Source: Planomonospora sp. ID67723 (GTDB lineage: Bacteria; Actinomycetota; Actinomycetes; Streptosporangiales; Streptosporangiaceae). Taken from it: a stretch of 64,000 nt of DNA. The stretch covers positions 62,001 through 126,000 of the forward strand of contig NZ_JABTEZ010000006.1 of the NCBI RefSeq assembly GCF_015711605.1, written 5' to 3'. Shown here piece by piece: positions 1-64,000 of the stretch. A program made the position numbers and the translations under genes. How positions within the stretch are numbered: the first letter of the stretch is position 1; the number at the start of each line of letters is the position of its first letter. The notes under the pieces are model-generated. The model ran no database searches and was not told the DNA's origin. It was given only the letters and a program-made list of their open reading frames with translations.

Positions 1-1185
1 CAGCCGCTTGCCGGTGCGCAGGTAGAACGGGACGCCGGCCCAGCGCCGGTTGGCGATCTCCAGCTTGATGGCGGCGTAGGTCTCGGTGATGGAGTCGGCG
101 GGGATGCCCTCCTCCTCCGCGTAGCCGATGACCGGCTGGCCGCCCTGCCAGCCCGCCGCGTAGCGTCCGCGCGCGGTCGATCGGGCCAGGTCCTGCGGGA
201 GCCGTACCGCCTTGAGGACCTTCTCCTTCTCCCGGCGCAGCGAGTCGGCCTCGAAGGAGGTCGGATCCTCCATCGCGACCAGCGCCAGCAGCTGGAGCAG
301 GTGGTTCTGGATCACGTCGCGGGCCGCGCCGATGCCGTCGTAGTAACCCGCCCTGCCGCCGATGCCGATGTCCTCGGCCATCGTGATCTGGACGTGGTCG
401 ACGTATCCCCGGTTCCAGATCGGCTCGAACAGGTTGTTGGCGAACCGCAGCGCCATGATGTTCTGGACGGTCTCCTTGCCCAGGTAGTGGTCGATGCGGA
501 ACACCGAGCTCTCCGGGAAGACCGCGCTGGTGATCGCGTTCAGCTCGTGCGCGCTCTTCAGGTCGTGCCCGAACGGCTTCTCGATCACCACCCGGCGCCA
601 GGAGGAGTCCGGGCCGTGCGCGAGGTCGGTCCGCTTGAGCTGCTCGACCACGACCGGGAAGAACTTCGGCGGCACCGACAGGTAGAAGCCGTAGTTGCCG
701 CCGGTGCCCCGGGTCTCGTCGATCTCCTTGAGCATCATCGCCAGCGCGTCGAACGCGCCGTCGTCGGTGAACTCACCGGGGCAGAAGAAGATGCCCTCCG
801 AGAGCTGCTTCCAGACCTCCTCGCGGAACGGCGTCCGCGCGTGCTGCTTGACCGCGTCATACGTGAGCTGCGCGAAGTCCTGGTCACGCCACTCGCGCCG
901 GGCGAAGCCGACCAGAGAGAAGCCCGGGGGCAGCAGCCCCCGGTTCGCCAGGTCGTAGATCGCCGGCAGCAGCTTCTTGCGCGCCAGGTCACCGGTCACG
1001 CCGAACAGCACCAGCACGCACGGCCCCGCCACCCGCGGCAGGCGCTTGTCGCTGGGGTCGCGCAGCGGGTTGGCCGCCACCACCGCATCGGTGGTGGCGG
1101 CGACCGCTGCCGTCGAGGCGGCGAGTACGGCCTCCTCGACGTGCGCCGCCTGCTCGGGGAGCCTCCCCGGGCTTCCCTCCGTCAT
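1..1185 (-). CDS. zwf: glucose-6-phosphate dehydrogenase, C-terminus beyond window
   Basis: Oxidises glucose-6-phosphate to 6-phosphogluconolactone with NAD(P)+, first step of the oxidative pentose-phosphate pathway, in the cytoplasm. The first 395 codons are visible. The nucleotide-binding motif FGVTGDLARKK lies at about residues 61-71 and the substrate/active-site motif RIDHYLGK at about 230-237 (near nt 478-500). The N-terminal ~50 residues are an Ala-rich extension. The ATG shares its A with the pgi stop (TGATG), so the two genes are translationally coupled; it is the last visible gene of tkt-tal-pgi-zwf. In actinomycetes opcA and pgl usually follow, which would be to the left of this window. 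Function is secure; only the C-terminal end cannot be checked. Confidence 0.96.
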   Translation of the reverse strand, partial: MTEGSPGRLPEQAAHVEEAVLAASTAAVAATTDAVVAANPLRDPSDKRLPRVAGPCVLVLFGVTGDLARKKLLPAIYDLANRGLLPPGFSLVGFARREWRDQDFAQLTYDAVKQHARTPFREEVWKQLSEGIFFCPGEFTDDGAFDALAMMLKEIDETRGTGGNYGFYLSVPPKFFPVVVEQLKRTDLAHGPDSSWRRVVIEKPFGHDLKSAHELNAITSAVFPESSVFRIDHYLGKETVQNIMALRFANNLFEPIWNRGYVDHVQITMAEDIGIGGRAGYYDGIGAARDVIQNHLLQLLALVAMEDPTSFEADSLRREKEKVLKAVRLPQDLARSTARGRYAAGWQGGQPVIGYAEEEGIPADSITETYAAIKLEIANRRWAGVPFYLRTGKRL

Positions 1186-2816
1186 CAGACCTCCCGCGCT
1201 GCCGCGAGCAGGCGCGCGACTCCGGCCGCGCGATCGGTCAGGTGCAGCCGTACGGCCGGGCGGGCGCGCTTGACCAGGGCGCCCTGGTCGCCCAGGGCCT
1301 GGGCGAGCTGGAGGCGGCCCAGAGTGTACGGCTTGCCGGGAACCTCCAGGTCGCTCTCGTTCGCCCCGGTGATCTGCAGGAACACGCCGTTCTGCGGGCC
1401 GCCCTTGTGGTATTGGCCGGTGGAGTGCAGGAACCGGGGGCCCCACCCGAAGGTGACCGGCCGGTCGGTCCTGATCGCGAGCAGGCTGCGCAGCGTGGCC
1501 GGGTCGGCCGCGCTCCAGGCGTCGGTCATGGCCTCGAACGAGGCGCCCTCGGCCACGGGGGCGTCGAAAGCCGCCTCCCGGTCGAGGTAGGCCATGATCG
1601 TCAGGTAGCCGTCGTCGGGGATGGCCTCCAGCAGCCTGGTGAGCACCTCCGGCAGGTCCTTGGCGCCTTCGGCCTGCGCGCCGTACACCTCGACCGGACC
1701 GTCGACCAGGGCGGGCGCGGCCGAGGGGAGCTCGCCGGCGGCCAGCAGCGCGCCGGTGTTCTCCTTGGACTCGGTCACGTTCGGCTGGTTGAACGGGTCG
1801 ATGCCGAGGACCCGTCCGGCGATCGCCGTTGCGTACTCCCAGACGAGGAACTGCGCGCCCAGCGGGCCGCTGACCGTCACCGCGCCGTCGGACTCGATCC
1901 CGACGACCAGCTCGTCGTCGGCCTCGTTGGGGTCGGCGCCGACGACCGGCAGGATGCCCTTGGCGGACTTGCCGGTGGACTCGGCGACCAGCTGCTCGAT
2001 CCAGTCGGGCAGGCCGTTGATCTCCGACATGCTGTCCTCGAGGAGGAGCTTGTCGCGGCCGTTGATCGCGGCGGCGCCCAGGGCGGCGCCGAGCTCCAGG
2101 CCGGGGTTGCCCTCGCCCTGGGAGAGCAGCGGCTGCACCGCGGCGGCGTCGTCGAGGAGCTTCTCGACGTCGGCTCCGGCCAGCGCGCTGGGCACCAGGC
2201 CGAACGCCGACAGGGCGCTGTACCGGCCGCCCACGTTGGGGTCGGCCAGGATGACCGGGTAGCCCGCCTCGATCGCGGCCTGCTCCAGCGGCGAACCCGG
2301 GTCGGTGACGACGACGATCCGGCCGACCGGGTCGATCCCGGCGTCGCGGAAGGCCTTCTCGTAGATCCGCCGGTGGCTGTCGGTCTCGACCGTGCCGCCG
2401 CTCTTGCTGGCCACCACGACGATGGTCCGGTCGAGCCGGTCGGCCAGGGCGCGGCGCACCTGCCCGGGGTCGGTGGTGTCGAGCACGGTCAGCGGCACGT
2501 CGGCGGTGGCGCAGATGACCTCGGGCGCCAGGGAGGAGCCGCCCATCCCGGCGAGGACCACGTGGTCCAGGCCCTCGGCGCGGGCCCGCTCGACCAGCTT
2601 GCCGATCTCGGGGAGCAGCTCCCTGCTGGTGAGGGGGAGGTTGAGCCAGCCGAGCCGGACGGCCGCCTCGGCCTGCGCCTCCTCGCCCCACAGGGCGGCG
2701 TCGCCGCCCGCCAGGCGCTCGTGGACCTGCTCGGCGACGAGCGTCCTGGCCAGCTCGGCGGTCTGCTCAGCCAGGCGGTCCTCGTTGAACGTCACGGATG
2801 CCGTGGGCACTGCCAT
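1185..2816 (-). CDS. pgi: glucose-6-phosphate isomerase
   Basis: Interconverts glucose-6-phosphate and fructose-6-phosphate, linking glycolysis to the pentose-phosphate genes around it. The 543-residue protein carries the SIS-fold sugar-phosphate motif ASKSGGTVET (about residues 160-169) and a second SIS half with DPFNQPNVTESK near residue 340. The open frame extends further upstream, but ATG 2816 is chosen because GGAAGG lies ahead of it and it falls only 5 nt after the tal stop; the upstream extension has the Arg/Gly-rich composition of a shadow of tal. It belongs to the bacterial actinobacterial Pgi type often found next to tal. Confidence 0.95.
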   Translation of the reverse strand: MAVPTASVTFNEDRLAEQTAELARTLVAEQVHERLAGGDAALWGEEAQAEAAVRLGWLNLPLTSRELLPEIGKLVERARAEGLDHVVLAGMGGSSLAPEVICATADVPLTVLDTTDPGQVRRALADRLDRTIVVVASKSGGTVETDSHRRIYEKAFRDAGIDPVGRIVVVTDPGSPLEQAAIEAGYPVILADPNVGGRYSALSAFGLVPSALAGADVEKLLDDAAAVQPLLSQGEGNPGLELGAALGAAAINGRDKLLLEDSMSEINGLPDWIEQLVAESTGKSAKGILPVVGADPNEADDELVVGIESDGAVTVSGPLGAQFLVWEYATAIAGRVLGIDPFNQPNVTESKENTGALLAAGELPSAAPALVDGPVEVYGAQAEGAKDLPEVLTRLLEAIPDDGYLTIMAYLDREAAFDAPVAEGASFEAMTDAWSAADPATLRSLLAIRTDRPVTFGWGPRFLHSTGQYHKGGPQNGVFLQITGANESDLEVPGKPYTLGRLQLAQALGDQGALVKRARPAVRLHLTDRAAGVARLLAAAREV

Positions 2817-2821
2817 GGGAC

Positions 2822-3925
2822 TCACGCCTTCCGGAGTTCGGCGCTGACGGTGGCCAGCAGCTCGGTCCAGGACGCCTCGAACTTCTGCACGCCCTCCTCC
2901 TCCAGCGCCCGCACGACGTCGTCGTAGTCGATGCCGGCGTCCTTGAGCGCGGCCATGGTGTTCCACGCCTGCTCGTAGGAGCCCCGGATCGTGTCACCGG
3001 TGATCCTGCCGTGGTCGGCGGTGGCGTCGAGGGTCTTCTCCGGCATGGTGTTGACCGTGCCCGCGGTGACCAGCTCGTCCACGTAGAGGGTGTCGGGGTA
3101 GTTGGGGTCCTTGGTGCCGGTGGAGGCCCACAGCGGGCGCTGGGGGCGGGCCCCGGCGGCCTGCAGCTCCCGCCAGCGCGGAGAGTTCATCACGTCCTCG
3201 AAGGCGGCGAAGGCCAGGCGCGCGTTGGCGACCGCGGCCTTGCCCTTGAGCGCCGCGGCCTCCGGCGAGCCGATCTTGTCGAGGCGCTTGTCGATCTCGG
3301 TGTCGACGCGGCTGACGAAGAAGGAGGCCACCGACTCGATCGTGGACAGGTTCAGGCCGGCGGCCCTGGCCTGCTCCAGACCGGCCAGCCAGGCGTCCAT
3401 CACCGCGCGGTAGCGCTCCAGGGAGAAGATCAGCGTGACGTTGACGCTGATGCCCTCCGCGATGGCCTGGGTGATCGCGGGCAGGCCCTCGACCGTCGCC
3501 GGGATCTTGATGAACAGGTTGGGCCGGTCGACCATCCACCACAGCGCGCGCGCCTCGGCGATGGTCTTGTCGGTCTCCCTGGCCAGGCGCGGGTCCACCT
3601 CGATGGAGACGCGGCCGTCGACGCCGCTGGTGGCGTCGTAGACGGGGCGCAGCACGTCGGCGGCCCAGCGGATGTCGTAGGTGGTGATCGCGCGGACCGC
3701 CTCCTCCACGTCCACGCCGCGGACGGACAGGTCGTGCAGCTGGGTGGTGTAGGCGTCACCCTTGCTCAGCGCGGAGGCGAAGATCGTCGGGTTGGAGGTG
3801 ACGCCGACCACGCTCTTGTCGCGGATCAGGGCCTCGAGGTTGCCGGTGCGCAGGCGCTCGCGGCTGATGTCGTCCAGCCAGATGGACACGCCGTGGCCGG
3901 AGAGGTTCTTCAGGATGTCACTCAT
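2822..3925 (-). CDS. tal: transaldolase
   Basis: Transfers a dihydroxyacetone unit from sedoheptulose-7-phosphate to glyceraldehyde-3-phosphate in the non-oxidative pentose-phosphate branch. The 367-residue protein contains the Schiff-base lysine in NLFIKIPAT (about residue 140) and ends with the conserved [12 protein letters not shown] segment, both typical of actinobacterial Tal. ATG 3925 lies 2 nt after the tkt stop, fixing the start; the longer open frame upstream reads through tkt in another frame. It sits between tkt and pgi in one transcription unit. Confidence 0.96.
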
Positions 3926-3927
3926 GA

Positions 3928-6039
3928 TCAGTTTCCCGTCGTCTCGCCCTTGTCGGCACCGGTCTTGGCGAGGCTGCCCTTGGCTGCGGCCACCACGCGC
4001 TCGGCAGTCAGGCCGAACTGCTCGAAAAGGGTCCTGTAGGGGGCGGAGGCGCCGAAGTGCTCCAGGCTCACCACTACCCCTTCGTCGCCGACGAACTCCC
4101 GCCAGCCCAGGGCGATTCCCGCCTCGACGGCGACGCGCGCCCGGACCGACGGCGGCAGGACGGTCTGCTGGTAGGCGGAGTCCTGGGCCTGGAACCACTC
4201 GACGCACGGCATCGACACGACGCGGGTCGGGACGCCGTCGGCCTCCAGGATCTCGCGGGCCTTGACGGCCAGCTCGACCTCGGAGCCGGTGCCGATCAGG
4301 ACCACCCGCGGCTGGCCGTCGGAGGCGTCCTGCAGGATGTAACCGCCCTTGGCGACCTTGCAGGCGTCCGCGGTGCCCTCGTAGACCGGCAGGTTCTGCC
4401 GGGTCAGCGCCAGCGCGGCGGGGCGGTCGGTGTGCTCCAGGATGATGCGCCAGGCGGCGGCGGTCTCATTGGCGTCGGCCGGGCGGACCACGTCCAGGCC
4501 GGGGATGGCGCGCAGCGTCCACAGGTGCTCGACCGGCTGGTGGGTCGGGCCGTCCTCGCCCAGGCCGATGGAGTCGTGCGTCCACACATAGGTGACCGGC
4601 AGCTTCATCAGCGCCGCGAGCCGTACGGCGGGGCGCATGTAGTCGCTGAAGACGAGGAACGTGCCGCCGTAGGGGCGGGTGCCGCCGTGCAGGGCGATGC
4701 CGTTGAGGATCGCGCCCATGCCGTGCTCGCGGATGCCGAAGTGCAGGGTCCGGCCGTACGGCCCGCCGGGGAACTCCCTGGTCTGGAACTCCTCGGGGAT
4801 GAAGGACGGCTCGCCCTTCATCGTGGTGTTGTTGGACTCGGCCAGGTCGGCGGAGCCGCCCCACAGCTCGGGCAGGACCGGCGCGAGCGCGGTGAGCACC
4901 TCGCCGGAGGCCTTGCGGGTGGCGACGGACGAGCCGGTCTCGAAGGTCGGCAGCGCCTTGCACCAGCCCTCGGGGAACTCCCGCTTGGAGATCCGGTCGA
5001 ACTCGGCGGCGCGCTCGGGGTTGGCCTCCCGCCAGCGTGCGAAGGCCTTGTCCCAATCGGCGCGGACGGCGCGGCCCCGCTGCACGACCTTGCGGGCGTG
5101 CTCCAGGACCTCGTCCGGGACGTCGAAGGACTTCTGCGGGTCCATGCCCATGATCTTCTTGGTCGCGGCGATCTCCTCCGCGCCCAGCGCCGCACCGTGG
5201 ATCTTGCCGGTGTTCTGCTTGTTCGGCGCGGGCCAGCCGATGACGGTCCGCAGCCGGATGAACGACGGCTTGTCGGTCACCGCGCGGGCGGCCTCCAGCG
5301 CCTGGTTCAGCGCCTGGACGTCCTCGGCGTACTCGCCGGTCTTGGTCCAGTCGACGGTCTGGACGTGCCAGCCGTACGCCTCATAGCGCTTGACGACGTC
5401 CTCGCTCAGCGCGATCTGGGTGTCGTCCTCGATGGAGATGTGGTTGCTGTCGAAGACGACGACCAGGTTGCCCAGCTTCTGGTGGCCCGCCAGGGCGCTG
5501 ACCTCGTGGCTGATGCCCTCCTCGATGTCACCCTCGGAGGCGATGCACCAGATCATGTGGTCGAACGGGCTGGTGCCCGGCGCGGCGTCCGGGTCGAACA
5601 GGCCGCGCTCGCGGCGGGCGGCCATCGCCATGCCGACCGCGTTGCCGATGCCCTGCCCGAGCGGGCCGGTGGTGGTCTCAACGCCGGCGGTGTGGCCGTA
5701 CTCCGGATGACCCGGGGTGCGGCTGTCCCACTGCCGCAGCATCTCCAGGTCGTGCAGGGTCAGGCCGTATCCCGACAGGTAGAGCTGGACGTAGAGGGTC
5801 AGGCTTGTGTGGCCGCACGACAGAACGAAACGGTCCCGGCCCGGCCACGTGGGGTCGGACGGATCGTGTCGCATGGTGCGCTGGAAAAGCAGATATGCGG
5901 CGGGTGCCAGGCTCATCGCGGTGCCGGGATGACCCGAACCCGCCTTCTCCACCGCGTCCATCGCCAGGGCCCGCACGACGTCGACCGCCTGTCGGTCCAG
6001 GTCGCTCCATTCGAGGGCTGGCACGAGTTCGCTGCTCAA
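3928..6039 (-). CDS. tkt: transketolase
   Basis: Thiamine-diphosphate enzyme moving two-carbon units between pentose- and hexose-phosphates; first gene of the tkt-tal-pgi-zwf operon. The ThDP/Mg motif [17 protein letters not shown]...[10 protein letters not shown] is near residues 160-195, the pyrimidine-domain segment [18 protein letters not shown] near 480, and the C-terminal transketolase domain follows. I chose TTG 6039 (protein beginning [13 protein letters not shown], 703 residues) because GGAG lies 9 nt upstream and the family begins here; an in-frame GTG at 6099 would add 20 residues without a convincing ribosome-binding site. Confidence 0.95.
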
Positions 6040-6393
6040 GTGCTCGATCTCCGGATCTAGTTGTGATGGTGCCGTTGGTTTGGCATTTCCCGCCCACACC
6101 GGACCCTAACGGTTCGGCCCCGCCACCGTGGCGCAAGGTCCAGCCGGGGCGAGTCGCCAGGAGCCATGAGGAGCATGGATAAAACACCGCATATCGGATG
6201 CCGTGTCACGCGGCCCGTGCCCCCGTGCCGGGACCGGCCACCGGTGCAACTACAGTGAGGTGCACGAAAGTCGGCCGCAGTCCGGCCACCGAGCCGGCCC
6301 TCGAGCCGGCCGCCGTCCGTACCACCGCCCGCATCACGGATCCGTCTGATCAGAGGTTACGCGTTGACCCCGCACGTGCTGGAAGCTCCCTAG
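6040..6393. promoter_or_regulatory. 354-bp divergent tkt/ctaB intergenic region
   Basis: No gene is seen here. The region must hold the promoters of the minus-strand tkt operon and of plus-strand ctaB. A GTGCA...TGCAC dyad brackets a TACAGT hexamer at 6251-6256, a possible -10 for ctaB, but no good -35 stands at the proper distance, so no exact start is claimed. Confidence 0.4.
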
Positions 6394-7347
6394 ATGGTGC
6401 TGACCGACAAGCAACCGGCGTCCCCGCTCGAGGAGAGCGCGGCGGCCGACGCCGCGCCGCGCTCGTTCGGCGAGGTCGTGAAGGCCTACGTCGCACTCAC
6501 CAAGCCGCGGATCATCGAGCTGCTGCTGATCACGACGCTGCCGGTGATGTTCCTGGCGGCCAAGGGGCTGCCGCCGCTCTGGACCGCCGTCAACACCCTG
6601 GTGTTCGGCACCCTCTCGGCGGGCAGCGCCAACGCGCTGAACTGCTACGTCGACCGCGACATCGACGCCGCGATGCGCCGCACCCGCCGCCGACCGCTCG
6701 CCCGCGAGCAGGTCCCGCCGGCCAACGCGCTGATCTTCGGCATCGTCCTGGGCGTGCTGTCGACCCTCGGCCTCGGCCTGACGGTCAACTGGCTCGCCGC
6801 CGGTCTCTCGCTCGCGGCCAACCTCTTCTACGTCCTCGTCTACTCGATGATCCTGAAGCGGCGCACCGCCCAGAACGTGGTCTGGGGCGGGATCGCGGGC
6901 TGCATGCCGGTGCTGATCGGCTGGGCGGGCGTCACCGGCGGTCTCAGCTGGGCACCGGTGGTCCTGTTCGGCGTGGTGTTCTTCTGGACGCCCCCGCACA
7001 CCTGGGCCCTGGCCATGCGCTACAAGGAGGACTACGCCGCGGCGAAGGTCCCCATGCTCCCGGTGGTCGCCACCGAGCGCCGAGTGGTGCTGGAGAGCAT
7101 CGCCTACACCTGGGCGACCGTGGCCTGCTCGCTGCTGCTGTGGCCGGTCGCCGGCACCACGCCGCTCTACCCGGTCGTGGCCGCGGTGCTCGGCGCGGTC
7201 TGCCTGTGGGAGGCGCACGGGCTGCTGAGCCGCCTCAACGCAGGGCGGACCGGAGTCGACCTGCGCCCGATGCGGTTCTTCCACTGGTCCAACGCCTACC
7301 TCGCGCTGCTCTTCCTCGCCGTCGCGATCGACTCCATGCTCGTCTGA
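6394..7347 (+). CDS. ctaB: protoheme IX farnesyltransferase (heme O synthase)
   Basis: UbiA-type prenyltransferase that adds a farnesyl group to heme B to give heme O for cytochrome aa3/bo oxidases. The 317-residue protein has the prenyl-diphosphate/Mg motif [20 protein letters not shown] at about residues 83-102 (N-x3-D-x3-D pattern) and 8-9 hydrophobic segments, including PPHTWALAM, a CtaB hallmark. ATG 6394 has GGAAG 8 nt upstream. Divergent tkt/ctaB is a widespread actinomycete arrangement; the partner heme A synthase ctaA lies 3 kb downstream on the other strand. Confidence 0.96.
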
Positions 7348-7439
7348 GCCCGTCCGGGCCGGTCCCGGACGACGCCGGGGCGGACTCCCGTCCCGGCCGG
7401 GCAGGGGACACCGGGTCGGCGATCGGTTACGGTTTCTCC

Positions 7440-8588
7440 ATGTCGAGCCGTGATCCTCGGTGGGTGTTCAAGGACCGCCCCTCCGTCGCACTGATCTCCG
7501 GGCTCGTCGTGACGGGGCTGTGCGGGCTGGCGTCGCTCTCCTTCGACGTGCTCAACGGCGATCCGGTGCGCTTCTTCATCGCGCTGGCGCTGGCGCTCGC
7601 GCCGGTCCCGGTGCTGCTGGCTGCGGTGCTCGCGCTGGACCGGATGGAACCCGAGCCGCGCAGCAACCTGGTCTTCGCCTTCGGCTGGGGGGCGGGCGTG
7701 GCCGTCCTGGTGGCGGGCGTCATCAACTCGCTCAACCTGTTCTATCTCCGGCAGACCGTCATGATCGAGCAGGCCGACGCGTACAACCTCGCCGCGACCT
7801 TCGGCGCCCCGGTGGTCGAGGAGACGATGAAGGGGCTGGTCCTGCTGGGCCTGCTGAGGTTCAAGAGAGCGGAGCTGGACGGGCCCACCGACGGCGTCAT
7901 CTACGCCAGCATGGTCGGCCTCGGCTTCGCGATGAGCGAGAACGTCAGCTACTACGTGTCCGCCCTCAACGAGACGGGGGCGCGGGGCCTGGCGGTGACC
8001 GTCGTGCTCAGGGGGATCCTGTCGCCGTTCGCGCACCCGCTGTTCACCTCCATGATCGGTGTCGCGGTGGCCTACGCGGCGCAGCGGCACGGTCCCGGCA
8101 GGGCCGGCGTCATCGCCGCGGGCTGGATCGGGGCGATGCTGCTGCACGGCATCTGGAATGGCTTCGCCTCCTATGTCGGCTTCGCCGGTCTGGCTCTCGC
8201 CTACCTTCTGCTGATGGTGGTGCTGTTCGTGCTGGTCGCGGTCGTCGTCCGCGACCGGCAGCGCATCGTCGGCCTGATCCAGAGCTACCTGCCCGCCTAC
8301 CAGGCCACCGGCCTGGTCGCCCCGTACGACGTGCACATGCTCTCCTCGCTGCCCGGGCGGCGGCAGGCCCGGCAGTGGGCCAGGACCTACGGCGGACGGC
8401 CCGGCCTGCGGGCGATGAGCGACTACCAGCTCGCCGCCACCGAGCTCGGCCTGCTCCACGAGCGGGCCGTCCGCCGCGTGATCGACGAACGCACGTTCAA
8501 CGACGAGCAGCACGCGCTGCTGACGTGCATGGCCGAGGCCCGGCGGAGCTTCCCTGCCTCCGGGCGGGGCGTTCAGGCCCCCGGCTGA
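7440..8588 (+). CDS. PrsW-family intramembrane metalloprotease
   Basis: Multi-pass membrane protein of 382 residues in the PrsW/CPBP glutamic protease superfamily; PrsW of Bacillus cleaves anti-sigma factor RsiW, but the target here is unknown. Motifs in order: PVVEETMKG (EExxK, about residue 124), FAHPLFTSMIG (about 200) and LLHGIWNGFASY (about 238), each at a membrane segment, supply the expected Glu and His residues. About eight hydrophobic stretches are followed by a soluble C-terminal tail of ~110 residues. ATG 7440 fits the start of homology. Its last 16 nt overlap tail-to-tail with the SanA-like gene on the other strand. Confidence 0.85.
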   Translation: MSSRDPRWVFKDRPSVALISGLVVTGLCGLASLSFDVLNGDPVRFFIALALALAPVPVLLAAVLALDRMEPEPRSNLVFAFGWGAGVAVLVAGVINSLNLFYLRQTVMIEQADAYNLAATFGAPVVEETMKGLVLLGLLRFKRAELDGPTDGVIYASMVGLGFAMSENVSYYVSALNETGARGLAVTVVLRGILSPFAHPLFTSMIGVAVAYAAQRHGPGRAGVIAAGWIGAMLLHGIWNGFASYVGFAGLALAYLLLMVVLFVLVAVVVRDRQRIVGLIQSYLPAYQATGLVAPYDVHMLSSLPGRRQARQWARTYGGRPGLRAMSDYQLAATELGLLHERAVRRVIDERTFNDEQHALLTCMAEARRSFPASGRGVQAPG

Positions 8589-9340
8589 GGGGTCCCGGGC
8601 CGGCCGAGGGGGGCCGGCACCCCCGGAGGGCCGCTCGGGTCCTCCGGCCGGAGCGCCGCCTCCAGGGTCGTCTCTCGGGGGCCGGGGAAGACGGGGGCGG
8701 AGTCGAGCACCACGGAGTCCAGGAAGCCCTTGGCCGAGGCGACGAACTCGCGGGCCGCGTAGCCGTAGGTGAGGGCGGCCCACCGCCTGGCGGAGTCGTC
8801 GCCGACGCCGAAGGTCTCCAGGCCCGCCGTACGGCAGAGCGCGACCGCCCTGGGGAGGTGGAACGCCTGCGTGACCACGGTGACCCTGGTGGCGCCGAAC
8901 ACGTCGCGGGCGCGCACGCAGGAGTCCCAGGTGTCGAAGCCCGCGTAGTCCAGGACGAGCGCCCGGGCGGGGACGCCGCGCGCGATCAGGTAGTCCCGCA
9001 TCACGGTCGGCTCGTCGTAGTCCTTCCTGCTGTTGTCACCCGAGAGCAGGATCGCCCGCACCTTGCCCGCCCGGTACAGCTCGGCGGAGATGTCCAGCCG
9101 GCTGGCCAGCATGGCGGAGGGGTGGGCGCCGTGAACGCCCGCGCCGAGCACCAGCGCCGCCGGGGCCTCGGGCACCTCCGAGATCCAGCCGGGGGAGGAT
9201 CCCGCGACCGCGCGGTGTCCCGAGCTGGACAGCCAGGCCCAGGTGAGCGGGGCCATCGCCAGCACGCTCAGCAGCACCGCCGCCTGGTAGGAGCGGCGCA
9301 GGACCTTGCGTGAGAGGGGGACCTTCCGCGAAAAGGGCAT
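8573..9340 (-). CDS. SanA/YdcF-like DUF218 membrane-anchored protein
   Basis: Protein of 255 residues with one N-terminal transmembrane helix (about residues 17-36) and an extracytoplasmic DUF218 domain: ALVLGAGV (about 62), LLSGDNSRKDYDEP (about 98), and VTQAFHLPRAVALC (about 153). SanA of E. coli affects envelope permeability to vancomycin; biochemical activity of the family is not established. The C-terminal Pro/Gly-rich tail is low complexity. It lies downstream of ctaA, 48 nt apart and probably co-transcribed, and overlaps prsW tail-to-tail. Confidence 0.8.
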   Translation of the reverse strand: MPFSRKVPLSRKVLRRSYQAAVLLSVLAMAPLTWAWLSSSGHRAVAGSSPGWISEVPEAPAALVLGAGVHGAHPSAMLASRLDISAELYRAGKVRAILLSGDNSRKDYDEPTVMRDYLIARGVPARALVLDYAGFDTWDSCVRARDVFGATRVTVVTQAFHLPRAVALCRTAGLETFGVGDDSARRWAALTYGYAAREFVASAKGFLDSVVLDSAPVFPGPRETTLEAALRPEDPSGPPGVPAPLGRPGTPQPGA

Positions 9341-9388
9341 CGGATTCGCCGTTCTGTCCGCTGCACCGGGACGGCGCAGCTCCGTTCG

Positions 9389-10378
9389 CTATGCCGGGAC
9401 GGGGTCGAGCCTGTCCGCCCCGGCGGCGGGGGCGTCGAGCGGGCCGCGGGTCCGCATCGCGAACACCACCCGCAACGTGCAGATCCACACCAGCGTCGCG
9501 CCGAGCACGTGCAGGCCCACCAGGAACGCGGGGACGGCCAGGAAGTACTGGACGTAGCCGATGACGCCCTGGGCCAGCTCCACGGCCAGCAGCGTCAGCG
9601 CCGCCCGCCGGGCGCGTCCGGGCACGTCGGTCACGTGCAGCGCGAACAGCAGCGCGAACGTCAGCCCCACCACGAGGTAGGCGGCGTCGGCGTGGATCCT
9701 GGCCACGGTCTCGATGTCGAAGTCGAACCGGGAGGCCGTCTCGTCGCCGGAGTGCGGCCCGGTGCCGGTCACCACCATCCCCGCGATGATCAGCAGGAGC
9801 ACCGCGCCGACCAGGACGTGCCCGAGCGTGCGGACGTCGCGGTGGACCAGCCGCTGCGCCGGAGCGTCGCCCTCCCCGGTCCGGGCGTACAGCGCGCAGG
9901 CGGCGGCGATCATGCCGACGGAGAACAGGAAGTGCACGCTCACGGTGACCGGGTTGAGCGCGCTGTGCACCACCACGCCGCCCCACAGGGCCTGGACGGC
10001 CACGCCGACCGGCTGCACCCAGGCCAGGCGGACCAGGTCGCGGCGGCGCGACGGCAGCCGCAGCGCGGCGACCACGCAGGCCGCCGCCACGACCAGCACC
10101 AGGAAGGTCAGCAGCCGGTTGCCGAACTCGATCGCCGTGTTGAGCGGCGAGATCCCGTCGTGGGCGGCCGGGACGAAGCTGTCCGGGGTGCACCGGGGCC
10201 AGGTGGGGCAGCCCAGCCCCGACCCGGTCACCCGCACCACCGCGCCCGTCACCGTGATGCCCGCGTTGACGACCACCGCGGCCAGGGCCCACCACCGCAT
10301 GGTGGCCGCCGTGGGGGACCAGACGGTCCGGAACAGGTTCGCGGCGTGCCGACGGATCGGGTCGAGGAGCTGCTTCAC
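9389..10378 (-). CDS. ctaA: heme A synthase
   Basis: COX15/CtaA-type membrane enzyme that oxidises the C8 methyl of heme O to the formyl group of heme A for aa3-type oxidase. The 329-residue protein has eight hydrophobic segments, the extracytoplasmic cysteine pair in GSGLGCPTWPRC (about residues 52-63) and IEFGNRLLT with its conserved Glu (about 84-92), plus conserved His residues in later helices (for example VSVHFLF). GTG 10378 is the first in-frame start; the ribosome-binding site is weak and ATG at residue 27 (MRWWALA) is a less likely alternative because it would remove the cytoplasmic N-terminal arm. Confidence 0.92.
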   Translation of the reverse strand: MKQLLDPIRRHAANLFRTVWSPTAATMRWWALAAVVVNAGITVTGAVVRVTGSGLGCPTWPRCTPDSFVPAAHDGISPLNTAIEFGNRLLTFLVLVVAAACVVAALRLPSRRRDLVRLAWVQPVGVAVQALWGGVVVHSALNPVTVSVHFLFSVGMIAAACALYARTGEGDAPAQRLVHRDVRTLGHVLVGAVLLLIIAGMVVTGTGPHSGDETASRFDFDIETVARIHADAAYLVVGLTFALLFALHVTDVPGRARRAALTLLAVELAQGVIGYVQYFLAVPAFLVGLHVLGATLVWICTLRVVFAMRTRGPLDAPAAGADRLDPVPA

Positions 10379-10438
10379 GGCTCACATCGTAGGCGGCGGA
10401 GGCGGCGGTCCCGCCGCTGACCCGGTCGCCCCGCCCTA

Positions 10439-10467
10439 TTGATCCCAGCAGAAGTATGTGACATTTT
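10439..10467 (+). promoter_or_regulatory. candidate promoter of the hydroxyproline operon
   Basis: TTGATC at 10439-10444 and CATTTT at 10462-10467 are separated by 17 nt, 15 nt ahead of the first start codon, in an AT-rich pocket. An imperfect dyad AGTA-N10-TACT surrounds the -10 and could be a GntR-type site. Weak hexamers; inference only. Confidence 0.3.
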
Positions 10468-10481
10468 ACTGAGGGCCAGCC

Positions 10482-11717
10482 GTGGAAGAGAGGTGGGACG
10501 TGCCGGACGTCGTCGTCATCGGTGCCGGGATCGTCGGGGCCGCGTGCGCCTACTACGCGGCGCGCGCCGGGCTCGACGTGGCGGTCGTGGACCGCGGGCC
10601 GGTGGCGGGCGGCACGACCGGCGCGGGCGAGGGCAACATCCTCGTCTCCGACAAGGAGCCGGGCCCCGAGCTCGAACTCGCCCTGCTCTCCAACCGCCTC
10701 TGGCGCGAGCTGGCGGCTTCCGGGCCGGAGGAGGACGACCGCCCGGCGGCCTCCGGAGGCGCCGGCGGAAGGCTCCCGGGGGCCGGGGCGGGCGGCGGGT
10801 TCGAGTTCGAGTCCAAGGGCGGCCTGGTGGTCGCCGAGACGGCGCGGGCGATGGAGTCCCTCGTGGACCTGGCCGCGAGGCAGGGCGTCGAGCACGTGAC
10901 CGTCACGCCGGACCGGCTGCGCGCCTACGAGCCCCACCTGGCGGGGGGACTCGCCGGAGGCGTGTTCTACCCGCAGGACGCACAGGTCCAGCCCGCGCTG
11001 GCCGCCGCGAAGCTGATCCGCAGGGGGGCCGAGAGGTTCGGCCGCGGCGCCCTGACGTTGCGCACCGGCGTCACCGTCACCGGGTTCGTCCGCGCCGGTG
11101 ACCGGGTCACCGGTGTCAGGACCGACCGCGGCGACATCTCCGCCGGAGCCGTCGTCAACGCCGCCGGGACCTGGGGCGGTGAGGTCGCCGCGCTGGCCGG
11201 GACGCATGTGCCCGTGCTGCCCAGACGCGGCTTCATCCTGGTCACGGAGCCGCTGGAGGAGCCGCTGATCAGGCACAAGGTCTACACCGCCGCGTACGTC
11301 ACCGCGGTGGCCAGTGACTCCGCGGGCCTGGAGACGTCGGCCGTCGTGGAGGGGACCCCGGCCGGGCCGGTGCTCATCGGCGCCAGCCGCGAGCGGGCCG
11401 GCTTCGACCGGACCGTCTCGCCGGCCGTGCTGGGCAGGCTCGCCGCGCAGGCCGTCGCCCTCTTCCCCGCCCTGGCCGAGCGCCGGGCGATCCGGGCCTA
11501 CTGCGGCTTCCGTCCCTACTGCCCCGACCACCTGCCGGTGATAGGCCGGGACCCCCGGGCCCCGGGCCTCTACCACGCCTGCGGCCACGAGGGGGCGGGC
11601 ATCGGCCTGGCACCGGCCACCGGCCACCTGCTGGCCCAGGCCCTGGCCGGCCTCCGCCCCGACCTGGATCTCACCCCCTTCCGCCCGGACCGCTTCGACG
11701 AGGAGGAACGCCCGTGA
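10482..11717 (+). CDS. FAD-dependent D-hydroxyproline/D-amino-acid dehydrogenase subunit (DadA/SoxB-like)
   Basis: DAO-fold flavoprotein of 411 residues, probably the catalytic subunit oxidising D-4-hydroxyproline (or D-proline). The Rossmann motif VIGAGIVGAACAYYAARAG is at about residues 12-30, and the C-terminal segment GHEGAGIGLAPATGHL is the family's second FAD contact. A non-conserved Gly/Ser-rich insert lies at about residues 90-107. GTG 10482 has GAGGG upstream; GTG 10500 (protein beginning MPDVVVIG) has AGAGAGG ahead of it and is an equally good start. It overlaps the next gene by 4 nt (GTGA) and with the following two genes forms the three-component dehydrogenase seen in hydroxyproline operons and in HcnABC-type enzymes. 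Substrate is inferred from operon context. Confidence 0.82.
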   Translation: MEERWDVPDVVVIGAGIVGAACAYYAARAGLDVAVVDRGPVAGGTTGAGEGNILVSDKEPGPELELALLSNRLWRELAASGPEEDDRPAASGGAGGRLPGAGAGGGFEFESKGGLVVAETARAMESLVDLAARQGVEHVTVTPDRLRAYEPHLAGGLAGGVFYPQDAQVQPALAAAKLIRRGAERFGRGALTLRTGVTVTGFVRAGDRVTGVRTDRGDISAGAVVNAAGTWGGEVAALAGTHVPVLPRRGFILVTEPLEEPLIRHKVYTAAYVTAVASDSAGLETSAVVEGTPAGPVLIGASRERAGFDRTVSPAVLGRLAAQAVALFPALAERRAIRAYCGFRPYCPDHLPVIGRDPRAPGLYHACGHEGAGIGLAPATGHLLAQALAGLRPDLDLTPFRPDRFDEEERP

Positions 11718-12139
11718 CCGTGTGGCACCGCTCAGGACCCGGCCCCCGGGACGGGGCGCCCGTGAACCCCTCCCTCCGGCTGGTGCGGGCCCGCCCCGAG
11801 CCGGAGTTCGAGATCAGCGTGGACGGCGCGGCCGTCCCCGTGGTCCCCGGTCAGAGCATCGGGGCCGCCCTGTACGGCGCGGGCGTCCGCTCCTGGCGGA
11901 CCACCCGGTTCGGAGGCCGCCCGCGCGGTCTGTTCTGCGGCATCGGCGTCTGCTTCGACTGCCTGGTCACGGTCAACGGAGTCCCGTCCCTGCGGGCCTG
12001 TCAGACCGAGGCCCGGCCCGGCGACCGGGTGACCACCGGCGGCGGGGAGGCACAGGGCGCCGGTGGCGGTGGCGGTGCGAGCACAGGTGCAGGCGATGGT
12101 GCCGGCGATGGCGGCGGGAACCGGGAGGGCGGGCGATGA
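11714..12139 (+). CDS. (2Fe-2S)-binding subunit of the dehydrogenase
   Basis: Small electron-transfer subunit of 141 residues with a plant-type ferredoxin fold: cysteine ligands in CGIGVCFDCLVTVNGVPSLR-A-C (spacing C-x4-C-x2-C-x12-C, about residues 75-97). It resembles HcnA and the N-terminal domain of sarcosine oxidase alpha. The last ~35 residues are Gly/Ala/Thr repeats absent from the family and may be a tether or just drifted sequence. Its GTG overlaps the upstream stop and its TGA overlaps the next ATG, so stoichiometric translation of the three subunits is likely. Confidence 0.85.
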   Translation: MTVWHRSGPGPRDGAPVNPSLRLVRARPEPEFEISVDGAAVPVVPGQSIGAALYGAGVRSWRTTRFGGRPRGLFCGIGVCFDCLVTVNGVPSLRACQTEARPGDRVTTGGGEAQGAGGGGGASTGAGDGAGDGGGNREGGR

Positions 12140-13656
12140 CCCCCGACTACGACCTCGCGGTGATCGGCGGCGGGCCCGCCGGGGTGGCGGGCGCGCTGAC
12201 GGCCGCGCTCGCCGGGCTCGGCGTGGTCCTCCTCGACGCCGCCCCGCGTCTGGGCGGGCAGTATTTCCGCCGCCTTCCCGGCGGGTTCCGCGCGGCCCGT
12301 CCCGGCGCGCTCCACCCCGCCCCCGGAGGTTCCGGCGGACTCGACCGGTTCACCCGGCAGTGCGAGAGCCTCGCCGCCCGGGCCGACGTGCTGACCGGCC
12401 ACCGCGTCTGGGCGGTCGAGCGCGACGCGGAGGCGGGCGGGACGCTGGCCGTACGGTGCATGGAGGGGGACCGGGAGGAGCGGCCCCGCACGATCACCGC
12501 ACGCCGGCTGCTGATCGCCACCGGCGCGCACGACCGGCCGCTGCCCTTCCCCGGCTGGGACCTGCCGGGCGTGCTCACCGCCGGAGGAGCCCAGGCGCTG
12601 CTCAAGGGCGACCTCGTCGTCGCGGGCCGCAGGGTCGTCGTCGCCGGGACGGGGCCCTTCCTGCTCCCGGTCGCCGCCGGTCTGGCCGCCGCGGGCGCGC
12701 GCGTGCTCGGCGTGCACGAGGCCGCCGGCCGGTTCGGCCTCGCCGGACACCCGTTCCTCGCCGCGGGCAAGGCCGCCGAGGCGCTCGGGTACGGCCTGCG
12801 CCTGGCCCGGCACCGGGTGCCGTACCGGGGCCGCCAGGCGGTGGTCGAGGCGCACGGCGAGCACGAGCTGACCCATGTCACGATCGCGGACCTGGACCGG
12901 GACTGGCGGCCGGTCGGCACCCGCACGGTCGCGTGCGACACCCTCGCCACCGGGTACGGCTTCGTCCCCCGGCTCGACCTGCCCGTCCAGCTCGGCTGCG
13001 CCCTGCGCGTCGACCAGGGCGGGCATGGGGCCGGTCACGGGGACCCCGTCGTCGCCGTGGACGCGGGCATGCGCACCAGCGTGCCCGGTGTCTACGCGGC
13101 GGGGGAGACCACCGGCGTCGGCGGCGCCGTACTGGCCGAGACCGAAGGAAGGCTGGCGGGCCGCTCGGCGGCCGCCGACCTGGGCCGCCGGATCCCCCCC
13201 GACCCCGCCCTGGCCCGGCGGCGCGACCGCCTGGCCGCCTTCGCCCGGGTGCTGCTGGAGACCTACCCCGTACGCCCCGGCTGGCGGGAGTGGCTCCGCG
13301 ACGACACCCTGGTCTGCCGATGCGAGGAGGTGCCGCTGGCGGCCGTGCGCGAGGCGCGGGAGCTGGGGGCCACCGACGCGCGCTCGGTCAAGCTGCTGTC
13401 CCGCGCCGGGATGGGCTGGTGCCAGGGCCGGATGTGCGGCTACGCCGTCTCGTGCCTGGCCGGGGAGGACTCCCCGCCCGGCGGGAGCCCGCCGGCGCCC
13501 CGTCGGGCGATCGCCCAGCCCGTCCGGCTCGGCGACCTCGCCCGGCTCGCCACGGACCCTCCGGCGGGCGAGCCTCCCGCAACGCCCCCTCCCTCCTCGG
13601 CCGGGGGCCTCGCCCCGCCGGCCTCCCCCACCCCCTCTCCGGAAGGACGACCATGA
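12136..13656 (+). CDS. NAD(P)/FAD oxidoreductase subunit with BFD-like [2Fe-2S] domain
   Basis: Third subunit of the dehydrogenase, 506 residues, HcnB/NoxA-like. An N-terminal FAD motif VIGGGPAGVAGALTAALAGL (about residues 9-28) and a second dinucleotide motif VVVAGTGPFLLPVAAGLAAAG (about 170-190) are followed by ETTGVGGAVLAETEG and a C-terminal BFD-like iron-sulfur domain with CRC and GWCQGRMC cysteines (about residues 396-435). The final ~70 residues are Pro/Ala-rich and probably disordered. ATG 12136 overlaps the previous stop by 4 nt, and the stop overlaps the next start. It passes electrons to an unidentified acceptor, likely the respiratory chain. Confidence 0.85.
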   Translation: MTPDYDLAVIGGGPAGVAGALTAALAGLGVVLLDAAPRLGGQYFRRLPGGFRAARPGALHPAPGGSGGLDRFTRQCESLAARADVLTGHRVWAVERDAEAGGTLAVRCMEGDREERPRTITARRLLIATGAHDRPLPFPGWDLPGVLTAGGAQALLKGDLVVAGRRVVVAGTGPFLLPVAAGLAAAGARVLGVHEAAGRFGLAGHPFLAAGKAAEALGYGLRLARHRVPYRGRQAVVEAHGEHELTHVTIADLDRDWRPVGTRTVACDTLATGYGFVPRLDLPVQLGCALRVDQGGHGAGHGDPVVAVDAGMRTSVPGVYAAGETTGVGGAVLAETEGRLAGRSAAADLGRRIPPDPALARRRDRLAAFARVLLETYPVRPGWREWLRDDTLVCRCEEVPLAAVREARELGATDARSVKLLSRAGMGWCQGRMCGYAVSCLAGEDSPPGGSPPAPRRAIAQPVRLGDLARLATDPPAGEPPATPPPSSAGGLAPPASPTPSPEGRP

Positions 13657-14549
13657 TGACGAGCCGCGTGAAACCCTGGCACGGGGTGATGGTGGCGACC
13701 GCACTGCCGATGAACGACGACCTCTCGATCGACTACGACGCCTACGCCGGGCACTGCCGGTGGCTGGTGGAAGGCGGCTGCGACGGGGTGGTGCCCAACG
13801 GCTCGCTGGGCGAGTACCAGACCCTGACGCCCGAGGAGCGGGCCGAGGTGGTCCGGGTGGCGGTGGCCGCGGTCGGCGGAGACCGGGTCATGCCGGGGAT
13901 CGCCGCCTACGGCGCCCTGGAGGCCCGCCGTTGGGCCGAGCAGGCCCGCGAGGCCGGATGCCACGCGGTGATGCTGCTGCCACCCAACGCCTACCGGGCC
14001 GACGAGCGGGCCGTGATCGGGCACTACCGCGAGGCGGCGCGGGCGGGCCTGCCGGTGGTCGCCTACAACAATCCCATCGACACCAAGGTGGACCTCACCC
14101 CGGCGCTGCTCGCGCGGCTGCACGCCGAGGGCCTGATCGTGGCGGTCAAGGAGTTCAGCGGCGACGTCCGGCGGGCCTACGAGATCGCCGAACTCGCCCC
14201 CGGCCTGGACCTGCTGGCCGGCGCCGACGACGTGCTGCTGGAGCTGGCCGTGGCCGGCGCGGCCGGGTGGGTGGCGGGCTACCCCAACGCGCTGCCCGAG
14301 TCCTGCGCGGCGCTCTACCGGGCCGCGACCGCCGGGGACCTGGCGACCGCGCTCCCGCTCTACCGGGCGCTGCACCCGCTGCTGCGCTGGGATTCCAAGA
14401 CCGTCTTCGTCCAGGCCATCAAGGCCTCCATGGACCTGGCCGGCCGCCGGGGCGGCCCGTGCCGCCCGCCCCGGCTCCCGCTGGCCCCCGAGGACGAGGC
14501 GGCCGTCCGCGCCGCCACCGAGAAGGCCCTCGCCGAGGGACTCCGCTAG
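13653..14549 (+). CDS. DapA-family lyase/deaminase, probable pyrroline-hydroxy-carboxylate deaminase
   Basis: Class I aldolase-type (beta/alpha)8 enzyme of 298 residues. The Schiff-base lysine is K166 in VAVKEFSGD and the proton-relay tyrosine Y138 in VVAYNNP, both family-diagnostic. The phosphate/carboxylate loop appears as NGSLGEYQTL instead of the DapA TTGE, arguing against a lysine-biosynthetic enzyme. In hydroxyproline catabolism a DapA homologue converts 1-pyrroline-4-hydroxy-2-carboxylate to alpha-ketoglutarate semialdehyde, which fits the neighbours; that assignment is inference. Two in-frame ATGs (13653, 13656) follow GGAAGG; the first overlaps the upstream stop. Confidence 0.83.
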   Translation: MMTSRVKPWHGVMVATALPMNDDLSIDYDAYAGHCRWLVEGGCDGVVPNGSLGEYQTLTPEERAEVVRVAVAAVGGDRVMPGIAAYGALEARRWAEQAREAGCHAVMLLPPNAYRADERAVIGHYREAARAGLPVVAYNNPIDTKVDLTPALLARLHAEGLIVAVKEFSGDVRRAYEIAELAPGLDLLAGADDVLLELAVAGAAGWVAGYPNALPESCAALYRAATAGDLATALPLYRALHPLLRWDSKTVFVQAIKASMDLAGRRGGPCRPPRLPLAPEDEAAVRAATEKALAEGLR

Positions 14550-14575
14550 CAGCACATCGCGCAAGGAGAGCGACA

Positions 14576-15577
14576 ATGAGGACGAAAAGGGTCTTCCATG
14601 CGGTGGACTCCCACACCGAGGGCATGCCCACCCGGGTGATCACCGGAGGGGTGGGAGTCGTCCCCGGCGCGACCATGGCCGAGCGGCGCGAGCATTTCAT
14701 GGCGCACCTGGACCACGTCCGCACGCTGCTCATGTACGAGCCGCGCGGCCACGCGGCGATGAGCGGGGCCATCCTGCAGCCGCCCACCCGGCCCGACGCC
14801 GACTACGGCGTGCTCTACATCGAGGTCTCCGGCTGCCTGCCGATGTGCGGGCACGGCACCATCGGCGTCGCCACCGTCCTGGTGGAGACCGGGATGGTCG
14901 AGGTTACCGAGCCGGTCACCGTCGTCCGCCTGGACACCCCCGCAGGGCTGGTCGTCGCCGAGGTGCGGGTCGAGGACGGCGCCGCCACCGAGGTGACCAT
15001 CACCAACGTGGCCTCCTTCAGCGTCGGTCTGGACCGGGTGGTCAAGGTGCCGGGGATCGGCGAGGTGGTGTACGACCTGGCCTACGGCGGCAACTTCTAC
15101 GCGATCGTCCGGCTGGAGGACCTCGGCCTGCCGTTCGACCGCGCGCACGGGCAGCGGCTCCTCGACGCGGGGCTGGCGATCATGGAAGCGGTCAACGAGG
15201 CGGACGAGCCGGTGCACCCCCTCGACGAGCGGGTCAGGGGCTGCCACCACGTCTACCTCGCCGCCCCCGGTTCGGACGCCGGGCACTCCCGGCACGCCAT
15301 GGCCATCCATCCCGGCTGGTTCGACCGCTCCCCGTGCGGGACCGGCACCAGCGCCCGGATGGCCCAGCTGCACGCCCGCGGCGAACTCGCCCTCGGTGAC
15401 GGCTTCGTCAACGAGTCGTTCATCGGCACCCGGTTCACCGGCCGGCTGGTGGGGGAGACCTCCGTCGCCGGCCGGCCCGCGGTGATCCCCGCCATCACGG
15501 GCCGGGCGTGGGTGACGGGCACCGCCCAGTACTTCCTCGACCCCCGCGATCCCTTCCCCGAGGGGTTTCTCCTTTGA
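14576..15577 (+). CDS. 4-hydroxyproline 2-epimerase / proline racemase family
   Basis: Cofactor-independent epimerase of 333 residues converting trans-4-hydroxy-L-proline to the cis-D isomer (or racemising proline). Both catalytic cysteines are present: C91 in PMCGHGTIG and C254 in SPCGTGTSARMA, which excludes the family's dehydratases where the first cysteine is replaced. DSHTEGMPTRVITGG at the N-terminus is typical of the epimerase group. ATG 14576 has AAGGAGAG upstream, 26 nt after the deaminase stop. Together with the upstream genes it supplies epimerase, dehydrogenase and deaminase; the last enzyme, alpha-ketoglutarate semialdehyde dehydrogenase, is not in the window. Confidence 0.88.
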   Translation: MRTKRVFHAVDSHTEGMPTRVITGGVGVVPGATMAERREHFMAHLDHVRTLLMYEPRGHAAMSGAILQPPTRPDADYGVLYIEVSGCLPMCGHGTIGVATVLVETGMVEVTEPVTVVRLDTPAGLVVAEVRVEDGAATEVTITNVASFSVGLDRVVKVPGIGEVVYDLAYGGNFYAIVRLEDLGLPFDRAHGQRLLDAGLAIMEAVNEADEPVHPLDERVRGCHHVYLAAPGSDAGHSRHAMAIHPGWFDRSPCGTGTSARMAQLHARGELALGDGFVNESFIGTRFTGRLVGETSVAGRPAVIPAITGRAWVTGTAQYFLDPRDPFPEGFLL

Positions 15578-15650
15578 TCCCTCCCCCGGCTCGTCTGAGA
15601 CAATGGCCGCCGCCCGCGGGACGCGAGGCGAGGAGATGAGAGGCGCTGGG

Positions 15651-16337
15651 ATGGCTCCTACGGCACATGACCGGCTCGACCTGCCGGTCGTGGGCGGGCG
15701 GCAGAGCCTGCGGGAGCAGGTGGCCGACGCGCTGCGAGCGGCTCTGATCACCGGGGAGATGCGCCCCGGCGTGGTCTACTCCGCGCCGGCGCTGGCCGCC
15801 CAGTTCGGCGTGTCCGCCACGCCCGTCCGCGAGGCGATGCTCGACCTGACCAAGGAGGGCCTGGTCGAGGCGGTGAGGAACAAGGGCTTCCGGGTCACCG
15901 AGCTGTCCGGGCGCGACCTGGACGAACTCACCGAGATCCGCCGGCTCGTCGAGGTGCCCACGGTGGCGCGGCTGGCGGACGCCTCCCGCGCGGAGGGCTT
16001 CGAGGAGCTGCGCCCGCTCGCCCGTCGCATCGTCGAGGCGGCCGAGCAGGGCGACCTGCTCGGCTACGTGGACGCCGACCTGCGCTTCCACCTCGCCCTG
16101 CTGTCGCTGGCCGGCAACGCCCACCTGGTCGAGGTGGTGCGCGACCTGCGCACCCGGGCCCGGTTGTACGGCCTGGGTGCCCTGCGCGAGCGGGGCGTCC
16201 TGTCCGACTCCGCCCGCGAGCACCTCGACCTGCTCGACCTGCTCGCCGCCGGGGACACCGGCGGCTGCGAGCGGCTCATGCGCGAGCACATCCGGCACGT
16301 CCGGGGCATCTGGGCCGACGGCCCGCAGGAGGTGTGA
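15651..16337 (+). CDS. GntR-family (FCD/FadR subgroup) transcriptional regulator
   Basis: Likely local regulator of the catabolic operon it closes. A winged HTH (about residues 18-80; FGVSATPVREAMLDLTKEGLV is the recognition region, seen as VSATPVREAML) precedes an all-helical FCD ligand domain with metal-type His residues in DADLRFHLALL and MREHIRHV. Several ATGs are in frame (15603, 15636, 15651); 15651 is chosen because GAGAGG stands 7 nt upstream, giving 228 residues, normal for the family. Ligand probably hydroxyproline, proline or an intermediate (inference). Confidence 0.85.
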   Translation: MAPTAHDRLDLPVVGGRQSLREQVADALRAALITGEMRPGVVYSAPALAAQFGVSATPVREAMLDLTKEGLVEAVRNKGFRVTELSGRDLDELTEIRRLVEVPTVARLADASRAEGFEELRPLARRIVEAAEQGDLLGYVDADLRFHLALLSLAGNAHLVEVVRDLRTRARLYGLGALRERGVLSDSAREHLDLLDLLAAGDTGGCERLMREHIRHVRGIWADGPQEV

Positions 16338-16346
16338 ACCGCGCCG

Positions 16347-16394
16347 CGGCGCTCGCCATGCCCCGGCGCTCGCCATGTCGCGGCGCTCGCCATG
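16347..16394. repeat. three tandem 17-bp units in a convergent intergenic gap
   Basis: The 14-nt core CGGCGCTCGCCATG occurs at 16347-16360, 16364-16377 and 16381-16394 with a strict 17-bp period, between the convergent gntR and EamA genes. The 3-nt spacers differ. No gene is present; a slippage-type minisatellite is the simplest reading. Confidence 0.8.
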
Positions 16395-16449
16395 CCGTGG
16401 CGCCGGGCAGGTCGCGACCGGCGGCGGCCCGTCGTGGCGGGCGGGGCGC

Positions 16450-17364
16450 TCAGTGAGGGCTGCGGGTCGCGCCCACGCTGGCGATGACCACGCACCCGAT
16501 GGCGGCCCACTCGCGCACGTTCAGCACCTCGCCCAGGACGACCAGCCCGACCAGCGCCGCCATCGCCGGCTCCAGGCTCATCAGGATGCCGAACACCCGC
16601 TTGGGCATCCTGCGCAGCGCCTCAAGCTCGATCGCGTAGGGGATGGCGGAGGAGAGCAGCCCGACGCCCAGGCCGATCAGGAGCAGCTCGGGCTGGAGCA
16701 GGTCGGCTCCGCCCATGCCGATCCCGACGGGAGCGACCAGCAGGACGGCGACGATCATCGCGAAGGAGACGCCCCCGGTGCCGGGGAAGCGCTGCCCCAC
16801 GGCCGCCGAGAGCAGGATGTAGGCCGCCCAGCAGGCTCCGGCGATCAGCGCGAAGCCGATCCCGACCAGGCTGAGGCCCGCCGCCTGGCCCCAGGGCGCG
16901 AGCAGGGCGATGCCGGAGCCCGCCAGCGCCACCCACAGCAGGTCCAGCCGCCGCCGCGAGGCGGCCACCGCCACGCCGAGCGGGCCGAGGAACTCGATCG
17001 CCACGGCGATCCCCATGGGCAGCCTGGCCAGCGCCTCGTAGAACGACAGGTTCATCAGGCCGAGCGTCGCGCCGAACGCTACGCCCACTCCGAGGTCGGC
17101 CCGGGTCAGCCCCTTCAGCCGGGGCCGGGCGACCACGCCCAGCACCAGGGCGCCCATCGCGATCCGCAGGAACACCACCGCGCTCGGCGACAGCTGCGAG
17201 AACAGCTCCTTGGCGAAGCCCGCGCCGATCTGCACCGACAGGATGGCCAGCAGGACCAGGCCGGACGGGGGGACGGCGTCGGAGGCCGCCCTGAGCAGCG
17301 CGCCCGGCCGGGGCAGGCCCCGCCGGTACGGCTCGGCGGATCCCGTCAGGGCGTCGGCGGTCAC
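16450..17364 (-). CDS. EamA/RhtA-like inner-membrane exporter
   Basis: DMT-superfamily permease of 304 residues with ten hydrophobic helices and two EamA repeats; closest in style to RhtA (threonine/homoserine exporter), as shown by FLGPLGVAVAASRRRLDLLWV and the SLEPAMAALVGLVVLGE end motif. GTG 17364 is chosen because a perfect AGGAGG lies 6 nt upstream; the longer open frame to 17487 starts inside a region with an 8-bp palindrome GACATGTC (17464-17471) that is more likely a regulator site. Substrate unknown; an amino-acid exporter beside an amino-acid catabolic operon is plausible overflow protection. Confidence 0.85.
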   Translation of the reverse strand: MTADALTGSAEPYRRGLPRPGALLRAASDAVPPSGLVLLAILSVQIGAGFAKELFSQLSPSAVVFLRIAMGALVLGVVARPRLKGLTRADLGVGVAFGATLGLMNLSFYEALARLPMGIAVAIEFLGPLGVAVAASRRRLDLLWVALAGSGIALLAPWGQAAGLSLVGIGFALIAGACWAAYILLSAAVGQRFPGTGGVSFAMIVAVLLVAPVGIGMGGADLLQPELLLIGLGVGLLSSAIPYAIELEALRRMPKRVFGILMSLEPAMAALVGLVVLGEVLNVREWAAIGCVVIASVGATRSPH

Positions 17365-17557
17365 GGGACTCCTCCTGAGGTTCGGGCGTGCTTGCCGGGT
17401 CTTGCCGGGTCTGCTGCCTGCGGCGGTCGTCCAGGAGGCGGCCCACCGCGGCACGATCTGCAAGACATGTCCTAAATGGTTCCACACACCTTACTGGAGC
17501 CGGGGTCGCCTCCGGCCGGGCGTCCGTGATGCGAGACGGGACGCCCGGCCGGCGAGG

Positions 17558-19051
17558 TCATCGGCCGCGTTCGGGCTCCCTGCTGTACAGGGCGACCGTC
17601 ATGCCGGGCACCCGTCCGGTGCGCCAGGCCCTGGTCCGGGTGAACCCCGCCTCGACCAGCGCGGCGACCCTCCCGACGCCCGCCGCGGCCTCGCTGCCCC
17701 CGCGCCAGACGACCCAGACCCGTTCGCGCCCCTCGACGGTGGCGGAGACGTCGTCCCGCTCCGGGTAGTGGAAGGACTCCGGCAGGGGATCGGACCCGGT
17801 CAGGAGCACGTCGTCGGGCAGCGTGCCGCCGTCGTAGTACAGGAAGCCCTCCCGCAGTGAGGACCGCCCGTAGACGATCGCGTCACCGGGGCGTGCCTGC
17901 TGCTGGACGAGGCGCACGGCCCGGGGGAAGTTCTCGTGGCGCCCGTCCGGCTCGCGGACGTCCAACTGCCCGGGCACCGCCCCGGCGACGACGCCCGCCA
18001 GCGCGAGCGCCGTGACGGGCCGGGGGACCGAGGCGAGGGCGATCCCGGCCAGCAGCGCGTACGCGGGCACGGTGGCGAACAGGTACCGGTCGACGTAGAC
18101 CGGGGAGATCAGGTGGGACGCGGCGAACAGCAGCACGGGCGGGAGCAGGGCCCAGCCCGTCAGGGCCGCGAGCCAGGGAAGGGGCGCGCGCGGCCCGCCC
18201 CCGGCCCGGCCCCCCACGGCGGGCAGTGCCCGCAGAAGCAGGGCGAGGAGCGCGATCCCCAGCAGGACCCAGCCCGCCGTGGGGGTGCCCCCGACCATCT
18301 TGGGCAGCGCCAGGAACACCGAGGGCTGCGGCAGCCTGATCCAGCTGATCGCGTGCCTCTCGGCGAACCCGACCGCCAGCCACACGGCGCCGGGAACGCA
18401 GCCGGCCGCCATGGCCGGCAGGATCCGAATCAGCACGCCCCTGCCGTACAGCGTCGCGACGATCAGATGGGACGAGAGCGTGAGGAGGGCGAACACCTGG
18501 GTGGAGCCGAGCAGCGCGACGGCCGCGGCGTAGCCCGCCCACCGGCCCCGGCGTGCGGGCTCGGCGACCGCGCGGTGCAGCGCCCACGTGGCCAGGACCG
18601 CCGCGGCGGCGGCGAAGGCGTAGGAGCGGGCGTTCTGCCCGTGGTAGGAGACCGAGGGCAGGGCCGTGTAGACGGCGGCGGCCAGCAGCCCGGCGGGCAG
18701 GGAGTGCAGGCGGCGGCCGAGAGCCGCCACGAGCGTGGCCGCCGCGCCGGTCGCGAGGGCCGAAGGGAGCCGCATCCACCACTCGGCCTGGCCGAACTGC
18801 AGCCACAGGTGCATGAACCCGTAGTAGGGCAGGAAGTGCCCGTCGATGTGCTGCGCGAGCTCCCACAACCCGGCCAGGCCCCGCCGGGCCGCGCTGTGGG
18901 TGGCCAGCTCGTCCGAGGAGAGCGATGCCGTCGATGAGCCGGCGACGGCGACGAGCGTTGCGATGATCCCCGTGGCCGCGTACGGCCATAAAGTCCGCCC
19001 CGTGTGTCGTGTCGCCGGAGCGGCCGCGGGCCGCGTTCCGGTAGTGATCAC
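17558..19051 (-). CDS. GT-C fold (GT39/PMT-like) membrane glycosyltransferase
   Basis: Membrane protein of 497 residues with about ten transmembrane helices. The first extracytoplasmic loop carries the catalytic-type acidic pair SSDELATHSA (about residues 45-54), the GT-C signature, and FLPYYGFMHLWLQFG follows as in mannosyl/arabinosyl transferases using polyprenyl-phosphate sugars. The last ~140 residues form a soluble extracytoplasmic domain. Acceptor and sugar are not deducible. The start is GTG 19051; an AAGGAG lies about 20 nt ahead, further than ideal. It is flanked by unrelated transport genes on the same strand. Confidence 0.75.
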   Translation of the reverse strand: MITTGTRPAAAPATRHTGRTLWPYAATGIIATLVAVAGSSTASLSSDELATHSAARRGLAGLWELAQHIDGHFLPYYGFMHLWLQFGQAEWWMRLPSALATGAAATLVAALGRRLHSLPAGLLAAAVYTALPSVSYHGQNARSYAFAAAAAVLATWALHRAVAEPARRGRWAGYAAAVALLGSTQVFALLTLSSHLIVATLYGRGVLIRILPAMAAGCVPGAVWLAVGFAERHAISWIRLPQPSVFLALPKMVGGTPTAGWVLLGIALLALLLRALPAVGGRAGGGPRAPLPWLAALTGWALLPPVLLFAASHLISPVYVDRYLFATVPAYALLAGIALASVPRPVTALALAGVVAGAVPGQLDVREPDGRHENFPRAVRLVQQQARPGDAIVYGRSSLREGFLYYDGGTLPDDVLLTGSDPLPESFHYPERDDVSATVEGRERVWVVWRGGSEAAAGVGRVAALVEAGFTRTRAWRTGRVPGMTVALYSREPERGR

Positions 19052-19098
19052 CCGGGGGATGCTAAAAGATCTCCTTCATCCCCGCGGCGTGATTCAGG

Positions 19099-19893
19099 TC
19101 ACTCCCAGCGGAAGGTCCTGGAGGCCAGCAGCAGGGAGCCCGCGGCCCAGCCGGCCAGGATCGCCAGGGCGGTGAACGGCACTCCGCCGCCGTCGGCCAG
19201 GACGGCCCGGAGGCCGCCGGCCAGCGCGGAGATCGGCAGCAGCGCCAGCACCGGCTCCGCCGAGTCGGGGAAGGCCTCCAGCGGGAAGATGACCCCGCCG
19301 CAGCCGAGCATGAGCAGGTAGACGAGGTTCGCCCCGGCCAGCGTGGCCTCCGCGCGCAGCGTGCCGGCCATCAGCAGGCCCAGCCCGCTGAAGGCGGCGG
19401 TGCCGAGCAGGATCAGCGCCAGCGCCGCAAGCGGCGAGCCGCCGGGCCGCCAGCCCAGGGCCAGCGCCACTCCACTGATGATCGCGACCTGGACGGCCTC
19501 GACCGCGACGACCGCGAGCGTCTTGGCCAGCAGCAGCCCGCTCCGCGAGAGCGGGGAGGCGCCCAGCCGCTTCAGCACGCCGTACCGGCGCTCGAAGCCG
19601 GTCGCGATGGCCTGCCCCGTGAAGGCCGTGGACATCACGGCCAGTGCGAGCACGCCGGGGGTCATGAAGTCGACCCGGGGACCGCCGCCCACGTTCACCA
19701 GGGGCGCGGCGGAGAAGCCGACGAGCAGCAGCACTGGAATGATCATGGTGAGCAGCAGTTGCTCGCCGTTGCGGAGCATCGCCCGGATCTCCGCGCCCGC
19801 CTGGGCCGACACCATCCGGGACAGCGGCGCGGCGCCCGGAGCCGGCGTGAGGTCCGGCCTGCCGGCCCCGGCCGGTCCTGTGGTCGTGGTCAT
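19099..19893 (-). CDS. ABC-2 type exporter permease
   Basis: Integral membrane subunit of 264 residues with six hydrophobic helices, of the daunorubicin-resistance (DrrB) type: FMTPGVLALAVMSTAFTGQAIATGFERRYGVLKRLGASPL is the conserved cytoplasmic segment (about residues 84-123, key residues GFERR and LGASPL). ATG 19893 overlaps the stop of the ATPase gene by 4 nt, so the two are coupled. As far as I recall, an ABC-2 pair sits beside sufR in Streptomyces as well, implying an old association with the suf region. Substrate unknown. Confidence 0.87.
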   Translation of the reverse strand: MTTTTGPAGAGRPDLTPAPGAAPLSRMVSAQAGAEIRAMLRNGEQLLLTMIIPVLLLVGFSAAPLVNVGGGPRVDFMTPGVLALAVMSTAFTGQAIATGFERRYGVLKRLGASPLSRSGLLLAKTLAVVAVEAVQVAIISGVALALGWRPGGSPLAALALILLGTAAFSGLGLLMAGTLRAEATLAGANLVYLLMLGCGGVIFPLEAFPDSAEPVLALLPISALAGGLRAVLADGGGVPFTALAILAGWAAGSLLLASRTFRWE

Positions 19894-20798
19894 CGCAGCT
19901 CCCGGCCGGTCAGTTCGAGGAAGACGTCCTCCAGGGTGCGGCGCTCGATGCTGAGATCGTCGGCCGTGACGCCCTCGGCGGCGCACCAGGCCGTCACGGT
20001 CGCCAGCAACTCGGGGCCGACCTGCCCTTCGATGATGTAGTGCCCCGAAGGGGACTCCTTGGCCGCGCTTCCCGCGGGCAGGGCGGTGAGGAGCTCGTCC
20101 AGGGCGAGCCCCGGCCGGGCGCGGAAGCGCAGCTGCCGCTCGGCTCCGGTGAGGGAGGCGGGCGTGCCCTCGGCCACCACCCTGCCGTGATCGATGATCA
20201 CCACGTGGTCCGAGAGCTTCTCGGCCTCGTCCATGTGGTGGGTGGTGAGCACCACCGAGACCCCGGCGGCCCGCAGATCGCCCACCAGCTCCCAGCAGGC
20301 GTGCCGGGCCTGCGGGTCGAGCCCGGCGGTGGGCTCGTCGAGGAAGACCAGCTCGGGACGGCCGACGACGGCCCCCGCCAGTGAGACGCGCTGCTGCTGG
20401 CCACCGGAGAGCCTCCGGTACGGCGTGCGGGCGTGCTCGGTCATCCCGAGCCGCTCCAGCAGCGCCGCCGGGTCGAGCGGGCTGGTGTGGAAACGGGACA
20501 TCAGCCGCAGCCACTCCCCGCAGCGCATGGCCGGGGGCACGCCCCCCGCCTGGAGCATCACGCCCACCCGCGCCCGCAGCTCCGGCCTGGACGGGTCGAG
20601 GCCGAGCACGTTCACGGTGCCGCCGTCGGCCCGCCGGAAGCCTTCGCAGATCTCGACGGTGGAGGTCTTGCCCGCGCCGTTGGGGCCCAGGATCGCGGTC
20701 ACCGCGCCGCGGGCGGCGCTGAGGGTCAGGCCGTCGAGCGCGGTCGTTCGGCCGTACCTCTTGACCAGGTCGATGATCTCGACGGCTGGGGAGTCCAT
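19890..20798 (-). CDS. ABC exporter ATP-binding subunit
   Basis: Cytoplasmic ATPase of 302 residues powering the ABC-2 permease. Walker A GPNGAGKTST (about residue 39), signature LSGGQQQRVSLA (about 137), Walker B VFLDEPTAGLD (about 158) and the H-loop LTTHHMDEAEKLSD are all intact; a DUF4162-like C-terminal extension (TLEDVFLELTGREL) is typical of DrrA exporters. ATG 20798 is given; GTG 20804 two codons upstream is better spaced from GGAGGA and may be the true start. The open frame beyond it has shadow composition. Confidence 0.9.
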   Translation of the reverse strand: MDSPAVEIIDLVKRYGRTTALDGLTLSAARGAVTAILGPNGAGKTSTVEICEGFRRADGGTVNVLGLDPSRPELRARVGVMLQAGGVPPAMRCGEWLRLMSRFHTSPLDPAALLERLGMTEHARTPYRRLSGGQQQRVSLAGAVVGRPELVFLDEPTAGLDPQARHACWELVGDLRAAGVSVVLTTHHMDEAEKLSDHVVIIDHGRVVAEGTPASLTGAERQLRFRARPGLALDELLTALPAGSAAKESPSGHYIIEGQVGPELLATVTAWCAAEGVTADDLSIERRTLEDVFLELTGRELR

Positions 20799-20976
20799 GG
20801 CCACGAGTTTAGGGACTCCTCCGGCCGGGTCCGCTCCCGCCCTTCCGCCCGGGCCGCCCCATGTCCGGTAAAAGGCTTCGGGCCGATCCCGCCAAGTCCG
20901 CTGATCGTCCCCCTGCCGCCCTCGTCGGCGCATGTCACGCTGTCCCCGTCCCGGGTTGCGACATCGAGGAGGTCGG

Positions 20977-21759
20977 GTGCCAGAGCGCAGCGGTCACAGG
21001 CCCGGCGTCCCGTGCTGGGTCGAACTCTCCAGCACCGACGTCGCCCTGTCGGTCGGGTTCTACCGGGAGCTCTTCGGCTGGGACGCGATGTTCGACGCCG
21101 AGCCGGAGTCGGGCGGGTACGGCAGGTTCACCAAGAACGGCAGGCTGGTGGCCGGGATCACGCCGAGCCTCGGCCCGGGCGCGCCCGCCGCCTGGAACAC
21201 CTACGTGGCCGTCGACGACGCCGCCGACACGATGGCGCGGGTGCGCGCGGCCGGGGGAGAGGTGGTCCTGGAGCCGGTGGCGATCCGGGAGAGGGGCGTG
21301 ACGGCCGCCTTCCAGGATCCGCTGGGCGCCTTCCTCGCCGTGTGGCAGCCGGGCGAGGACCACGGCGCCGAGCTCGTCTCGGAGCCGGGCGCGTTCGCCT
21401 GGTGCGAGCTGTCCTGCCGGGACACGGTCATCGCGCGCTCCTTCTACCAGGCGGTCTTCGGCTGGGAGGCCAGAGACGCCGGCGTCGCCGGCATGGAGTA
21501 CACCGAGTGGCGGGCGCAGGGCAGCCGTGCGGCGGGCATGGTGCCGATGGGCCCCGACGTCCCGGCGGAGGTGCCGTCGCACTGGAGGACCTACTTCGCG
21601 GTCGCGGACGCCGACGCCACCGTGGCGAAGGTCCGCGAGCTGGGGGGCCGGATCTTCACCGAGCCGGTGATGACCCCGGCGGGCGCGGTCGCGGTGATGG
21701 CCGATCCGGAGTTCGCCATCTTCGCGGTCGTCGTGCTGGACTGGGAGCGGATCCCCTGA
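20977..21759 (+). CDS. VOC-family protein with two glyoxalase-like domains
   Basis: Protein of 260 residues made of two tandem VOC repeats (about 10-125 and 135-260), each beginning with a WVEL/WCEL strand and containing FYRELFGWDA or FYQAVFGWEA. Similar actinomycete proteins are annotated as hydroxylases or glyoxalase/bleomycin-resistance-like proteins, but no activity is proven. GTG 20977 is set by GAGGAGG 4 nt upstream and the start of homology. It is divergent from the ABC exporter genes and monocistronic. Confidence 0.8.
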   Translation: MPERSGHRPGVPCWVELSSTDVALSVGFYRELFGWDAMFDAEPESGGYGRFTKNGRLVAGITPSLGPGAPAAWNTYVAVDDAADTMARVRAAGGEVVLEPVAIRERGVTAAFQDPLGAFLAVWQPGEDHGAELVSEPGAFAWCELSCRDTVIARSFYQAVFGWEARDAGVAGMEYTEWRAQGSRAAGMVPMGPDVPAEVPSHWRTYFAVADADATVAKVRELGGRIFTEPVMTPAGAVAVMADPEFAIFAVVVLDWERIP

Positions 21760-21762
21760 TCG

Positions 21763-21775
21763 TTTTCCGGGAAAA
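21763..21775. promoter_or_regulatory. 13-bp palindrome between VOC and MFS genes
   Basis: TTTTCC-G-GGAAAA directly after the VOC stop. It could be a weak terminator or an operator for the exporter 93 nt downstream; the AT-rich stretch that follows (about 21780-21830) would suit a promoter, but no convincing hexamer pair was found. Confidence 0.4.
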
Positions 21776-21867
21776 TCCGCTTTAGGGAATATAGGCAGAC
21801 CTTATCCCCGTTACGGAGCATTGGCCCTTACGGGTCCTCGTGGCCTGTGAGGAATAGGGGATCGGGA

Positions 21868-23109
21868 ATGACCGCGGCCGACGCCGCGCCGGAGGAGTCC
21901 GGCATTTCATCGGGCGGGCGCCGCCGGACGCTGCTCCTGCTCGTCCTGGGCGCGCTCTCGGCGATCGGCCCGCTCTCCATCGACATGTACCTGCCGGCCT
22001 TCCCCGCCATCGCCGGGGAACTGGGCGCCGGTCAGGCCCAGGTGCAGCTCACGCTGACCGCCTGCCTCGTCGGCGTCTCCGCGGGGCAGGTCATCGCGGG
22101 CCCGCTCAGCGACGTGCGGGGGCGCCGCGTCCCGCTGGTGGCCGGCATCACCGCCTACGCCGCGGCCTCCCTGCTGTGCGCGTTCTCCCCGACCGTCTAC
22201 GGGCTGATCGGGTTCCGCCTGCTCCAGGGGATCGCGGGCGGCGCCGCGCTGGTGATCGTCCGCGCGGTCGTCCGCGACCTCTACGAGGGCGCCGCCATCG
22301 CGCGCATCTTCGCCACCCTCATGCTCGTCAGCGGGCTCGCGCCGATCCTGGCCCCGATCCTCGGCGCGGAGCTGCTCTCCCACACCTCCTGGCGCGGGAT
22401 CTTCGTGGCGCTGAGCGCCGGCGGGCTGGTGCTGCTGACCGCCGCGCTGTCCGGGGTGCGGGAGACGCTCCCCGCGCACAGGCGCGAGGCCGGCGGCCTG
22501 AGGAAGACCCTGGCCACCTTCGGGAAGCTGCTGCGCAGCCGGCCCTTCATGTCCAGCGCGCTCGCCGGCGGGCTGGGGTTCGGCGGCATGTTCGCCTACA
22601 TCTCCGGCTCGCCGTTCGTCCTGCAGGAGGTGTACGGCGCCTCGCCGCGCACCTTCTCGCTGGTGTTCGCGCTCAACGCGATCGGCCTGACGGTCACCGC
22701 CCAGATCGGCGGCCGGCTCGCCGGGCGCCGGGTGGCGCCCGCGCGGCTGATCGTGATCGGCCTGTTCGCCTACGTGGCCGGGGCGGGCGCGGTGACCGTC
22801 ACCGCCCTCCTCGACCTCCCGCTTGCGGCGCTGGTCGCCTCGTTGTTCGTGATGATGTGCGGCGCGGGCCTCGTGCTGCCGGGTGCCGGCGCGCTCGCGC
22901 TGGCCGGCCAGCCCCCGCAGGTCGCCGGGAGCGCCTCGGCGCTGCTGGGCGTCCTGCAGTTCGCGCTCGGCGCGCTCGCCGCCCCACTGGTGGGACTGGG
23001 CGACGGGTCGGCACTGCCGATGGCCACCGTGCTGGCCGGGTTCGCGGTGGCGGCCTTCGCCGCCTTCGCCGGGCTGCGCAGGCCGACGGGGGCCGTTTCC
23101 GCAGCTTAG
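21868..23109 (+). CDS. Bcr/CflA-type MFS drug exporter
   Basis: Twelve-helix major facilitator protein of 413 residues. Motif A appears as GPLSDVRGRR (about residues 75-84) and the opening GPLSIDMYLPAFPAIAGELG is the Bcr/CflA signature; motif C-like GLAPILAPILGAEL is near residue 155. It probably exports antibiotics or sulfonamide-like compounds by proton antiport. ATG 21868 has AGGGG at proper spacing; GTG 21847 is a weaker alternative. Its stop codon lies inside the iron-box-like palindrome that precedes sufR. Confidence 0.87.
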   Translation: MTAADAAPEESGISSGGRRRTLLLLVLGALSAIGPLSIDMYLPAFPAIAGELGAGQAQVQLTLTACLVGVSAGQVIAGPLSDVRGRRVPLVAGITAYAAASLLCAFSPTVYGLIGFRLLQGIAGGAALVIVRAVVRDLYEGAAIARIFATLMLVSGLAPILAPILGAELLSHTSWRGIFVALSAGGLVLLTAALSGVRETLPAHRREAGGLRKTLATFGKLLRSRPFMSSALAGGLGFGGMFAYISGSPFVLQEVYGASPRTFSLVFALNAIGLTVTAQIGGRLAGRRVAPARLIVIGLFAYVAGAGAVTVTALLDLPLAALVASLFVMMCGAGLVLPGAGALALAGQPPQVAGSASALLGVLQFALGALAAPLVGLGDGSALPMATVLAGFAVAAFAAFAGLRRPTGAVSAA

Positions 23110-23124
23110 GTAAGGCTTACCTGG
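23106..23124. promoter_or_regulatory. DtxR/IdeR-like iron box upstream of sufR
   Basis: AGGTAAGGCTTACCT at 23108-23122 is a perfect 7-1-7 inverted repeat with the same geometry as the 19-bp actinobacterial iron box TTAGGTTAGGCTAACCTAA, matching 15 of 19 positions when flanks are included. It overlaps the exporter stop codon and lies 38 nt upstream of the putative suf -35. No T-tract follows, which argues against a terminator. Confidence 0.6.
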
Positions 23125-23159
23125 GTGATGAATTGCATTTCCTGGAAACCTCCACCGGT

Positions 23160-23196
23160 TTGGCAGCGGGGAAGGAATTACGCCACACTGATGTTG
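23160..23196 (+). promoter_or_regulatory. leaderless suf operon promoter
   Basis: TTGGCA (23160-23165), 18-nt spacer, CACACT (23184-23189), with the predicted transcription start at or within a base or two of GTG 23196. There is no ribosome-binding site ahead of that GTG, which fits a leaderless transcript. Confidence 0.6.
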
Positions 23197-23199
23197 TGA
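23185..23199. promoter_or_regulatory. SufR-type operator over the start codon
   Basis: ACACT-N5-TGTGA lies exactly over the -10 and the sufR start codon; the core dyad is CACA-N7-TGTG. This is the motif I recall as reported for mycobacterial SufR. A bound repressor would occlude both RNA polymerase and the leaderless start, giving autoregulation of the whole operon. Confidence 0.65.
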
Positions 23200-23933
23200 A
23201 ATACGTGGAAGGGATTCCGGGCACCGAGGAGACCGCCGTCGCGCGGTCCTCCGGAGTGTCCGCCGAGAGCGGCACGCGAGCGCGTGTCGCCCGGCTGATC
23301 CTGGAACACGGACCCATCACCGCCGCCGCCCTCGGCGAACGGCTCGGGCTCACCCCCGCCGCCGTCCGCCGCCATCTGGACGCGCTGCTCGCCGACGGGA
23401 TGATCGAGCCCCGTACGGCGCGCCCGCGCGGCCAGCGTGGACGGGGGCGACCGGCGAAACTGTTCGCCATCACCGATGCCGGGCGGAGCGCCTTCGAACA
23501 CGCCTACGACGGTCTGGCCGGGAGCGCCCTGCGCTTCCTGGCCGAGCGCGCGGGCGAGGAAGCCGTGGCCGAGTTCGCCCGGTCGCAGGTGTCCGGCCTG
23601 GTCGGCCGCCTGCGACCCGAGATGGACGACGTCCCCGCTGAGGAGCGGGTGCGCGTCCTGGCCGAGGCGCTCTCGGCCGACGGCTACGCCGCTTCGGCGA
23701 GCAAGGCCAGTCTCGGAGGCGAGCAGTTGTGCCAGCACCACTGCCCGGTGGCGCACGTGGCCGCGGAGTTCCCGCAGCTGTGCGAGGCCGAGACGGAGGC
23801 GTTCGCGCAAATTCTCGGCACGCCAGTGCAGCGGCTCGCGACCATCGCCCACGGCGACGGGGTGTGCACCACCCACGTGAGCCCACCCCGTCCTAGAACG
23901 ATCGACGAATCGAGCAAGGAGACCGGAAGGTGA
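23196..23933 (+). CDS. sufR: SufR-type iron-sulfur repressor
   Basis: Winged-HTH regulator of 245 residues that senses cluster status and represses the suf operon. The HTH is [20 protein letters not shown] (about residues 34-53), followed by a wing with RGRPAK. The C-terminal cluster ligands are C-x3-C-x12-C in [21 protein letters not shown] (about 183-202) plus a later Cys in DGVCTTH. GTG 23196 is chosen because the promoter and operator end there and the N-terminus ([12 protein letters not shown]) lines up with leaderless homologues. The stop overlaps the sufB start. Confidence 0.92.
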
Positions 23934-25342
23934 CTGTCACCGACCGCCCGGAGCTGGAAGGCCTCGGGAATTACAAGTTCGGCTGGGCCGACTCTGATGT
24001 GGCCGGCGCCGCAGCCCGCCGCGGCCTGTCCGAGGAGGTCGTCCGTAACATCTCCGCGCTCAAGAACGAGCCGGAGTGGATGCTGGACCTGCGTCTGAAG
24101 GGCCTGCGACTCTTCGGCAAGAAGCCCATGCCGAGCTGGGGATCCGACCTCTCCGGCATCGACTTCGACAACATCAAGTACTTCGTGCGCTCCACCGAGA
24201 AGCAGGCCGCTTCCTGGGACGAGCTGCCCGAGGACATCAAGAACACCTACGACAAGCTCGGCATCCCCGAGGCGGAGAAGCAGCGCCTGATCGCCGGCGT
24301 CGCCGCCCAGTACGAATCCGAGGTCGTCTACCACAAGATCCGTGAGGACCTTGAGGAGAAGGGTGTCATCTTCGTCGACACCGACACCGGCCTGCGCGAG
24401 CACGAGGAGCTCTTCAAGGAGTACTTCGGCTCGGTCATCCCGGTCGGCGACAACAAGTTCGCCGCGCTCAACACCGCGACCTGGTCCGGTGGCTCGTTCA
24501 TCTACGTGCCGCCGAACGTCAACGTGGAGATCCCGCTCCAGGCCTACTTCCGGATCAACACCGAGAACATGGGCCAGTTCGAGCGGACCCTGATCATCGT
24601 GGACGAGAACTCCTACGTCCACTACGTCGAAGGCTGCACCGCGCCGATCTACTCCTCCGACTCGCTGCACAGCGCCGTCGTGGAGATCATCGTGAAGAAG
24701 GGCGCCCGCTGCCGCTACACGACCATCCAGAACTGGTCGAACAACGTCTACAACCTGGTCACCAAGCGCGCCGTGGCCTACGAGGGCGCGACCATGGAGT
24801 GGATCGACGGCAACATCGGCTCCAAGGTCACGATGAAGTACCCGGCCGTCTACCTGATGGGCGAGCACGCCAAGGGCGAGACGCTGAGCGTCGCCTTCGC
24901 CGGCGAGGGCCAGCACCAGGACGCCGGGGCCAAGATGGTGCACCTCGCGCCGAACACCAGCTCCACCGTCATCTCCAAGTCCGTCGCCCGTGGCGGCGGC
25001 CGTACCTCCTACCGCGGTCTGGTCCAGATCGAGGAGGGCGCCCACGGCAGCGCCAGCACGGTCAAGTGCGACGCGCTCCTGGTCGACCAGATCAGCCGCT
25101 CCGACACCTACCCCTACGTCGACGTCCGCGAGGACGACGTCTCGATGGGGCACGAGGCCACCGTCTCCAAGGTCTCCGACGACCAGCTCTTCTACCTGAT
25201 GAGCCGCGGTCTGGACGAGGACGAGGCGATGGCGATGATCGTGCGCGGCTTCGTCGAGCCGATCGCCCGCGAGCTCCCGATGGAGTACGCCCTGGAGCTG
25301 AACCGCCTGATCGAACTGCAGATGGAAGGGGCCGTCGGCTGA
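23930..25342 (+). CDS. sufB: Fe-S cluster scaffold subunit SufB
   Basis: Scaffold component of the SufBCD complex on which nascent clusters are built, cytoplasmic. The 470-residue length and sequence ([14 protein letters not shown] near the start; [31 protein letters not shown] with the conserved Cys near residue 236; [21 protein letters not shown]) are those of actinobacterial SufB. GTG 23930 overlaps the sufR stop (GTGA) and has AAGGAG at good distance. It is the first structural gene of the only Fe-S biogenesis operon seen here, the expected sole system in actinobacteria. Confidence 0.97.
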
Positions 25343-26460
25343 TGGGTCTCGCAACAACCCCCTCGTCGACCCTCCAGCGCAAGTCCTCCTACGAGCTGGA
25401 CGACTTCGCGGTGCCGACCGGCCGGGAGGAGGAGTGGCGCTTCACGCCGCTGTCGCGGCTCAAGGGCCTGCACGACGGCACCGCCGCCGCCTCCGGCGCC
25501 GTGGCCGTCTCGGTGGACGCCGCCCCCGAGGCCGTCGTGGAGACCGTGGGCCGCGACGACGAGCGGATCGGCAAGGCCTACGTGCCCTCCGACCGGGTCA
25601 GCGCCCAGGCCTACGCCTCCTTCGAGAAGGCCACCGTCATCACGGTCCCGCGCGAGGCGGTCGCCTCCAAGCCGACGGTGATCACCTTCACCGGCGGCGG
25701 CGGCACGGCCTACGGCCACACCGTGGTCAGGCTGGAGCCGATGGCCGAGGCCGTCGTCGTCCTGGACCACCGGGGCAGCGCGGTCTACGCCGACAACGTC
25801 GAGTTCGTCGTGGGCGACGGAGCCACCCTCAAGGTCGTCAGCCTGCAGGACTGGGCCGACGACGCGGTGCACGTCTCCCAGCACCACGCCCGGCTCGGCA
25901 AGGACGCCACCTTCCGCGGCTTCGTGGTCACCCTCGGCGGCGACGTGGTCCGGCTCTCGCCGTCGGTCTCCTACTCCGCCCCGGGCGGCGACGCCGACCT
26001 GACCGGCCTGTACTTCGTGGACGCCGGCCAGCACCTGGAGCACCGCCTGCTGGTGGACCACTCCCAGCCCAACTGCAAGAGCAACGTGGTCTACAAGGGC
26101 GCGCTGCAGGGCGACGACGCCCACGCGGTCTGGATCGGCGACGTGATCATCCGGGTGGAGGCCGAGGGCACCGACACCTACGAGCTCAACCGGAACCTCC
26201 TGCTCACCGACGGCGCCCGCGCCGACTCGGTGCCGAACCTGGAGATCCTCACCGGCGAGGTCGCCGGCGCGGGCCACGCCAGCGCCACCGGCCGCCTGGA
26301 CGACGAGCACATCTTCTACCTCCAGGCCCGCGGCATCCCGTTCGACGAGGCCCGCCGCCTGGTCATCCGGGGCTTCTTCGCACAGTTGCTGGAGAAGATC
26401 GAGCTTCCCGAGCTTCGTGAGCGGGTGCTCGCCAAGGTTGAGGCGGAGCTCGAGAAGTGA
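25342..26460 (+). CDS. sufD: Fe-S cluster assembly subunit SufD
   Basis: Partner of SufB in the SufBC2D scaffold; 372 residues. The N-terminal AVPTGREEEWRFTPLSRL is the SufD signature, and the beta-helical core ends with HEHIFYLQARGIPFDEARRL-like sequence (DDEHIFYLQARGI near residue 320). The conserved LVDHSQPNCKSNVVYKG segment is at about residue 235. Its ATG shares a base with the sufB stop (TGATG), so synthesis is coupled. Confidence 0.96.
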   Translation: MGLATTPSSTLQRKSSYELDDFAVPTGREEEWRFTPLSRLKGLHDGTAAASGAVAVSVDAAPEAVVETVGRDDERIGKAYVPSDRVSAQAYASFEKATVITVPREAVASKPTVITFTGGGGTAYGHTVVRLEPMAEAVVVLDHRGSAVYADNVEFVVGDGATLKVVSLQDWADDAVHVSQHHARLGKDATFRGFVVTLGGDVVRLSPSVSYSAPGGDADLTGLYFVDAGQHLEHRLLVDHSQPNCKSNVVYKGALQGDDAHAVWIGDVIIRVEAEGTDTYELNRNLLLTDGARADSVPNLEILTGEVAGAGHASATGRLDDEHIFYLQARGIPFDEARRLVIRGFFAQLLEKIELPELRERVLAKVEAELEK

Positions 26461-26774
26461 CGTTCGAGAAAGCCTGCAAGGTCGCCGACATCCCCGACGG
26501 GGGCGTGATCGGCGTGGAGGTCGGCACGACCCCGGTCGCCCTGGTCCGCCAGGGCGAGGAGGTCTACGCCCTGCACGACGTGTGCTCCCACGCCGAGGTC
26601 AAGCTCAGCGAGGGAGAGGTCTACGACGGCAGCCTGGAGTGCTGGCTGCACGGCTCGTGTTTCGACCTGCGCTCGGGCAAGCCCACCGGCCCGCCCGCCA
26701 ACAAGCCTGTTCCCGTTTACCGAGTCAAGATCGACGGCGACGACGTGCTCGTCTCGCTCTCGAAGGAGTCATAA
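26457..26774 (+). CDS. Rieske-type [2Fe-2S] ferredoxin in suf operon
   Basis: Small soluble Rieske protein of 105 residues with ligands C-x-H in VCSHAEVKL (about residues 41-43) and C-x2-H in LECWLHGSCF (about 61-64). It is annotated elsewhere as a non-heme oxygenase ferredoxin, but its constant place between sufD and sufC in actinobacteria suggests an electron-supply or cluster-carrier role in biogenesis; this is inference. GTG 26457 overlaps the sufD stop by 4 nt. Confidence 0.93.
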   Translation: MTFEKACKVADIPDGGVIGVEVGTTPVALVRQGEEVYALHDVCSHAEVKLSEGEVYDGSLECWLHGSCFDLRSGKPTGPPANKPVPVYRVKIDGDDVLVSLSKES

Positions 26775-27521
<747 letters not shown>

Positions 27522-27528
27522 GCCTGGG

Positions 27529-27651
27529 AGCGAATGAGGAGCGGTGAGCGACCGATGAGCGCGGAGCGAGGCCGACGCGGTGAGCGGAGTGGCCGGCTGA
27601 GGGACGAGGCCGTCCGCGAAGCGAATGAGGAGCGGTGAGCGACCGATGAGC
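27529..27651 (+). repeat. 32-bp direct repeat duplicating the sufS start region
   Basis: A perfect 32-nt direct repeat occurs at 27529-27560 and 27620-27651, 91 bp apart; the second copy contains the sufS ribosome-binding region and its first codons (ATG AGC). The first copy keeps an ATG (27534) that opens a 34-codon frame ending at 27638. The spacer is rich in GAGCG/GGTGAGCG units, so this looks like local amplification of a short G-rich unit rather than a gene. Confidence 0.85.
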
Positions 27652-28905
27652 ACAGAGTTCGACGTGGAGAGGATCAGGAAGGACTTTCCGGTCCTCTCCC
27701 GCGAGCTGCCCGGCGGCAGACCCCTGGTCTACCTCGACTCGGGCAACTCCTCGCAGAAGCCGGCCCAGGTGATCGAGGTCATGCGCGAGCACCTGTCGAT
27801 GCACTACGGCAACGTCGGCCGGGCCATGCACGTGCTGGGCGCGGAGTCCACCGAGGCCTACGAGGCGGCCCGGGACAAGGTCGCCTCCTTCGTCGGCGCG
27901 CCGAGCCGTGACGAGATCGTCTTCACCAAGAACGCCTCCGAGGCGCTCAACCTGGTGGCCTACGCCTTCGGCAACCCCATCAACGAGGACCCCCGGTTCA
28001 TGATGGGGCCCGGCGACGAGATCGTCATCTCCGAGATGGAGCACCACTCCAACATCGTGCCGTGGCAGCTGCTCGCGCGGCGCACCGGCGCGACGCTGCG
28101 GTGGTTCTCCGTCACCGACGAGGGCCGCCTCGACCTGTCGAACCTCGACGAGCTGGTCACCGAGCGCACGAAGATCGTGTCGATCGCGCACCAGTCGAAC
28201 GTGCTCGGCACGGTCAACCCTGTCGCCCGGGTGCTCGCCCGGGCCCGCCAGGTGGGCGCGCTGATGATGCTGGACGCCTCCCAGTCGGTCCCGCACAAGC
28301 CGGTGGACGTGGCCGCGCTGGGCGTGGACTTCCTGGCCTTCACCGGGCACAAGGCGGCCGGTCCCTCCGGCATCGGCGTGCTGTGGGCCCGGGCGGAGCT
28401 GCTGGAGGCGATGCCGCCGTTCCTGGGCGGCGGGGAGATGATCGAGGCGGTCTGGATGGACCGCTCGACCTACGCGCCCGCGCCGCACAAGTTCGAGGCG
28501 GGCACCCCGCCGATCGTCGAGGCCATCGGCCTCGGCGCCGCGGTGGACTACCTGGCGTCGGTCGGGATGGAGGCCATCGCCGCCCACGAGCGCGAGCTGG
28601 TCCGCTACGCGCTCCAGGAACTGGGCGAGGTGCCAGGTCTGAAGGTCGTGGGCCCGACCGGCCTGGAAGACCGCGGAGGAACGGTCTCGTTCACGCTGGA
28701 GGGGATCCACCCGCACGACGTCGGCCAGATCCTGGACGACGAGTTCGGCGTGGCCGTGCGCGTGGGACACCACTGCGCCCGTCCGCTCCACCTGAGGTTC
28801 GGGATCCCCGCCACCACGCGGGCCTCCTTCTACCTCTACAACACCCCGGCCGAGATCGACGCCCTGGTCCGCGGCCTCCACCACGTGCGGAAGGTGTTCG
28901 CGTAG
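27646..28905 (+). CDS. sufS: SufS-type cysteine desulfurase
   Basis: PLP enzyme of 419 residues that abstracts sulfur from cysteine for cluster assembly. The PLP lysine is in AFTGHKAAGPSGIG (about residue 234) and the persulfide cysteine in VGHHCARPLHLRFGI (about 374), the group II signature; YLDSGNSSQKPAQVIEV opens the fold. ATG 27646 is preferred over ATG 27625, which lies in repeat sequence and has no Shine-Dalgarno. Its dedicated sulfur acceptor SufU follows. Confidence 0.96.
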   Translation: MSTEFDVERIRKDFPVLSRELPGGRPLVYLDSGNSSQKPAQVIEVMREHLSMHYGNVGRAMHVLGAESTEAYEAARDKVASFVGAPSRDEIVFTKNASEALNLVAYAFGNPINEDPRFMMGPGDEIVISEMEHHSNIVPWQLLARRTGATLRWFSVTDEGRLDLSNLDELVTERTKIVSIAHQSNVLGTVNPVARVLARARQVGALMMLDASQSVPHKPVDVAALGVDFLAFTGHKAAGPSGIGVLWARAELLEAMPPFLGGGEMIEAVWMDRSTYAPAPHKFEAGTPPIVEAIGLGAAVDYLASVGMEAIAAHERELVRYALQELGEVPGLKVVGPTGLEDRGGTVSFTLEGIHPHDVGQILDDEFGVAVRVGHHCARPLHLRFGIPATTRASFYLYNTPAEIDALVRGLHHVRKVFA

Positions 28906-28945
28906 CGATGCCGGAGCAGCCGAACGGACGAGTGAGCCCAAGCCT

Positions 28946-29383
28946 ATGATCGCCGAGTCCATGTACCAGGAGCTGATCCTGGAGCATTACAAGCATCCTC
29001 AGGGGCGCGGTCTGCGTGACCCCTTCGACGCCGAGGTCCACCACGTCAACCCGACCTGCGGGGACGAGATCACCATGCGGGTCAAGGTGGGCGACGGCGG
29101 CAAGGTCGAGGATGTCTCCTACGACGGCCAGGGCTGCTCGATCAGCCAGGCCGCCGCCTCGGTCCTGCACGAGCTGACGACCGGCTCGACCGTGCCGGAG
29201 ACGCTCGCGGTGGTGGAGGAGTTCACCCGGCTCATGCAGGGCAGGGGCCAGGTTGAGCCGGACGAGGACGTGCTCGGCGACGCCGTGGCGTTCGCCGGGG
29301 TCGCCAAGTTCCCGGCGCGGGTCAAGTGCGCGCTGCTGGCGTGGATGGCCTACAAGGACGCGGTTGTGAGGAGTGCATCATGA
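28946..29383 (+). CDS. sufU: zinc-dependent sulfurtransferase SufU
   Basis: SufU accepts persulfide sulfur from SufS. The 145-residue protein shows the three conserved cysteines in NPTCGDE (about residue 40), GQGCSIS (about 65) and RVKCALL (about 129), and an insertion before the last relative to IscU, as in zinc-binding SufU. ATG 28946 is used; ATG 28961 (MYQELILEHY) is the conserved start of the family and could be the real one. Stop overlaps sufT start (ATGA). Confidence 0.94.
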   Translation: MIAESMYQELILEHYKHPQGRGLRDPFDAEVHHVNPTCGDEITMRVKVGDGGKVEDVSYDGQGCSISQAAASVLHELTTGSTVPETLAVVEEFTRLMQGRGQVEPDEDVLGDAVAFAGVAKFPARVKCALLAWMAYKDAVVRSAS

Positions 29384-29745
29384 GCAAGCCCGTGGAGACG
29401 CCGACCTCGGCGTACGACGGCGAGACCACCCTTGACGAGGTCATGGAGGCCCTCAAGGACGTCGTGGACCCCGAGCTCGGCATCAACGTCGTCGACCTCG
29501 GCCTGATCTACGGGGTCAACCTCGACCCCGCCGAGGCCGGCGCCCCGCCGATCGCCACCATCGACATGACGCTGACCAGCGCGGCCTGCCCGCTGACCGA
29601 CGTGATCGAGGAGCAGGCGCACTCCGCGCTGGACGGCATGGTCTCCGACGTGAAGATCAACTGGGTCTGGCTCCCGCCGTGGGGCCCGGACAAGATCACC
29701 GATGAGGGCCGTGACCAGCTCCGGATGCTCGGTTTCAACGTCTGA
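29380..29745 (+). CDS. sufT: SufT/DUF59 iron-sulfur assembly factor
   Basis: MIP18-like protein of 121 residues implicated in maturation of Fe-S proteins. Diagnostic segments are VVDPELGINVVDLGLIYGV (about residues 23-41) and TLTSAACPLTDVIEEQ with its conserved Cys (about 60-75), then NWVWLPPWGPDKITDEGR. ATG 29380 overlaps the sufU stop. It ends the operon; a hairpin follows 13 nt later. Confidence 0.93.
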   Translation: MSKPVETPTSAYDGETTLDEVMEALKDVVDPELGINVVDLGLIYGVNLDPAEAGAPPIATIDMTLTSAACPLTDVIEEQAHSALDGMVSDVKINWVWLPPWGPDKITDEGRDQLRMLGFNV

Positions 29746-29758
29746 TCCGGCCCTTCGA

Positions 29759-29794
29759 GGTACGGTTCGCACCTCGTGAGTTGTGAACCGTACC
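29759..29794 (+). terminator. hairpin after the suf operon
   Basis: GGTACGGTTC pairs with GAACCGTACC around an 16-nt loop region, 13 nt after the sufT stop; the stem continues imperfectly (CA/TG). There is no T-tract, common for actinomycete terminators. Confidence 0.6.
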
Positions 29795-30108
29795 GGATTG
29801 TGTGAGAGGATGTGCCCGATGCCGGGAAGAAAAACCCGGCTCGGAGTGTTGACTCCACCGACGGACAAGCGTCCGCCTGACGGCGGACGCCCCGACCGAC
29901 CTGGCACTGCGAACGCCGGGAATGCTTGATCGTGGTTTGACTGCGTGCGGGTAAGCTAGACCCGCCCCGTGCGGTGCGCCTCGACTTGCACCGCACTACC
30001 GCCCCTCATGTGGGCGTCGATCGAGCGCGGCTCATTGCCGCGCGCTCTAGGCTCGTCCTTTCGCAGAAGTGACGTGCCCCGTTCTTCTATCGAAAGGCAC
30101 GAACCTTC
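29795..30108 (+). promoter_or_regulatory. promoter and structured 5' leader of the DEAD helicase gene
   Basis: No gene lies here. Hairpins visible: GCCGGG/CCCGGC around an A-rich loop at 29821-29840, a GCGTCCGCC/GGCGGACGC pair near 29870-29890, GTGCGGTGC/GCACCGCAC at 29969-29996, and a GAGCGCGG-type stem near 30020-30045. TTGACT at 29937-29942 is a likely -35, but the best -10 (TAGACC, 29957) is spaced only 14 nt. A transcript from there would have about 140 nt of folded leader, reminiscent of cold-responsive helicase leaders. Confidence 0.5.
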
Positions 30109-31938
30109 GTGACCATGCTTGACGCTGCCCTGCCCGAAAACACCGAGCTCACCGAGGCTCCCGCCGGCGTGTCCGAGTTCACCCTGCTCGGCCTGCCCAA
30201 GCCCCTCGTGACCGGGCTTTCCCGCCAGGGCATCGAGAGCCCCTTCCCGATCCAGCGCGCCACCATCCCCGACATCCTGTCGGGCATCGACGTGCTCGGC
30301 CGCGGCCAGACCGGATCCGGCAAGACGCTGGCCTTCGGTCTTCCCATGATGGCCCGTATCTCCGGGCGCAAGGCCCGCCCGGGCCACCCGCTCGCCGTCG
30401 TCCTGGTGCCGACCCGCGAGCTGGCCATGCAGGTCACCGACGCGCTCGAGCCCCTCGGCCGCGGCCTGTCCCTGCGGATGAAGACCGTCGTCGGCGGCAT
30501 GTCCATGGGCCGCCAGATCGAGGCCCTGCGCCGCGGGGTAGAGGTCGTCGTGGCGACGCCCGGCCGCCTGACCGACCTGATCCAGCAGGGCGAGTGCGCG
30601 CTGGACGAGGTCCAGGTGAGCATCCTGGACGAGGCCGACCACATGTGCGACCTCGGCTTCTTCCCGGTGGTCAGCGCGATCCTGCAGCAGACCCCGGCCG
30701 ACAGCCAGCGCCTGCTGTTCTCCGCCACCCTCGACGGCGACGTCGACAAGCTCGTCCGGCGATTCCTGACCGACCCGGTGACCCACTCGATGGCCCCGGC
30801 GGCCTCCTCGGTGGACACCATGGAGCACCACGTCCTCGAGGTGCACCGCGACGACAAGTTCCCGGTGACCGCCGAGATCGCCAACCGCGAGGGCCGGACG
30901 ATCATCTTCGTCCGCACCCAGCACGGCGTGGACCGCCTGTGCAAGCAGCTCGCCCAGGTCGGCGTCAAGGCCGGCGGCCTGCACGGCGGCAAGCGCCAGA
31001 ACCAGCGCACCCGCATCCTGGCCGAGTTCAAGGAAGGTGCGATCAACGTCCTGGTCTGCACCGACGTCGCGGCCCGCGGCATCCACGTCGACAACATCAG
31101 CCTGGTGCTGCACGTCGACCCGCCGCAGGACCACAAGAGCTACCTGCACCGCGGTGGCCGTACGGCCCGCGCCGGGGAGAAGGGCACCGTCATGACGCTG
31201 GTGCTCCCCAACGAGCGCCGCTCCACCGACGCGATGACCCGCCGCGCGGGCATCAAGCCGTTCCGCCTCAAGGCCACCCCGGGCCACCCGCGCCTGGAGG
31301 AGGTCGCCGGGGCGCGCACGCCCAGCGGCGAGTCGATCCCGGTCTGGGAGCCCTCGGCCCCCGCCGCGAAGCAGCGCCAGCGCCGTGAGGGCTTCGGCGG
31401 CGGCGGCGGTCGCGGCCCGCGCCGGTTCCGCGACCGTCCCGGTCACGGCGGCGGTGAGGGATACCAGCCCCGCGAGCGTTCCGCCGGCGAGGACCGCGGC
31501 GGCTACCGGGGCGACGACGGCCGCGGCGGTGAGCGCCAGGGCGGTTACCGCGGCAACGGCGGTGGCAACGTGAACGAGCTGCGCGGCCAGTACCGTTCCG
31601 AGCGCCCGGCGGGCGAGCGTTCCGGCGGCTACCGTTCCGAGCGTCCCAGCGGCGGCTACCGCGGTGGCGAGCGCCCCAGCGGCGGCTACCGCAGCGGTGA
31701 GCCGTTCCGCGCCGAGGGCCGCTCCGGCGGCTACCGTTCCGAGCGCCCGGCGGGCGAGCGTTCCGGCGGCTACCAGGGCGGTGGCGGTGGCTACCGTTCC
31801 GAGCGTCCCAGCGGCGGCTACCGCAGCGGTGAGCCGTTCCGCGCCGAGGGCCGCTCCGAGGGCCGGGGCGACAACCGCGGCTTCCGTGGCGGACGCCCGC
31901 ACGGCGACCACTCCGGCGGTGCCCGCTACGGCCGCTGA
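30109..31938 (+). CDS. DEAD-box RNA helicase with C-terminal RGG/GYR repeats
   Basis: ATP-dependent RNA helicase of 609 residues, likely for ribosome assembly or cold-stress RNA remodelling. Q-motif GIESPFPIQ (about 41), motif I GQTGSGKT (about 66), Ia PTRELAMQV, II LDEADHM (about 178), III SATLDG (about 204) and VI HRGGRTARAG (about 346) are all present. Residues ~430-609 form a basic disordered tail of repeated GGYR, SERP, RGG and SGEPFRAEGRS units, including a near-exact duplication encoded around 31680-31760 and 31790-31860. GTG 30109 is used; ATG 30115 is two codons inside. Confidence 0.95.
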   Translation: MTMLDAALPENTELTEAPAGVSEFTLLGLPKPLVTGLSRQGIESPFPIQRATIPDILSGIDVLGRGQTGSGKTLAFGLPMMARISGRKARPGHPLAVVLVPTRELAMQVTDALEPLGRGLSLRMKTVVGGMSMGRQIEALRRGVEVVVATPGRLTDLIQQGECALDEVQVSILDEADHMCDLGFFPVVSAILQQTPADSQRLLFSATLDGDVDKLVRRFLTDPVTHSMAPAASSVDTMEHHVLEVHRDDKFPVTAEIANREGRTIIFVRTQHGVDRLCKQLAQVGVKAGGLHGGKRQNQRTRILAEFKEGAINVLVCTDVAARGIHVDNISLVLHVDPPQDHKSYLHRGGRTARAGEKGTVMTLVLPNERRSTDAMTRRAGIKPFRLKATPGHPRLEEVAGARTPSGESIPVWEPSAPAAKQRQRREGFGGGGGRGPRRFRDRPGHGGGEGYQPRERSAGEDRGGYRGDDGRGGERQGGYRGNGGGNVNELRGQYRSERPAGERSGGYRSERPSGGYRGGERPSGGYRSGEPFRAEGRSGGYRSERPAGERSGGYQGGGGGYRSERPSGGYRSGEPFRAEGRSEGRGDNRGFRGGRPHGDHSGGARYGR

Positions 31939-31952
31939 CCATCTGACCGGAC

Positions 31953-31994
31953 CCGGAAGGGCCGGTACGGCACCCGCCGTACCGGCCCTTCCGG
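31953..31994. terminator. strong terminator after the helicase gene
   Basis: CCGGAAGGGCCGGTACGG (31953-31970) is followed by a 6-nt loop and its exact reverse complement (31977-31994): an 18-bp perfect stem. It lies between the convergent helicase and lacI genes and probably stops transcription both ways. Confidence 0.9.
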
Positions 31995-32063
31995 CCGTTC
32001 ACGGCCAGGTGCGGCGGGCCTGCCGCGATCGCCGGAGGCGGGCGCCGGGGCCGGCGGCGGATC

Positions 32064-33080
32064 TCACGGGAGACCGGGCGGGGGAGCGGTGCTGCCCCGG
32101 GGCGTGAGCCGGGCCGCGGCGTCCTCGAAGGGGCCCGGCTCCTCTCCGGCGACGAGCGCCAGCAGGCGGCGGGCGGCGTGCGCGCCGTACGCCGGGATGT
32201 CGCGGCTGAGCGCGGTGAGCGGCGGCCGCACCACCTGCGACAGGGGGGAGTCGTCCCAGGCGACGATCGACAGGTCGCCGGGTACGTCCAGGCGCAGCTC
32301 CTGCGCGGCCGACAGGCCCGCCAGAGCCATGATGTCGTTGTCGTAGACGATCGCGGTGGGCCGGGCGGGGGAGCTGAGCAGCCGCCGGGTGGCGCGGGCG
32401 CCCTCCTCGCCGGTGTAGTCGGTGTGCACCGTGACGTGCTCGGCGAGGCCCTCGCAGGCTTCGGTGAACGCCCGGTCGCGCAGGGCGGTGTGCACCAGCT
32501 CGGGCAGGCCGGCGACACGGGCGATCCTGCGGTGTCCCAGGGTGAGGAGATATGCGACCGTCTCCCGTACGGCGGCGCCGTCATCGGACCACACCGGCAC
32601 CAGGGAACCGGCGTGGGAGGGGTGGCCGACCACCACCGCGGGCAGGCCGAGCGCCTCCAGCTCCGGCACGCGGGGGTCGTCCAGGTGCAGGTCGACCAGG
32701 ATCGCACCGTCGACGCGGCCCTCGCCCCACCAGCGGCGGTAGACGGCCACCTCCTGCCCGTGGTCGGCCACCACCTGCAGCATGAGCGCGTAGGAGCGTG
32801 CCGCCAGCTCGCCCTCGATGCCGCTGATCAGCTCCATGAAGAACGGCTCCATGCCCAGCACGCGGGCCGGGCGGCACAGGGCCAGCCCGACGCTGTGGGC
32901 CCGCGCGCCGTTCAGGGCGCGGGCGGCGCTGCTGGGACGCCAGCCGATCTCCTCGGCGACCGCCAGAATCCTCGCCCTGGTGCTCTCCGACACGCCGGGC
33001 CGGCCGTTGAGGGCGTAGGAGACCGCCCCCTTGGAGACCCCCGCCTGCCGGGCGACATCGGCGATCGTCGGTCTTCTCAT
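32064..33080 (-). CDS. LacI-family regulator of the mannoside operon
   Basis: Repressor of 338 residues, divergent from the transporter operon. The HTH TIADVARQAGVSKGAVSYAL (about residues 5-24) and hinge helix SSAARALNG are followed by a periplasmic-binding-protein-like domain with sugar-type contacts (DGAILVDL, YDNDIMALAG, VAWDDSPLSQ). ATG 33080 has GAGGAGGGG immediately upstream. A TACACT -10 at 33107-33102 on this strand overlaps operator O1, indicating autoregulation. Inducer is probably a beta-mannoside or cello-oligosaccharide (inference). Confidence 0.9.
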   Translation of the reverse strand: MRRPTIADVARQAGVSKGAVSYALNGRPGVSESTRARILAVAEEIGWRPSSAARALNGARAHSVGLALCRPARVLGMEPFFMELISGIEGELAARSYALMLQVVADHGQEVAVYRRWWGEGRVDGAILVDLHLDDPRVPELEALGLPAVVVGHPSHAGSLVPVWSDDGAAVRETVAYLLTLGHRRIARVAGLPELVHTALRDRAFTEACEGLAEHVTVHTDYTGEEGARATRRLLSSPARPTAIVYDNDIMALAGLSAAQELRLDVPGDLSIVAWDDSPLSQVVRPPLTALSRDIPAYGAHAARRLLALVAGEEPGPFEDAAARLTPRGSTAPPPGLP

Positions 33081-33106
33081 GCCCCTCCTCGTGTCGGCCC
33101 GAGTGT

Positions 33107-33124
33107 AACTGAACCGGTCCAGTT
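33107..33124. promoter_or_regulatory. LacI-type operator O1
   Basis: AACTGAACCGGTCCAGTT is a palindrome at 16 of 18 positions with the ACCGGT centre usual for LacI-family sites. It covers the lacI -10 and lies just upstream of the operon -35. The nonamer CCGGTTCAG recurs at 33171-33179, just past the predicted transcription start of the operon, as a possible second half-operator O2. Confidence 0.65.
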
Positions 33125-33129
33125 CCCTA

Positions 33130-33158
33130 TTGACACGCATCCACAGGGAACTTACGGT
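33130..33158 (+). promoter_or_regulatory. mannoside operon promoter
   Basis: TTGACA (33130-33135), 17-nt spacer, TACGGT (33153-33158): a consensus-like HrdB-type promoter, predicted start near 33165, giving a leader of about 70 nt that contains O2 and the CebR-type box. Confidence 0.75.
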
Positions 33159-33204
33159 CGCGGTACTTACCCGGTTCAGGATCGCATGCGGTCGCGTGTA
33201 TCGG

Positions 33205-33218
33205 TGGGAGCGCTCCCA
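33205..33218. promoter_or_regulatory. CebR/CelR-type box
   Basis: TGGGAGCGCTCCCA is a perfect 14-bp palindrome identical to the operator known for CebR (Streptomyces) and CelR (Thermobifida), regulators of cellulose/cellobiose use. It lies in the leader, 18 nt before the binding-protein ATG, where a repressor would block elongation. Confidence 0.8.
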
Positions 33219-33236
33219 TGCTGAGAGGAGAGCACG

Positions 33237-35003
33237 ATGCGGACTCGACGGCGGTTCCTGGTCCTCGGCGTGGTGGGCTGCCTGGCCGCGGCCGGCTGCA
33301 CGGACGGCTCCAGCGGGCCCTCGGCTCCCAGCACGGCGCCCGCGGCGTCCGGGAGCGCGGCCCCCCAGCCGGGCGGCGGGGGCGGCGCGTTCCCGCGCAA
33401 CGAGACCCTCTACACCAGCGGCACCCAGTGGGGCCCGCCCGCCAACTGGAACCCGCTGCGGACCTGGGACTCGGCCACCGGGACCAAGGGGCTGGTCTAC
33501 GAGACGCTGTTCCTGTACGACCCGCAGACCGACACGTTCACCCCCTGGCTGGCCGACAGCGGTGCCTGGACCGGCGAGAAGACCTACGAGCTGAAACTCC
33601 GCAAGGGCGTCACCTGGGCCGACGGCAAGCCCTTCACCGCCGCCGACGTGGTCTTCACCGTCGAGCTCGGCAAGATGAAGACGGTCCCCTACGCCAACCT
33701 GTGGACCTGGCTGGAGAAGGCCGAGGCCGTCGACGCCGCGACCGTGCGCTTCACCTTCTCCGAGGCCAACCACCAGCAGTGGGCCAACTGGGTCTACAAC
33801 AACGCGATCGTGCCCAAGCACCTGTGGGAGGGGCGCTCGGAGGAGGAGGTGATGAACGGGACCAACGACAAGCCCGTCGGCACCGGGCCGTACGCCTACC
33901 ACAGCCACGACCAGGACCGCATGGCGTGGGTGAAGCGCGACGGATGGTGGGCCACGGCGGCCCTGGGCAAGGACGTCAAGCCCAAGTACATCGTCGACAT
34001 CGTCAACTCCAGCAACGAGGTGGCGATGGGCCTGCTGCTGCAGAAGGGGCTGGATCTCAGCAACAACTTCCTGCCCGGCATCGCCAACCTGGCCGGCGGC
34101 GACTTCGGCGTGCAGACCTACTATCCCGAGCCGCCGTACATGCTCTCGGCCAACACGGCCTGGCTGGTCCTCAACACCACCAAGAAGCCGATGGACGATC
34201 CCGCCTTCCGCAAGGCCGTCGCCAACTCCGTCGACACCAAGAAGATCGTCGAAGGCGTCTACGGCAACCTGGTCAAGGCCGCCAGCCCGACCGGCCTGCT
34301 GCCCCAGTGGGACAAGTACGTCGACCGGGCCGTGGTGGGCGAGAAGGGCTTCTCCTTCGACACCGCCAAGGCCAGGAAGCTGCTGGCCGACGCAGGATAC
34401 AAGGACACCGACGGCGACGGGCTGGTGGAGAACAAGGACGGCTCCAAGGCCTCACTGAAGATCATCGTCCCGGCGGGGTGGACCGACTGGATGGAGGCGG
34501 CCCGGGTCATCGCCGAGGGGGCCAAGGCCGCAGGGATCGACCTGACCGCCGAGTTCCCCGACTTCAACGCCCTGGTCGACCAGCGGGGGAACAACAAGTT
34601 CGACATGCTGCTCAACAACGAGCGCCAGCTGTCCAACACCCCGTGGATGTACTACGACTACATCTTCCAGCTCCCGGTCAACAAGGTGCAGAACACCGTC
34701 AACTTCGGCCGTTACGAGAACAAGAGGGCCTGGGAGCTCGTCCAGGAGCTCGACGGCAAGAAGGTCGGCGACGTCGAGGGGATGAAGCGGGTCGCCTCGG
34801 AACTGCAGAAGATCCACTTGGAGGACATGCCGGTGATCCCGCTCTGGTACAACGGCCTGTGGGCCCAGACCAGCAGCGCGGTCTGGACGAACTGGCCCTC
34901 CTCGGCCCCGGGCACGCCCAAGTCCCCGCCGACGATGTGGCGCAACTGGCTGGAGCTGGGCGGCGTGCTGACCCTCACCGAGCTGAAGCCGGCCGGAGGC
35001 TGA
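33237..35003 (+). CDS. Opp/Dpp-family (SBP_bac_5) lipoprotein, probable oligosaccharide binding
   Basis: Extracytoplasmic substrate-binding lipoprotein of 588 residues. Signal peptide RRRFLVLGVVGCLAAAGC with lipobox Cys at residue 21 is followed by a Ser/Pro/Gly linker, then a family-5 fold with KLRKGVTWADGKPFTAADVVF (seen about residues 120-140; key residues DGKPFTA) and an acidic DTDGDGLVENKDG loop (about 395-407) like those in the cellobiose/mannobiose-binding members of Thermotoga and Pyrococcus. It opens an operon ending in beta-mannosidase, so sugar rather than peptide transport is inferred. ATG 33237 has GAGAGGAGAG upstream. Confidence 0.85.
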   Translation: MRTRRRFLVLGVVGCLAAAGCTDGSSGPSAPSTAPAASGSAAPQPGGGGGAFPRNETLYTSGTQWGPPANWNPLRTWDSATGTKGLVYETLFLYDPQTDTFTPWLADSGAWTGEKTYELKLRKGVTWADGKPFTAADVVFTVELGKMKTVPYANLWTWLEKAEAVDAATVRFTFSEANHQQWANWVYNNAIVPKHLWEGRSEEEVMNGTNDKPVGTGPYAYHSHDQDRMAWVKRDGWWATAALGKDVKPKYIVDIVNSSNEVAMGLLLQKGLDLSNNFLPGIANLAGGDFGVQTYYPEPPYMLSANTAWLVLNTTKKPMDDPAFRKAVANSVDTKKIVEGVYGNLVKAASPTGLLPQWDKYVDRAVVGEKGFSFDTAKARKLLADAGYKDTDGDGLVENKDGSKASLKIIVPAGWTDWMEAARVIAEGAKAAGIDLTAEFPDFNALVDQRGNNKFDMLLNNERQLSNTPWMYYDYIFQLPVNKVQNTVNFGRYENKRAWELVQELDGKKVGDVEGMKRVASELQKIHLEDMPVIPLWYNGLWAQTSSAVWTNWPSSAPGTPKSPPTMWRNWLELGGVLTLTELKPAGG

Positions 35004-35085
35004 CCTCCGCGATCCTCACCTCCGCTCCCGGACGGGACTCGCCGGCGGGGACGGAGCCCTCACCGCGCCGATTCCGGAGGATCGC

Positions 35086-36081
35086 TTGCGACGCTACTTC
35101 GGCAGGAAACTGCTGGTCTACGGGCTCACCTTCCTGGTGGCCGTCACCGTCAACTGGATGATCCCGCGCTTCATGCCCGGCGATCCCGTGCAGAGCATGA
35201 TCGCCAGGGCCAACGTCTCGCAGCCCGCCGCCGTGGAGGCCATGCGCGCCCACTACACGAGCCTGTTCGGGTTCGACCTGCCGCTCTGGAAGCAGTACGC
35301 CAACTTCTGGGCCGCGCTCTTCCGGGGCGACCTGGGCATCAGCGTCTGGCTCTTCCCCACCCCGGTGACCGACGTGATCGTCCGGGCGGTGCCGTACACG
35401 CTGGCCCTTCTCGTCCCGGCCATCCTGCTGAGCTGGTGGGCGGGGAACCGGTTCGGGGCGTTCGCGGCCCGGCGCAGGTGGCTGGAGAACACGGCGTTGC
35501 CCGTCGGCTACGTGCTCACCGCGACGCCGTACATGTGGCTGGCCATCCTGATGGCGTGGGGGCTGGGCGTGGTGGCGGGGATCTTCCCCGTCGCGGGCGG
35601 CTACGGCTTCGCGCTCCGGCCCGGATGGTCGGCCGAGTTCCTCGGCAGCCTGGCGCTCCACTGGGTCCTGCCGTTCCTCTCGCTGTTCCTGGTGGCCTTC
35701 GGCGGGTGGGCGATCGGCATGCGCAACATGATCATCTATGAGCTCGAAGCCGACTACGCCAACTACCTGGCCGCGCTCGGCGCGCCGCGGCGGCTGATCC
35801 GCCGCTACGCCTTCCGCAACGCGGTCCTGCCGCAGATCACCGGGCTGGCCCTGCAGCTCGGCGTGCTCGTGGCCGGAGCCCTGGTCACCGAGATCGTCTT
35901 CTCCTATCCCGGCCTGGGACACCTGATCCTCCAGGCCATCCAGAACCAGGACTTCTTCCTGCTGCAGGGCACCTTCCTGTTCATCGTGGTGGGCGTGCTG
36001 ATCGCCAACTTCGTCATCGACGTCGTCTACGTCCTGGTCGACCCGCGGATCAGGACCGGGATGGGAGGCGAGGCGGCGTGA
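35086..36081 (+). CDS. ABC transporter permease, DppB type
   Basis: First membrane subunit, 331 residues, six helices. The N-terminal DppB-like arm (FMPGDPVQSMIARANVS) and the cytoplasmic EAA loop EADYANYLAALGAPRRLIRR (about residues 222-241) are clear. The start is TTG 35086, supported by CCGGAGG 5 nt upstream; no ATG is near. Lies 82 nt after the binding-protein gene and overlaps the next permease by 4 nt (GTGA). Confidence 0.9.
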   Translation: MRRYFGRKLLVYGLTFLVAVTVNWMIPRFMPGDPVQSMIARANVSQPAAVEAMRAHYTSLFGFDLPLWKQYANFWAALFRGDLGISVWLFPTPVTDVIVRAVPYTLALLVPAILLSWWAGNRFGAFAARRRWLENTALPVGYVLTATPYMWLAILMAWGLGVVAGIFPVAGGYGFALRPGWSAEFLGSLALHWVLPFLSLFLVAFGGWAIGMRNMIIYELEADYANYLAALGAPRRLIRRYAFRNAVLPQITGLALQLGVLVAGALVTEIVFSYPGLGHLILQAIQNQDFFLLQGTFLFIVVGVLIANFVIDVVYVLVDPRIRTGMGGEAA

Positions 36082-36920
36082 ACCGCGAGGCGCTGCACTT
36101 CGCCGTCCGCAACGGCAAGCTCCTGGTCGGGCTGGCCGTGCTCCTGCCGCTGCTCGCCCTGGCCCTGCTCGGCCCCGCGCTCGCCGAGGGCGACCCCAAC
36201 GCCTACGTCGGCACCCCGGCGCAGGCACCCTCGGGCGAATACTGGTTCGGCACCACGATGTTCGGCCAGGACGTCTTCGCCCAGTTCGTGTACGGCCTGC
36301 GGGTCACCTTCCTGGTCGGGCTGCTCGGCGGAGGGCTGGCCGCGCTCATCGGCATGGCCGTCGGCTTCACCGCCGGCTACCGGGGCGGGCTGGTCGACGA
36401 GGTGCTGAACATGCTCACCAACATCGTCCTCGTCCTGCCCGCGCTGGCCGTCCTGCTGGTCGTCAACGCCTACCTCGGCGTCCGCAGCGTGAGCGTGCAG
36501 GCGCTGTTCATCGGGCTCACCTCCTGGCCGTGGGCGGCCAGGGCGATCCGCGCCCAGACGTTCTCGCTGCGCTCACGGGACTTCGTCGACCTGGCCCGGC
36601 TGAGCGGGGTGCGCACCTGGAAGATCATCACCCGGGAGATCGCGCCGAACATGAGCTCCTACCTGTTCATGACGTTCATCCTGCTGTTCGGCGGGTCGGT
36701 CCTGATCGCCGCCTCGCTCGACTTCATCGGCCTGGGGCCGACCCAGGGGGTCTCTCTCGGCCTGATGCTCAACAACGCGGCCCGGTGGAGCGCTCTGCAC
36801 CTGGGCATGTGGTGGTGGTTCATCCCGCCGGGGGCCGGGATCACCGTGATCGTCGGCGCGCTGTACGTCATGAACGTCGGGCTGGACGAGGTGTTCAACC
36901 CCAGGCTGCGGGAGTTGTGA
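36078..36920 (+). CDS. ABC transporter permease, DppC type
   Basis: Second membrane subunit, 280 residues, with the DppC-type periplasmic segment GEYWFGTTMFGQDVFAQFVYGL (key residues FGTTMFGQDVFAQ, about 52-64) and EAA loop RDFVDLARLSGVRTWKIITR (about 172-191). GTG 36078 overlaps the preceding stop. With the TTG-started partner it forms the heterodimeric channel. Confidence 0.9.
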   Translation: MNREALHFAVRNGKLLVGLAVLLPLLALALLGPALAEGDPNAYVGTPAQAPSGEYWFGTTMFGQDVFAQFVYGLRVTFLVGLLGGGLAALIGMAVGFTAGYRGGLVDEVLNMLTNIVLVLPALAVLLVVNAYLGVRSVSVQALFIGLTSWPWAARAIRAQTFSLRSRDFVDLARLSGVRTWKIITREIAPNMSSYLFMTFILLFGGSVLIAASLDFIGLGPTQGVSLGLMLNNAARWSALHLGMWWWFIPPGAGITVIVGALYVMNVGLDEVFNPRLREL

Positions 36921-36957
36921 TGGGCGGACCGGACGGGCCGCGGGCGGAGGAGGGGCC

Positions 36958-37899
36958 ATGGCGCTGCGGGTGAACGACCTGCGGGTCCACTACAGGACCC
37001 TGAAGGGCGAGGTGAAGGCGCTCGACGGCGTCACCTTCGAGGTCGGCGACGGGGAGATCCTGGGGCTGGCGGGGGAGTCGGGGTGCGGCAAGACCACCCT
37101 CGGCAAGAGCCTCATCCGGATGGACGGCCGGATGAGGCACGCCGGGGGCACGGCCGAGCTCGACGGAGCGGAGCTGCCGATCGGCGACGACCGGGCGATG
37201 GACCGCTTCAGGTTCCGCGAGGTGTCGATCATCCCGCAGTACGCGATGAGCGCCATGAACCCCACCAGGAAGATCGGCCGGATGGTGGACGAACTGCTGC
37301 GGGCCCGCGGGGCCGAGCCGGACGGCGCGGAGCTGCGCCGCCGCCTGGACCTGGTGGAGCTCCCTCACACGGTGCTGGAGCGCTACCCGATCGAGCTGTC
37401 CGGCGGCATGAAGCAGCGCATGGTCATGGTGATCTCCACCCTGCTCGACCCCTCGCTGCTGATCGCCGACGAGATCACCTCCGCGCTGGACGTCTCCACC
37501 CAGAAGGCGGTGGCCAGGACGCTCACGGAGTTCCGGGAACGGGGGTTCGTCAGGAGCATGGTCTTCATCACCCACGACATCTCGCTCACCTACCAGATCG
37601 CCGACACGATCATGGTCATGTACGCCGGGAAGCTCGCCGAGAAGGCTCCCGCGGACACGATCGTCACCCGGCCGCGGCACCCCTACACGCGGCTGCTGAT
37701 CTCCTCGCTGCCGGAGGTCGGAGTCCGCTACTCCGACCGGAGGCTCTCCGGCATCCCCGGCAGCCCGCCCGCGCTCCTCGACCCGCCCGCCGGGTGCCGC
37801 TTCCGGGACCGCTGCCCCCTGGCGTTCGACCGGTGCGCCGAAGAACCCCCCGCCGTCGAGGTCGCCCCCGGCCACCACGTCTCCTGCTGGAGGTCATGA
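36958..37899 (+). CDS. ABC transporter ATPase, DppD/OppD type
   Basis: Cytoplasmic ATPase of 313 residues. Walker A GESGCGKTT (about 38), signature LSGGMKQR (about 146), and Walker B LLIADEITSALD (about 169), where the usual DEPT is DEIT. The C-terminal CRFRDRCPLAFDRC cysteine motif (about 282-295) is the OppD/DppD Fe-S-like signature. ATG 36958 begins 37 nt after the permease stop. Pairs with the next ATPase. Confidence 0.92.
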   Translation: MALRVNDLRVHYRTLKGEVKALDGVTFEVGDGEILGLAGESGCGKTTLGKSLIRMDGRMRHAGGTAELDGAELPIGDDRAMDRFRFREVSIIPQYAMSAMNPTRKIGRMVDELLRARGAEPDGAELRRRLDLVELPHTVLERYPIELSGGMKQRMVMVISTLLDPSLLIADEITSALDVSTQKAVARTLTEFRERGFVRSMVFITHDISLTYQIADTIMVMYAGKLAEKAPADTIVTRPRHPYTRLLISSLPEVGVRYSDRRLSGIPGSPPALLDPPAGCRFRDRCPLAFDRCAEEPPAVEVAPGHHVSCWRS

Positions 37900-38777
37900 T
37901 GCTCAGACTCGACGCGGTGACGAAGACCTACCGGGTGGGGGCGTTCGGCGGGCGGACCCTGACCGCCGTCGACGGCGTGAGCCTCGACCTGGTCCCCGGC
38001 GAGGTGGTCTCGCTCATCGGGGAGAGCGGGAGCGGCAAGACCACCGTCGGCAGGATGATTCTCGGACTGACCCCCGTCTCCGGCGGATCGATCACGCTCG
38101 ACGGGGCTCCCGTACGGCCGGGCAAGGACTACTACCGGCAGGTCCAGGGCGTCTTCCAGGACCCCTTCAGCTGCTACAACCCGATCTTCAAGGTCGACCG
38201 GGTCCTCCAGATGATCCGGGAGGAGTACTTCCCCGGGACCGCGGGCGCGCAGTGGGAGGAGAAGGTCGCCGAGTCGCTGGAGGCGGTCCGGCTCGCCCCC
38301 GCCCTGGTCCTGGGCAAGTATCCGCACCAGCTCAGCGGCGGCCAGCTGCAGCGCCTGCTGATCGCCCGGGCGCTCCTGCTCGGGCCGCGGTTCCTGGTGG
38401 CCGACGAGATCACCAGCATGCTCGACGCCTCCACCCGCATCGACGTGCTCAACCTGCTCGCCGACCTGAAGTCCCGCGGCCTCGGCGTGCTGTTCGTCAC
38501 CCACGACCTGTCGCTGGGCAACTACGTCAGCGAGCGGGCCGTGGTGCTGCACCGCGGCCGGGTGGTCGAGTCCGGTCCGACCGGGCTGGTCTTCGGCAAC
38601 CCGCTGCATCCCTACACGGCCAGGCTGCTGGACTCGGTGCCGCGGCTCACCGCCCGCTGGGACGGCGTCCCGCAGGAGCCCGTCCCGGACACGCCGGAGC
38701 CGTCCGTCCTGGTCGAGGCCGAACCCGGCCACTTCGTGCGGCGCGTCCCGGCGCCGGAGCTGAGGAGCGTGAGTTGA
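37896..38777 (+). CDS. ABC transporter ATPase, DppF/OppF type
   Basis: Second ATPase, 293 residues: Walker A GESGSGKTT (about 43), signature LSGGQLQRLLIARAL (about 147), Walker B FLVADEITSMLDAS (about 168; again DEIT). Unlike OppF it lacks the C-terminal cysteine motif. Two in-frame ATGs (37896, 37899) follow GGAGG; the first overlaps the previous stop. Its own stop overlaps the TTG of the mannosidase. Confidence 0.92.
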   Translation: MMLRLDAVTKTYRVGAFGGRTLTAVDGVSLDLVPGEVVSLIGESGSGKTTVGRMILGLTPVSGGSITLDGAPVRPGKDYYRQVQGVFQDPFSCYNPIFKVDRVLQMIREEYFPGTAGAQWEEKVAESLEAVRLAPALVLGKYPHQLSGGQLQRLLIARALLLGPRFLVADEITSMLDASTRIDVLNLLADLKSRGLGVLFVTHDLSLGNYVSERAVVLHRGRVVESGPTGLVFGNPLHPYTARLLDSVPRLTARWDGVPQEPVPDTPEPSVLVEAEPGHFVRRVPAPELRSVS

Positions 38778-41308
38778 CGATCCCGCGTACCGCCGAGTCC
38801 CTCCGGACCCCGCAGATCCCGCAGCCCCCGGGAGCGCTGCGGCCGCTGCACGACGGCTGGACGCTGTCGGCCGTGACGGGAACGGCCGGAACGGAGGCGG
38901 CGCCGGGGGAGCTCCGCGCCGTCCCGGCGACGGTGCCCGGATGCGTGCACACCGACCTGCTGGCGGCCGGGCTGATCGACGACCCCTACCTGGACGACAA
39001 CGAGAACCGACTGGGCTGGATCGGCCGCACCGCGTGGCGCTACGAGACGACCTTCACCTGGGCCCCCGACGGGCACGAGCGGACCGACCTGGTCTGCGAG
39101 GGGCTCGACACCGTCGCCACGATCGTCCTCAACGGCACCGAGGTCGCCACCACCGCCAACCAGCACCGGTCCTACCGTTTCCCGGTGCGGGAGCTGCTGC
39201 GCGAGGGGGAGAACACGCTCCGGGTGCACTTCGGCTCGCCGTACGACTACATCGCCGAGCGCCGGGCGGAGCTCGGCGACCGGCCCGGAGCCTATGCCGA
39301 GCGCTACCAGTTCATCCGCAAGATGGCCTGCAACTTCGGCTGGGACTGGGGCCCGGCGCTGGTCACGGCCGGGATCTGGCGGCCGATCGGGTTGCACTCC
39401 TGGAGCGGGGCGCGCCTGGCCGAGGTCGTCGCCCTGGCGAGCGCCGAGGGAGGGGCCGGCCGGGTCGAGGCGCGCGTCCGGGTCGAGCGCGCGGCGCGGA
39501 CGCCCCTCACGGTGACCGCCGGGATCACGGGCGTCCCGGAGGCCTCCGCGGCGGTACGGCTGGCGCCCGGCGAGTCCGAGGCCGTGATCACCGTCGAGGT
39601 TCCGGGGCCGCGGCTGTGGTGGCCGCGCGGGTACGGCCCGCAGCACCGCCACGAGCTCACGGTCCGCCTCGATCCGGAGGAGACCCGGGCCGGAGGCGGG
39701 ACCCGGCCGCTGGACGTATGGCGCGGGCTGATCGGGTTCCGCTCCGTCCGGCTGGAGAGGGCCGGTGGGGCCTTCACCCTGCTGGTCAACGAGGTGCCGG
39801 TGTTCGTGCGCGGGGCGAACTGGATTCCCGACGACTGCTTCCCGCACCGGGTCACCCGCGACCGCCTGGCCGCCCGCCTCGGCCGGGCGGCCGAGGCGAA
39901 CGTCAACCTGCTGCGGGTCTGGGGCGGGGGAATGTACGAGAGCGAGGACTTCTACGACCTCGCCGACGAGCTGGGCCTGATGGTCTGGCAGGACGTCCCC
40001 TTCGCCTGCGCGGCCTACCCCGAGGAGGAGCCGTTCTGGAGCGAGGTGGAGGCGGAGGTCCGGCAGAACGCGGCCCGGCTGGCCCGGCGGCCCTCGCTGG
40101 TGCTGTGGTGCGGCAACAACGAGAACATCGAGGGCCACGCCGACTGGGGCTGGCAGCGGGAACTGGGGGAGCGCAGCTGGGGGGCGGGCTTCTACTACAA
40201 GCTGCTGCCCGCCGTGCTCGCCGAGGTCGACCCGGCCCGGCCGTACTGGCCCGGCAGCCCCTACTCCGGCGCCCCGGACCTGCCGCCCAACGACCCGGCC
40301 CGCGGCACCGTGCACATCTGGGACGTGTGGAACCGCGAGGACTACACGTGCTACGCCGCCTACACCCCCCGGTTCGTCGCCGAGTTCGGCTTCCAGGGCC
40401 CGCCCGTCCTCGCCACCCTGCGGGAGGCGCTCTCCGACGACCCGCTGACCCCCGACTCGCCCGGCCTGGCGCACCACCAGAAGGCCGCCGACGGCCACGC
40501 CAAGCTCCTGGCCGGCCTGGGCGGCCACCTGCCCCGGCCCGAGACCTTCGACGACTGGCACTACCTGACCCAGCTCAACCAGGCCAGGGCGGTGGCCTTC
40601 GGCATCGAACGGTTCCGGGCGCTGGCGCCGTACTGCGCGGGGACGATCGTCTGGCAGCTCAACGACTGCTGGCCGGCGGTCTCGTGGTCGGCGATCGACG
40701 GGTCGGGCCGCCGCAAGCCGCTGTGGTACGCGCTGCGCCGCGCCTACGCCGACCGCCTGCTCACCGTCCAGGACGGCGCGGTCGCGGTGGTCAACGACAC
40801 CGACGAGCCGTGGACGGGGAATCTCTCCCTGGTACGGCACAGCCTCACCGGAAAGGTGCTGGCCAGAGCCTCCGCCGCGGTGGACGCGGCCCCGCGCTCG
40901 GTGGAGCGGGTGCCGCTGCCCGCCTCCGTCGCCGTGCCCCGGGACCCGGCCGCCGAGCTGCTGGCCGTACGCCTGGGAGATCTGCGGACCGTGCGCTTCT
41001 TCGCGGAGGATCCGCAGGTGGCCTTCCCGCCGGCCGCCTACGACGCCGAGGCGGCCCCCGTCCCCGGCGGCCTGGAGGTGACCGTCACCGCCCGGACCGT
41101 CCTGCGCGACCTGTGCCTGTTCCCCGACCGTCTCGACCCCGCCTCGGAGGTGGACGACATGCTCCTCACCCTCCTGCCCGGCGAGACCGCCGCCTTCCGC
41201 GTGACCGGTTCCCCCGACCCGGAGGCGCTCGTCGGCCACCCGGTGCTGCGCGTCGTGAACGGTCCCACTGTGTGGACCGGCGTACGTGGCAGGGCGAGGG
41301 GCCGTTAG
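38774..41308 (+). CDS. GH2 beta-mannosidase
   Basis: Cytoplasmic exo-beta-mannosidase of 844 residues, no signal peptide, so it hydrolyses imported manno-oligosaccharides. N-terminal GH2 sugar-binding domain ([36 protein letters not shown]), the [11 protein letters not shown] segment characteristic of beta-mannosidases, immunoglobulin-like domain, and TIM barrel with acid/base E450 in [10 protein letters not shown] and nucleophile E537 in [20 protein letters not shown] is also diagnostic. TTG 38774 overlaps the ATPase stop (TTGA) with GAGGAG upstream. This enzyme is the main evidence for the operon's substrate. Confidence 0.93.
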
Positions 41309-41345
41309 GCTTGGCAGGCATATCCGACGACCGCCGAGAGAGACG

Positions 41346-41609
41346 ATGAAGACCTTCGAAGAGCTGTTCGCCGAGCTGTCCGACAAGGCGCGCACCCGGC
41401 CCGAGGGGTCGGGGACCGTGGCCGCGCTGGACGCCGGGGTCCATGCCATCGGCAAGAAGGTCGTGGAGGAGGCCGCCGAGAGCTGGATGGCGGCCGAGCA
41501 CGAGTCGGACGAGCGGGCCGCGGAGGAGATCTCCCAGCTCCTCTACCACGTGCAGGTCCTCATGATCGCCAAGGGGATCGGGCTGGACGACGTCTACAAG
41601 CATCTGTGA
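41346..41609 (+). CDS. hisE: phosphoribosyl-ATP pyrophosphohydrolase
   Basis: Second step of histidine biosynthesis; 87 residues, MazG-like helical fold with [18 protein letters not shown] and [13 protein letters not shown] motifs giving the Mg-binding acidic residues. ATG 41346 follows GAGAGAG. A TAGGCT hexamer at 41308-41313 could be its own -10, separating it from the mannoside operon 37 nt upstream. Confidence 0.94.
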
Positions 41610-41669
41610 GCCGGTGAGCCCGGCCTCCCGCCTCACAGAGCAGACCCGTCCAGGTAAGGAACCCCCGCC

Positions 41670-42515
41670 ATGCTGCGTCTCGCCGTCCCCAACAAGGGCG
41701 CCCTCTCCGAGGGCGCCCAGACCATCCTGAAGGAAGCCGGATACCGCCCGCGCAGGGACACCAAGGAGCTCGTGGTCATCGACCCCGACAACTCCTGCGA
41801 GCTGTTCTTCCTGCGCCCCAAGGACATCGCCGTCTACGTCGGCGAGGGCACCTTGGACGCCGGGATCACCGGCCGCGACATGCTCCACGACTCGGGCGCC
41901 AGGGTCGAGGAGGTCCTGCCGCTCGGCTTCGGCCGCTCCACCTTCCGCTTCGCCGCCCCGCCGGACGGCTTCGCGTCCGTCGCCGACCTGAAGGGCCGCC
42001 GGATCGCCACCGCCTACGCCGGGCTGCTGGAGGGCTACCTCGCCGAGCAGGGCGTCGACGCCCGGGTGATCAAGCTGGACGGCGCGGTCGAGACCGCCAT
42101 CCGGCTGGGCGTGGCCGACGCGGTCGCCGACGTCGTGGAGACCGGGACCACCCTGCGCAACATGGGCCTGGAGGTGTTCGGCGAGCCGATCGCCCACTCG
42201 GAAGCCGTGCTGATCAGGCCGGTGGACACCGGCGAGGACCAGGGGGTCGGGCAGCTCGTCCGCCGCCTGCAGGGCGTGCTGGTGGCCCGCGACTACGTGA
42301 TGATGGACTACGACATCCGGGTCGAGCGGATCGAGGAGGCCATCGCGCTCACCCCCGGCATGGAGGGCCCCACGGTCTCCCCGCTGCACCGGGAGGGCTG
42401 GGTCGCGGTCCGGGCCATGGTGCCGCGCAAGGGCCACCAGCAGGTGATGGACCAGCTCTGGGAGATCGGCGCCAAGGCCATCCTCGTCACCGCCATCTAC
42501 GCGGCCCGGCTGTGA
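41670..42515 (+). CDS. hisG: ATP phosphoribosyltransferase, long form
   Basis: First, feedback-inhibited step of histidine biosynthesis. At 281 residues it is the long form with a C-terminal ACT-like regulatory domain (about 205-281; TVSPLHREGWVAVRAMVPRK). The catalytic part has LRLAVPNKGALSEGAQTIL at the start and the PRPP loop DAVADVVETGTTLR (about 150-163). ATG 41670 lies 60 nt after hisE with AAGGA upstream; a hisEG pair is the usual actinobacterial order. Confidence 0.96.
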   Translation: MLRLAVPNKGALSEGAQTILKEAGYRPRRDTKELVVIDPDNSCELFFLRPKDIAVYVGEGTLDAGITGRDMLHDSGARVEEVLPLGFGRSTFRFAAPPDGFASVADLKGRRIATAYAGLLEGYLAEQGVDARVIKLDGAVETAIRLGVADAVADVVETGTTLRNMGLEVFGEPIAHSEAVLIRPVDTGEDQGVGQLVRRLQGVLVARDYVMMDYDIRVERIEEAIALTPGMEGPTVSPLHREGWVAVRAMVPRKGHQQVMDQLWEIGAKAILVTAIYAARL

Positions 42516-42565
42516 CCGCACGCTGACCGCCGCGATGCGGCGCCGAGAAGGGGCCGGCACGGCGG

Positions 42566-42588
42566 GGAACCCGCCCCGCCCGGGTTCC
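42566..42588. terminator. terminator between hisG and siderophore reductase gene
   Basis: GGAACCCG (42566-42573) and CGGGTTCC (42581-42588) form an 8-bp stem with a 7-nt loop in the convergent gap; probably bidirectional. Confidence 0.6.
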
Positions 42589-42593
42589 TGGAT

Positions 42594-42621
42594 CAGCGCT
42601 GTGTGCTCAGCGCTGTGTGCT
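42594..42621. repeat. 14-bp tandem duplication
   Basis: CAGCGCTGTGTGCT occurs twice head-to-tail in the hisG/SIP gap. No other feature seen in the remaining gap. Confidence 0.75.
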
Positions 42622-42711
42622 CGGCCGGGCCCGTCCCCCCGGAGAGCGGTCGTCACCACCGTTCCGGGGACGGAGCACGGCCGAGGCCTGCGAGCCGGGC
42701 GCGCGGCGCGG

Positions 42712-43554
42712 TCACGAGGAGAGTGCCGCGGCCTCTTCCTCCTCGACCTGCTTGTTCCACTCGCGCTTGGAGGACTGCCAGCCGTCCTCGTCGCGGCCGA
42801 GCCGCCAGTAGCCGGAGATGGACAGCTGGGAGAGCGGGATGCCGCGCTCTGCGCGCAGGTGGCGGCGGAGGGCCCTGACGAAGTTCGCCTCGCCGTGGAC
42901 GAAGGCGTGCACGGTCCCCGCGGGGAAGTCGAGCTCGCGGACGGCGGCGACCAGCGCCTCGCCGATCGGCGCGTCGCCGCGGTGCAGCCAGACGATCTTC
43001 ACGTCACCGGGGGAGTCCAGCCGCTGCTCCTCCTCGGGGCCGGCCACCTCGACGAAGACGTGCGCGAGGGCTCCGGAGGGCAGGCGCTCCAGGGAGGCGG
43101 CGATGGCGGGCAGCGCGCTCTCGTCGCCCGCGAGAAGGTGCCAGTCCGCATCCGGAGAGGGCGCGTAGGCGCCGCCGGGGCCGAAGAACCAGATCTCGTC
43201 ACCCGGCTGGACTCGGGCGGCCCACGGCCCGGCCAGGCCGCTCTCGCCGTGGTGGACGAAGTCCAGGGTCAGCTCGACCGCCTCGGGGTCCCATGCGCGG
43301 ACCGTGTAGGTCCGGGTGGTGGGCCACTGCTCCCGGGGCAGGTCGCGCTGGATCGCCTCCATGTCGAAGGGGGACGGGTAGGTCACCCCCTCCGGGGCGA
43401 ACAGGAGCTTCACGTAGTGGTCGGTGAACTCGCCCGCGCCGAAGCCGCGGAGCCCCTCGCCGCCGAGCACCACCCGGATCATGTGAGGAGTGATCCGCTC
43501 GGTGCGGAGCACCTCGCCCCGGGTCGCCTTCCGGGCCGGCCTGCCCTCTGCCAT
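42712..43554 (-). CDS. siderophore-interacting protein (FAD-dependent ferric-siderophore reductase)
   Basis: Cytoplasmic SIP/ViuB-family reductase of 280 residues releasing iron from imported ferric siderophores. FAD-binding RTYTVRAWDPEAVELTLDFV (about residues 80-99), GPWAARVQPGDEIWFFGPGG (about 107-126) and the NAD(P)H-domain LLAGDESALPAIAASLE (about 137) are characteristic, with the C-terminal SGYWRLGRDEDGW motif. ATG 43554 has GGGGGAG 5 nt upstream. No siderophore synthesis or uptake genes are nearby; it is iron-regulated by the palindrome just upstream. Confidence 0.93.
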   Translation of the reverse strand: MAEGRPARKATRGEVLRTERITPHMIRVVLGGEGLRGFGAGEFTDHYVKLLFAPEGVTYPSPFDMEAIQRDLPREQWPTTRTYTVRAWDPEAVELTLDFVHHGESGLAGPWAARVQPGDEIWFFGPGGAYAPSPDADWHLLAGDESALPAIAASLERLPSGALAHVFVEVAGPEEEQRLDSPGDVKIVWLHRGDAPIGEALVAAVRELDFPAGTVHAFVHGEANFVRALRRHLRAERGIPLSQLSISGYWRLGRDEDGWQSSKREWNKQVEEEEAAALSS

Positions 43555-43573
43555 GTGCGCTCCCCCGTCGTCC

Positions 43574-43601
43574 GACTTAGGTATACCTAAGTCGTAGCAT
43601 A
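43574..43601 (-). promoter_or_regulatory. iron-box-like palindrome and -10 of the SIP gene
   Basis: GACTTAGGTATACCTAAGTC (43574-43593) is a perfect 20-bp palindrome. On the minus strand TATGCT (43601-43596) is a -10, so the palindrome covers the transcription start, a repressor position. The TTAGG/CCTAA arms are those of a DtxR/IdeR box, but the spacing is 14 instead of 19 bp. Confidence 0.65.
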
Positions 43602-43604
43602 CGG

Positions 43605-44945
43605 CTATCGGAGCGACGCGACCGCCCTGACCGCCCGGTCGACCTCCTCGGGCGTGGTGACGATGCCGGGGCCGAAGCGGAGGTACGTCTCGCGGTACGG
43701 GGTGACGCTGGCGATGACCCGGTGCTCCTCACGCAGGCGGGCCACGGCCAGGCCGGGATTGACGCCGGCGACCGAGCAGCAGACGAGCCCGGCCGAGAGC
43801 CCGGGGTCCCTGGGGGTGATCAGGCGGGCGCTCGGGATCGCGGCGAGTCCTTCCTTGAGCCGGGTGGCCTGCTCGGCGATCCTCGCGGCCACCCGGTCCT
43901 TGCCGATCGCCTGGTGGAAGGCGAAGGCCTCGCCGAGCGCCCAGCGGTGCTCGAAGCTGTGGTAGCCGCCCGGAGTGCCGAGAATCCCGCCGGGACCGGA
44001 CGGGTCGTGCCCGCCGATCCATCCCGAGAAGGCCGGCTGGGAGAAGCTCGGGATGACGGGCCGCAGGGCGTCCCAGGCGCGACCCCACAGGACGCCGGTG
44101 CCGCGCGGGCCGTACAGCCACTTGTGGGTGCCGCTGGCCAGGAAGTCGCAGTCCAGGTCCTGCACCCCGTCGGCCAGCGCTCCGAACCCGTGCACGCCGT
44201 CCACGCACAGCAGGGCGCGGTCCCTGTCGTCCCTGGAGGCGTTGGCCTCGGCGACCATCCGGGCGATCTCCCGGATCGGCAGGCGCACCCCGGTGCCGGA
44301 GTGCACCCAGGTGACGGCGACGACCCGGGTCCGGGGACGCAGCGTCGCCTTCAGGCGGGAGACGATCTCGTCGGCCGAGGCGGCGGCGGGATCGCCGTAC
44401 AGGCGCGCCCGGCGGACCTCGGCCCCGGTGCGCTCGGCGAGCAGCCGCAGGCTCTCGTGGGTTGCGTAGAAGTCGTGCTCGGTGGTGAGCACGTCCTGGC
44501 CCGGCAGCAGACGCAGGCCGCCGTAGAGCAGGCCCAGGCCCATGGTGGTGCTGTCGGTGAGCGCCACGTCGTCGGCCCGGCCGCCCAGGTAGGCCGCGGC
44601 GGCCTCGCGCACGGCCCCGTCGCGGTCCGCGCCGTTCAGGTAGGCCTCGGTGTCGGTGTCCAGGCCGCGCCGGTGCTCCTCGACGGCTCGCCGTACCGGT
44701 GCGGGATGGGCGGCGAGCACGTAGGCGGCGAACTGCGCGTGTGCCGGGTCGAGGGAGAACTGGGCGCGCACCGACTCCCAGCTCGCCGGGTCGAACGGCG
44801 GCGCGGAGCCGACCGGCGGCGTGGACGCGGCGGCGGGCTCCGCGGGCCCACCGGAGGTGCACGCCGCCAGCGCCGCCCCGGCCCCGGCGGCCAGTCCCGC
44901 GCCGAGCAGGGCCCTGCGTCCCACGGAGGGGTCGCGCTCTCGCAT
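43605..44945 (-). CDS. Tat-exported lipoprotein class V aminotransferase/desulfurase-like PLP enzyme
   Basis: PLP fold-type I protein of 446 residues similar to isopenicillin-N epimerase/EgtE-like members. PLP contacts D249 (LLCVDGVHGFG) and lysine K275 (ASGTHKWLYGPRGTG) are intact, as is the C-terminal YLRFGPGIVTTPEEVD. Unusually, the N-terminus reads SVGRRALLGAGLAAGAGAAL-AAC: a twin-arginine signal (R10-R11) and a lipobox with Cys29, predicting export folded with cofactor and lipid anchoring. Its substrate is unknown. It lies 50 nt upstream of the iron-regulated SIP gene on the same strand. A 244-bp gap upstream (44946-45189) holds no gene. Confidence 0.83.
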   Translation of the reverse strand: MRERDPSVGRRALLGAGLAAGAGAALAACTSGGPAEPAAASTPPVGSAPPFDPASWESVRAQFSLDPAHAQFAAYVLAAHPAPVRRAVEEHRRGLDTDTEAYLNGADRDGAVREAAAAYLGGRADDVALTDSTTMGLGLLYGGLRLLPGQDVLTTEHDFYATHESLRLLAERTGAEVRRARLYGDPAAASADEIVSRLKATLRPRTRVVAVTWVHSGTGVRLPIREIARMVAEANASRDDRDRALLCVDGVHGFGALADGVQDLDCDFLASGTHKWLYGPRGTGVLWGRAWDALRPVIPSFSQPAFSGWIGGHDPSGPGGILGTPGGYHSFEHRWALGEAFAFHQAIGKDRVAARIAEQATRLKEGLAAIPSARLITPRDPGLSAGLVCCSVAGVNPGLAVARLREEHRVIASVTPYRETYLRFGPGIVTTPEEVDRAVRAVASLR

Positions 44946-45189
44946 CGTGGCAGTTCCCCTGTCTCCCGCTGCCGTCCCTTGCGGCCGTCCGCGGCCGCCT
45001 GCGGCGCCTGTGGTCCCTTCCTACCGGGATCATGCGGGGCTGCCAAGGGGAGAGGGGGATGCCCGGGGCGGCGCGGCGGGCGGATCCGCGATCCCGAGCT
45101 GAGAATCTACATTGTAAAGGACGGTGCCGGTGACGATGCCCGGAGATTCGCGGCTCCCGGGCCGGGCGTTCCCGGGGGAAGCGCCCCTC

Positions 45190-46374
45190 TCAGCGCTGCA
45201 TGCCCGCCACCTGGCGGATCAGGTCGGAGACGCGGACGATGCCCATGCAGCGCCCGACCTCGTCGGTGACCACCAGGTCGTCGTAGACGCGCTCGGCGTC
45301 GCGCCCGGCGACCTGCATGGCGGCGATGGCCGGCGTGGTCTTGGGGACGGCGCGGACGGTGTCGGCCAGCCGGACGGCGGGTTTCTTGCCGTGCAGGGCG
45401 TGGCCGAAGCGGCTGGCGATGGAGAGCAGGAAACGGCTGCGGTCCAGGCTGCCCTTGGGACGCTGGTACTCGTCCACCAGGATCACGCTGGTGATGGAGG
45501 GCTCGCTGCTGAAGACCTCCACGGCGTCCTCGGAGGTGGCCTGTTCCGGGAGGGTCACCGCGGGCAGCAGGAACTCCTGGACGCGCGGGCCGAGCAGGAG
45601 CTGCGCCGGCTCGGCCTCGACGACCGGCGGCGGCACGTGGATCCGCCCCGAAGGGCCCGGGGCCAGCAGCGGGCCCTGGGCCAGCCGCACCCCCCAGGAG
45701 CGGACCGCCGACAGCTGCGCCTCCCCGGTCACGCCGGGGGCGAGCACGTGGGCGCCCACGCTCCTGGCGAGGGCCGCCAGGGACCCGGCCAGCGCCGCGC
45801 GCCGCGGGTCGTGCGGGATCCGCGCCATGAGCCGGGGGGAGAGCACCGTCAGGTACGGCGAGGTGTCGGTGAGCAGGTCCAGCGGGAGGTGCGCGGTGCC
45901 CAGGTCGCCCACCGCGATCAGGTACCCGATGGCGCGCAGGCCGTCCAGCCCGACGACCAGGGCCCGCCGGTCGGTCTCGGCGAACCCGCCCCGGAGCATG
46001 AGGATGATCTCCCGAGGACGCCGGCCGGACAGGCGCAGGGCCTCGTGGAGCGGGGCCAGCGCGGCCGAGCCGCTGATCACCGCGGCGGTGGGCAGAGTGA
46101 GGACCAGGGGGAGCAGCGCCTCGCTCCTGGAGACGTCGAGGACGGTCCTGGCGAGGGCGACGACGTCTCCGTGGCCTGAGCCGCCGTCTCCCAGGTCGCC
46201 GCCGACCGCCTGTAGCGCGACGACTCCGCCCGTGTCGAGGTCGACGATCGGCGTGACGCCCGCGACGGTGACCGGAGGGGCCGCTGCGGTGGCCGTTCCG
46301 GGCGTCGCCGTGGTCGCCGTCGCCGACGGCGGGAGAAGCTGTGTATTGGTCGACACGTAGAGAGGATGGAACAT
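45190..46374 (-). CDS. degenerate EAL domain plus CBS-pair protein
   Basis: Protein of 394 residues. An EAL-like fold is recognisable from TPIVDLDTGGVVALQAVGG (equivalent of P-I-V-x-L...-E-A-L) through the VGAHVLAPGVTGEAQLSAVRSWGVRLAQGPLLAPG end, but the catalytic EAL Glu and the Glu of the usual AEGVE (here APGVT) are replaced, so phosphodiesterase activity is unlikely; ligand binding or protein interaction is possible. A CBS pair follows (about 270-394; VILVDEYQRPKGSLD, YDDLVVTDEVGRCMGIVRVSDLI). ATG 46374 is preferred over ATG 46413 because AGGAG precedes it and the intervening codons include rare TTA and AGA, consistent with untranslated leader. Confidence 0.7.
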   Translation of the reverse strand: MFHPLYVSTNTQLLPPSATATTATPGTATAAAPPVTVAGVTPIVDLDTGGVVALQAVGGDLGDGGSGHGDVVALARTVLDVSRSEALLPLVLTLPTAAVISGSAALAPLHEALRLSGRRPREIILMLRGGFAETDRRALVVGLDGLRAIGYLIAVGDLGTAHLPLDLLTDTSPYLTVLSPRLMARIPHDPRRAALAGSLAALARSVGAHVLAPGVTGEAQLSAVRSWGVRLAQGPLLAPGPSGRIHVPPPVVEAEPAQLLLGPRVQEFLLPAVTLPEQATSEDAVEVFSSEPSITSVILVDEYQRPKGSLDRSRFLLSIASRFGHALHGKKPAVRLADTVRAVPKTTPAIAAMQVAGRDAERVYDDLVVTDEVGRCMGIVRVSDLIRQVAGMQR

Positions 46375-46478
46375 TCCCCTTCTCCTGCATAAGTGCTGTG
46401 CAGCGTTGTTCATCCATAGTTCTCCGTCTGTTGGAGGCGGGAGCCGCCGGGGACCGCCGGGCCGGTAGGGTCCGGGGC

Positions 46479-47135
46479 ATGACGTCACGACCGGCCGCCG
46501 GGGGAGGACGCTGGGTCTCTGTGGGGCCGGAGCGGCTCGGCCGCTGGATCGACGGCTTCGCCGAGCGGCACGGCCCGATCTCGGTGACCGCAGGGGAGGA
46601 GGCCGTGCGGATCGAGGGCGCCGACGGGGCGGTGGCCGAGTGCCTGGTGCCCTTCCCCCCGCTGACCGCCGCCGGCGGCGGCCCGCTGGCCAGGCTGACC
46701 ACCCACGCGCGCAGGGAGCGCCGGATCGGCGTGCTGCTGGTGCGGCTCGGCGGTCACGCGGCCGGGATCTTCCAGGGCGACGAGCTCGTCTCCTCCAAGG
46801 TCGGCTCGCGGCAGGTCCACGGCCGCAGCGCCGCGGGAGGCTGGTCGCAGCGGCGTTTCGCCCGGCGGAGGGAGAAGCAGGTGGACCTGGCGCACGACGC
46901 GGCGGCCGAGGTGGCGTTGCGGATCCTCGGTCCGCACGTGGCCGAGCTGGAGGCGGTGATCCTCGGCGGCGACCGGCGCGCGGTGGACGCGCTGCGGGCC
47001 GATCGCCGCCTCGCTCCGGTCTTCGCGCTGGAGGCCGAGCCCTTCCTGACGGTCCCCGACCCCAGGCTCGCGGTGCTCACCGGAACCCCCGCCCAGTTCC
47101 GCGCGGTCAGGATCAAGGTCGTCGACCCCGGTTGA
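46479..47135 (+). CDS. acVLRF1-type (Vms1-like) peptidyl-tRNA hydrolase / release factor
   Basis: Actinobacterial member of the eRF1/Vms1-like release factor family, 218 residues, which frees nascent chains on stalled ribosomes. The key loop GSRQVHGRSAAGGWSQRRFA (about residues 108-127; GGWSQ with the catalytic Gln) followed by RRREKQ is the family signature, and DLAHDAAAEVALRIL continues the helix. ATG 46479 follows GGTAGGG. It is divergent from the EAL/CBS gene and precedes an ABC-F translation factor by 177 nt, an apt ribosome-rescue pairing. Confidence 0.8.
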   Translation: MTSRPAAGGGRWVSVGPERLGRWIDGFAERHGPISVTAGEEAVRIEGADGAVAECLVPFPPLTAAGGGPLARLTTHARRERRIGVLLVRLGGHAAGIFQGDELVSSKVGSRQVHGRSAAGGWSQRRFARRREKQVDLAHDAAAEVALRILGPHVAELEAVILGGDRRAVDALRADRRLAPVFALEAEPFLTVPDPRLAVLTGTPAQFRAVRIKVVDPG

Positions 47136-47312
47136 TCGAGGGGATGAGGGGCGTGCGCGCGCCGTACACTGATCGGTATGCGCACCCCCGATTGACGCCA
47201 CCCGTGACGAGGCGGCCGGGGCCGAGCCGAGAGCCGGGAGACACAGGGCGCGGCGGGCTCGGTCACAGCGACGTATACCTGTGTATCTCCAGTCTGGGAG
47301 TGTTCCCCAACC

Positions 47313-48911
47313 ATGATCATAGCTTCTGACATCGAACTGCGCGCCGGGGCGCGCCTGCTCATCGAGGGTGCGTCGTTCCGGGTGAACCCCGGTGACAAGA
47401 TCGGGCTCGTCGGCCGCAACGGCGCGGGCAAGACCACGCTGACCCGGGTGCTGGCCGGCGAGGGCATCCCCGCGGCGGGCACGGTGACCATCACCGGCTC
47501 GGTGGGCTACCTGCCGCAGGATCCGCGCACCGGTGACCTGCAGGTGATCGCCCGTGACCGCATCCTGTCCGCGCGCGGGCTGGACGAGGTGCTGCGCGAG
47601 CTGCGTGAGGCCGAGCTCGGCATGTCCTCGGCGGACGAGCGCACCAGGGACCGCGCGGTGCGCGCCTACGGGCGGCTGGAAGACCGGCTGCACGTGCTGG
47701 GCGGATACGCGGCGGAGTCGGAGGCGGCCTCGATCGCCTCCAGCCTCGGCCTGCCCGACCGGGTGCTGGTCCAGCCGCTGGAGACCCTCTCCGGAGGCCA
47801 GCGCAGGCGCGTGGAACTGGCCCGGATCCTGTTCAGCGGGGCCGAGACTCTCCTTCTCGACGAACCCACAAACCACCTCGACGCGGACTCGATCAGCTGG
47901 CTTCGTGACTTTTTGCGGTCGCATCAGGGTGGCTTGATCATTATTAGCCACGACGTGGGCCTCCTTGAAGCGACGGTAAACAGGGTCCTGCACCTGGACG
48001 CCAACCGCGCGGTGATCGACACCTACAACGTCGGCTGGAAGGCCTACCTGGCGCAGCGGGAGACCGACGAGAAGCGCCGCAAGCGCGAGCGCGCCAACGC
48101 CGAGAAGCAGGCCACGGCGCTGATGGCGCAGGCCGACAAGATGCGGGCCAAGGCCACCAAGGCCAAGGCTGCGCAGGACATGCAGCGCCGCGCCGAGCGG
48201 CTGCTGTCCGGCCTGGAGGTGGAGCGGCGCAGCGACAAGGTCGCCAAGCTGCGCTTCCCCGAGCCCGCGCCGTGCGGGCGCACTCCGATCACGGCGACGG
48301 ACCTGTCGAAGTCGTACGGCTCCCTGGAGGTCTTCACCGACGTCAACGCTGCCGTGGACAAGGGGTCCAGGGTCGTCATCCTGGGCCTGAACGGCGCGGG
48401 CAAGACCACGCTGCTGCGCATCCTGGGCGGCATCGAGAAGCCCGACACCGGTGAGGTCAGGCCCGGTCACGGGCTCAAACTGGGCTACTACGCCCAGGAG
48501 CACGAGACGATCGACCCGAAGCGCACCGTGCTGGAGAACATGCGCTCGGCCGGGGGAGAGCTGCCCGACGTCGAGCTGCGCAAGGTGCTGGGCTCGTTCC
48601 TGTTCACCGGCGACGACGTCGACAAGCCCGCGGGTGTGCTCTCCGGCGGGGAGAAGACACGGCTCGCCCTGGCCACGCTGGTGCTCTCGGCGGCCAACGT
48701 CCTGCTGCTGGACGAGCCCACCAACAACCTCGATCCGGCCAGCCGTGAGCAGGTTCTTTCGGCTCTAAGGTCCTATTCTGGGGCGATTGTGCTCGTTACG
48801 CACGATGAGGGTGCTGTGGACGCTCTGCAGCCCGATAGGGTGATCTTGCTGCCTGACGGAGTTGAAGACGCGTGGAGCGACGAATTTTCCGATCTTGTGG
48901 CACTTGCCTGA
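47313..48911 (+). CDS. ABC-F translation factor
   Basis: Soluble twin-ATPase of 532 residues without membrane domain, of the ABC-F group acting on the ribosomal E site (EttA/Uup-like or antibiotic-protection). First cassette: GRNGAGKTT (about 33), LSGGQRRR, LLLDEPTNHLD; linker with basic helices (about 245-290, KRRKRERANAEKQ); second cassette: GLNGAGKTT (about 353), LSGGEKTRLALA, LLLDEPTNNLD. ATG 47313 has GGGAG about 12 nt upstream. Two stretches (about 47880-47990 and 48740-48911) use AT-rich codons unlike the rest. The 177-nt upstream gap may act as a regulatory leader. Confidence 0.93.
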   Translation: MIIASDIELRAGARLLIEGASFRVNPGDKIGLVGRNGAGKTTLTRVLAGEGIPAAGTVTITGSVGYLPQDPRTGDLQVIARDRILSARGLDEVLRELREAELGMSSADERTRDRAVRAYGRLEDRLHVLGGYAAESEAASIASSLGLPDRVLVQPLETLSGGQRRRVELARILFSGAETLLLDEPTNHLDADSISWLRDFLRSHQGGLIIISHDVGLLEATVNRVLHLDANRAVIDTYNVGWKAYLAQRETDEKRRKRERANAEKQATALMAQADKMRAKATKAKAAQDMQRRAERLLSGLEVERRSDKVAKLRFPEPAPCGRTPITATDLSKSYGSLEVFTDVNAAVDKGSRVVILGLNGAGKTTLLRILGGIEKPDTGEVRPGHGLKLGYYAQEHETIDPKRTVLENMRSAGGELPDVELRKVLGSFLFTGDDVDKPAGVLSGGEKTRLALATLVLSAANVLLLDEPTNNLDPASREQVLSALRSYSGAIVLVTHDEGAVDALQPDRVILLPDGVEDAWSDEFSDLVALA

Positions 48912-49024
48912 TCTTATTTTGAGCGGGTACGGATCTTTTCCCTGGGAGTAGGTAGCCGATCCCGCAGAAATGACTGATCATGGCGGAGTAACGCTGCGGA
49001 AGTCTGGCACTACAGGAGGTACTC

Positions 49025-49240
49025 GTGGCCGAGACTCTTAAGAAGGGCACCCGGGTGACCGGGGCCGACCGTGAAAAACTGGCCGCCGATCTCAAGAAGC
49101 GCTACAGCTCGGGTGAGAGCATCCGGGCGCTCGCCGCTTCGACCGGCCGGTCGTACGGCTTCATCCACCGCATCCTGAGCGAGTCCGGCGTGACTCTGCG
49201 CGGGCGCGGCGGCGCCACCCGGGGCAAGTCCAAGCGCTGA
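49025..49240 (+). CDS. small basic HTH protein conserved in actinobacteria
   Basis: 71-residue DNA-binding-like protein: SGESIRALAASTGRSYGFIH (about residues 29-48) is a clear helix-turn-helix, flanked by basic N- and C-termini (RGRGGATRGKSKR). I know near-identical small proteins across actinobacteria, but no assigned function. GTG 49025 has AGGAGG 5 nt upstream. Standing between ABC-F and crotonase genes, it has its own 113-nt upstream gap. Confidence 0.85.
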   Translation: MAETLKKGTRVTGADREKLAADLKKRYSSGESIRALAASTGRSYGFIHRILSESGVTLRGRGGATRGKSKR

Positions 49241-49279
49241 CCCCGCATCGGAACGCGCGACCGCAGCCGCTCGTCCAAG

Positions 49280-49339
49280 CCGTCCGCCCGAGCCTGTAGA
49301 ACCTCATTCTGGAGAGTTCGATAGGCTCGGGCGGAACGG
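49280..49339. promoter_or_regulatory. long inverted repeat ahead of the crotonase gene
   Basis: CCGCCCGAGCCT (49284-49295) and AGGCTCGGGCGG (49323-49334) form a 12-bp perfect stem extended by CCGT/ACGG across a 1-nt bulge, enclosing a 27-nt AT-richer loop. It can terminate the HTH gene; the loop may instead hold the crotonase promoter. Confidence 0.6.
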
Positions 49340-49366
49340 ACGGCGACCTGTATGGGAGAGCGAGCG

Positions 49367-50170
49367 ATGGTGGACGTGGCACCTGGGGGGAGTGCGGAGG
49401 AGATCTCCCTCGCGGAGATCGGGCTGCGCTACGAGGTGGACGGCGAGATCGCGACGATCACGCTGGACCGGCCGGACAAGCGGAACGCACAGACGTTCGC
49501 CACCTGGTCGGCACTGGCCCAGATCGGTGAGAACCTGCCGCAGCAGGTGAGAGTCGTCGTGGTCCAAGGTGAGGGGCCGTCCTTCTCGGCGGGCATCGAC
49601 CTGCGGATGTTCACCCCTGAGGGTGTCCCGGGTCAGGGCTCGTTCGCGAGCACCGCGACCCTCGGCGGCGCGGCCTTCGACGAGCGGATCGCGCAGGCGC
49701 AGAAGGGGTTCCTGTGGTTGCGGCGCCCGGACATCGTCTCGGTGGCGGCCGTTCAGGGACACGCCGTCGGCGCCGGATTCCAGCTGGCGCTCGCCTGTGA
49801 CCTGAGGATCCTGGCGGACGACGCCAAGCTGTGCATGAAGGAGCCCGCGCTCGGCCTGGTCCCCGATCTGACGGGGACCAAGCCGCTGGTCGACCTGGTC
49901 GGGCTGTCCCGCGCCGTCGAGATCTGCCTCACGGCGCGGGTCGTGGAGGCACAGGAGGCGGCCAGGATCGGCCTGGCCGAGCTGGTCGTCGCCCCCGGCG
50001 AGCTGAGGCAGGCCGTACGCGACCTGTCGGCGGCGCTGCTGGCGACCAACAGGGACGCCGCGACGGCGACCAAGCGGCTGCTCCAGGGCGCCCAGGGACG
50101 GACGCTGGAGGAGCAGTGCGCCGCCGAGCGCCAGGAGCAGATGGCGCGGATCAAGGCGCTCTTCGGCTGA
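49367..50170 (+). CDS. enoyl-CoA hydratase/isomerase family protein
   Basis: Crotonase-fold enzyme of 267 residues. Oxyanion-hole segments FSAGIDLRMF (about 76-85) and AVQGHAVGAGFQLALACDLR (about 126-145) are present. Of the two catalytic glutamates of enoyl-CoA hydratase, the first is Gln (GFQLA) and the second remains in MKEPALGLVP, so isomerase or another crotonase chemistry is as likely as hydration. ATG 49367 is preferred to ATG 49352 because GGGAGAG precedes it. Confidence 0.85.
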   Translation: MVDVAPGGSAEEISLAEIGLRYEVDGEIATITLDRPDKRNAQTFATWSALAQIGENLPQQVRVVVVQGEGPSFSAGIDLRMFTPEGVPGQGSFASTATLGGAAFDERIAQAQKGFLWLRRPDIVSVAAVQGHAVGAGFQLALACDLRILADDAKLCMKEPALGLVPDLTGTKPLVDLVGLSRAVEICLTARVVEAQEAARIGLAELVVAPGELRQAVRDLSAALLATNRDAATATKRLLQGAQGRTLEEQCAAERQEQMARIKALFG

Positions 50171-50285
50171 CCCCGCTCTCCGCGGGCACGGTCCGTGCCC
50201 GCGGAGCCGCGTGATCGTGTTCGCCCGGAGCTGACCGGGGAATCGCGTGGTCTCCTGCGGCGCTCGCACCGGGAGAGGAGGCCTG

Positions 50286-52160
50286 ATGGCGATGATGGGA
50301 GGGGGTTTCGGCCCCCAGGCGATGCGCTCGCTTCGGCGCGACAGTTCGGTGACCAAGGAGCGCCTCGCGCCGGGCACGGTGAAGCGGATCGCCCGTTACG
50401 CGCGCCCCTTCTCCCGGCAGATCGTCGCCTTCCTGGCGCTGGTCGTGCTCGGCTCGGTCATCGTGATCGCCAATCCGCTGCTGATGAAGGCGATCATCGA
50501 CGAGGGCATCGAGAAGGGGGACGCCGGACTCGTCGTCAGGCTCGCCCTGGTCATCGCCGGGCTCGCGGTCGTGGACGCCGCGCTCGGCCTGGCCCAGCGC
50601 TGGTTCTCCGCCCGCGTCGGCGAGGGCCTGATCTACAACCTGCGCACCGAGGTCTTCGACCACGTGCAGCGCATGCCGGTCGCGTTCTTCATGCGCACCC
50701 AGACCGGCGCCCTGGTCTCCCGGCTGAACACCGACGTGATCGGCGCGCAGCGGGCACTGACCAGCACGCTGTCGTCGGTCGTGTCCAACGTGGTGATGCT
50801 GGTGCTGGTGCTCGGCGCGATGATCGCGCTGTCCTGGCAGATCACGGCCGTCGCCCTGGTGCTGCTGCCGATCTTCATCTTCCCGGCCAAGTGGGTCGGT
50901 CGGAAGATGTCCGGGCTCACCCGCGAGCAGATGGAGCTCGACGCGGAGATGAGCTCCATGATGACCGAGCGGTTCAACGTCGCCGGCGCGATGGTCGCCA
51001 AGCTGTACGGCCGGCCCGACGAGGAGGCGGCCGTCTTCGGGCGCCGGGCCGGGCGGGTCAGGGACGTCGGCGTCACCGTCGGCATGTACGGGACGGTGTT
51101 CCGGGTCGCCCTGGGCCTGATCGCCGCGCTCGCCACCGCGCTGGTGTACGGCGCGGGCGGCGTGCTGGCCGTGAACGGCGCCTTCGAGGTCGGCACCCTG
51201 GTCGCGCTCGCCGCGCTTTTGATGCGCCTGTACGGCCCGCTGACCAGTCTGTCGAACGTGCACGTGGACGTGATGACCGCGCTCGTCAGCTTCGACCGGG
51301 TCTTCGAGGTGCTCGACCTGAAGCCGATGGTGGCCGAGAAGCCCGGGGCGAGGCCCGTCCCCGCGGGGCCGGCGACGGTCGAGTTCGACGACGTCTTCTT
51401 CCGCTACCCGGCCGCCTCGGAGGTCTCGCTGGCCTCGCTGGAGGCGGTGGCCAGGCCCGACGCCGGGCAGAGCCACGAGGTGCTGCGCGGGATCGGCTTC
51501 ACCGCCCGCCCCGGCGAGCTGGTCGCGCTGGTCGGTCCCTCGGGCGCGGGCAAGACGACCATCACCTCGCTGGTCTCGCGGCTGTACGACGTCAACGACG
51601 GCGCGGTCCGGATCAACGGCGTGGACGTGCGGGAGGTCACCCTCGGCTCACTGCGCGACACCGTGGGCGTCGTCATGCAGGACGCCCACCTGTTCCACGA
51701 CACCATCGGGGCCAATCTGCGCTACGCCCGGCCGGGGGCGAGCGAGGACGAGATCTGGGAGGCCCTGCGCGCGGCGCAGATCGCCGAACTGGTCGAGTCC
51801 CTGCCGGAAGGGCTGGAGACCGTGGTGGGCGACCGGGGCTACCGGCTGTCCGGCGGCGAGAAACAGCGCCTGGCCCTGGCCAGGCTGCTGCTCAAGGCGC
51901 CCGGGGTGGTGGTGCTCGACGAGGCCACCGCGCACCTGGACTCGGAGTCGGAGGCCGCGGTGCAGCGGGCGCTGAAGACCGCGCTGGCCGGGCGGACCTC
52001 GCTGGTCATCGCGCACCGGCTGTCCACGATCCGCGAGGCCGACCAGATCCTCGTGGTCTCCGACGGCCGGATCGTCGAGCGCGGCCGCCACGACGAGCTG
52101 CTCGCCAAGGGCGCCGTCTACGCCGAGCTCTACCGCACCCAGTTCAGCCGGGAGCACTGA
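50286..52160 (+). CDS. ABC exporter half-transporter (fused TMD-NBD)
   Basis: Type IV (MsbA/multidrug-like) half-transporter of 624 residues. Six helices span about residues 45-325, with DHVQRMPVAFFMRTQTGALVSRL as coupling helix region (key residues VAFFMRTQTG). NBD: Walker A GPSGAGKTT (about 415), signature LSGGEKQRLALARLLL (about 522), Walker B VVVLDEATAHLD (about 544), H-loop VIAHRLSTI. An extra ~25-residue loop (SLASLEAVARPDAGQSHE) precedes the Walker A. ATG 50286 follows GAGAGGAGG. A likely homodimer; substrate unknown. Confidence 0.92.
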   Translation: MAMMGGGFGPQAMRSLRRDSSVTKERLAPGTVKRIARYARPFSRQIVAFLALVVLGSVIVIANPLLMKAIIDEGIEKGDAGLVVRLALVIAGLAVVDAALGLAQRWFSARVGEGLIYNLRTEVFDHVQRMPVAFFMRTQTGALVSRLNTDVIGAQRALTSTLSSVVSNVVMLVLVLGAMIALSWQITAVALVLLPIFIFPAKWVGRKMSGLTREQMELDAEMSSMMTERFNVAGAMVAKLYGRPDEEAAVFGRRAGRVRDVGVTVGMYGTVFRVALGLIAALATALVYGAGGVLAVNGAFEVGTLVALAALLMRLYGPLTSLSNVHVDVMTALVSFDRVFEVLDLKPMVAEKPGARPVPAGPATVEFDDVFFRYPAASEVSLASLEAVARPDAGQSHEVLRGIGFTARPGELVALVGPSGAGKTTITSLVSRLYDVNDGAVRINGVDVREVTLGSLRDTVGVVMQDAHLFHDTIGANLRYARPGASEDEIWEALRAAQIAELVESLPEGLETVVGDRGYRLSGGEKQRLALARLLLKAPGVVVLDEATAHLDSESEAAVQRALKTALAGRTSLVIAHRLSTIREADQILVVSDGRIVERGRHDELLAKGAVYAELYRTQFSREH

Positions 52161-52181
52161 CAGGCCGGGAGGCCCGGCCTG
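52161..52181. terminator. convergent terminator
   Basis: CAGGCCGGG-AGG-CCCGGCCTG: 9-bp perfect stem with a 3-nt loop directly after the exporter stop, between convergent genes. Confidence 0.8.
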
Positions 52182-52202
52182 AGGGGAGGCCCGGCGGGCC
52201 GG

Positions 52203-53084
52203 TCACCGGTAGCCCAGGCGGGCGAGCTCCTCGCGGGCGACCTTCTCCACCAGCGCGGCGTCCTCGGGCCGCAGGCGGGTGCGCCAGATGCCGACCTTCG
52301 GGACGCTCCTGCCGTACAGGGCCACCTTGGACACGTGCGTCTCCAGGAAGCGGGAGAGGGCGTCGACCGTTTCACCCGGGGAGGCGGTCATGTCCTCGTA
52401 GCGCAGGGTCAGCAGTTGCTCGCGGGGCAGCTCCTGGTGGAGCTCGGCCGAGAGGCGTACGGCGCCGCGCCAGCGCAGCGCGCACTTGCCGGCCGTGGAC
52501 ATGGTCTTCCACCGGTCGACGTTCCCGGCGGAGTTGACGCCGAGGAAGGCGTTGGGGAACTCGGTCTCGTCGCTCAGCATGGCCGGTCTGAACCACGACA
52601 GGGCCGCCGGGTCGGCGAGCATGTCGGCGGCCACGTCGCGGCCGTCCCGGATGAGCTGGACGAACCGGGCGTCGGGGAAGGCCTGGAGCAGCACCTGAGC
52701 GCTGTAGAGCAGGTCGGGGCTGGCGTCGCCGAAGCGGGCGACGGTCCCGGGGACGGCGCACGGACCCGTGCCCGTCACGCCGCCCGCCTCCCGGCACGGG
52801 GCCGGGCACTCGCGGCAGGCTCCCGGCAGGATCTGCCAGGACTCGGCCATGGCGTCGCGGAGCACGCGGGTGGCGCCCAGACCGCGCCGGGTGATGGAGG
52901 GGCGGCGGGCGAAGGCGTGCACGACGTGGGCCACGGCGGCACGGCCCATGGTGACGTGGAAGCCCGGGGAGCGTTTGAGGGCGCGGGCAAGCAGGTCCGC
53001 GCCGGAGTGCGGGGCGGCGAGCACGAACACCGGCCGGCGGACCTTGATGCCGTTGACCACGAGGATGTGGGTCGGAGGTCGCAT
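52203..53084 (-). CDS. sulfotransferase-family protein with cysteine-rich insert
   Basis: Protein of 293 residues resembling PAPS-dependent sulfotransferases: P-loop-like FVLAAPHSGADLLARALKRS (about 19-38, the 5'-phosphosulfate-binding loop), FVQLIRDGRDVAADML (about 139-154, 3'-phosphate-binding Arg/Ser region) and LRYEDMTASPGETVDALSRF (about 227-246). A Cys-rich insert with five cysteines (CRECPAPC...GPC, about 91-111) is atypical and could bind zinc. ATG 53084; the start lies only 30 nt from the divergent LD-carboxypeptidase start. Acceptor unknown. Confidence 0.75.
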   Translation of the reverse strand: MRPPTHILVVNGIKVRRPVFVLAAPHSGADLLARALKRSPGFHVTMGRAAVAHVVHAFARRPSITRRGLGATRVLRDAMAESWQILPGACRECPAPCREAGGVTGTGPCAVPGTVARFGDASPDLLYSAQVLLQAFPDARFVQLIRDGRDVAADMLADPAALSWFRPAMLSDETEFPNAFLGVNSAGNVDRWKTMSTAGKCALRWRGAVRLSAELHQELPREQLLTLRYEDMTASPGETVDALSRFLETHVSKVALYGRSVPKVGIWRTRLRPEDAALVEKVAREELARLGYR

Positions 53085-53114
53085 ATCTGACCCCAGTGTG
53101 GCACCGTTTCCCGG

Positions 53115-54113
53115 GTGAACGAACCGGCCACGCCCATGCAGGCCAGGGTGGAGGCGGCGGGCCTCGCGCTCGCCCGGGACCCCGGTGCCGCGATCACCAC
53201 GCCCGCCGCGGCCGTTCCGCCCGTGTTGCGCCCGGGTGACACGGTCGCGGTGGTGGCCCCCTGCGGGCCGCCCGACCCGCTGAGGCTGGAGCGCGGCGTC
53301 CGCGTGCTGCGGGGGCTCGGCCTGAAGGTCGTCACCGGGGCGCACGTGCTGGAACGCGACCGCTACCTGGCCGGGTCCGACGCCGCGCGGGCGGCCGACC
53401 TGCAGGAGGCCTGGTGCGACCCGGCGGTGGCGGCCGTGCTGTGCGCGCGGGGCGGCTACGGCGCGACCCGGATCCTGAACCTGGTCGACTGGGACGCCAT
53501 GCGGGCGGCCGGAGTGAAGACCTTGGCGGGCTCCAGCGACGTCACCGCCCTGCACCGGGCGTTCGCCGTCGAGCTCGGCGTCATGACCTGGTTCGGCCCC
53601 ATGCCCGCCTGCGCCACGTTCAGCGACCCCGGCGGGCCCGAGCCTCGCACCTTCGAGCACTTCACCGCGGCCCTGTTCGCCGACGCCCCGCCCGTCACCG
53701 GCGACCGGGTGATCGCCGGAGGCGCCGCCGCGGCCCCCGTCACCGGGGGCAACCTGTCGCTGCTGGCCGCCCTGTGCGGCACGCCGTACCAGATGGACGC
53801 ACGAGGGCGGATCGTGCTGCTGGAGGACGTCGGCGAGGCGCCCTACCGGATCGACCGGATGCTCACCCAGTTGTTCCAGGCGGGCTCGCTGGACGGGGCG
53901 GCGGGGTTCGTGCTCGGCTCGTGGCTGGACTGCGGCGACCCCTACCCGGTGCTGGAGGAGCGGCTCGCGCCGCTCGGCGTGCCGGTGATCGCCGGGCTGC
54001 CGGTTGGGCACGGGATGCCGCAGCTCAGCCTGCCGTTAGGGGCACTTGGTGCTATTGATGCGGAATCGTGCTCTCTGGCCTGGTCAATCCACACTTCCGA
54101 GAGGGCAGTCTAG
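53115..54113 (+). CDS. LD-carboxypeptidase (S66 family)
   Basis: Serine peptidase of 332 residues of the LdcA/MccF group, which removes D-Ala from murein tetrapeptides or cleaves aminoacyl-nucleotide antibiotics. Catalytic Ser141 in LAGSSDVTAL, Glu in LLEDVGEAPYRIDRML (about 240) and His in GLPVGHGMPQLSLPLG (about 301) are all present; ARGGYGATRIL is also diagnostic. GTG 53115 is the longest start; ATG 53136 or GTG 53148-53150 region would leave room for a promoter in the very short divergent gap. No signal peptide, so cytoplasmic recycling is likely. Confidence 0.88.
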   Translation: MNEPATPMQARVEAAGLALARDPGAAITTPAAAVPPVLRPGDTVAVVAPCGPPDPLRLERGVRVLRGLGLKVVTGAHVLERDRYLAGSDAARAADLQEAWCDPAVAAVLCARGGYGATRILNLVDWDAMRAAGVKTLAGSSDVTALHRAFAVELGVMTWFGPMPACATFSDPGGPEPRTFEHFTAALFADAPPVTGDRVIAGGAAAAPVTGGNLSLLAALCGTPYQMDARGRIVLLEDVGEAPYRIDRMLTQLFQAGSLDGAAGFVLGSWLDCGDPYPVLEERLAPLGVPVIAGLPVGHGMPQLSLPLGALGAIDAESCSLAWSIHTSERAV

Positions 54114-54146
54114 AAAGGGGAGAAAACCGGCAGAGGGGATGCACGC

Positions 54147-55103
54147 GTGAGGCTGTTCCGGCGGCATCGCGACCGGCGGTCGGGGACCCCATCCGGGGCG
54201 CCGTCCGAGGCACCGCCGCGTGCGATCGAAGACGTCGACCTCGACTCGCTGCTCGGGCTCGTCGCCGACTCCCTCGGCTACACCTGCTCCTTCGCTCCCG
54301 ACGGCCGCACCCTCGTCCTGTCGGGCCCGCGTGAGGTGACCGTACGGCTGGCCGGGTTGCGCGCCGAGGCCGCCCGCCGCTCCCGCGAGGACTGGCCGAT
54401 GCTCGTCTCCGAGCACCTGTCGCACACCCTGATCACGGCGGACGAGCCGCTGGACGCCTGCGACCTGGCCCAGGTCCGGCCGTTGCTGCGCACCCGCGTC
54501 CAGCGTGACGACGACCTGGTCTCGGGCCACGTGGTCGGACGCCACCTCACCGCCGACCTGGTCGAGGTGCTCACGGTCGGGTACGGCGCCGCCGGGCGCC
54601 CGGTCCGCCCGGAGGAGGCCGGCTGCTGGCCGATCACCGCGGCCCAGGCCCTGGACCTGGCACTGGACAACGCCTGCCGGGACGAGCTGCTCTCGGTGGA
54701 CGCCGGCGACCTCGACGGGGTGGCGATCCTGAGGCTGACCGGCCCCACCTCCAGCGCCGCCGCACATCTGCGCCGCCTCGCCGACTACCTGCCGGTCCCC
54801 GACGACGGCGTTCTCGTCACCCTGCCCGACCCGCGGACCCTGATCGTCCACCCGGTTGAGGGCATCGGCGTCATCCGGGCGATCGAGCGGCTGCGGCTGC
54901 TGGCCCAGCGGGAGTTCGATCGCGGCACCGATCCGCTCAGCTCCCAGGTCTACTGGTGGCACGGAGGCCGGCTCGCCCTGATCAGGGCCGACCTGGTCAA
55001 CCAGGAGGGGCAGACCCGGCTGGTCGTGTCCCCGCCCCCGGAGTTCGCCCGCGTTCTCGCCGCCCTGGCCGGCCGCCTCGGCGGAGGGGCTCCGGGGAGC
55101 TGA
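54147..55103 (+). CDS. hypothetical protein, weakly DUF1444/YtpQ-like
   Basis: Protein of 318 residues that I do not firmly recognise. After a basic, disordered start (RLFRRHRDRRSG) come two alpha/beta modules; LAQVRPLLRTRVQRDDDLVS and the ITAAQALDLALDNACRDELL segment resemble DUF1444 proteins, and YLPVPDDGVLVTLPDPRTLI follows. No signal peptide or membrane helix, no catalytic motif. GTG 54147, 33 nt after the LD-carboxypeptidase stop, so possibly co-transcribed. Confidence 0.6.
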   Translation: MRLFRRHRDRRSGTPSGAPSEAPPRAIEDVDLDSLLGLVADSLGYTCSFAPDGRTLVLSGPREVTVRLAGLRAEAARRSREDWPMLVSEHLSHTLITADEPLDACDLAQVRPLLRTRVQRDDDLVSGHVVGRHLTADLVEVLTVGYGAAGRPVRPEEAGCWPITAAQALDLALDNACRDELLSVDAGDLDGVAILRLTGPTSSAAAHLRRLADYLPVPDDGVLVTLPDPRTLIVHPVEGIGVIRAIERLRLLAQREFDRGTDPLSSQVYWWHGGRLALIRADLVNQEGQTRLVVSPPPEFARVLAALAGRLGGGAPGS

Positions 55104-55279
55104 GGGTTCCGGAGCCGGGGAAATCACGAGTTCTCCGCAGATCGTAGGAAGATGGTCTCCTGCTCCGAATCCGTGCCGACAGTCCTTTCGCATACCCTGG
55201 ATCGTTCCCGGGTGCCCGCCCGCGAGGGAATGCGGTGGTGGTGCGGGGTGATCGGGTTCGCATCGACGAGGAGTGAGAA

Positions 55280-57814
55280 ATGGCGCAGTGGTGCCTCGGT
55301 GTCGACCTCGGGACGAGTTTCTCCGCCGGGGTGATAGCAGCCGAGGGGCGCTTCGACATCCTTGAGGTGGAGGGGGAACGGCGCATCCCCTCCGCCGTCA
55401 TGCTGGACGAGCGCGGGACGCTGGTGGCCGGCAGGGTGGCCCAGCGGGGGATCGGCATCAGCCCCGAGCGCGTCGAGCGCAACCCCAAACGCTACGTCGG
55501 CCGTGGCCGCATGCTGCTCGGCGGGGTCCCGGTGGACGTCACCGACGCCATGGCGGCGCTGCTGGAGCTGTTCGTGAGCGAGGGCCGGCGGCGCTTCGAC
55601 GGGGCCGCGCCCGACTGCATCGCGCTGACCCACCCGGTCGCCTGGAGCGCCGAGCGCAAGGCGGTGCTGGTGGCGGCCGCGAAGAAGGTGGTACGCGGCG
55701 TGCGGATCGTGCTCATCGACGAGCCCGTGGCCTCGGCCCGCTACTTCGCCTCCTCCGGGCGGGTGGCCCCGGGATCCCACCTGGCCGTCTACGACCTCGG
55801 CGGCGGCACGTTCGACGCCGCCGTGCTCACCGTGGACGGCAGTGACTTCAAGGTCGTCGGTGAGCCGGGCGGACACGACGAGATCGGCGGCGAGAGCTTC
55901 GACGAGCAGGTCTTCGCGTTCCTCGGGACGCAGATCGAGCGGCTCGACGCCGAGTGGTGGCAGCAGGTCACCACCAGCGCGGAACGGCGGTACCTGAGCT
56001 ACGCCGCCGACCTGTTCAAGATGGCCCGGGAGGCGAAGGAGGCCCTGTCGAAGTTCGACACCTCCTCCCACTACGTGGTCGGCATCAACGAGGATGTGCA
56101 CATCAGCAGGGCCGACCTGGAGGGGCTCATCGGCGAGGAGATCGTCAAGACGGTCGACATCCTGGACGAGACCATCCGCGGTGCCGGGATCCGGGGCGAC
56201 GAACTGGGCGCGGTCTTCATGACCGGGGGCGCCAGCAGGATGCCGCTGGTCCAGCAGGTCGTGCGCGATCGCCACGGGGAGCTGGTCCGCACCTACGACG
56301 ACCCGAAGATCGTCGTCGCCTACGGCGCCGCGCAGCTCGCCTGGAAGCTCAAGGTCGAGAGGCCCGACACCACCGGCCCGCGGGCGACGGGCGGGGTGGC
56401 GCTGGCCGTGACCGGGCGGACCGGCCAGACCGGGGGGCACCAGGCCGTCCCGGGCCCGACCGGGGGCCAGCAGGCCGTCCCAGGCTCCAGCGGCGGCCAG
56501 CAGGCCTTCACCGGTCCCAGCGGCGGCCAGACCGGTGGACATCACCTCCCCGCCGGTACGGCTCCCGCTCCGGGCGGCCCCACCGCCAAGGGGATCGAGA
56601 AGGTGATGGACGGCGTGCTGGAGGCGAGCGTCGAGGGCGGCCGGGTCTTCGTGCACCAGGCGTTCGAGAACGGCCACTTCCTGCGCAGGCTCGACGGGCT
56701 CGGTGGCCGCCACGACCGCGAGTTCGCCTTCGGCCGGCTGGTGGAGTGGGCCGCCTCGAGCGAGGGAGTCGTCACGGTGGAGCAGGTCGGCCCGGCGCAG
56801 ACGCTGGCCCGCACGCTCACCCCGGAGCTGGCCGTGCGCTCCACGCACCCGCTGCAGATGTGGGGGAACCCCACCGTGCTGGCCCACGGTCCCACGGCCT
56901 GGGTCTTCTACCAGCCCGGACAGGTCCTCTCGGTCGACGGCACGATGGGGCTGCCCTGGGGGGAGACCGGCCACCTGGCGATGATCGAGCTCGACCTGGG
57001 CGGGGGGTTCTTCTTCCAGGAGCCCCGGCCCCGCGACCTGGGCGCCTACGCCCAGTGGTTCGTGAACGAGGACAACCGGTCCCGGCGGTTGCTGGACCAG
57101 GAGGGACCCGGCGGCACCGAGCCGTCGCCCTCGGTCGGGGCGCCGGGCTGCACCGTGGTGCTCGGGCAGTTCAGCAGCACCAAGCCGCTCTTCGCCAACC
57201 AGCACCAGAACTTCAGGCCGTGGCAGGTACTGTGCCTGATCGACCCGGGCGGCATCGTGCGCCCGACGGTGCGCGATGCCGGGCAGAGCTGGCTGCACCA
57301 GGTCGTCCTGCACAAGGGCAGGTGGTTCACGGCCAGCTCGGCGGGGCTGGAGGCCGACACCGCGGACGGCCGGACCGTGCCGGTCCTGCCGCGCCCGCGG
57401 GCCGGCGCGCTGCGCTGGTTCCCGGCCGGCAACCAGATCTACGCGGTCGGCACCGACCAGGTGAGCCCCGCCAGGGGCTGGTCGGTCGGGGTCTTCGACG
57501 AGCGCTCCCACTCGGTGGCCTTCCTGATGGGCAAGCAGTCGGCCACCCTCTCGGGTCACCTCACCTCCCGGTACCGCTGGGAGCGCCCGCGGATGGTCGC
57601 CGACGGCGACTCCATGTGGATGACGATGCGGGACGCCGGCCGCAGCAGGCTCCTGCACGTCACCCCAGCCGGAGCGCGGGAGGTGCACCGCACCTCGGGG
57701 ACGTTCGAGCCGGTCGCCCGGGTCGCCACCGGCCTGCTCTGCCTGCACAACCCCGACGACGCCACGGGAACCGCGCGCGACCAGCCCGCCGCCCTGGTGC
57801 ACCTGCCGCTGTAG
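55280..57814 (+). CDS. Hsp70-type ATPase with novel C-terminal domain
   Basis: 844-residue protein. Residues 1-355 are a complete Hsp70/actin-fold ATPase: phosphate-1 GVDLGTSFSAG (7-17), connect-1 IDEPVASARYF, phosphate-2 VYDLGGGTFDAAVL (170-183) and adenosine motif FMTGGASRMPLVQQVV (314-329). There is no Hsp70 substrate-binding domain. A Gly/Gln/Pro linker (about 361-435) contains four GGxQAxxG-type repeats, and residues ~436-844 form an unrecognised domain of recurring W/F-strand blocks suggestive of a beta-propeller. ATG 55280 follows GAGGAGTGAG. It converges on a cluster with two dynamin-like GTPases; Hsp70-like/dynamin neighbourhoods recur in actinobacteria, so a joint membrane-remodelling role is plausible (inference). 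Confidence 0.82.
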   Translation: MAQWCLGVDLGTSFSAGVIAAEGRFDILEVEGERRIPSAVMLDERGTLVAGRVAQRGIGISPERVERNPKRYVGRGRMLLGGVPVDVTDAMAALLELFVSEGRRRFDGAAPDCIALTHPVAWSAERKAVLVAAAKKVVRGVRIVLIDEPVASARYFASSGRVAPGSHLAVYDLGGGTFDAAVLTVDGSDFKVVGEPGGHDEIGGESFDEQVFAFLGTQIERLDAEWWQQVTTSAERRYLSYAADLFKMAREAKEALSKFDTSSHYVVGINEDVHISRADLEGLIGEEIVKTVDILDETIRGAGIRGDELGAVFMTGGASRMPLVQQVVRDRHGELVRTYDDPKIVVAYGAAQLAWKLKVERPDTTGPRATGGVALAVTGRTGQTGGHQAVPGPTGGQQAVPGSSGGQQAFTGPSGGQTGGHHLPAGTAPAPGGPTAKGIEKVMDGVLEASVEGGRVFVHQAFENGHFLRRLDGLGGRHDREFAFGRLVEWAASSEGVVTVEQVGPAQTLARTLTPELAVRSTHPLQMWGNPTVLAHGPTAWVFYQPGQVLSVDGTMGLPWGETGHLAMIELDLGGGFFFQEPRPRDLGAYAQWFVNEDNRSRRLLDQEGPGGTEPSPSVGAPGCTVVLGQFSSTKPLFANQHQNFRPWQVLCLIDPGGIVRPTVRDAGQSWLHQVVLHKGRWFTASSAGLEADTADGRTVPVLPRPRAGALRWFPAGNQIYAVGTDQVSPARGWSVGVFDERSHSVAFLMGKQSATLSGHLTSRYRWERPRMVADGDSMWMTMRDAGRSRLLHVTPAGAREVHRTSGTFEPVARVATGLLCLHNPDDATGTARDQPAALVHLPL

Positions 57815-57849
57815 GAAGGCCCGCCGCGGTGACGAACACCTCGGCGGGT

Positions 57850-58815
57850 TCACCCGTCGCCCGCCGCCGTTCGACGCGCGGCCGAAAGCCAGGGCCGCCA
57901 CACGTCCTCGTGGGCACGGACCCAGTATTCGGCGGCCTTCTCCGGGGACATGCGCTTGCTGGCGATCCACGCGGCGACCATGTCCTGGTCGGCGTTGGTC
58001 CAGCGGAACTCGCGCAGCAGGTGGTACGCGGGGCCGCCGCCGTCGGCGAAGGCGCGGCTGAACAGCTTGTTGAGCCGGTAGGTGGGATAGTCGCACGCGA
58101 CGGCCGCCGGGTCGGCGTCGCACCCGGCACGGTGGGCCGGCAGCTTGATCTTCTGGAACTGCAGGCGCCAGGTCAGCCACTGGGGCTCGTAGAAGTAGAA
58201 CAGCATGGGTTCGCGCCGGGCGTACAGCTGCCGGACCCTGTCGATCTCAGAGGTCTCGGAACCGGCGAACACGACGGTGTAGTTCAGCCCGAGGTTCTTG
58301 ATCAGCGCCTGCTCGTGCGTGACGTATGTCGGGGAGGCGGCGAGGAGCCGCCCCCGGCCGCCGCTCTCCGGAGCCGCGAACAGGTGGGCGTAGCGGTTGA
58401 GATTGCGCCAGTCGGTGATGTCGGGGTACTGCTCGACGAGGTAGTCGGGCACGTACCAGCCGATGGTGCCGGTGTTCCCGGTGGGACCGCCGTCGATCAC
58501 CGTCGCGCGCTGACGGATGTAGCGCGCCGCCCAGTCGTCGTGGCCCCAGTTCTCCACGAGGGCGTCGATGGAGCCCGCGTCCAGGGCCCGCCATCCCTGC
58601 TCCTCGTCCAGGGGCACCAGTTCCACGCGGTAGCCGAGCCCGTGTTGCAGCAGATGTTTCACGACATGGGCGTTGGCGTGGTAGCCGACCCAGGAGTGCA
58701 GGCCGATGCGCACCGTGGGACGGTCCCGCCGCCCGGCAGAGGTGTCGGAGGGGAGCGTCAAGCCCGCGCACAGCAGCACGCTGATCAGTCCCAGCGATCC
58801 CAGGAAGCGCTTCAT
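57850..58815 (-). CDS. glycine-betaine/choline-type (OpuAC) binding protein
   Basis: Exported substrate-binding protein of 321 residues: Sec signal (about 1-27, MKRFLGSLGLISVLLCAG; no proper lipobox) then an OpuAC/ProX-like fold, VRIGLHSWVGYHANAHVVKH (35-54), LDAGSIDALVENWGHDDW, and aromatic residues (WGHDDW, FYFYEPQWLTW) of the type that cage quaternary ammonium ligands. No permease or ATPase accompanies it. Its ATG overlaps the stop of the diguanylate-cyclase gene (ATGA), so it is more likely a sensor subunit for that protein than a transport component (inference). Confidence 0.8.
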   Translation of the reverse strand: MKRFLGSLGLISVLLCAGLTLPSDTSAGRRDRPTVRIGLHSWVGYHANAHVVKHLLQHGLGYRVELVPLDEEQGWRALDAGSIDALVENWGHDDWAARYIRQRATVIDGGPTGNTGTIGWYVPDYLVEQYPDITDWRNLNRYAHLFAAPESGGRGRLLAASPTYVTHEQALIKNLGLNYTVVFAGSETSEIDRVRQLYARREPMLFYFYEPQWLTWRLQFQKIKLPAHRAGCDADPAAVACDYPTYRLNKLFSRAFADGGGPAYHLLREFRWTNADQDMVAAWIASKRMSPEKAAEYWVRAHEDVWRPWLSAARRTAAGDG

Positions 58816-60050
58816 GCCGGTATCTCCTGCCGGCCGTCCGGGACCGGCAGCCGAACGGAGCCGTCCTCGTCGTGCGGGCCGTCCCCGCCGGTCACGTCGG
58901 GGTCGTGCAGCACGATGCCGCCCCGCTTGGCCCGATACATCGCCGTATCGGCGCAGCGCATCCAGGCGTCGACGGTGTCGCCGTGCTCCGGATAGAGCGC
59001 TATGCCGAAGCTGGCGTGCACCGGCAGCGTGTGGGCGCCGACCTGCACCGGCTGCGTCAGCCGGGCGCGGATGCGCTCCACCAGGCGCACCGCCACATCC
59101 GCGTCGGGCACGTTGGGCAGCAGGAGCCCGAACTCGTCACCGCCCAGCCTGGCCACCGTGTCGCTGCCGCGCAGCCCCGCCGACAGGCGTTGCGCGACGG
59201 CCTGCAACAGCTCGTCACCGACAGGATGGCCGAAGGTGTCGTTGACCTGCTTGAAATAGTCCAGGTCCACCAGCACGACCGCTCCGTGCTCCTCCAGCGC
59301 CGCCCGCCTGCGGGCGTGCTCGGCCTTCTGCAGGAAGAGCTTGCGGTTGGCCAGGCCGGTCAGGGGGTCGTGCAGGGAGGCGTGCTCGTGCTGCCGGGCG
59401 TGGCGGCGCAGCTTCCGGTTGGTCCACCAGGCGATGGCGATCAGCACCACGTACAGGCCGACCAGGCCGGGGCCCAGGCGCCAGTACGCGTGCTGGAGCC
59501 GCTCCTGCGCCTGCGCGGCGATGGCGTCGTAGGGCAGGTACAGCTCCAGTGTCCCGATCACCCTGTCGCCGGCGATCGAACGCACGGGCCGGGCCACCCA
59601 GATCATGCCGGGCGCGCCGGAGCGGGCCAGCGGATCGCCGAGAACGGAGACGCGGGTGTGTCCCGCCGCCGCGGCGGCCAGGCCGTCGGCGTCGGACGGC
59701 GCCGCATGGGGCGACTCGCTGTCCGAGATCACCACGCGCCCGGTGAGATCGCGCAGCAGCAGCCGGGCCACCGACCCGTGGAAGACCGCCGCCCGGATCG
59801 CCGCGCGCATCCGCTGCCGCTCCGCGGCGGACAGGGCGAGATCGTCGGTGGTGATCGCCGGTGAGATCACCATGTCCTGGATGAGGTCCGCCTGGGCGCG
59901 CCCGCGCTGCAGCCCTTCCGTCACCGCGTCCTCGGTGTGGCCGCGTACCAGCATCACGCCCAGCAGGATCACCGGCACGAGACTCACCACCGCGAACGCC
60001 GCGAACAGGCGTGAGCCCGTCCCGGCAGCTCGCATGGTGGCGGATCGCAT
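58812..60050 (-). CDS. membrane diguanylate cyclase (GGDEF)
   Basis: Makes cyclic di-GMP from two GTP. The 412-residue protein has TM1 (about 14-35), an extracytoplasmic sensor domain of ~150 residues, TM2 (about 193-211), a short coil and a GGDEF domain with intact active site RLGGDEFG (303-307) and the product-inhibition site RGSD (294-297) at the correct 5-residue spacing. ATG 60050 gives the expected N-terminus; GAGAGAGG lies close upstream. It is followed, with 4-nt overlap, by the betaine-type binding protein that may feed its sensor domain. Confidence 0.9.
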   Translation of the reverse strand: MRSATMRAAGTGSRLFAAFAVVSLVPVILLGVMLVRGHTEDAVTEGLQRGRAQADLIQDMVISPAITTDDLALSAAERQRMRAAIRAAVFHGSVARLLLRDLTGRVVISDSESPHAAPSDADGLAAAAAGHTRVSVLGDPLARSGAPGMIWVARPVRSIAGDRVIGTLELYLPYDAIAAQAQERLQHAYWRLGPGLVGLYVVLIAIAWWTNRKLRRHARQHEHASLHDPLTGLANRKLFLQKAEHARRRAALEEHGAVVLVDLDYFKQVNDTFGHPVGDELLQAVAQRLSAGLRGSDTVARLGGDEFGLLLPNVPDADVAVRLVERIRARLTQPVQVGAHTLPVHASFGIALYPEHGDTVDAWMRCADTAMYRAKRGGIVLHDPDVTGGDGPHDEDGSVRLPVPDGRQEIPA

Positions 60051-60135
60051 GCCTCTCTCTCGGCACGGGAGCCGACGGTCTGAGACTTTTCTCACGTCTC
60101 CGAGGCCGGAAAGCGCAATCACGGCGCCGGAGGGC

Positions 60136-60175
60136 GGTGACGGCCTCGCGTATCGCGGCCGCGAGGCCGTTCACC
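60136..60175. terminator. terminator downstream of the dynamin gene
   Basis: GGTGACGGCCTCGCG pairs with CGCGAGGCCGTTCACC: 15 bp with a single bulge and a 9-nt loop, between the dynamin stop and the diguanylate cyclase start. Confidence 0.75.
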
Positions 60176-60179
60176 CGGG

Positions 60180-60235
60180 GATCGCCGGCGGCGGGGGCGG
60201 CGCACCGGTTCCCGGTGACGCGGCCGCCGGCGATC
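60180..60235. terminator. second, branched hairpin after the dynamin gene
   Basis: GATCGCCGGCGGC (60180-60192) and its exact complement (60223-60235) enclose a smaller CACCGG/CCGGTG hairpin (60203-60217), 15 nt from the dynamin stop codon. With the previous element it makes a double terminator. Confidence 0.7.
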
Positions 60236-60250
60236 GGGCCGGGGCAGGCC

Positions 60251-62158
60251 CTAGACGCCGCCGCCCAGGGCGGCCACTGCGGTCGCGAGCTCCTTGCGCA
60301 GTTCGTGACCGCGCTTGGTGAGGGTGTCGATCGCGGTGATCCGGTCCTGCCCGGACTGCCGCGCCTTGCGGCGGTCCTCCGCCGAGCGCGCGGAGGCGGC
60401 CTTCAGCTCGGCGCGCCGGCTCTCCAGCTCCTTGCGCCGCCGCATGAGGCTCTCGTCCGCGACCTGCTCGACGTTGACCCGCCAGGTGGCGACCATCCGC
60501 TCCAGGTCGAGCGTCATCTCCCGGGAGACCAGCGAGAACTGGTCCCGCAGCGCGCTGCGCAGCGCCGCCTGGTTGCGCTGCACCTTCTCCATCGAGCGGC
60601 GCCCCATGAAGATGGCCGCGCCGATCGCCGGGGCGACCAGGATGAAGCCCACCGGGCCGAGCAGGGTCGCGGCGAAACCGCCCAGGGAGAGGCCGATCGA
60701 GGCCGACGGCAGCACGTCGCGGACCATGTCCACGCTCTCCGGGGCGCCCGCGGCCATGTCGCCCCGTACCTGGACCTGCGAGAGGTTGGGCAGCATCCGC
60801 CGGTCGGCCTCCAGGTCCACCGGGTCGAGGCCGAGGTCGCGGGCGAAGGCGTCCAGTGTGGTGCGCGAGAGCATCTCCACGTCGTAGACGATCTGCGACC
60901 AGATGGCCTCCAGCGAGCGCTGCACGCTCAGCGGCAGCTCCGCCATGTACCGGTCGATCTGCTCCTGCTTCTTCAGCGTGGAGATCGCGTTCTCGTACGG
61001 CTGGCGGACCTCGGCCACCCGTGCCGCCACGATGCCCGCCACCTCGCGGCCGAGGAAGGTGTTGGCCACCGCGCCCGCCCGGCGCTTGGCGGCCAGTTCG
61101 GTGAGCCGCTCCAGCCCGGCCTCCACCTCGGCGAGCCGGGCGGTGATATCGCCCTCGTCGTCGGAGCCCACGGCCACGTCGTCCTTGGCCCCGGTCGCCA
61201 GAGAACCCAGCACCGAGAGCGCGGCGGCGACCACGGTGGCACCCCGGGCGGAGTCGCGGCCCTCGGCGAACCCGCGCAGGTGCCGCTCCAGCACGTCCAT
61301 GCCGCTGCGCGCCCGCAGCGCGTCGGCGCGCTCCTGCCGTCCCTCCCGGCGCTTGGCCTCGGCGGCCTCGGCGAGCTTGGAGCTCACCGGGATCCACGGA
61401 GCCGACAGCAGCGGGTTCAGCGTCACCGCCCGGGCGGGGTTCTCCGCGACCGCCTCGTTGACGAAGGTCCGCAGCCGGGCCTGGTTCTCCTCCATCAGGC
61501 TCCGCCAGTTGGCCGAGTCCTCGACCTTGGTCAGCACGAACGCGATCGCCTGTACCCGCTCGGCCGCCTCGGCCAGGAACTCCAGCTCGTGGCGGAGCAC
61601 GGGCTGGTCCTGCGCGCTGAGCGTGAACAGCAGGGCGTCGGCCCGCTGGAGCATGGCGACGGTCACCTGGCGGTGGCCGACGGTGAGGCTGTCCACCCCG
61701 GGGGTGTCGAGCAGCCGCAGGCCGTCGAGGAGGGGGTTGTCGAGGGTGATGTCCACGCTGACCACGTCGCGGCGCTTTCCGGCGTCACCGCGCATCGAGG
61801 CGTAGTCGGGGATCGACTCGATGGTGATCGGGGTCTGGACGGGCCCGTTCTCGGTGCTGCGGTGCACGACGGCGGCCAGCTTGGGGCCGCGGCGCAGCGA
61901 AAGGAAGCAGTTGGTGGCGACGTCGGCGTCGACCGGGACCAGGTCGGGATGGCCGACCAGGGTGTTGAGCAGGCGGCTCTTACCCCGCTTCTGCGCACCG
62001 GCGACCACGATGTCGGTGCACTCGTCCTTCCACCGGGCCGCGCAGGCGGCAAGCACCTCGGCCAGGTCCGCCCGGCCGCACCGGCTCGCCAGCGAGTGGA
62101 CCTCGTTGGCGTAGCGCAGCAACCGGGCCACCGGGCCGTTCTGGTCGGGGGTCGTCAT
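60251..62158 (-). CDS. dynamin-like GTPase (IniC/IniA type)
   Basis: Bacterial dynamin-like protein of 635 residues, expected to bind and reshape the inner face of the cell membrane. GTPase motifs: G1 GAQKRGKS (54-61), G3 LLDTPGVDS (149-157), G4 LTKVED (209-214). A long helical stalk follows, then a hydrophobic hairpin SIGLSLGGFAATLLGPVGFI...AAIFMG (about 487-518) as membrane paddle and a charged coiled-coil tail (about 520-620, rich in RRxELESRR). ATG 62158. Its partner dynamin lies just upstream on the same strand, as with mycobacterial iniA/iniC. Confidence 0.87.
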   Translation of the reverse strand: MTTPDQNGPVARLLRYANEVHSLASRCGRADLAEVLAACAARWKDECTDIVVAGAQKRGKSRLLNTLVGHPDLVPVDADVATNCFLSLRRGPKLAAVVHRSTENGPVQTPITIESIPDYASMRGDAGKRRDVVSVDITLDNPLLDGLRLLDTPGVDSLTVGHRQVTVAMLQRADALLFTLSAQDQPVLRHELEFLAEAAERVQAIAFVLTKVEDSANWRSLMEENQARLRTFVNEAVAENPARAVTLNPLLSAPWIPVSSKLAEAAEAKRREGRQERADALRARSGMDVLERHLRGFAEGRDSARGATVVAAALSVLGSLATGAKDDVAVGSDDEGDITARLAEVEAGLERLTELAAKRRAGAVANTFLGREVAGIVAARVAEVRQPYENAISTLKKQEQIDRYMAELPLSVQRSLEAIWSQIVYDVEMLSRTTLDAFARDLGLDPVDLEADRRMLPNLSQVQVRGDMAAGAPESVDMVRDVLPSASIGLSLGGFAATLLGPVGFILVAPAIGAAIFMGRRSMEKVQRNQAALRSALRDQFSLVSREMTLDLERMVATWRVNVEQVADESLMRRRKELESRRAELKAASARSAEDRRKARQSGQDRITAIDTLTKRGHELRKELATAVAALGGGV

Positions 62159-62479
62159 CGGATTCCTCCAGCGTGGATATCCCAGGCTTCAGCTCTGGGT
62201 AGGAAACGCGGCGCAGTTCTGCGGAGTTCGGTGGCGTGCTCGACGGCGGCGACAACCAAGCCGCCGTATGCACGATCTGCTTTGCCCTCTCCGCCGGACC
62301 GGCGGAGAGGTGAAACGCCTGGGGAGCCGGGGCACGACCCCAAGGGCGCACGCCCGGCGGGCAACTGGCGGTGAGGCGGGAAACTCGACCCGTGAGGGCC
62401 GGAATCCCCTGGATCCATCCATGGGGAGGAGGTCAAGTTGTCTCTCCTGTCGGGACCGGCGGGGCTCGTGATCACCAGG
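62159..62479 (+). mobile_element. decayed IS200/IS605 (TnpB) right end with hairpins
   Basis: 321-bp gap between the two dynamin genes without an intact gene. On the plus strand, in frame from 62314, it reads NAWGAGARPQGRTPGG, then RRETRPVRAGIPWIHPWGGG (62374-62433): the kind of C-terminal tail seen in actinomycete TnpB proteins. It ends in a small hairpin (CCCCTGG/CCATGGGG, 62406-62426) and GGAGGAGGTCAA, like right ends of IS605-group elements and the 3' part of omegaRNA. Upstream are stems ACGGCGGC/GCCGCCGT (62243-62267) and the palindrome at 62286. The rest of tnpB is missing. Identification is by memory of motif appearance. Confidence 0.55.
62286..62310. repeat. perfect 25-bp palindrome
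   Basis: CCTCTCCGCCGG-A-CCGGCGGAGAGG: 12-bp arms around one base, inside the transposon remnant and within the upstream region of the minus-strand dynamin gene. Confidence 0.85.
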
Positions 62480-64000
62480 TCAGGACGCGCCGTCCTGGTG
62501 GTAGCGGGACCAGATGGCCTCGTAGGTGTCGCAGAGGGCCTCCGCCGCCCGCCGCTGCCGCAGCGAGATCGGCCGGTGGGTCAGGGCGCGGAACCGGGCG
62601 CCCAGCGCGGCGGCGTAGCCGGCGACCTCGGCACGCGGAGCACCCGGCGGAGCGCCGAGCTGGGTCGCCAGCTCGGTCCCGGCGAGCAGGAGCTCCAGCG
62701 CCCGTTTGTCGTCGGCGGGGACCATCGGGGCCGCGCGCAGCACCTCGATCGCGGCGGAGTCGACCCGGACCGGGGGGAGCGGGTCACCCGCCGCCGCGGC
62801 GGGGCCGGTGTCCTCCTCCAGCGCCGCGATGACGATGTCCTCCAGGACGGTCAGCACGTCCCTGGCCCGGTGCCCGGCGGTGCGGCCCTCGTTCATCATG
62901 GCGAGCGTGCGCCAGCGTGTCGTCGCCGCCGTGGCCGCGGCGGCGATCTCCTGCCGGGAGGCCCCCGCGGGCAGGCCGAACTGCCCGGCGGGGTCGTCGT
63001 GGCGGGCCAGTCGGAGCAACTCGGCGGTCATGTCCTCGCTCAGGACCAGGGTTCCCCTGCCGAGCGCCTCGGCCGCCGTGAAGATCCGCAGGCCGCCCAG
63101 GGCGGTCGCGATCGGCCGGTTCTCGTCGAGCTGGGCCGCCAGGGTGTCCAGGGTGGCGCGGTCTGAGCCGAGCGCGGGCGCGCGGGCGATCTGACGGAGC
63201 CGGGTCACGGCGTCGAGTGACTTGAGCTGTTCGGCGCGGCGGGCGAAGTGGGCCAGGCCCGCGGCGACCGAACCCGTCGCCGCACGCCCCGCCGAGGCGT
63301 ATCCCGAGCGCTCCAGCAGCAGGGCCGTGAGCGCGGCGGCGTCGCTCAGCTCGCCCCGGCGCAACGCGTCCACCGCGACGCGGATGCCGTAGCGGTGCAG
63401 CCGTTCCACCAGGCGGTGCCGTACCTCCGCCGGGACGGGCAGGTCGGGCGCCGTGCGGAAGTCCTCCATGTCGAGGAGGTAGTCCTCGAGATCGTCCTCG
63501 TCGAGCTGGGCCAGGCGGGACAGCGCGGCGACCTCCTCGCCGTCCAGCGGGCGGGCGCGGGCGGTCTCGGCCAGCAGGCCGATCACCGGCACCACGTCGA
63601 AGACGGAGGTGCGCAGGTCCCGGTAGCCGCCGGTGGCCAGCCGCCGGGCGGTCGGCCAGGGGTCGTCCTCGTCACCGCGCCGGTCGATCTGACCCAGCAC
63701 GGCGAGGGTGTTGACGCAGCTCATGCCGCAGGCGTCGGTGAGGCCGCGGAACTCGGCGAGGGTGGTGTCGTCGAATTTCTGAACGTAGCGCAGTACGTAG
63801 ATCATCGCCTGCGCGCGGTCGTCCTCGTCGCCGGAGCCGAAGAGCATGCTCCGGGCCGCCCGCTCGTTGACGGCCGTCACCGTGTTCATGCCGGGGGTGT
63901 CGATGATGGTGACCGTGCGCAGCGACGGCAGGTCCAGCGCGACGCGCAGCCGCCGGATCCGGGCCACGTCCACACCGAGGTCGGAGGGCAGCCGGTGACC
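62480..64000 (-). CDS. second dynamin-like GTPase, N-terminus beyond window
   Basis: About 507 C-terminal codons of a larger GTPase; the frame stays open to the window edge, where it begins GHRLPSDLGVDVARIRR. The G3 motif TIIDTPGMNTV is visible (nt about 63885-63915) and a G4-like VLGQIDRRGDED (about 63675-63710); the P-loop must lie to the right of 64000. The rest is helical, Ala/Leu/Arg-rich, without the hydrophobic hairpin of the downstream partner, matching the two-type IniA/IniC pairing in which only one member carries a paddle. TGA at 62480. Confidence 0.8.
   Translation of the reverse strand, partial: GHRLPSDLGVDVARIRRLRVALDLPSLRTVTIIDTPGMNTVTAVNERAARSMLFGSGDEDDRAQAMIYVLRYVQKFDDTTLAEFRGLTDACGMSCVNTLAVLGQIDRRGDEDDPWPTARRLATGGYRDLRTSVFDVVPVIGLLAETARARPLDGEEVAALSRLAQLDEDDLEDYLLDMEDFRTAPDLPVPAEVRHRLVERLHRYGIRVAVDALRRGELSDAAALTALLLERSGYASAGRAATGSVAAGLAHFARRAEQLKSLDAVTRLRQIARAPALGSDRATLDTLAAQLDENRPIATALGGLRIFTAAEALGRGTLVLSEDMTAELLRLARHDDPAGQFGLPAGASRQEIAAAATAATTRWRTLAMMNEGRTAGHRARDVLTVLEDIVIAALEEDTGPAAAAGDPLPPVRVDSAAIEVLRAAPMVPADDKRALELLLAGTELATQLGAPPGAPRAEVAGYAAALGARFRALTHRPISLRQRRAAEALCDTYEAIWSRYHQDGAS

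Follow-up and report, generated by a model that had tools for sequence, protein, structure and literature searches.

A beta-mannoside operon promoter with two classes of LacI-type operator and a probable link to the cellulase regulon

In the window, the whole 64,000-nucleotide stretch of soil actinobacterium DNA analysed here, open reading frame translations and profile scans place a lacI gene on the minus strand, divergent from a mannoside operon that starts at 33237, and the intergenic region between the two contains operators of two distinct LacI-type classes. Based on comparisons within the genome and across relatives, we consider it likely that two LacI-family repressors act on this one promoter: the local LacI at the operators O1 and O2, and an orthologue of the cellobiose regulator CelR/CebR at a box in the leader.

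The divergent promoter and its sites

The features of the locus, in window positions, are:

32064 to 33080, minus strand: local LacI-family repressor gene, 338 amino acids, with Pfam LacI and Peripla_BP_3 matches and a 74% identical paralogue elsewhere in the genome
33107 to 33124: O1 palindrome AACTGAACCGGTCCAGTT, where the local LacI is proposed to bind and to regulate its own gene, with similar sites beside lacI in relatives
33130 to 33158, plus strand: operon promoter, -35 TTGACA at 33130-33135 and -10 TACGGT at 33153-33158, spacer 17 bp
33166 to 33179, plus strand: O2, CTTACCCGGTTCAG, directly past the -10, which we propose as the chief operator of the local LacI; conserved, with four genome matches at up to one mismatch
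33205 to 33218: CelR/CebR box TGGGAGCGCTCCCA in the leader, an exact match, present with at most one mismatch in 32 of 47 transporter-first loci
33237 to 35003, plus strand: substrate-binding lipoprotein, SBP_bac_5 by profile, with a mannoside-binding protein among its nearest solved relatives
35086 to 36081, plus strand: Opp-type permease 1, BPD_transp_1
36078 to 36920, plus strand: Opp-type permease 2, BPD_transp_1
36958 to 37899, plus strand: Opp-type ATPase 1, ABC_tran and oligo_HPY
37897 to 38777, plus strand: Opp-type ATPase 2, start approximate, within the open reading frame 37083-38777; assigned from its translation and a 33% match to ATPase 1
38834 to 41308, plus strand: GH2 beta-mannosidase, start approximate, Glyco_hydro_2_N2, best solved relatives beta-mannosidases

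By homology, the operon is thus predicted to encode an Opp-type mannoside transporter and a beta-mannosidase. The top solved relatives of the binding protein are 4pft, 1vr5 and 4pfu, of which 4pfu is also deposited as a mannoside transport protein; we take these three, as well as 2o7i, to be Thermotoga proteins.

Both the near-consensus promoter and the ACCGGT-centred palindrome O1 of an earlier, sequence-only reading of this region are present. O1 is palindromic at 16 of 18 positions and rare, its symmetric consensus yielding one match in the window at up to three mismatches, compared to a shuffle mean of 0.04. A minus-strand TACACT, the candidate -10 of lacI, merely touches the edge of O1 and lacks a good -35. 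The motif CCGGTTCAG at 33171, which the same reading had taken for a half-copy of O1, is actually part of the full operator O2, imperfect yet palindromic at 10 of 14 positions. O1 and O2 are palindromic, lie near the regulator gene, are conserved together with it, and share the central CG described as a trait of LacI-type operators (PMC4052901). O2 is the best conserved element of the promoter across the transporter-first loci described below, and we infer that O2 rather than O1 is probably the principal operator of the local LacI.

Four matches to the O2 pattern occur in the genome at up to one mismatch: the window, the promoter of a second beta-mannosidase operon (an exact match), and two further sites outside mannoside promoters that have no fitting neighbour gene. 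The second operon (contig C1, positions 9376-17222 of the stretch L046) comprises an SBP_bac_1 transporter, a ROK-like gene and the gene for the 74% identical LacI; its promoter has O-type sites, yet no CelR box within five mismatches. A wide O1 regulon was considered and rejected, the loose O1 pattern being uninformative genome-wide with 366 forward matches versus 431 for the reversed control.

The third site differs in kind, having AGCGCT at its centre instead of the ACCGGT of the O-type sites. Its claimed identity to the CebR/CelR box is exact over 33205-33218, and the published CelR/CebR site is the same sequence (PMC3377646, PMC4898821 and PMC4697097 for the regulons). The box is the sole match in the window at up to two mismatches, but since shuffled sequences give a mean of 0.89 such matches, it is unusual only through its exactness.

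A CelR orthologue and its boxes in the genome

The genome does encode a CelR/CebR orthologue, which excludes the objection that the box might have no such reader. The protein, a Pfam LacI match (contig C2:1474518-1475537, or 4518-5537 of the stretch L048), aligns to PDB 5ysz, which we take to be Thermobifida fusca CelR, with an E-value of 1.1e-125, and its recognition helix GVGRGTVSRVINGS is unchanged. Judged from the translations of the neighbouring genes, its operon reads as cebEFG-bglC-cebR, linking the orthologue to a cellobiose transporter and a beta-glucosidase, and two exact boxes lie ahead of it. In the whole genome (8.34 Mb on nine contigs), a search for further copies of the box returned 12 exact matches and 20 at up to one mismatch, compared to 1 for the reversed control; from base composition, about 0.12 exact copies would be expected per genome.

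Besides the two at the ceb-like operon, four of these 12 exact boxes lie at or just ahead of cellulase genes (GH48, two GH6, GH9), one lies in the window and one at the start of another LacI gene. The remaining four (one in L052, three in L053) are not tied to recognised target genes, which counts against our interpretation. Among the one-mismatch boxes, another is found ahead of a GH48 gene and one at the start of a GH1 gene, while some are intragenic, for example in a GH81 gene. The proposed tie between mannan and cellulose use is supported, since exact copies of the box also occur at the ceb-like operon and at the GH48, GH6 and GH9 genes. The secreted mannanases lend no support to it, because the stretches scanned at their loci (three GH5 and three GH26-like, the latter weak and partial matches of 22-27 bits) contain no box at fewer than three mismatches.

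Some of the boxes have features of their own. The three in L053 (positions 6069, 6164 and 6259, contig C6) are spaced by exactly 95 bp in an apparently tandem-repeated stretch, upstream of genes whose translations read like glycosyltransferases. Two one-mismatch boxes (L054, 5128 and 5335, corresponding to C2:1323128 and 1323335) lie upstream of a large nonribosomal peptide synthetase gene with condensation and AMP-binding domains. The LacI gene with an exact box at its start (box at C1:1580247, L021; gene region L047, 7711-10273) adjoins a Ser/Thr kinase-like gene, and similar LacI/kinase neighbours have been noted in S. roseum and T. bispora (PMC3377646).

It is conceivable, though unlikely, that the leader box is read not by the CelR of the ceb operon but by another LacI-family protein, such as L021 or the CelR paralogue L019. 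The exact box at the start of the L021 gene would fit this explanation, as would the several CelR-like paralogues, 45-59% identical, in the related genomes searched. However, among 30 LacI-type matches in the genome, in 23 of which the helix was read, the 5ysz recognition helix is unchanged only in the L018/L048 protein.

The sites among relatives

For the comparison across species genomes, 328 relatives of the local LacI were found; the best 80 of these 328 loci were kept, together with 20 further stretches from relatives, among the matches listed. The resulting 104 LacI upstream regions from 102 sources were reduced to 95 by removing those with identical first 150 bases, and box counts refer to the 84 loci of these with a LacI identity of at least 70%. 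In 47 loci, the first gene is the SBP5-type transporter gene, as in the window; 26 of them, the window included, have an exact box, six have one with a single mismatch, and 15 have none. Reversed boxes were found in none of the 46 transporter-first loci besides the window. The other 37 loci comprise six GH2-first loci without a box before the gene, two SBP1-first loci without a box, and 29 with another or unrecognised first gene, a single one of which, a decayed locus, has a box with one mismatch. O2 lies within two mismatches of its consensus in all 47 transporter-first loci, and in 15 of the 37 others; in the remaining 22, all from the group with another or unrecognised first gene, it is weaker or absent. 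The block from the -35 to O2 is strongly conserved across the transporter-first loci, and a word scan of the intergenic stretch of the window recovered no recurring elements besides O1, the -10/O2 block and the box.

The site accompanies the operon in 32 of 47 cases, and its position relative to O2 varies between 98 bp ahead and 126 bp past it, a variability that argues against contact between the two repressors. The one-mismatch box of L187 precedes O2 by 54 bp, which puts it at the promoter or upstream of it; L173 and L182 each have two copies with one mismatch, one of them 98 bp ahead of O2. Of 41 genomes selected, 40 were searched, all but L162, and every one of these encodes a CelR homologue (39 with 78-98% identity, the Streptomyces one with 57%) and contains 6-19 exact boxes, compared to none for the reversed control, indicating that the loci without a box sit in genomes where CelR has other sites. 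For all 12 box-less genomes searched, CelR and boxes elsewhere were indeed found (L112, L113, L116-L118, L125, L126, L130, L137, L145, L150 and L153). The 15 box-less transporter-first loci, which belong to two clades, count against the explanation that we prefer; as the searched genomes have CelR and boxes elsewhere, the CelR input appears to be dispensable.

On a tree of 83 distinct LacI proteins, the distribution of the box requires four changes, compared to a mean of 17.9 after shuffling. For the contrast test of transporter against box, in which L122, L149 and L175 were left out as short contigs, 35 loci have both, 30 neither, 14 only the transporter and one only the box. The link corresponds to about four independent contrasts and is not significant; none of them points in the opposite direction. 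The 35 include the doubtful locus L117, whose one-mismatch box we rejected as a chance match within the glycine-serine linker of the binding protein; it was counted as a box in this test only, giving 14 box-less transporter loci here and 15 in the count of 84 loci.

Several operators per repressor are common in the LacI family, and the leader box, lying in the control region of the local LacI, might simply be its third operator. We regard this as quite improbable. The box differs from the O-type sites in sequence and equals the published CelR/CebR site, and the helices of the two proteins differ as well, with SKGAVSYAL or SKVAVSYAL in LacI versus GRGTVSRVI in CelR. Both variants of the LacI helix, VSKGAVSYALN and VSKVAVSYALN, occur in loci with and without the box, which points to a different reader for the box, most likely CelR. 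Moreover, O2 is retained in all 15 transporter-first loci that have no box, the 74% identical paralogue adjoins O-type sites without a box, and at the ceb-like promoter two boxes occur without any O-type site at fewer than four mismatches. The division of labour suggested by the sequence-only reading, with the local LacI at O1 and O2 and a genome-wide cellobiose regulator at the third site, is thus favoured by these comparisons, with the helix variants being independent of the box.

Two loci, L091 and L092 (the latter also represented by L128), are rearranged, with GH2 as the first gene and the transporter behind it. Each has an exact box within the GH2 gene, 700 and 763 nt past the match start, respectively, and some 987 and 948 bases away from the start of lacI. 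The box codons, GGA GCG CTC CCA, are identical in both, although GGA is uncommon in these genes (9 of 70 and 5 of 79 glycines), as is CCA (4 of 66 and 2 of 73 prolines). In the flanks of the box, only 13 of 30 residues agree; over the whole gene, the codon is the same for 424 of 615 identical residues. None of the 11 other loci compared has the box peptide at this place of the GH2 protein. This pattern suggests that selection kept the operator inside the gene, and an operator maintained within coding sequence is probable for L091 and L092, whose boxes count as one event because the loci share descent. In the same supported clade, what is left at the decayed locus L100 (Microtetraspora sp. NBRC 13810, on a contig shared with L168), about 200-560 bases away from the start of lacI, is a short stretch that reads like this portion of GH2 and carries a one-mismatch box; genes reading as histidine biosynthesis follow directly.

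These positions also bear on the idea that the inverted repeat of the box acts at the RNA level, by forming a hairpin in the leader close to the ribosome-binding site. The fold predicted for the leader allows the repeat a short stem but is no better than that of shuffled sequences (z 0.32), and the copies before O2 in L187, L173 and L182 and inside GH2 in L091 and L092 make such a role very improbable. That the box is a functionless chance match, as the 15 of 47 transporter-first loci that manage without it might suggest, is hardly credible given about 0.12 exact copies expected per genome, exact copies in 26 of the 47 loci and little other conservation in the leader.

A two-input model and known systems

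In the resulting model, the local LacI would bind O1 and, mainly, O2 just past the -10, with O1 serving as the partner site of O2 and probably autoregulating lacI, and would probably be released by a beta-mannoside. The CelR/CebR orthologue would bind the leader box and form a roadblock to RNA polymerase until released by cellobiose; roadblock repression by LacI-family proteins is known. The operon would thus have its own repressor while also belonging to the cellulase regulon, and its full expression should require the two signals together, as plant-wall glucomannan would supply them. The pairing of proteins and sites, the ligands, the roadblock and the two-input logic are our inferences from sequence. 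More tentatively, and with some doubt on our part, the promoter may be a coincidence detector for glucomannan, needing mannoside for LacI at O1/O2 and cellobiose for CelR at the box, in which selection has, for most lineages, retained the CelR input alongside the mannoside transporter, also where a rearrangement put the box inside the beta-mannosidase gene and altered the protein (L091, L092).

If true, the uptake of mannan fragments in many Streptosporangiaceae would be part of the cellulase regulon, with cellobiose gating some hemicellulose use. The promoter would offer a directly testable two-input sugar switch, relatives for comparison that have the second input, have it displaced or lack it, and what is probably an operator maintained inside coding sequence.

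By title and abstract, none of the papers listed in our literature searches describes this promoter. The actinobacterial CelR/CebR regulons of Thermobifida, Streptomyces and others share the 14-bp site, the orthologous regulator, cellulases and the cellobiose transporter as targets, and cellobiose as effector (PMC3377646, PMC4898821, PMC4697097). The accessible parts of these papers name neither a mannoside transporter/beta-mannosidase operon nor a second, local operator set, but the supplementary S. roseum site table of PMC3377646 may list one. The Bacillus subtilis gmu operon is likewise a mannan operon with its own repressor, GmuR, and responds to cellobiose or mannobiose; GmuR, however, is PTS-linked, CcpA is the second regulator, and a CelR box is not mentioned in the accessible part of the source (PMC10766802). 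GlyR2 of Clostridium thermocellum is a LacI-type, mannobiose-responsive repressor of a mannanase gene whose predicted targets include cellulase genes, but it is a single repressor, compared to two with separate operators here (PMC10766802).

The closest precedent is gloR<>gloEFGKL of Thermotoga maritima, where a divergent, local LacI-type regulator and an EFGKL-type transporter share an intergenic region with distinct operators for GloR and the genome-wide CelR (PMC3750489). Neither cellobiose nor any other sugar tested there induced this locus, which its authors attribute to repression by GloR (PMC3750489). It differs from ours in that its genes are predicted to serve xyloglucan, not mannoside, and in belonging to another phylum with other operators; a position-shifting or intragenic box, as in the window-type loci, is not reported for it in the parts of PMC3750489 available. 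Dual local and global LacI control is, by analogy with this locus, already known. What appears unusual in the window-type loci is the CelR box itself, seemingly persistent but mobile, and once inside a gene.
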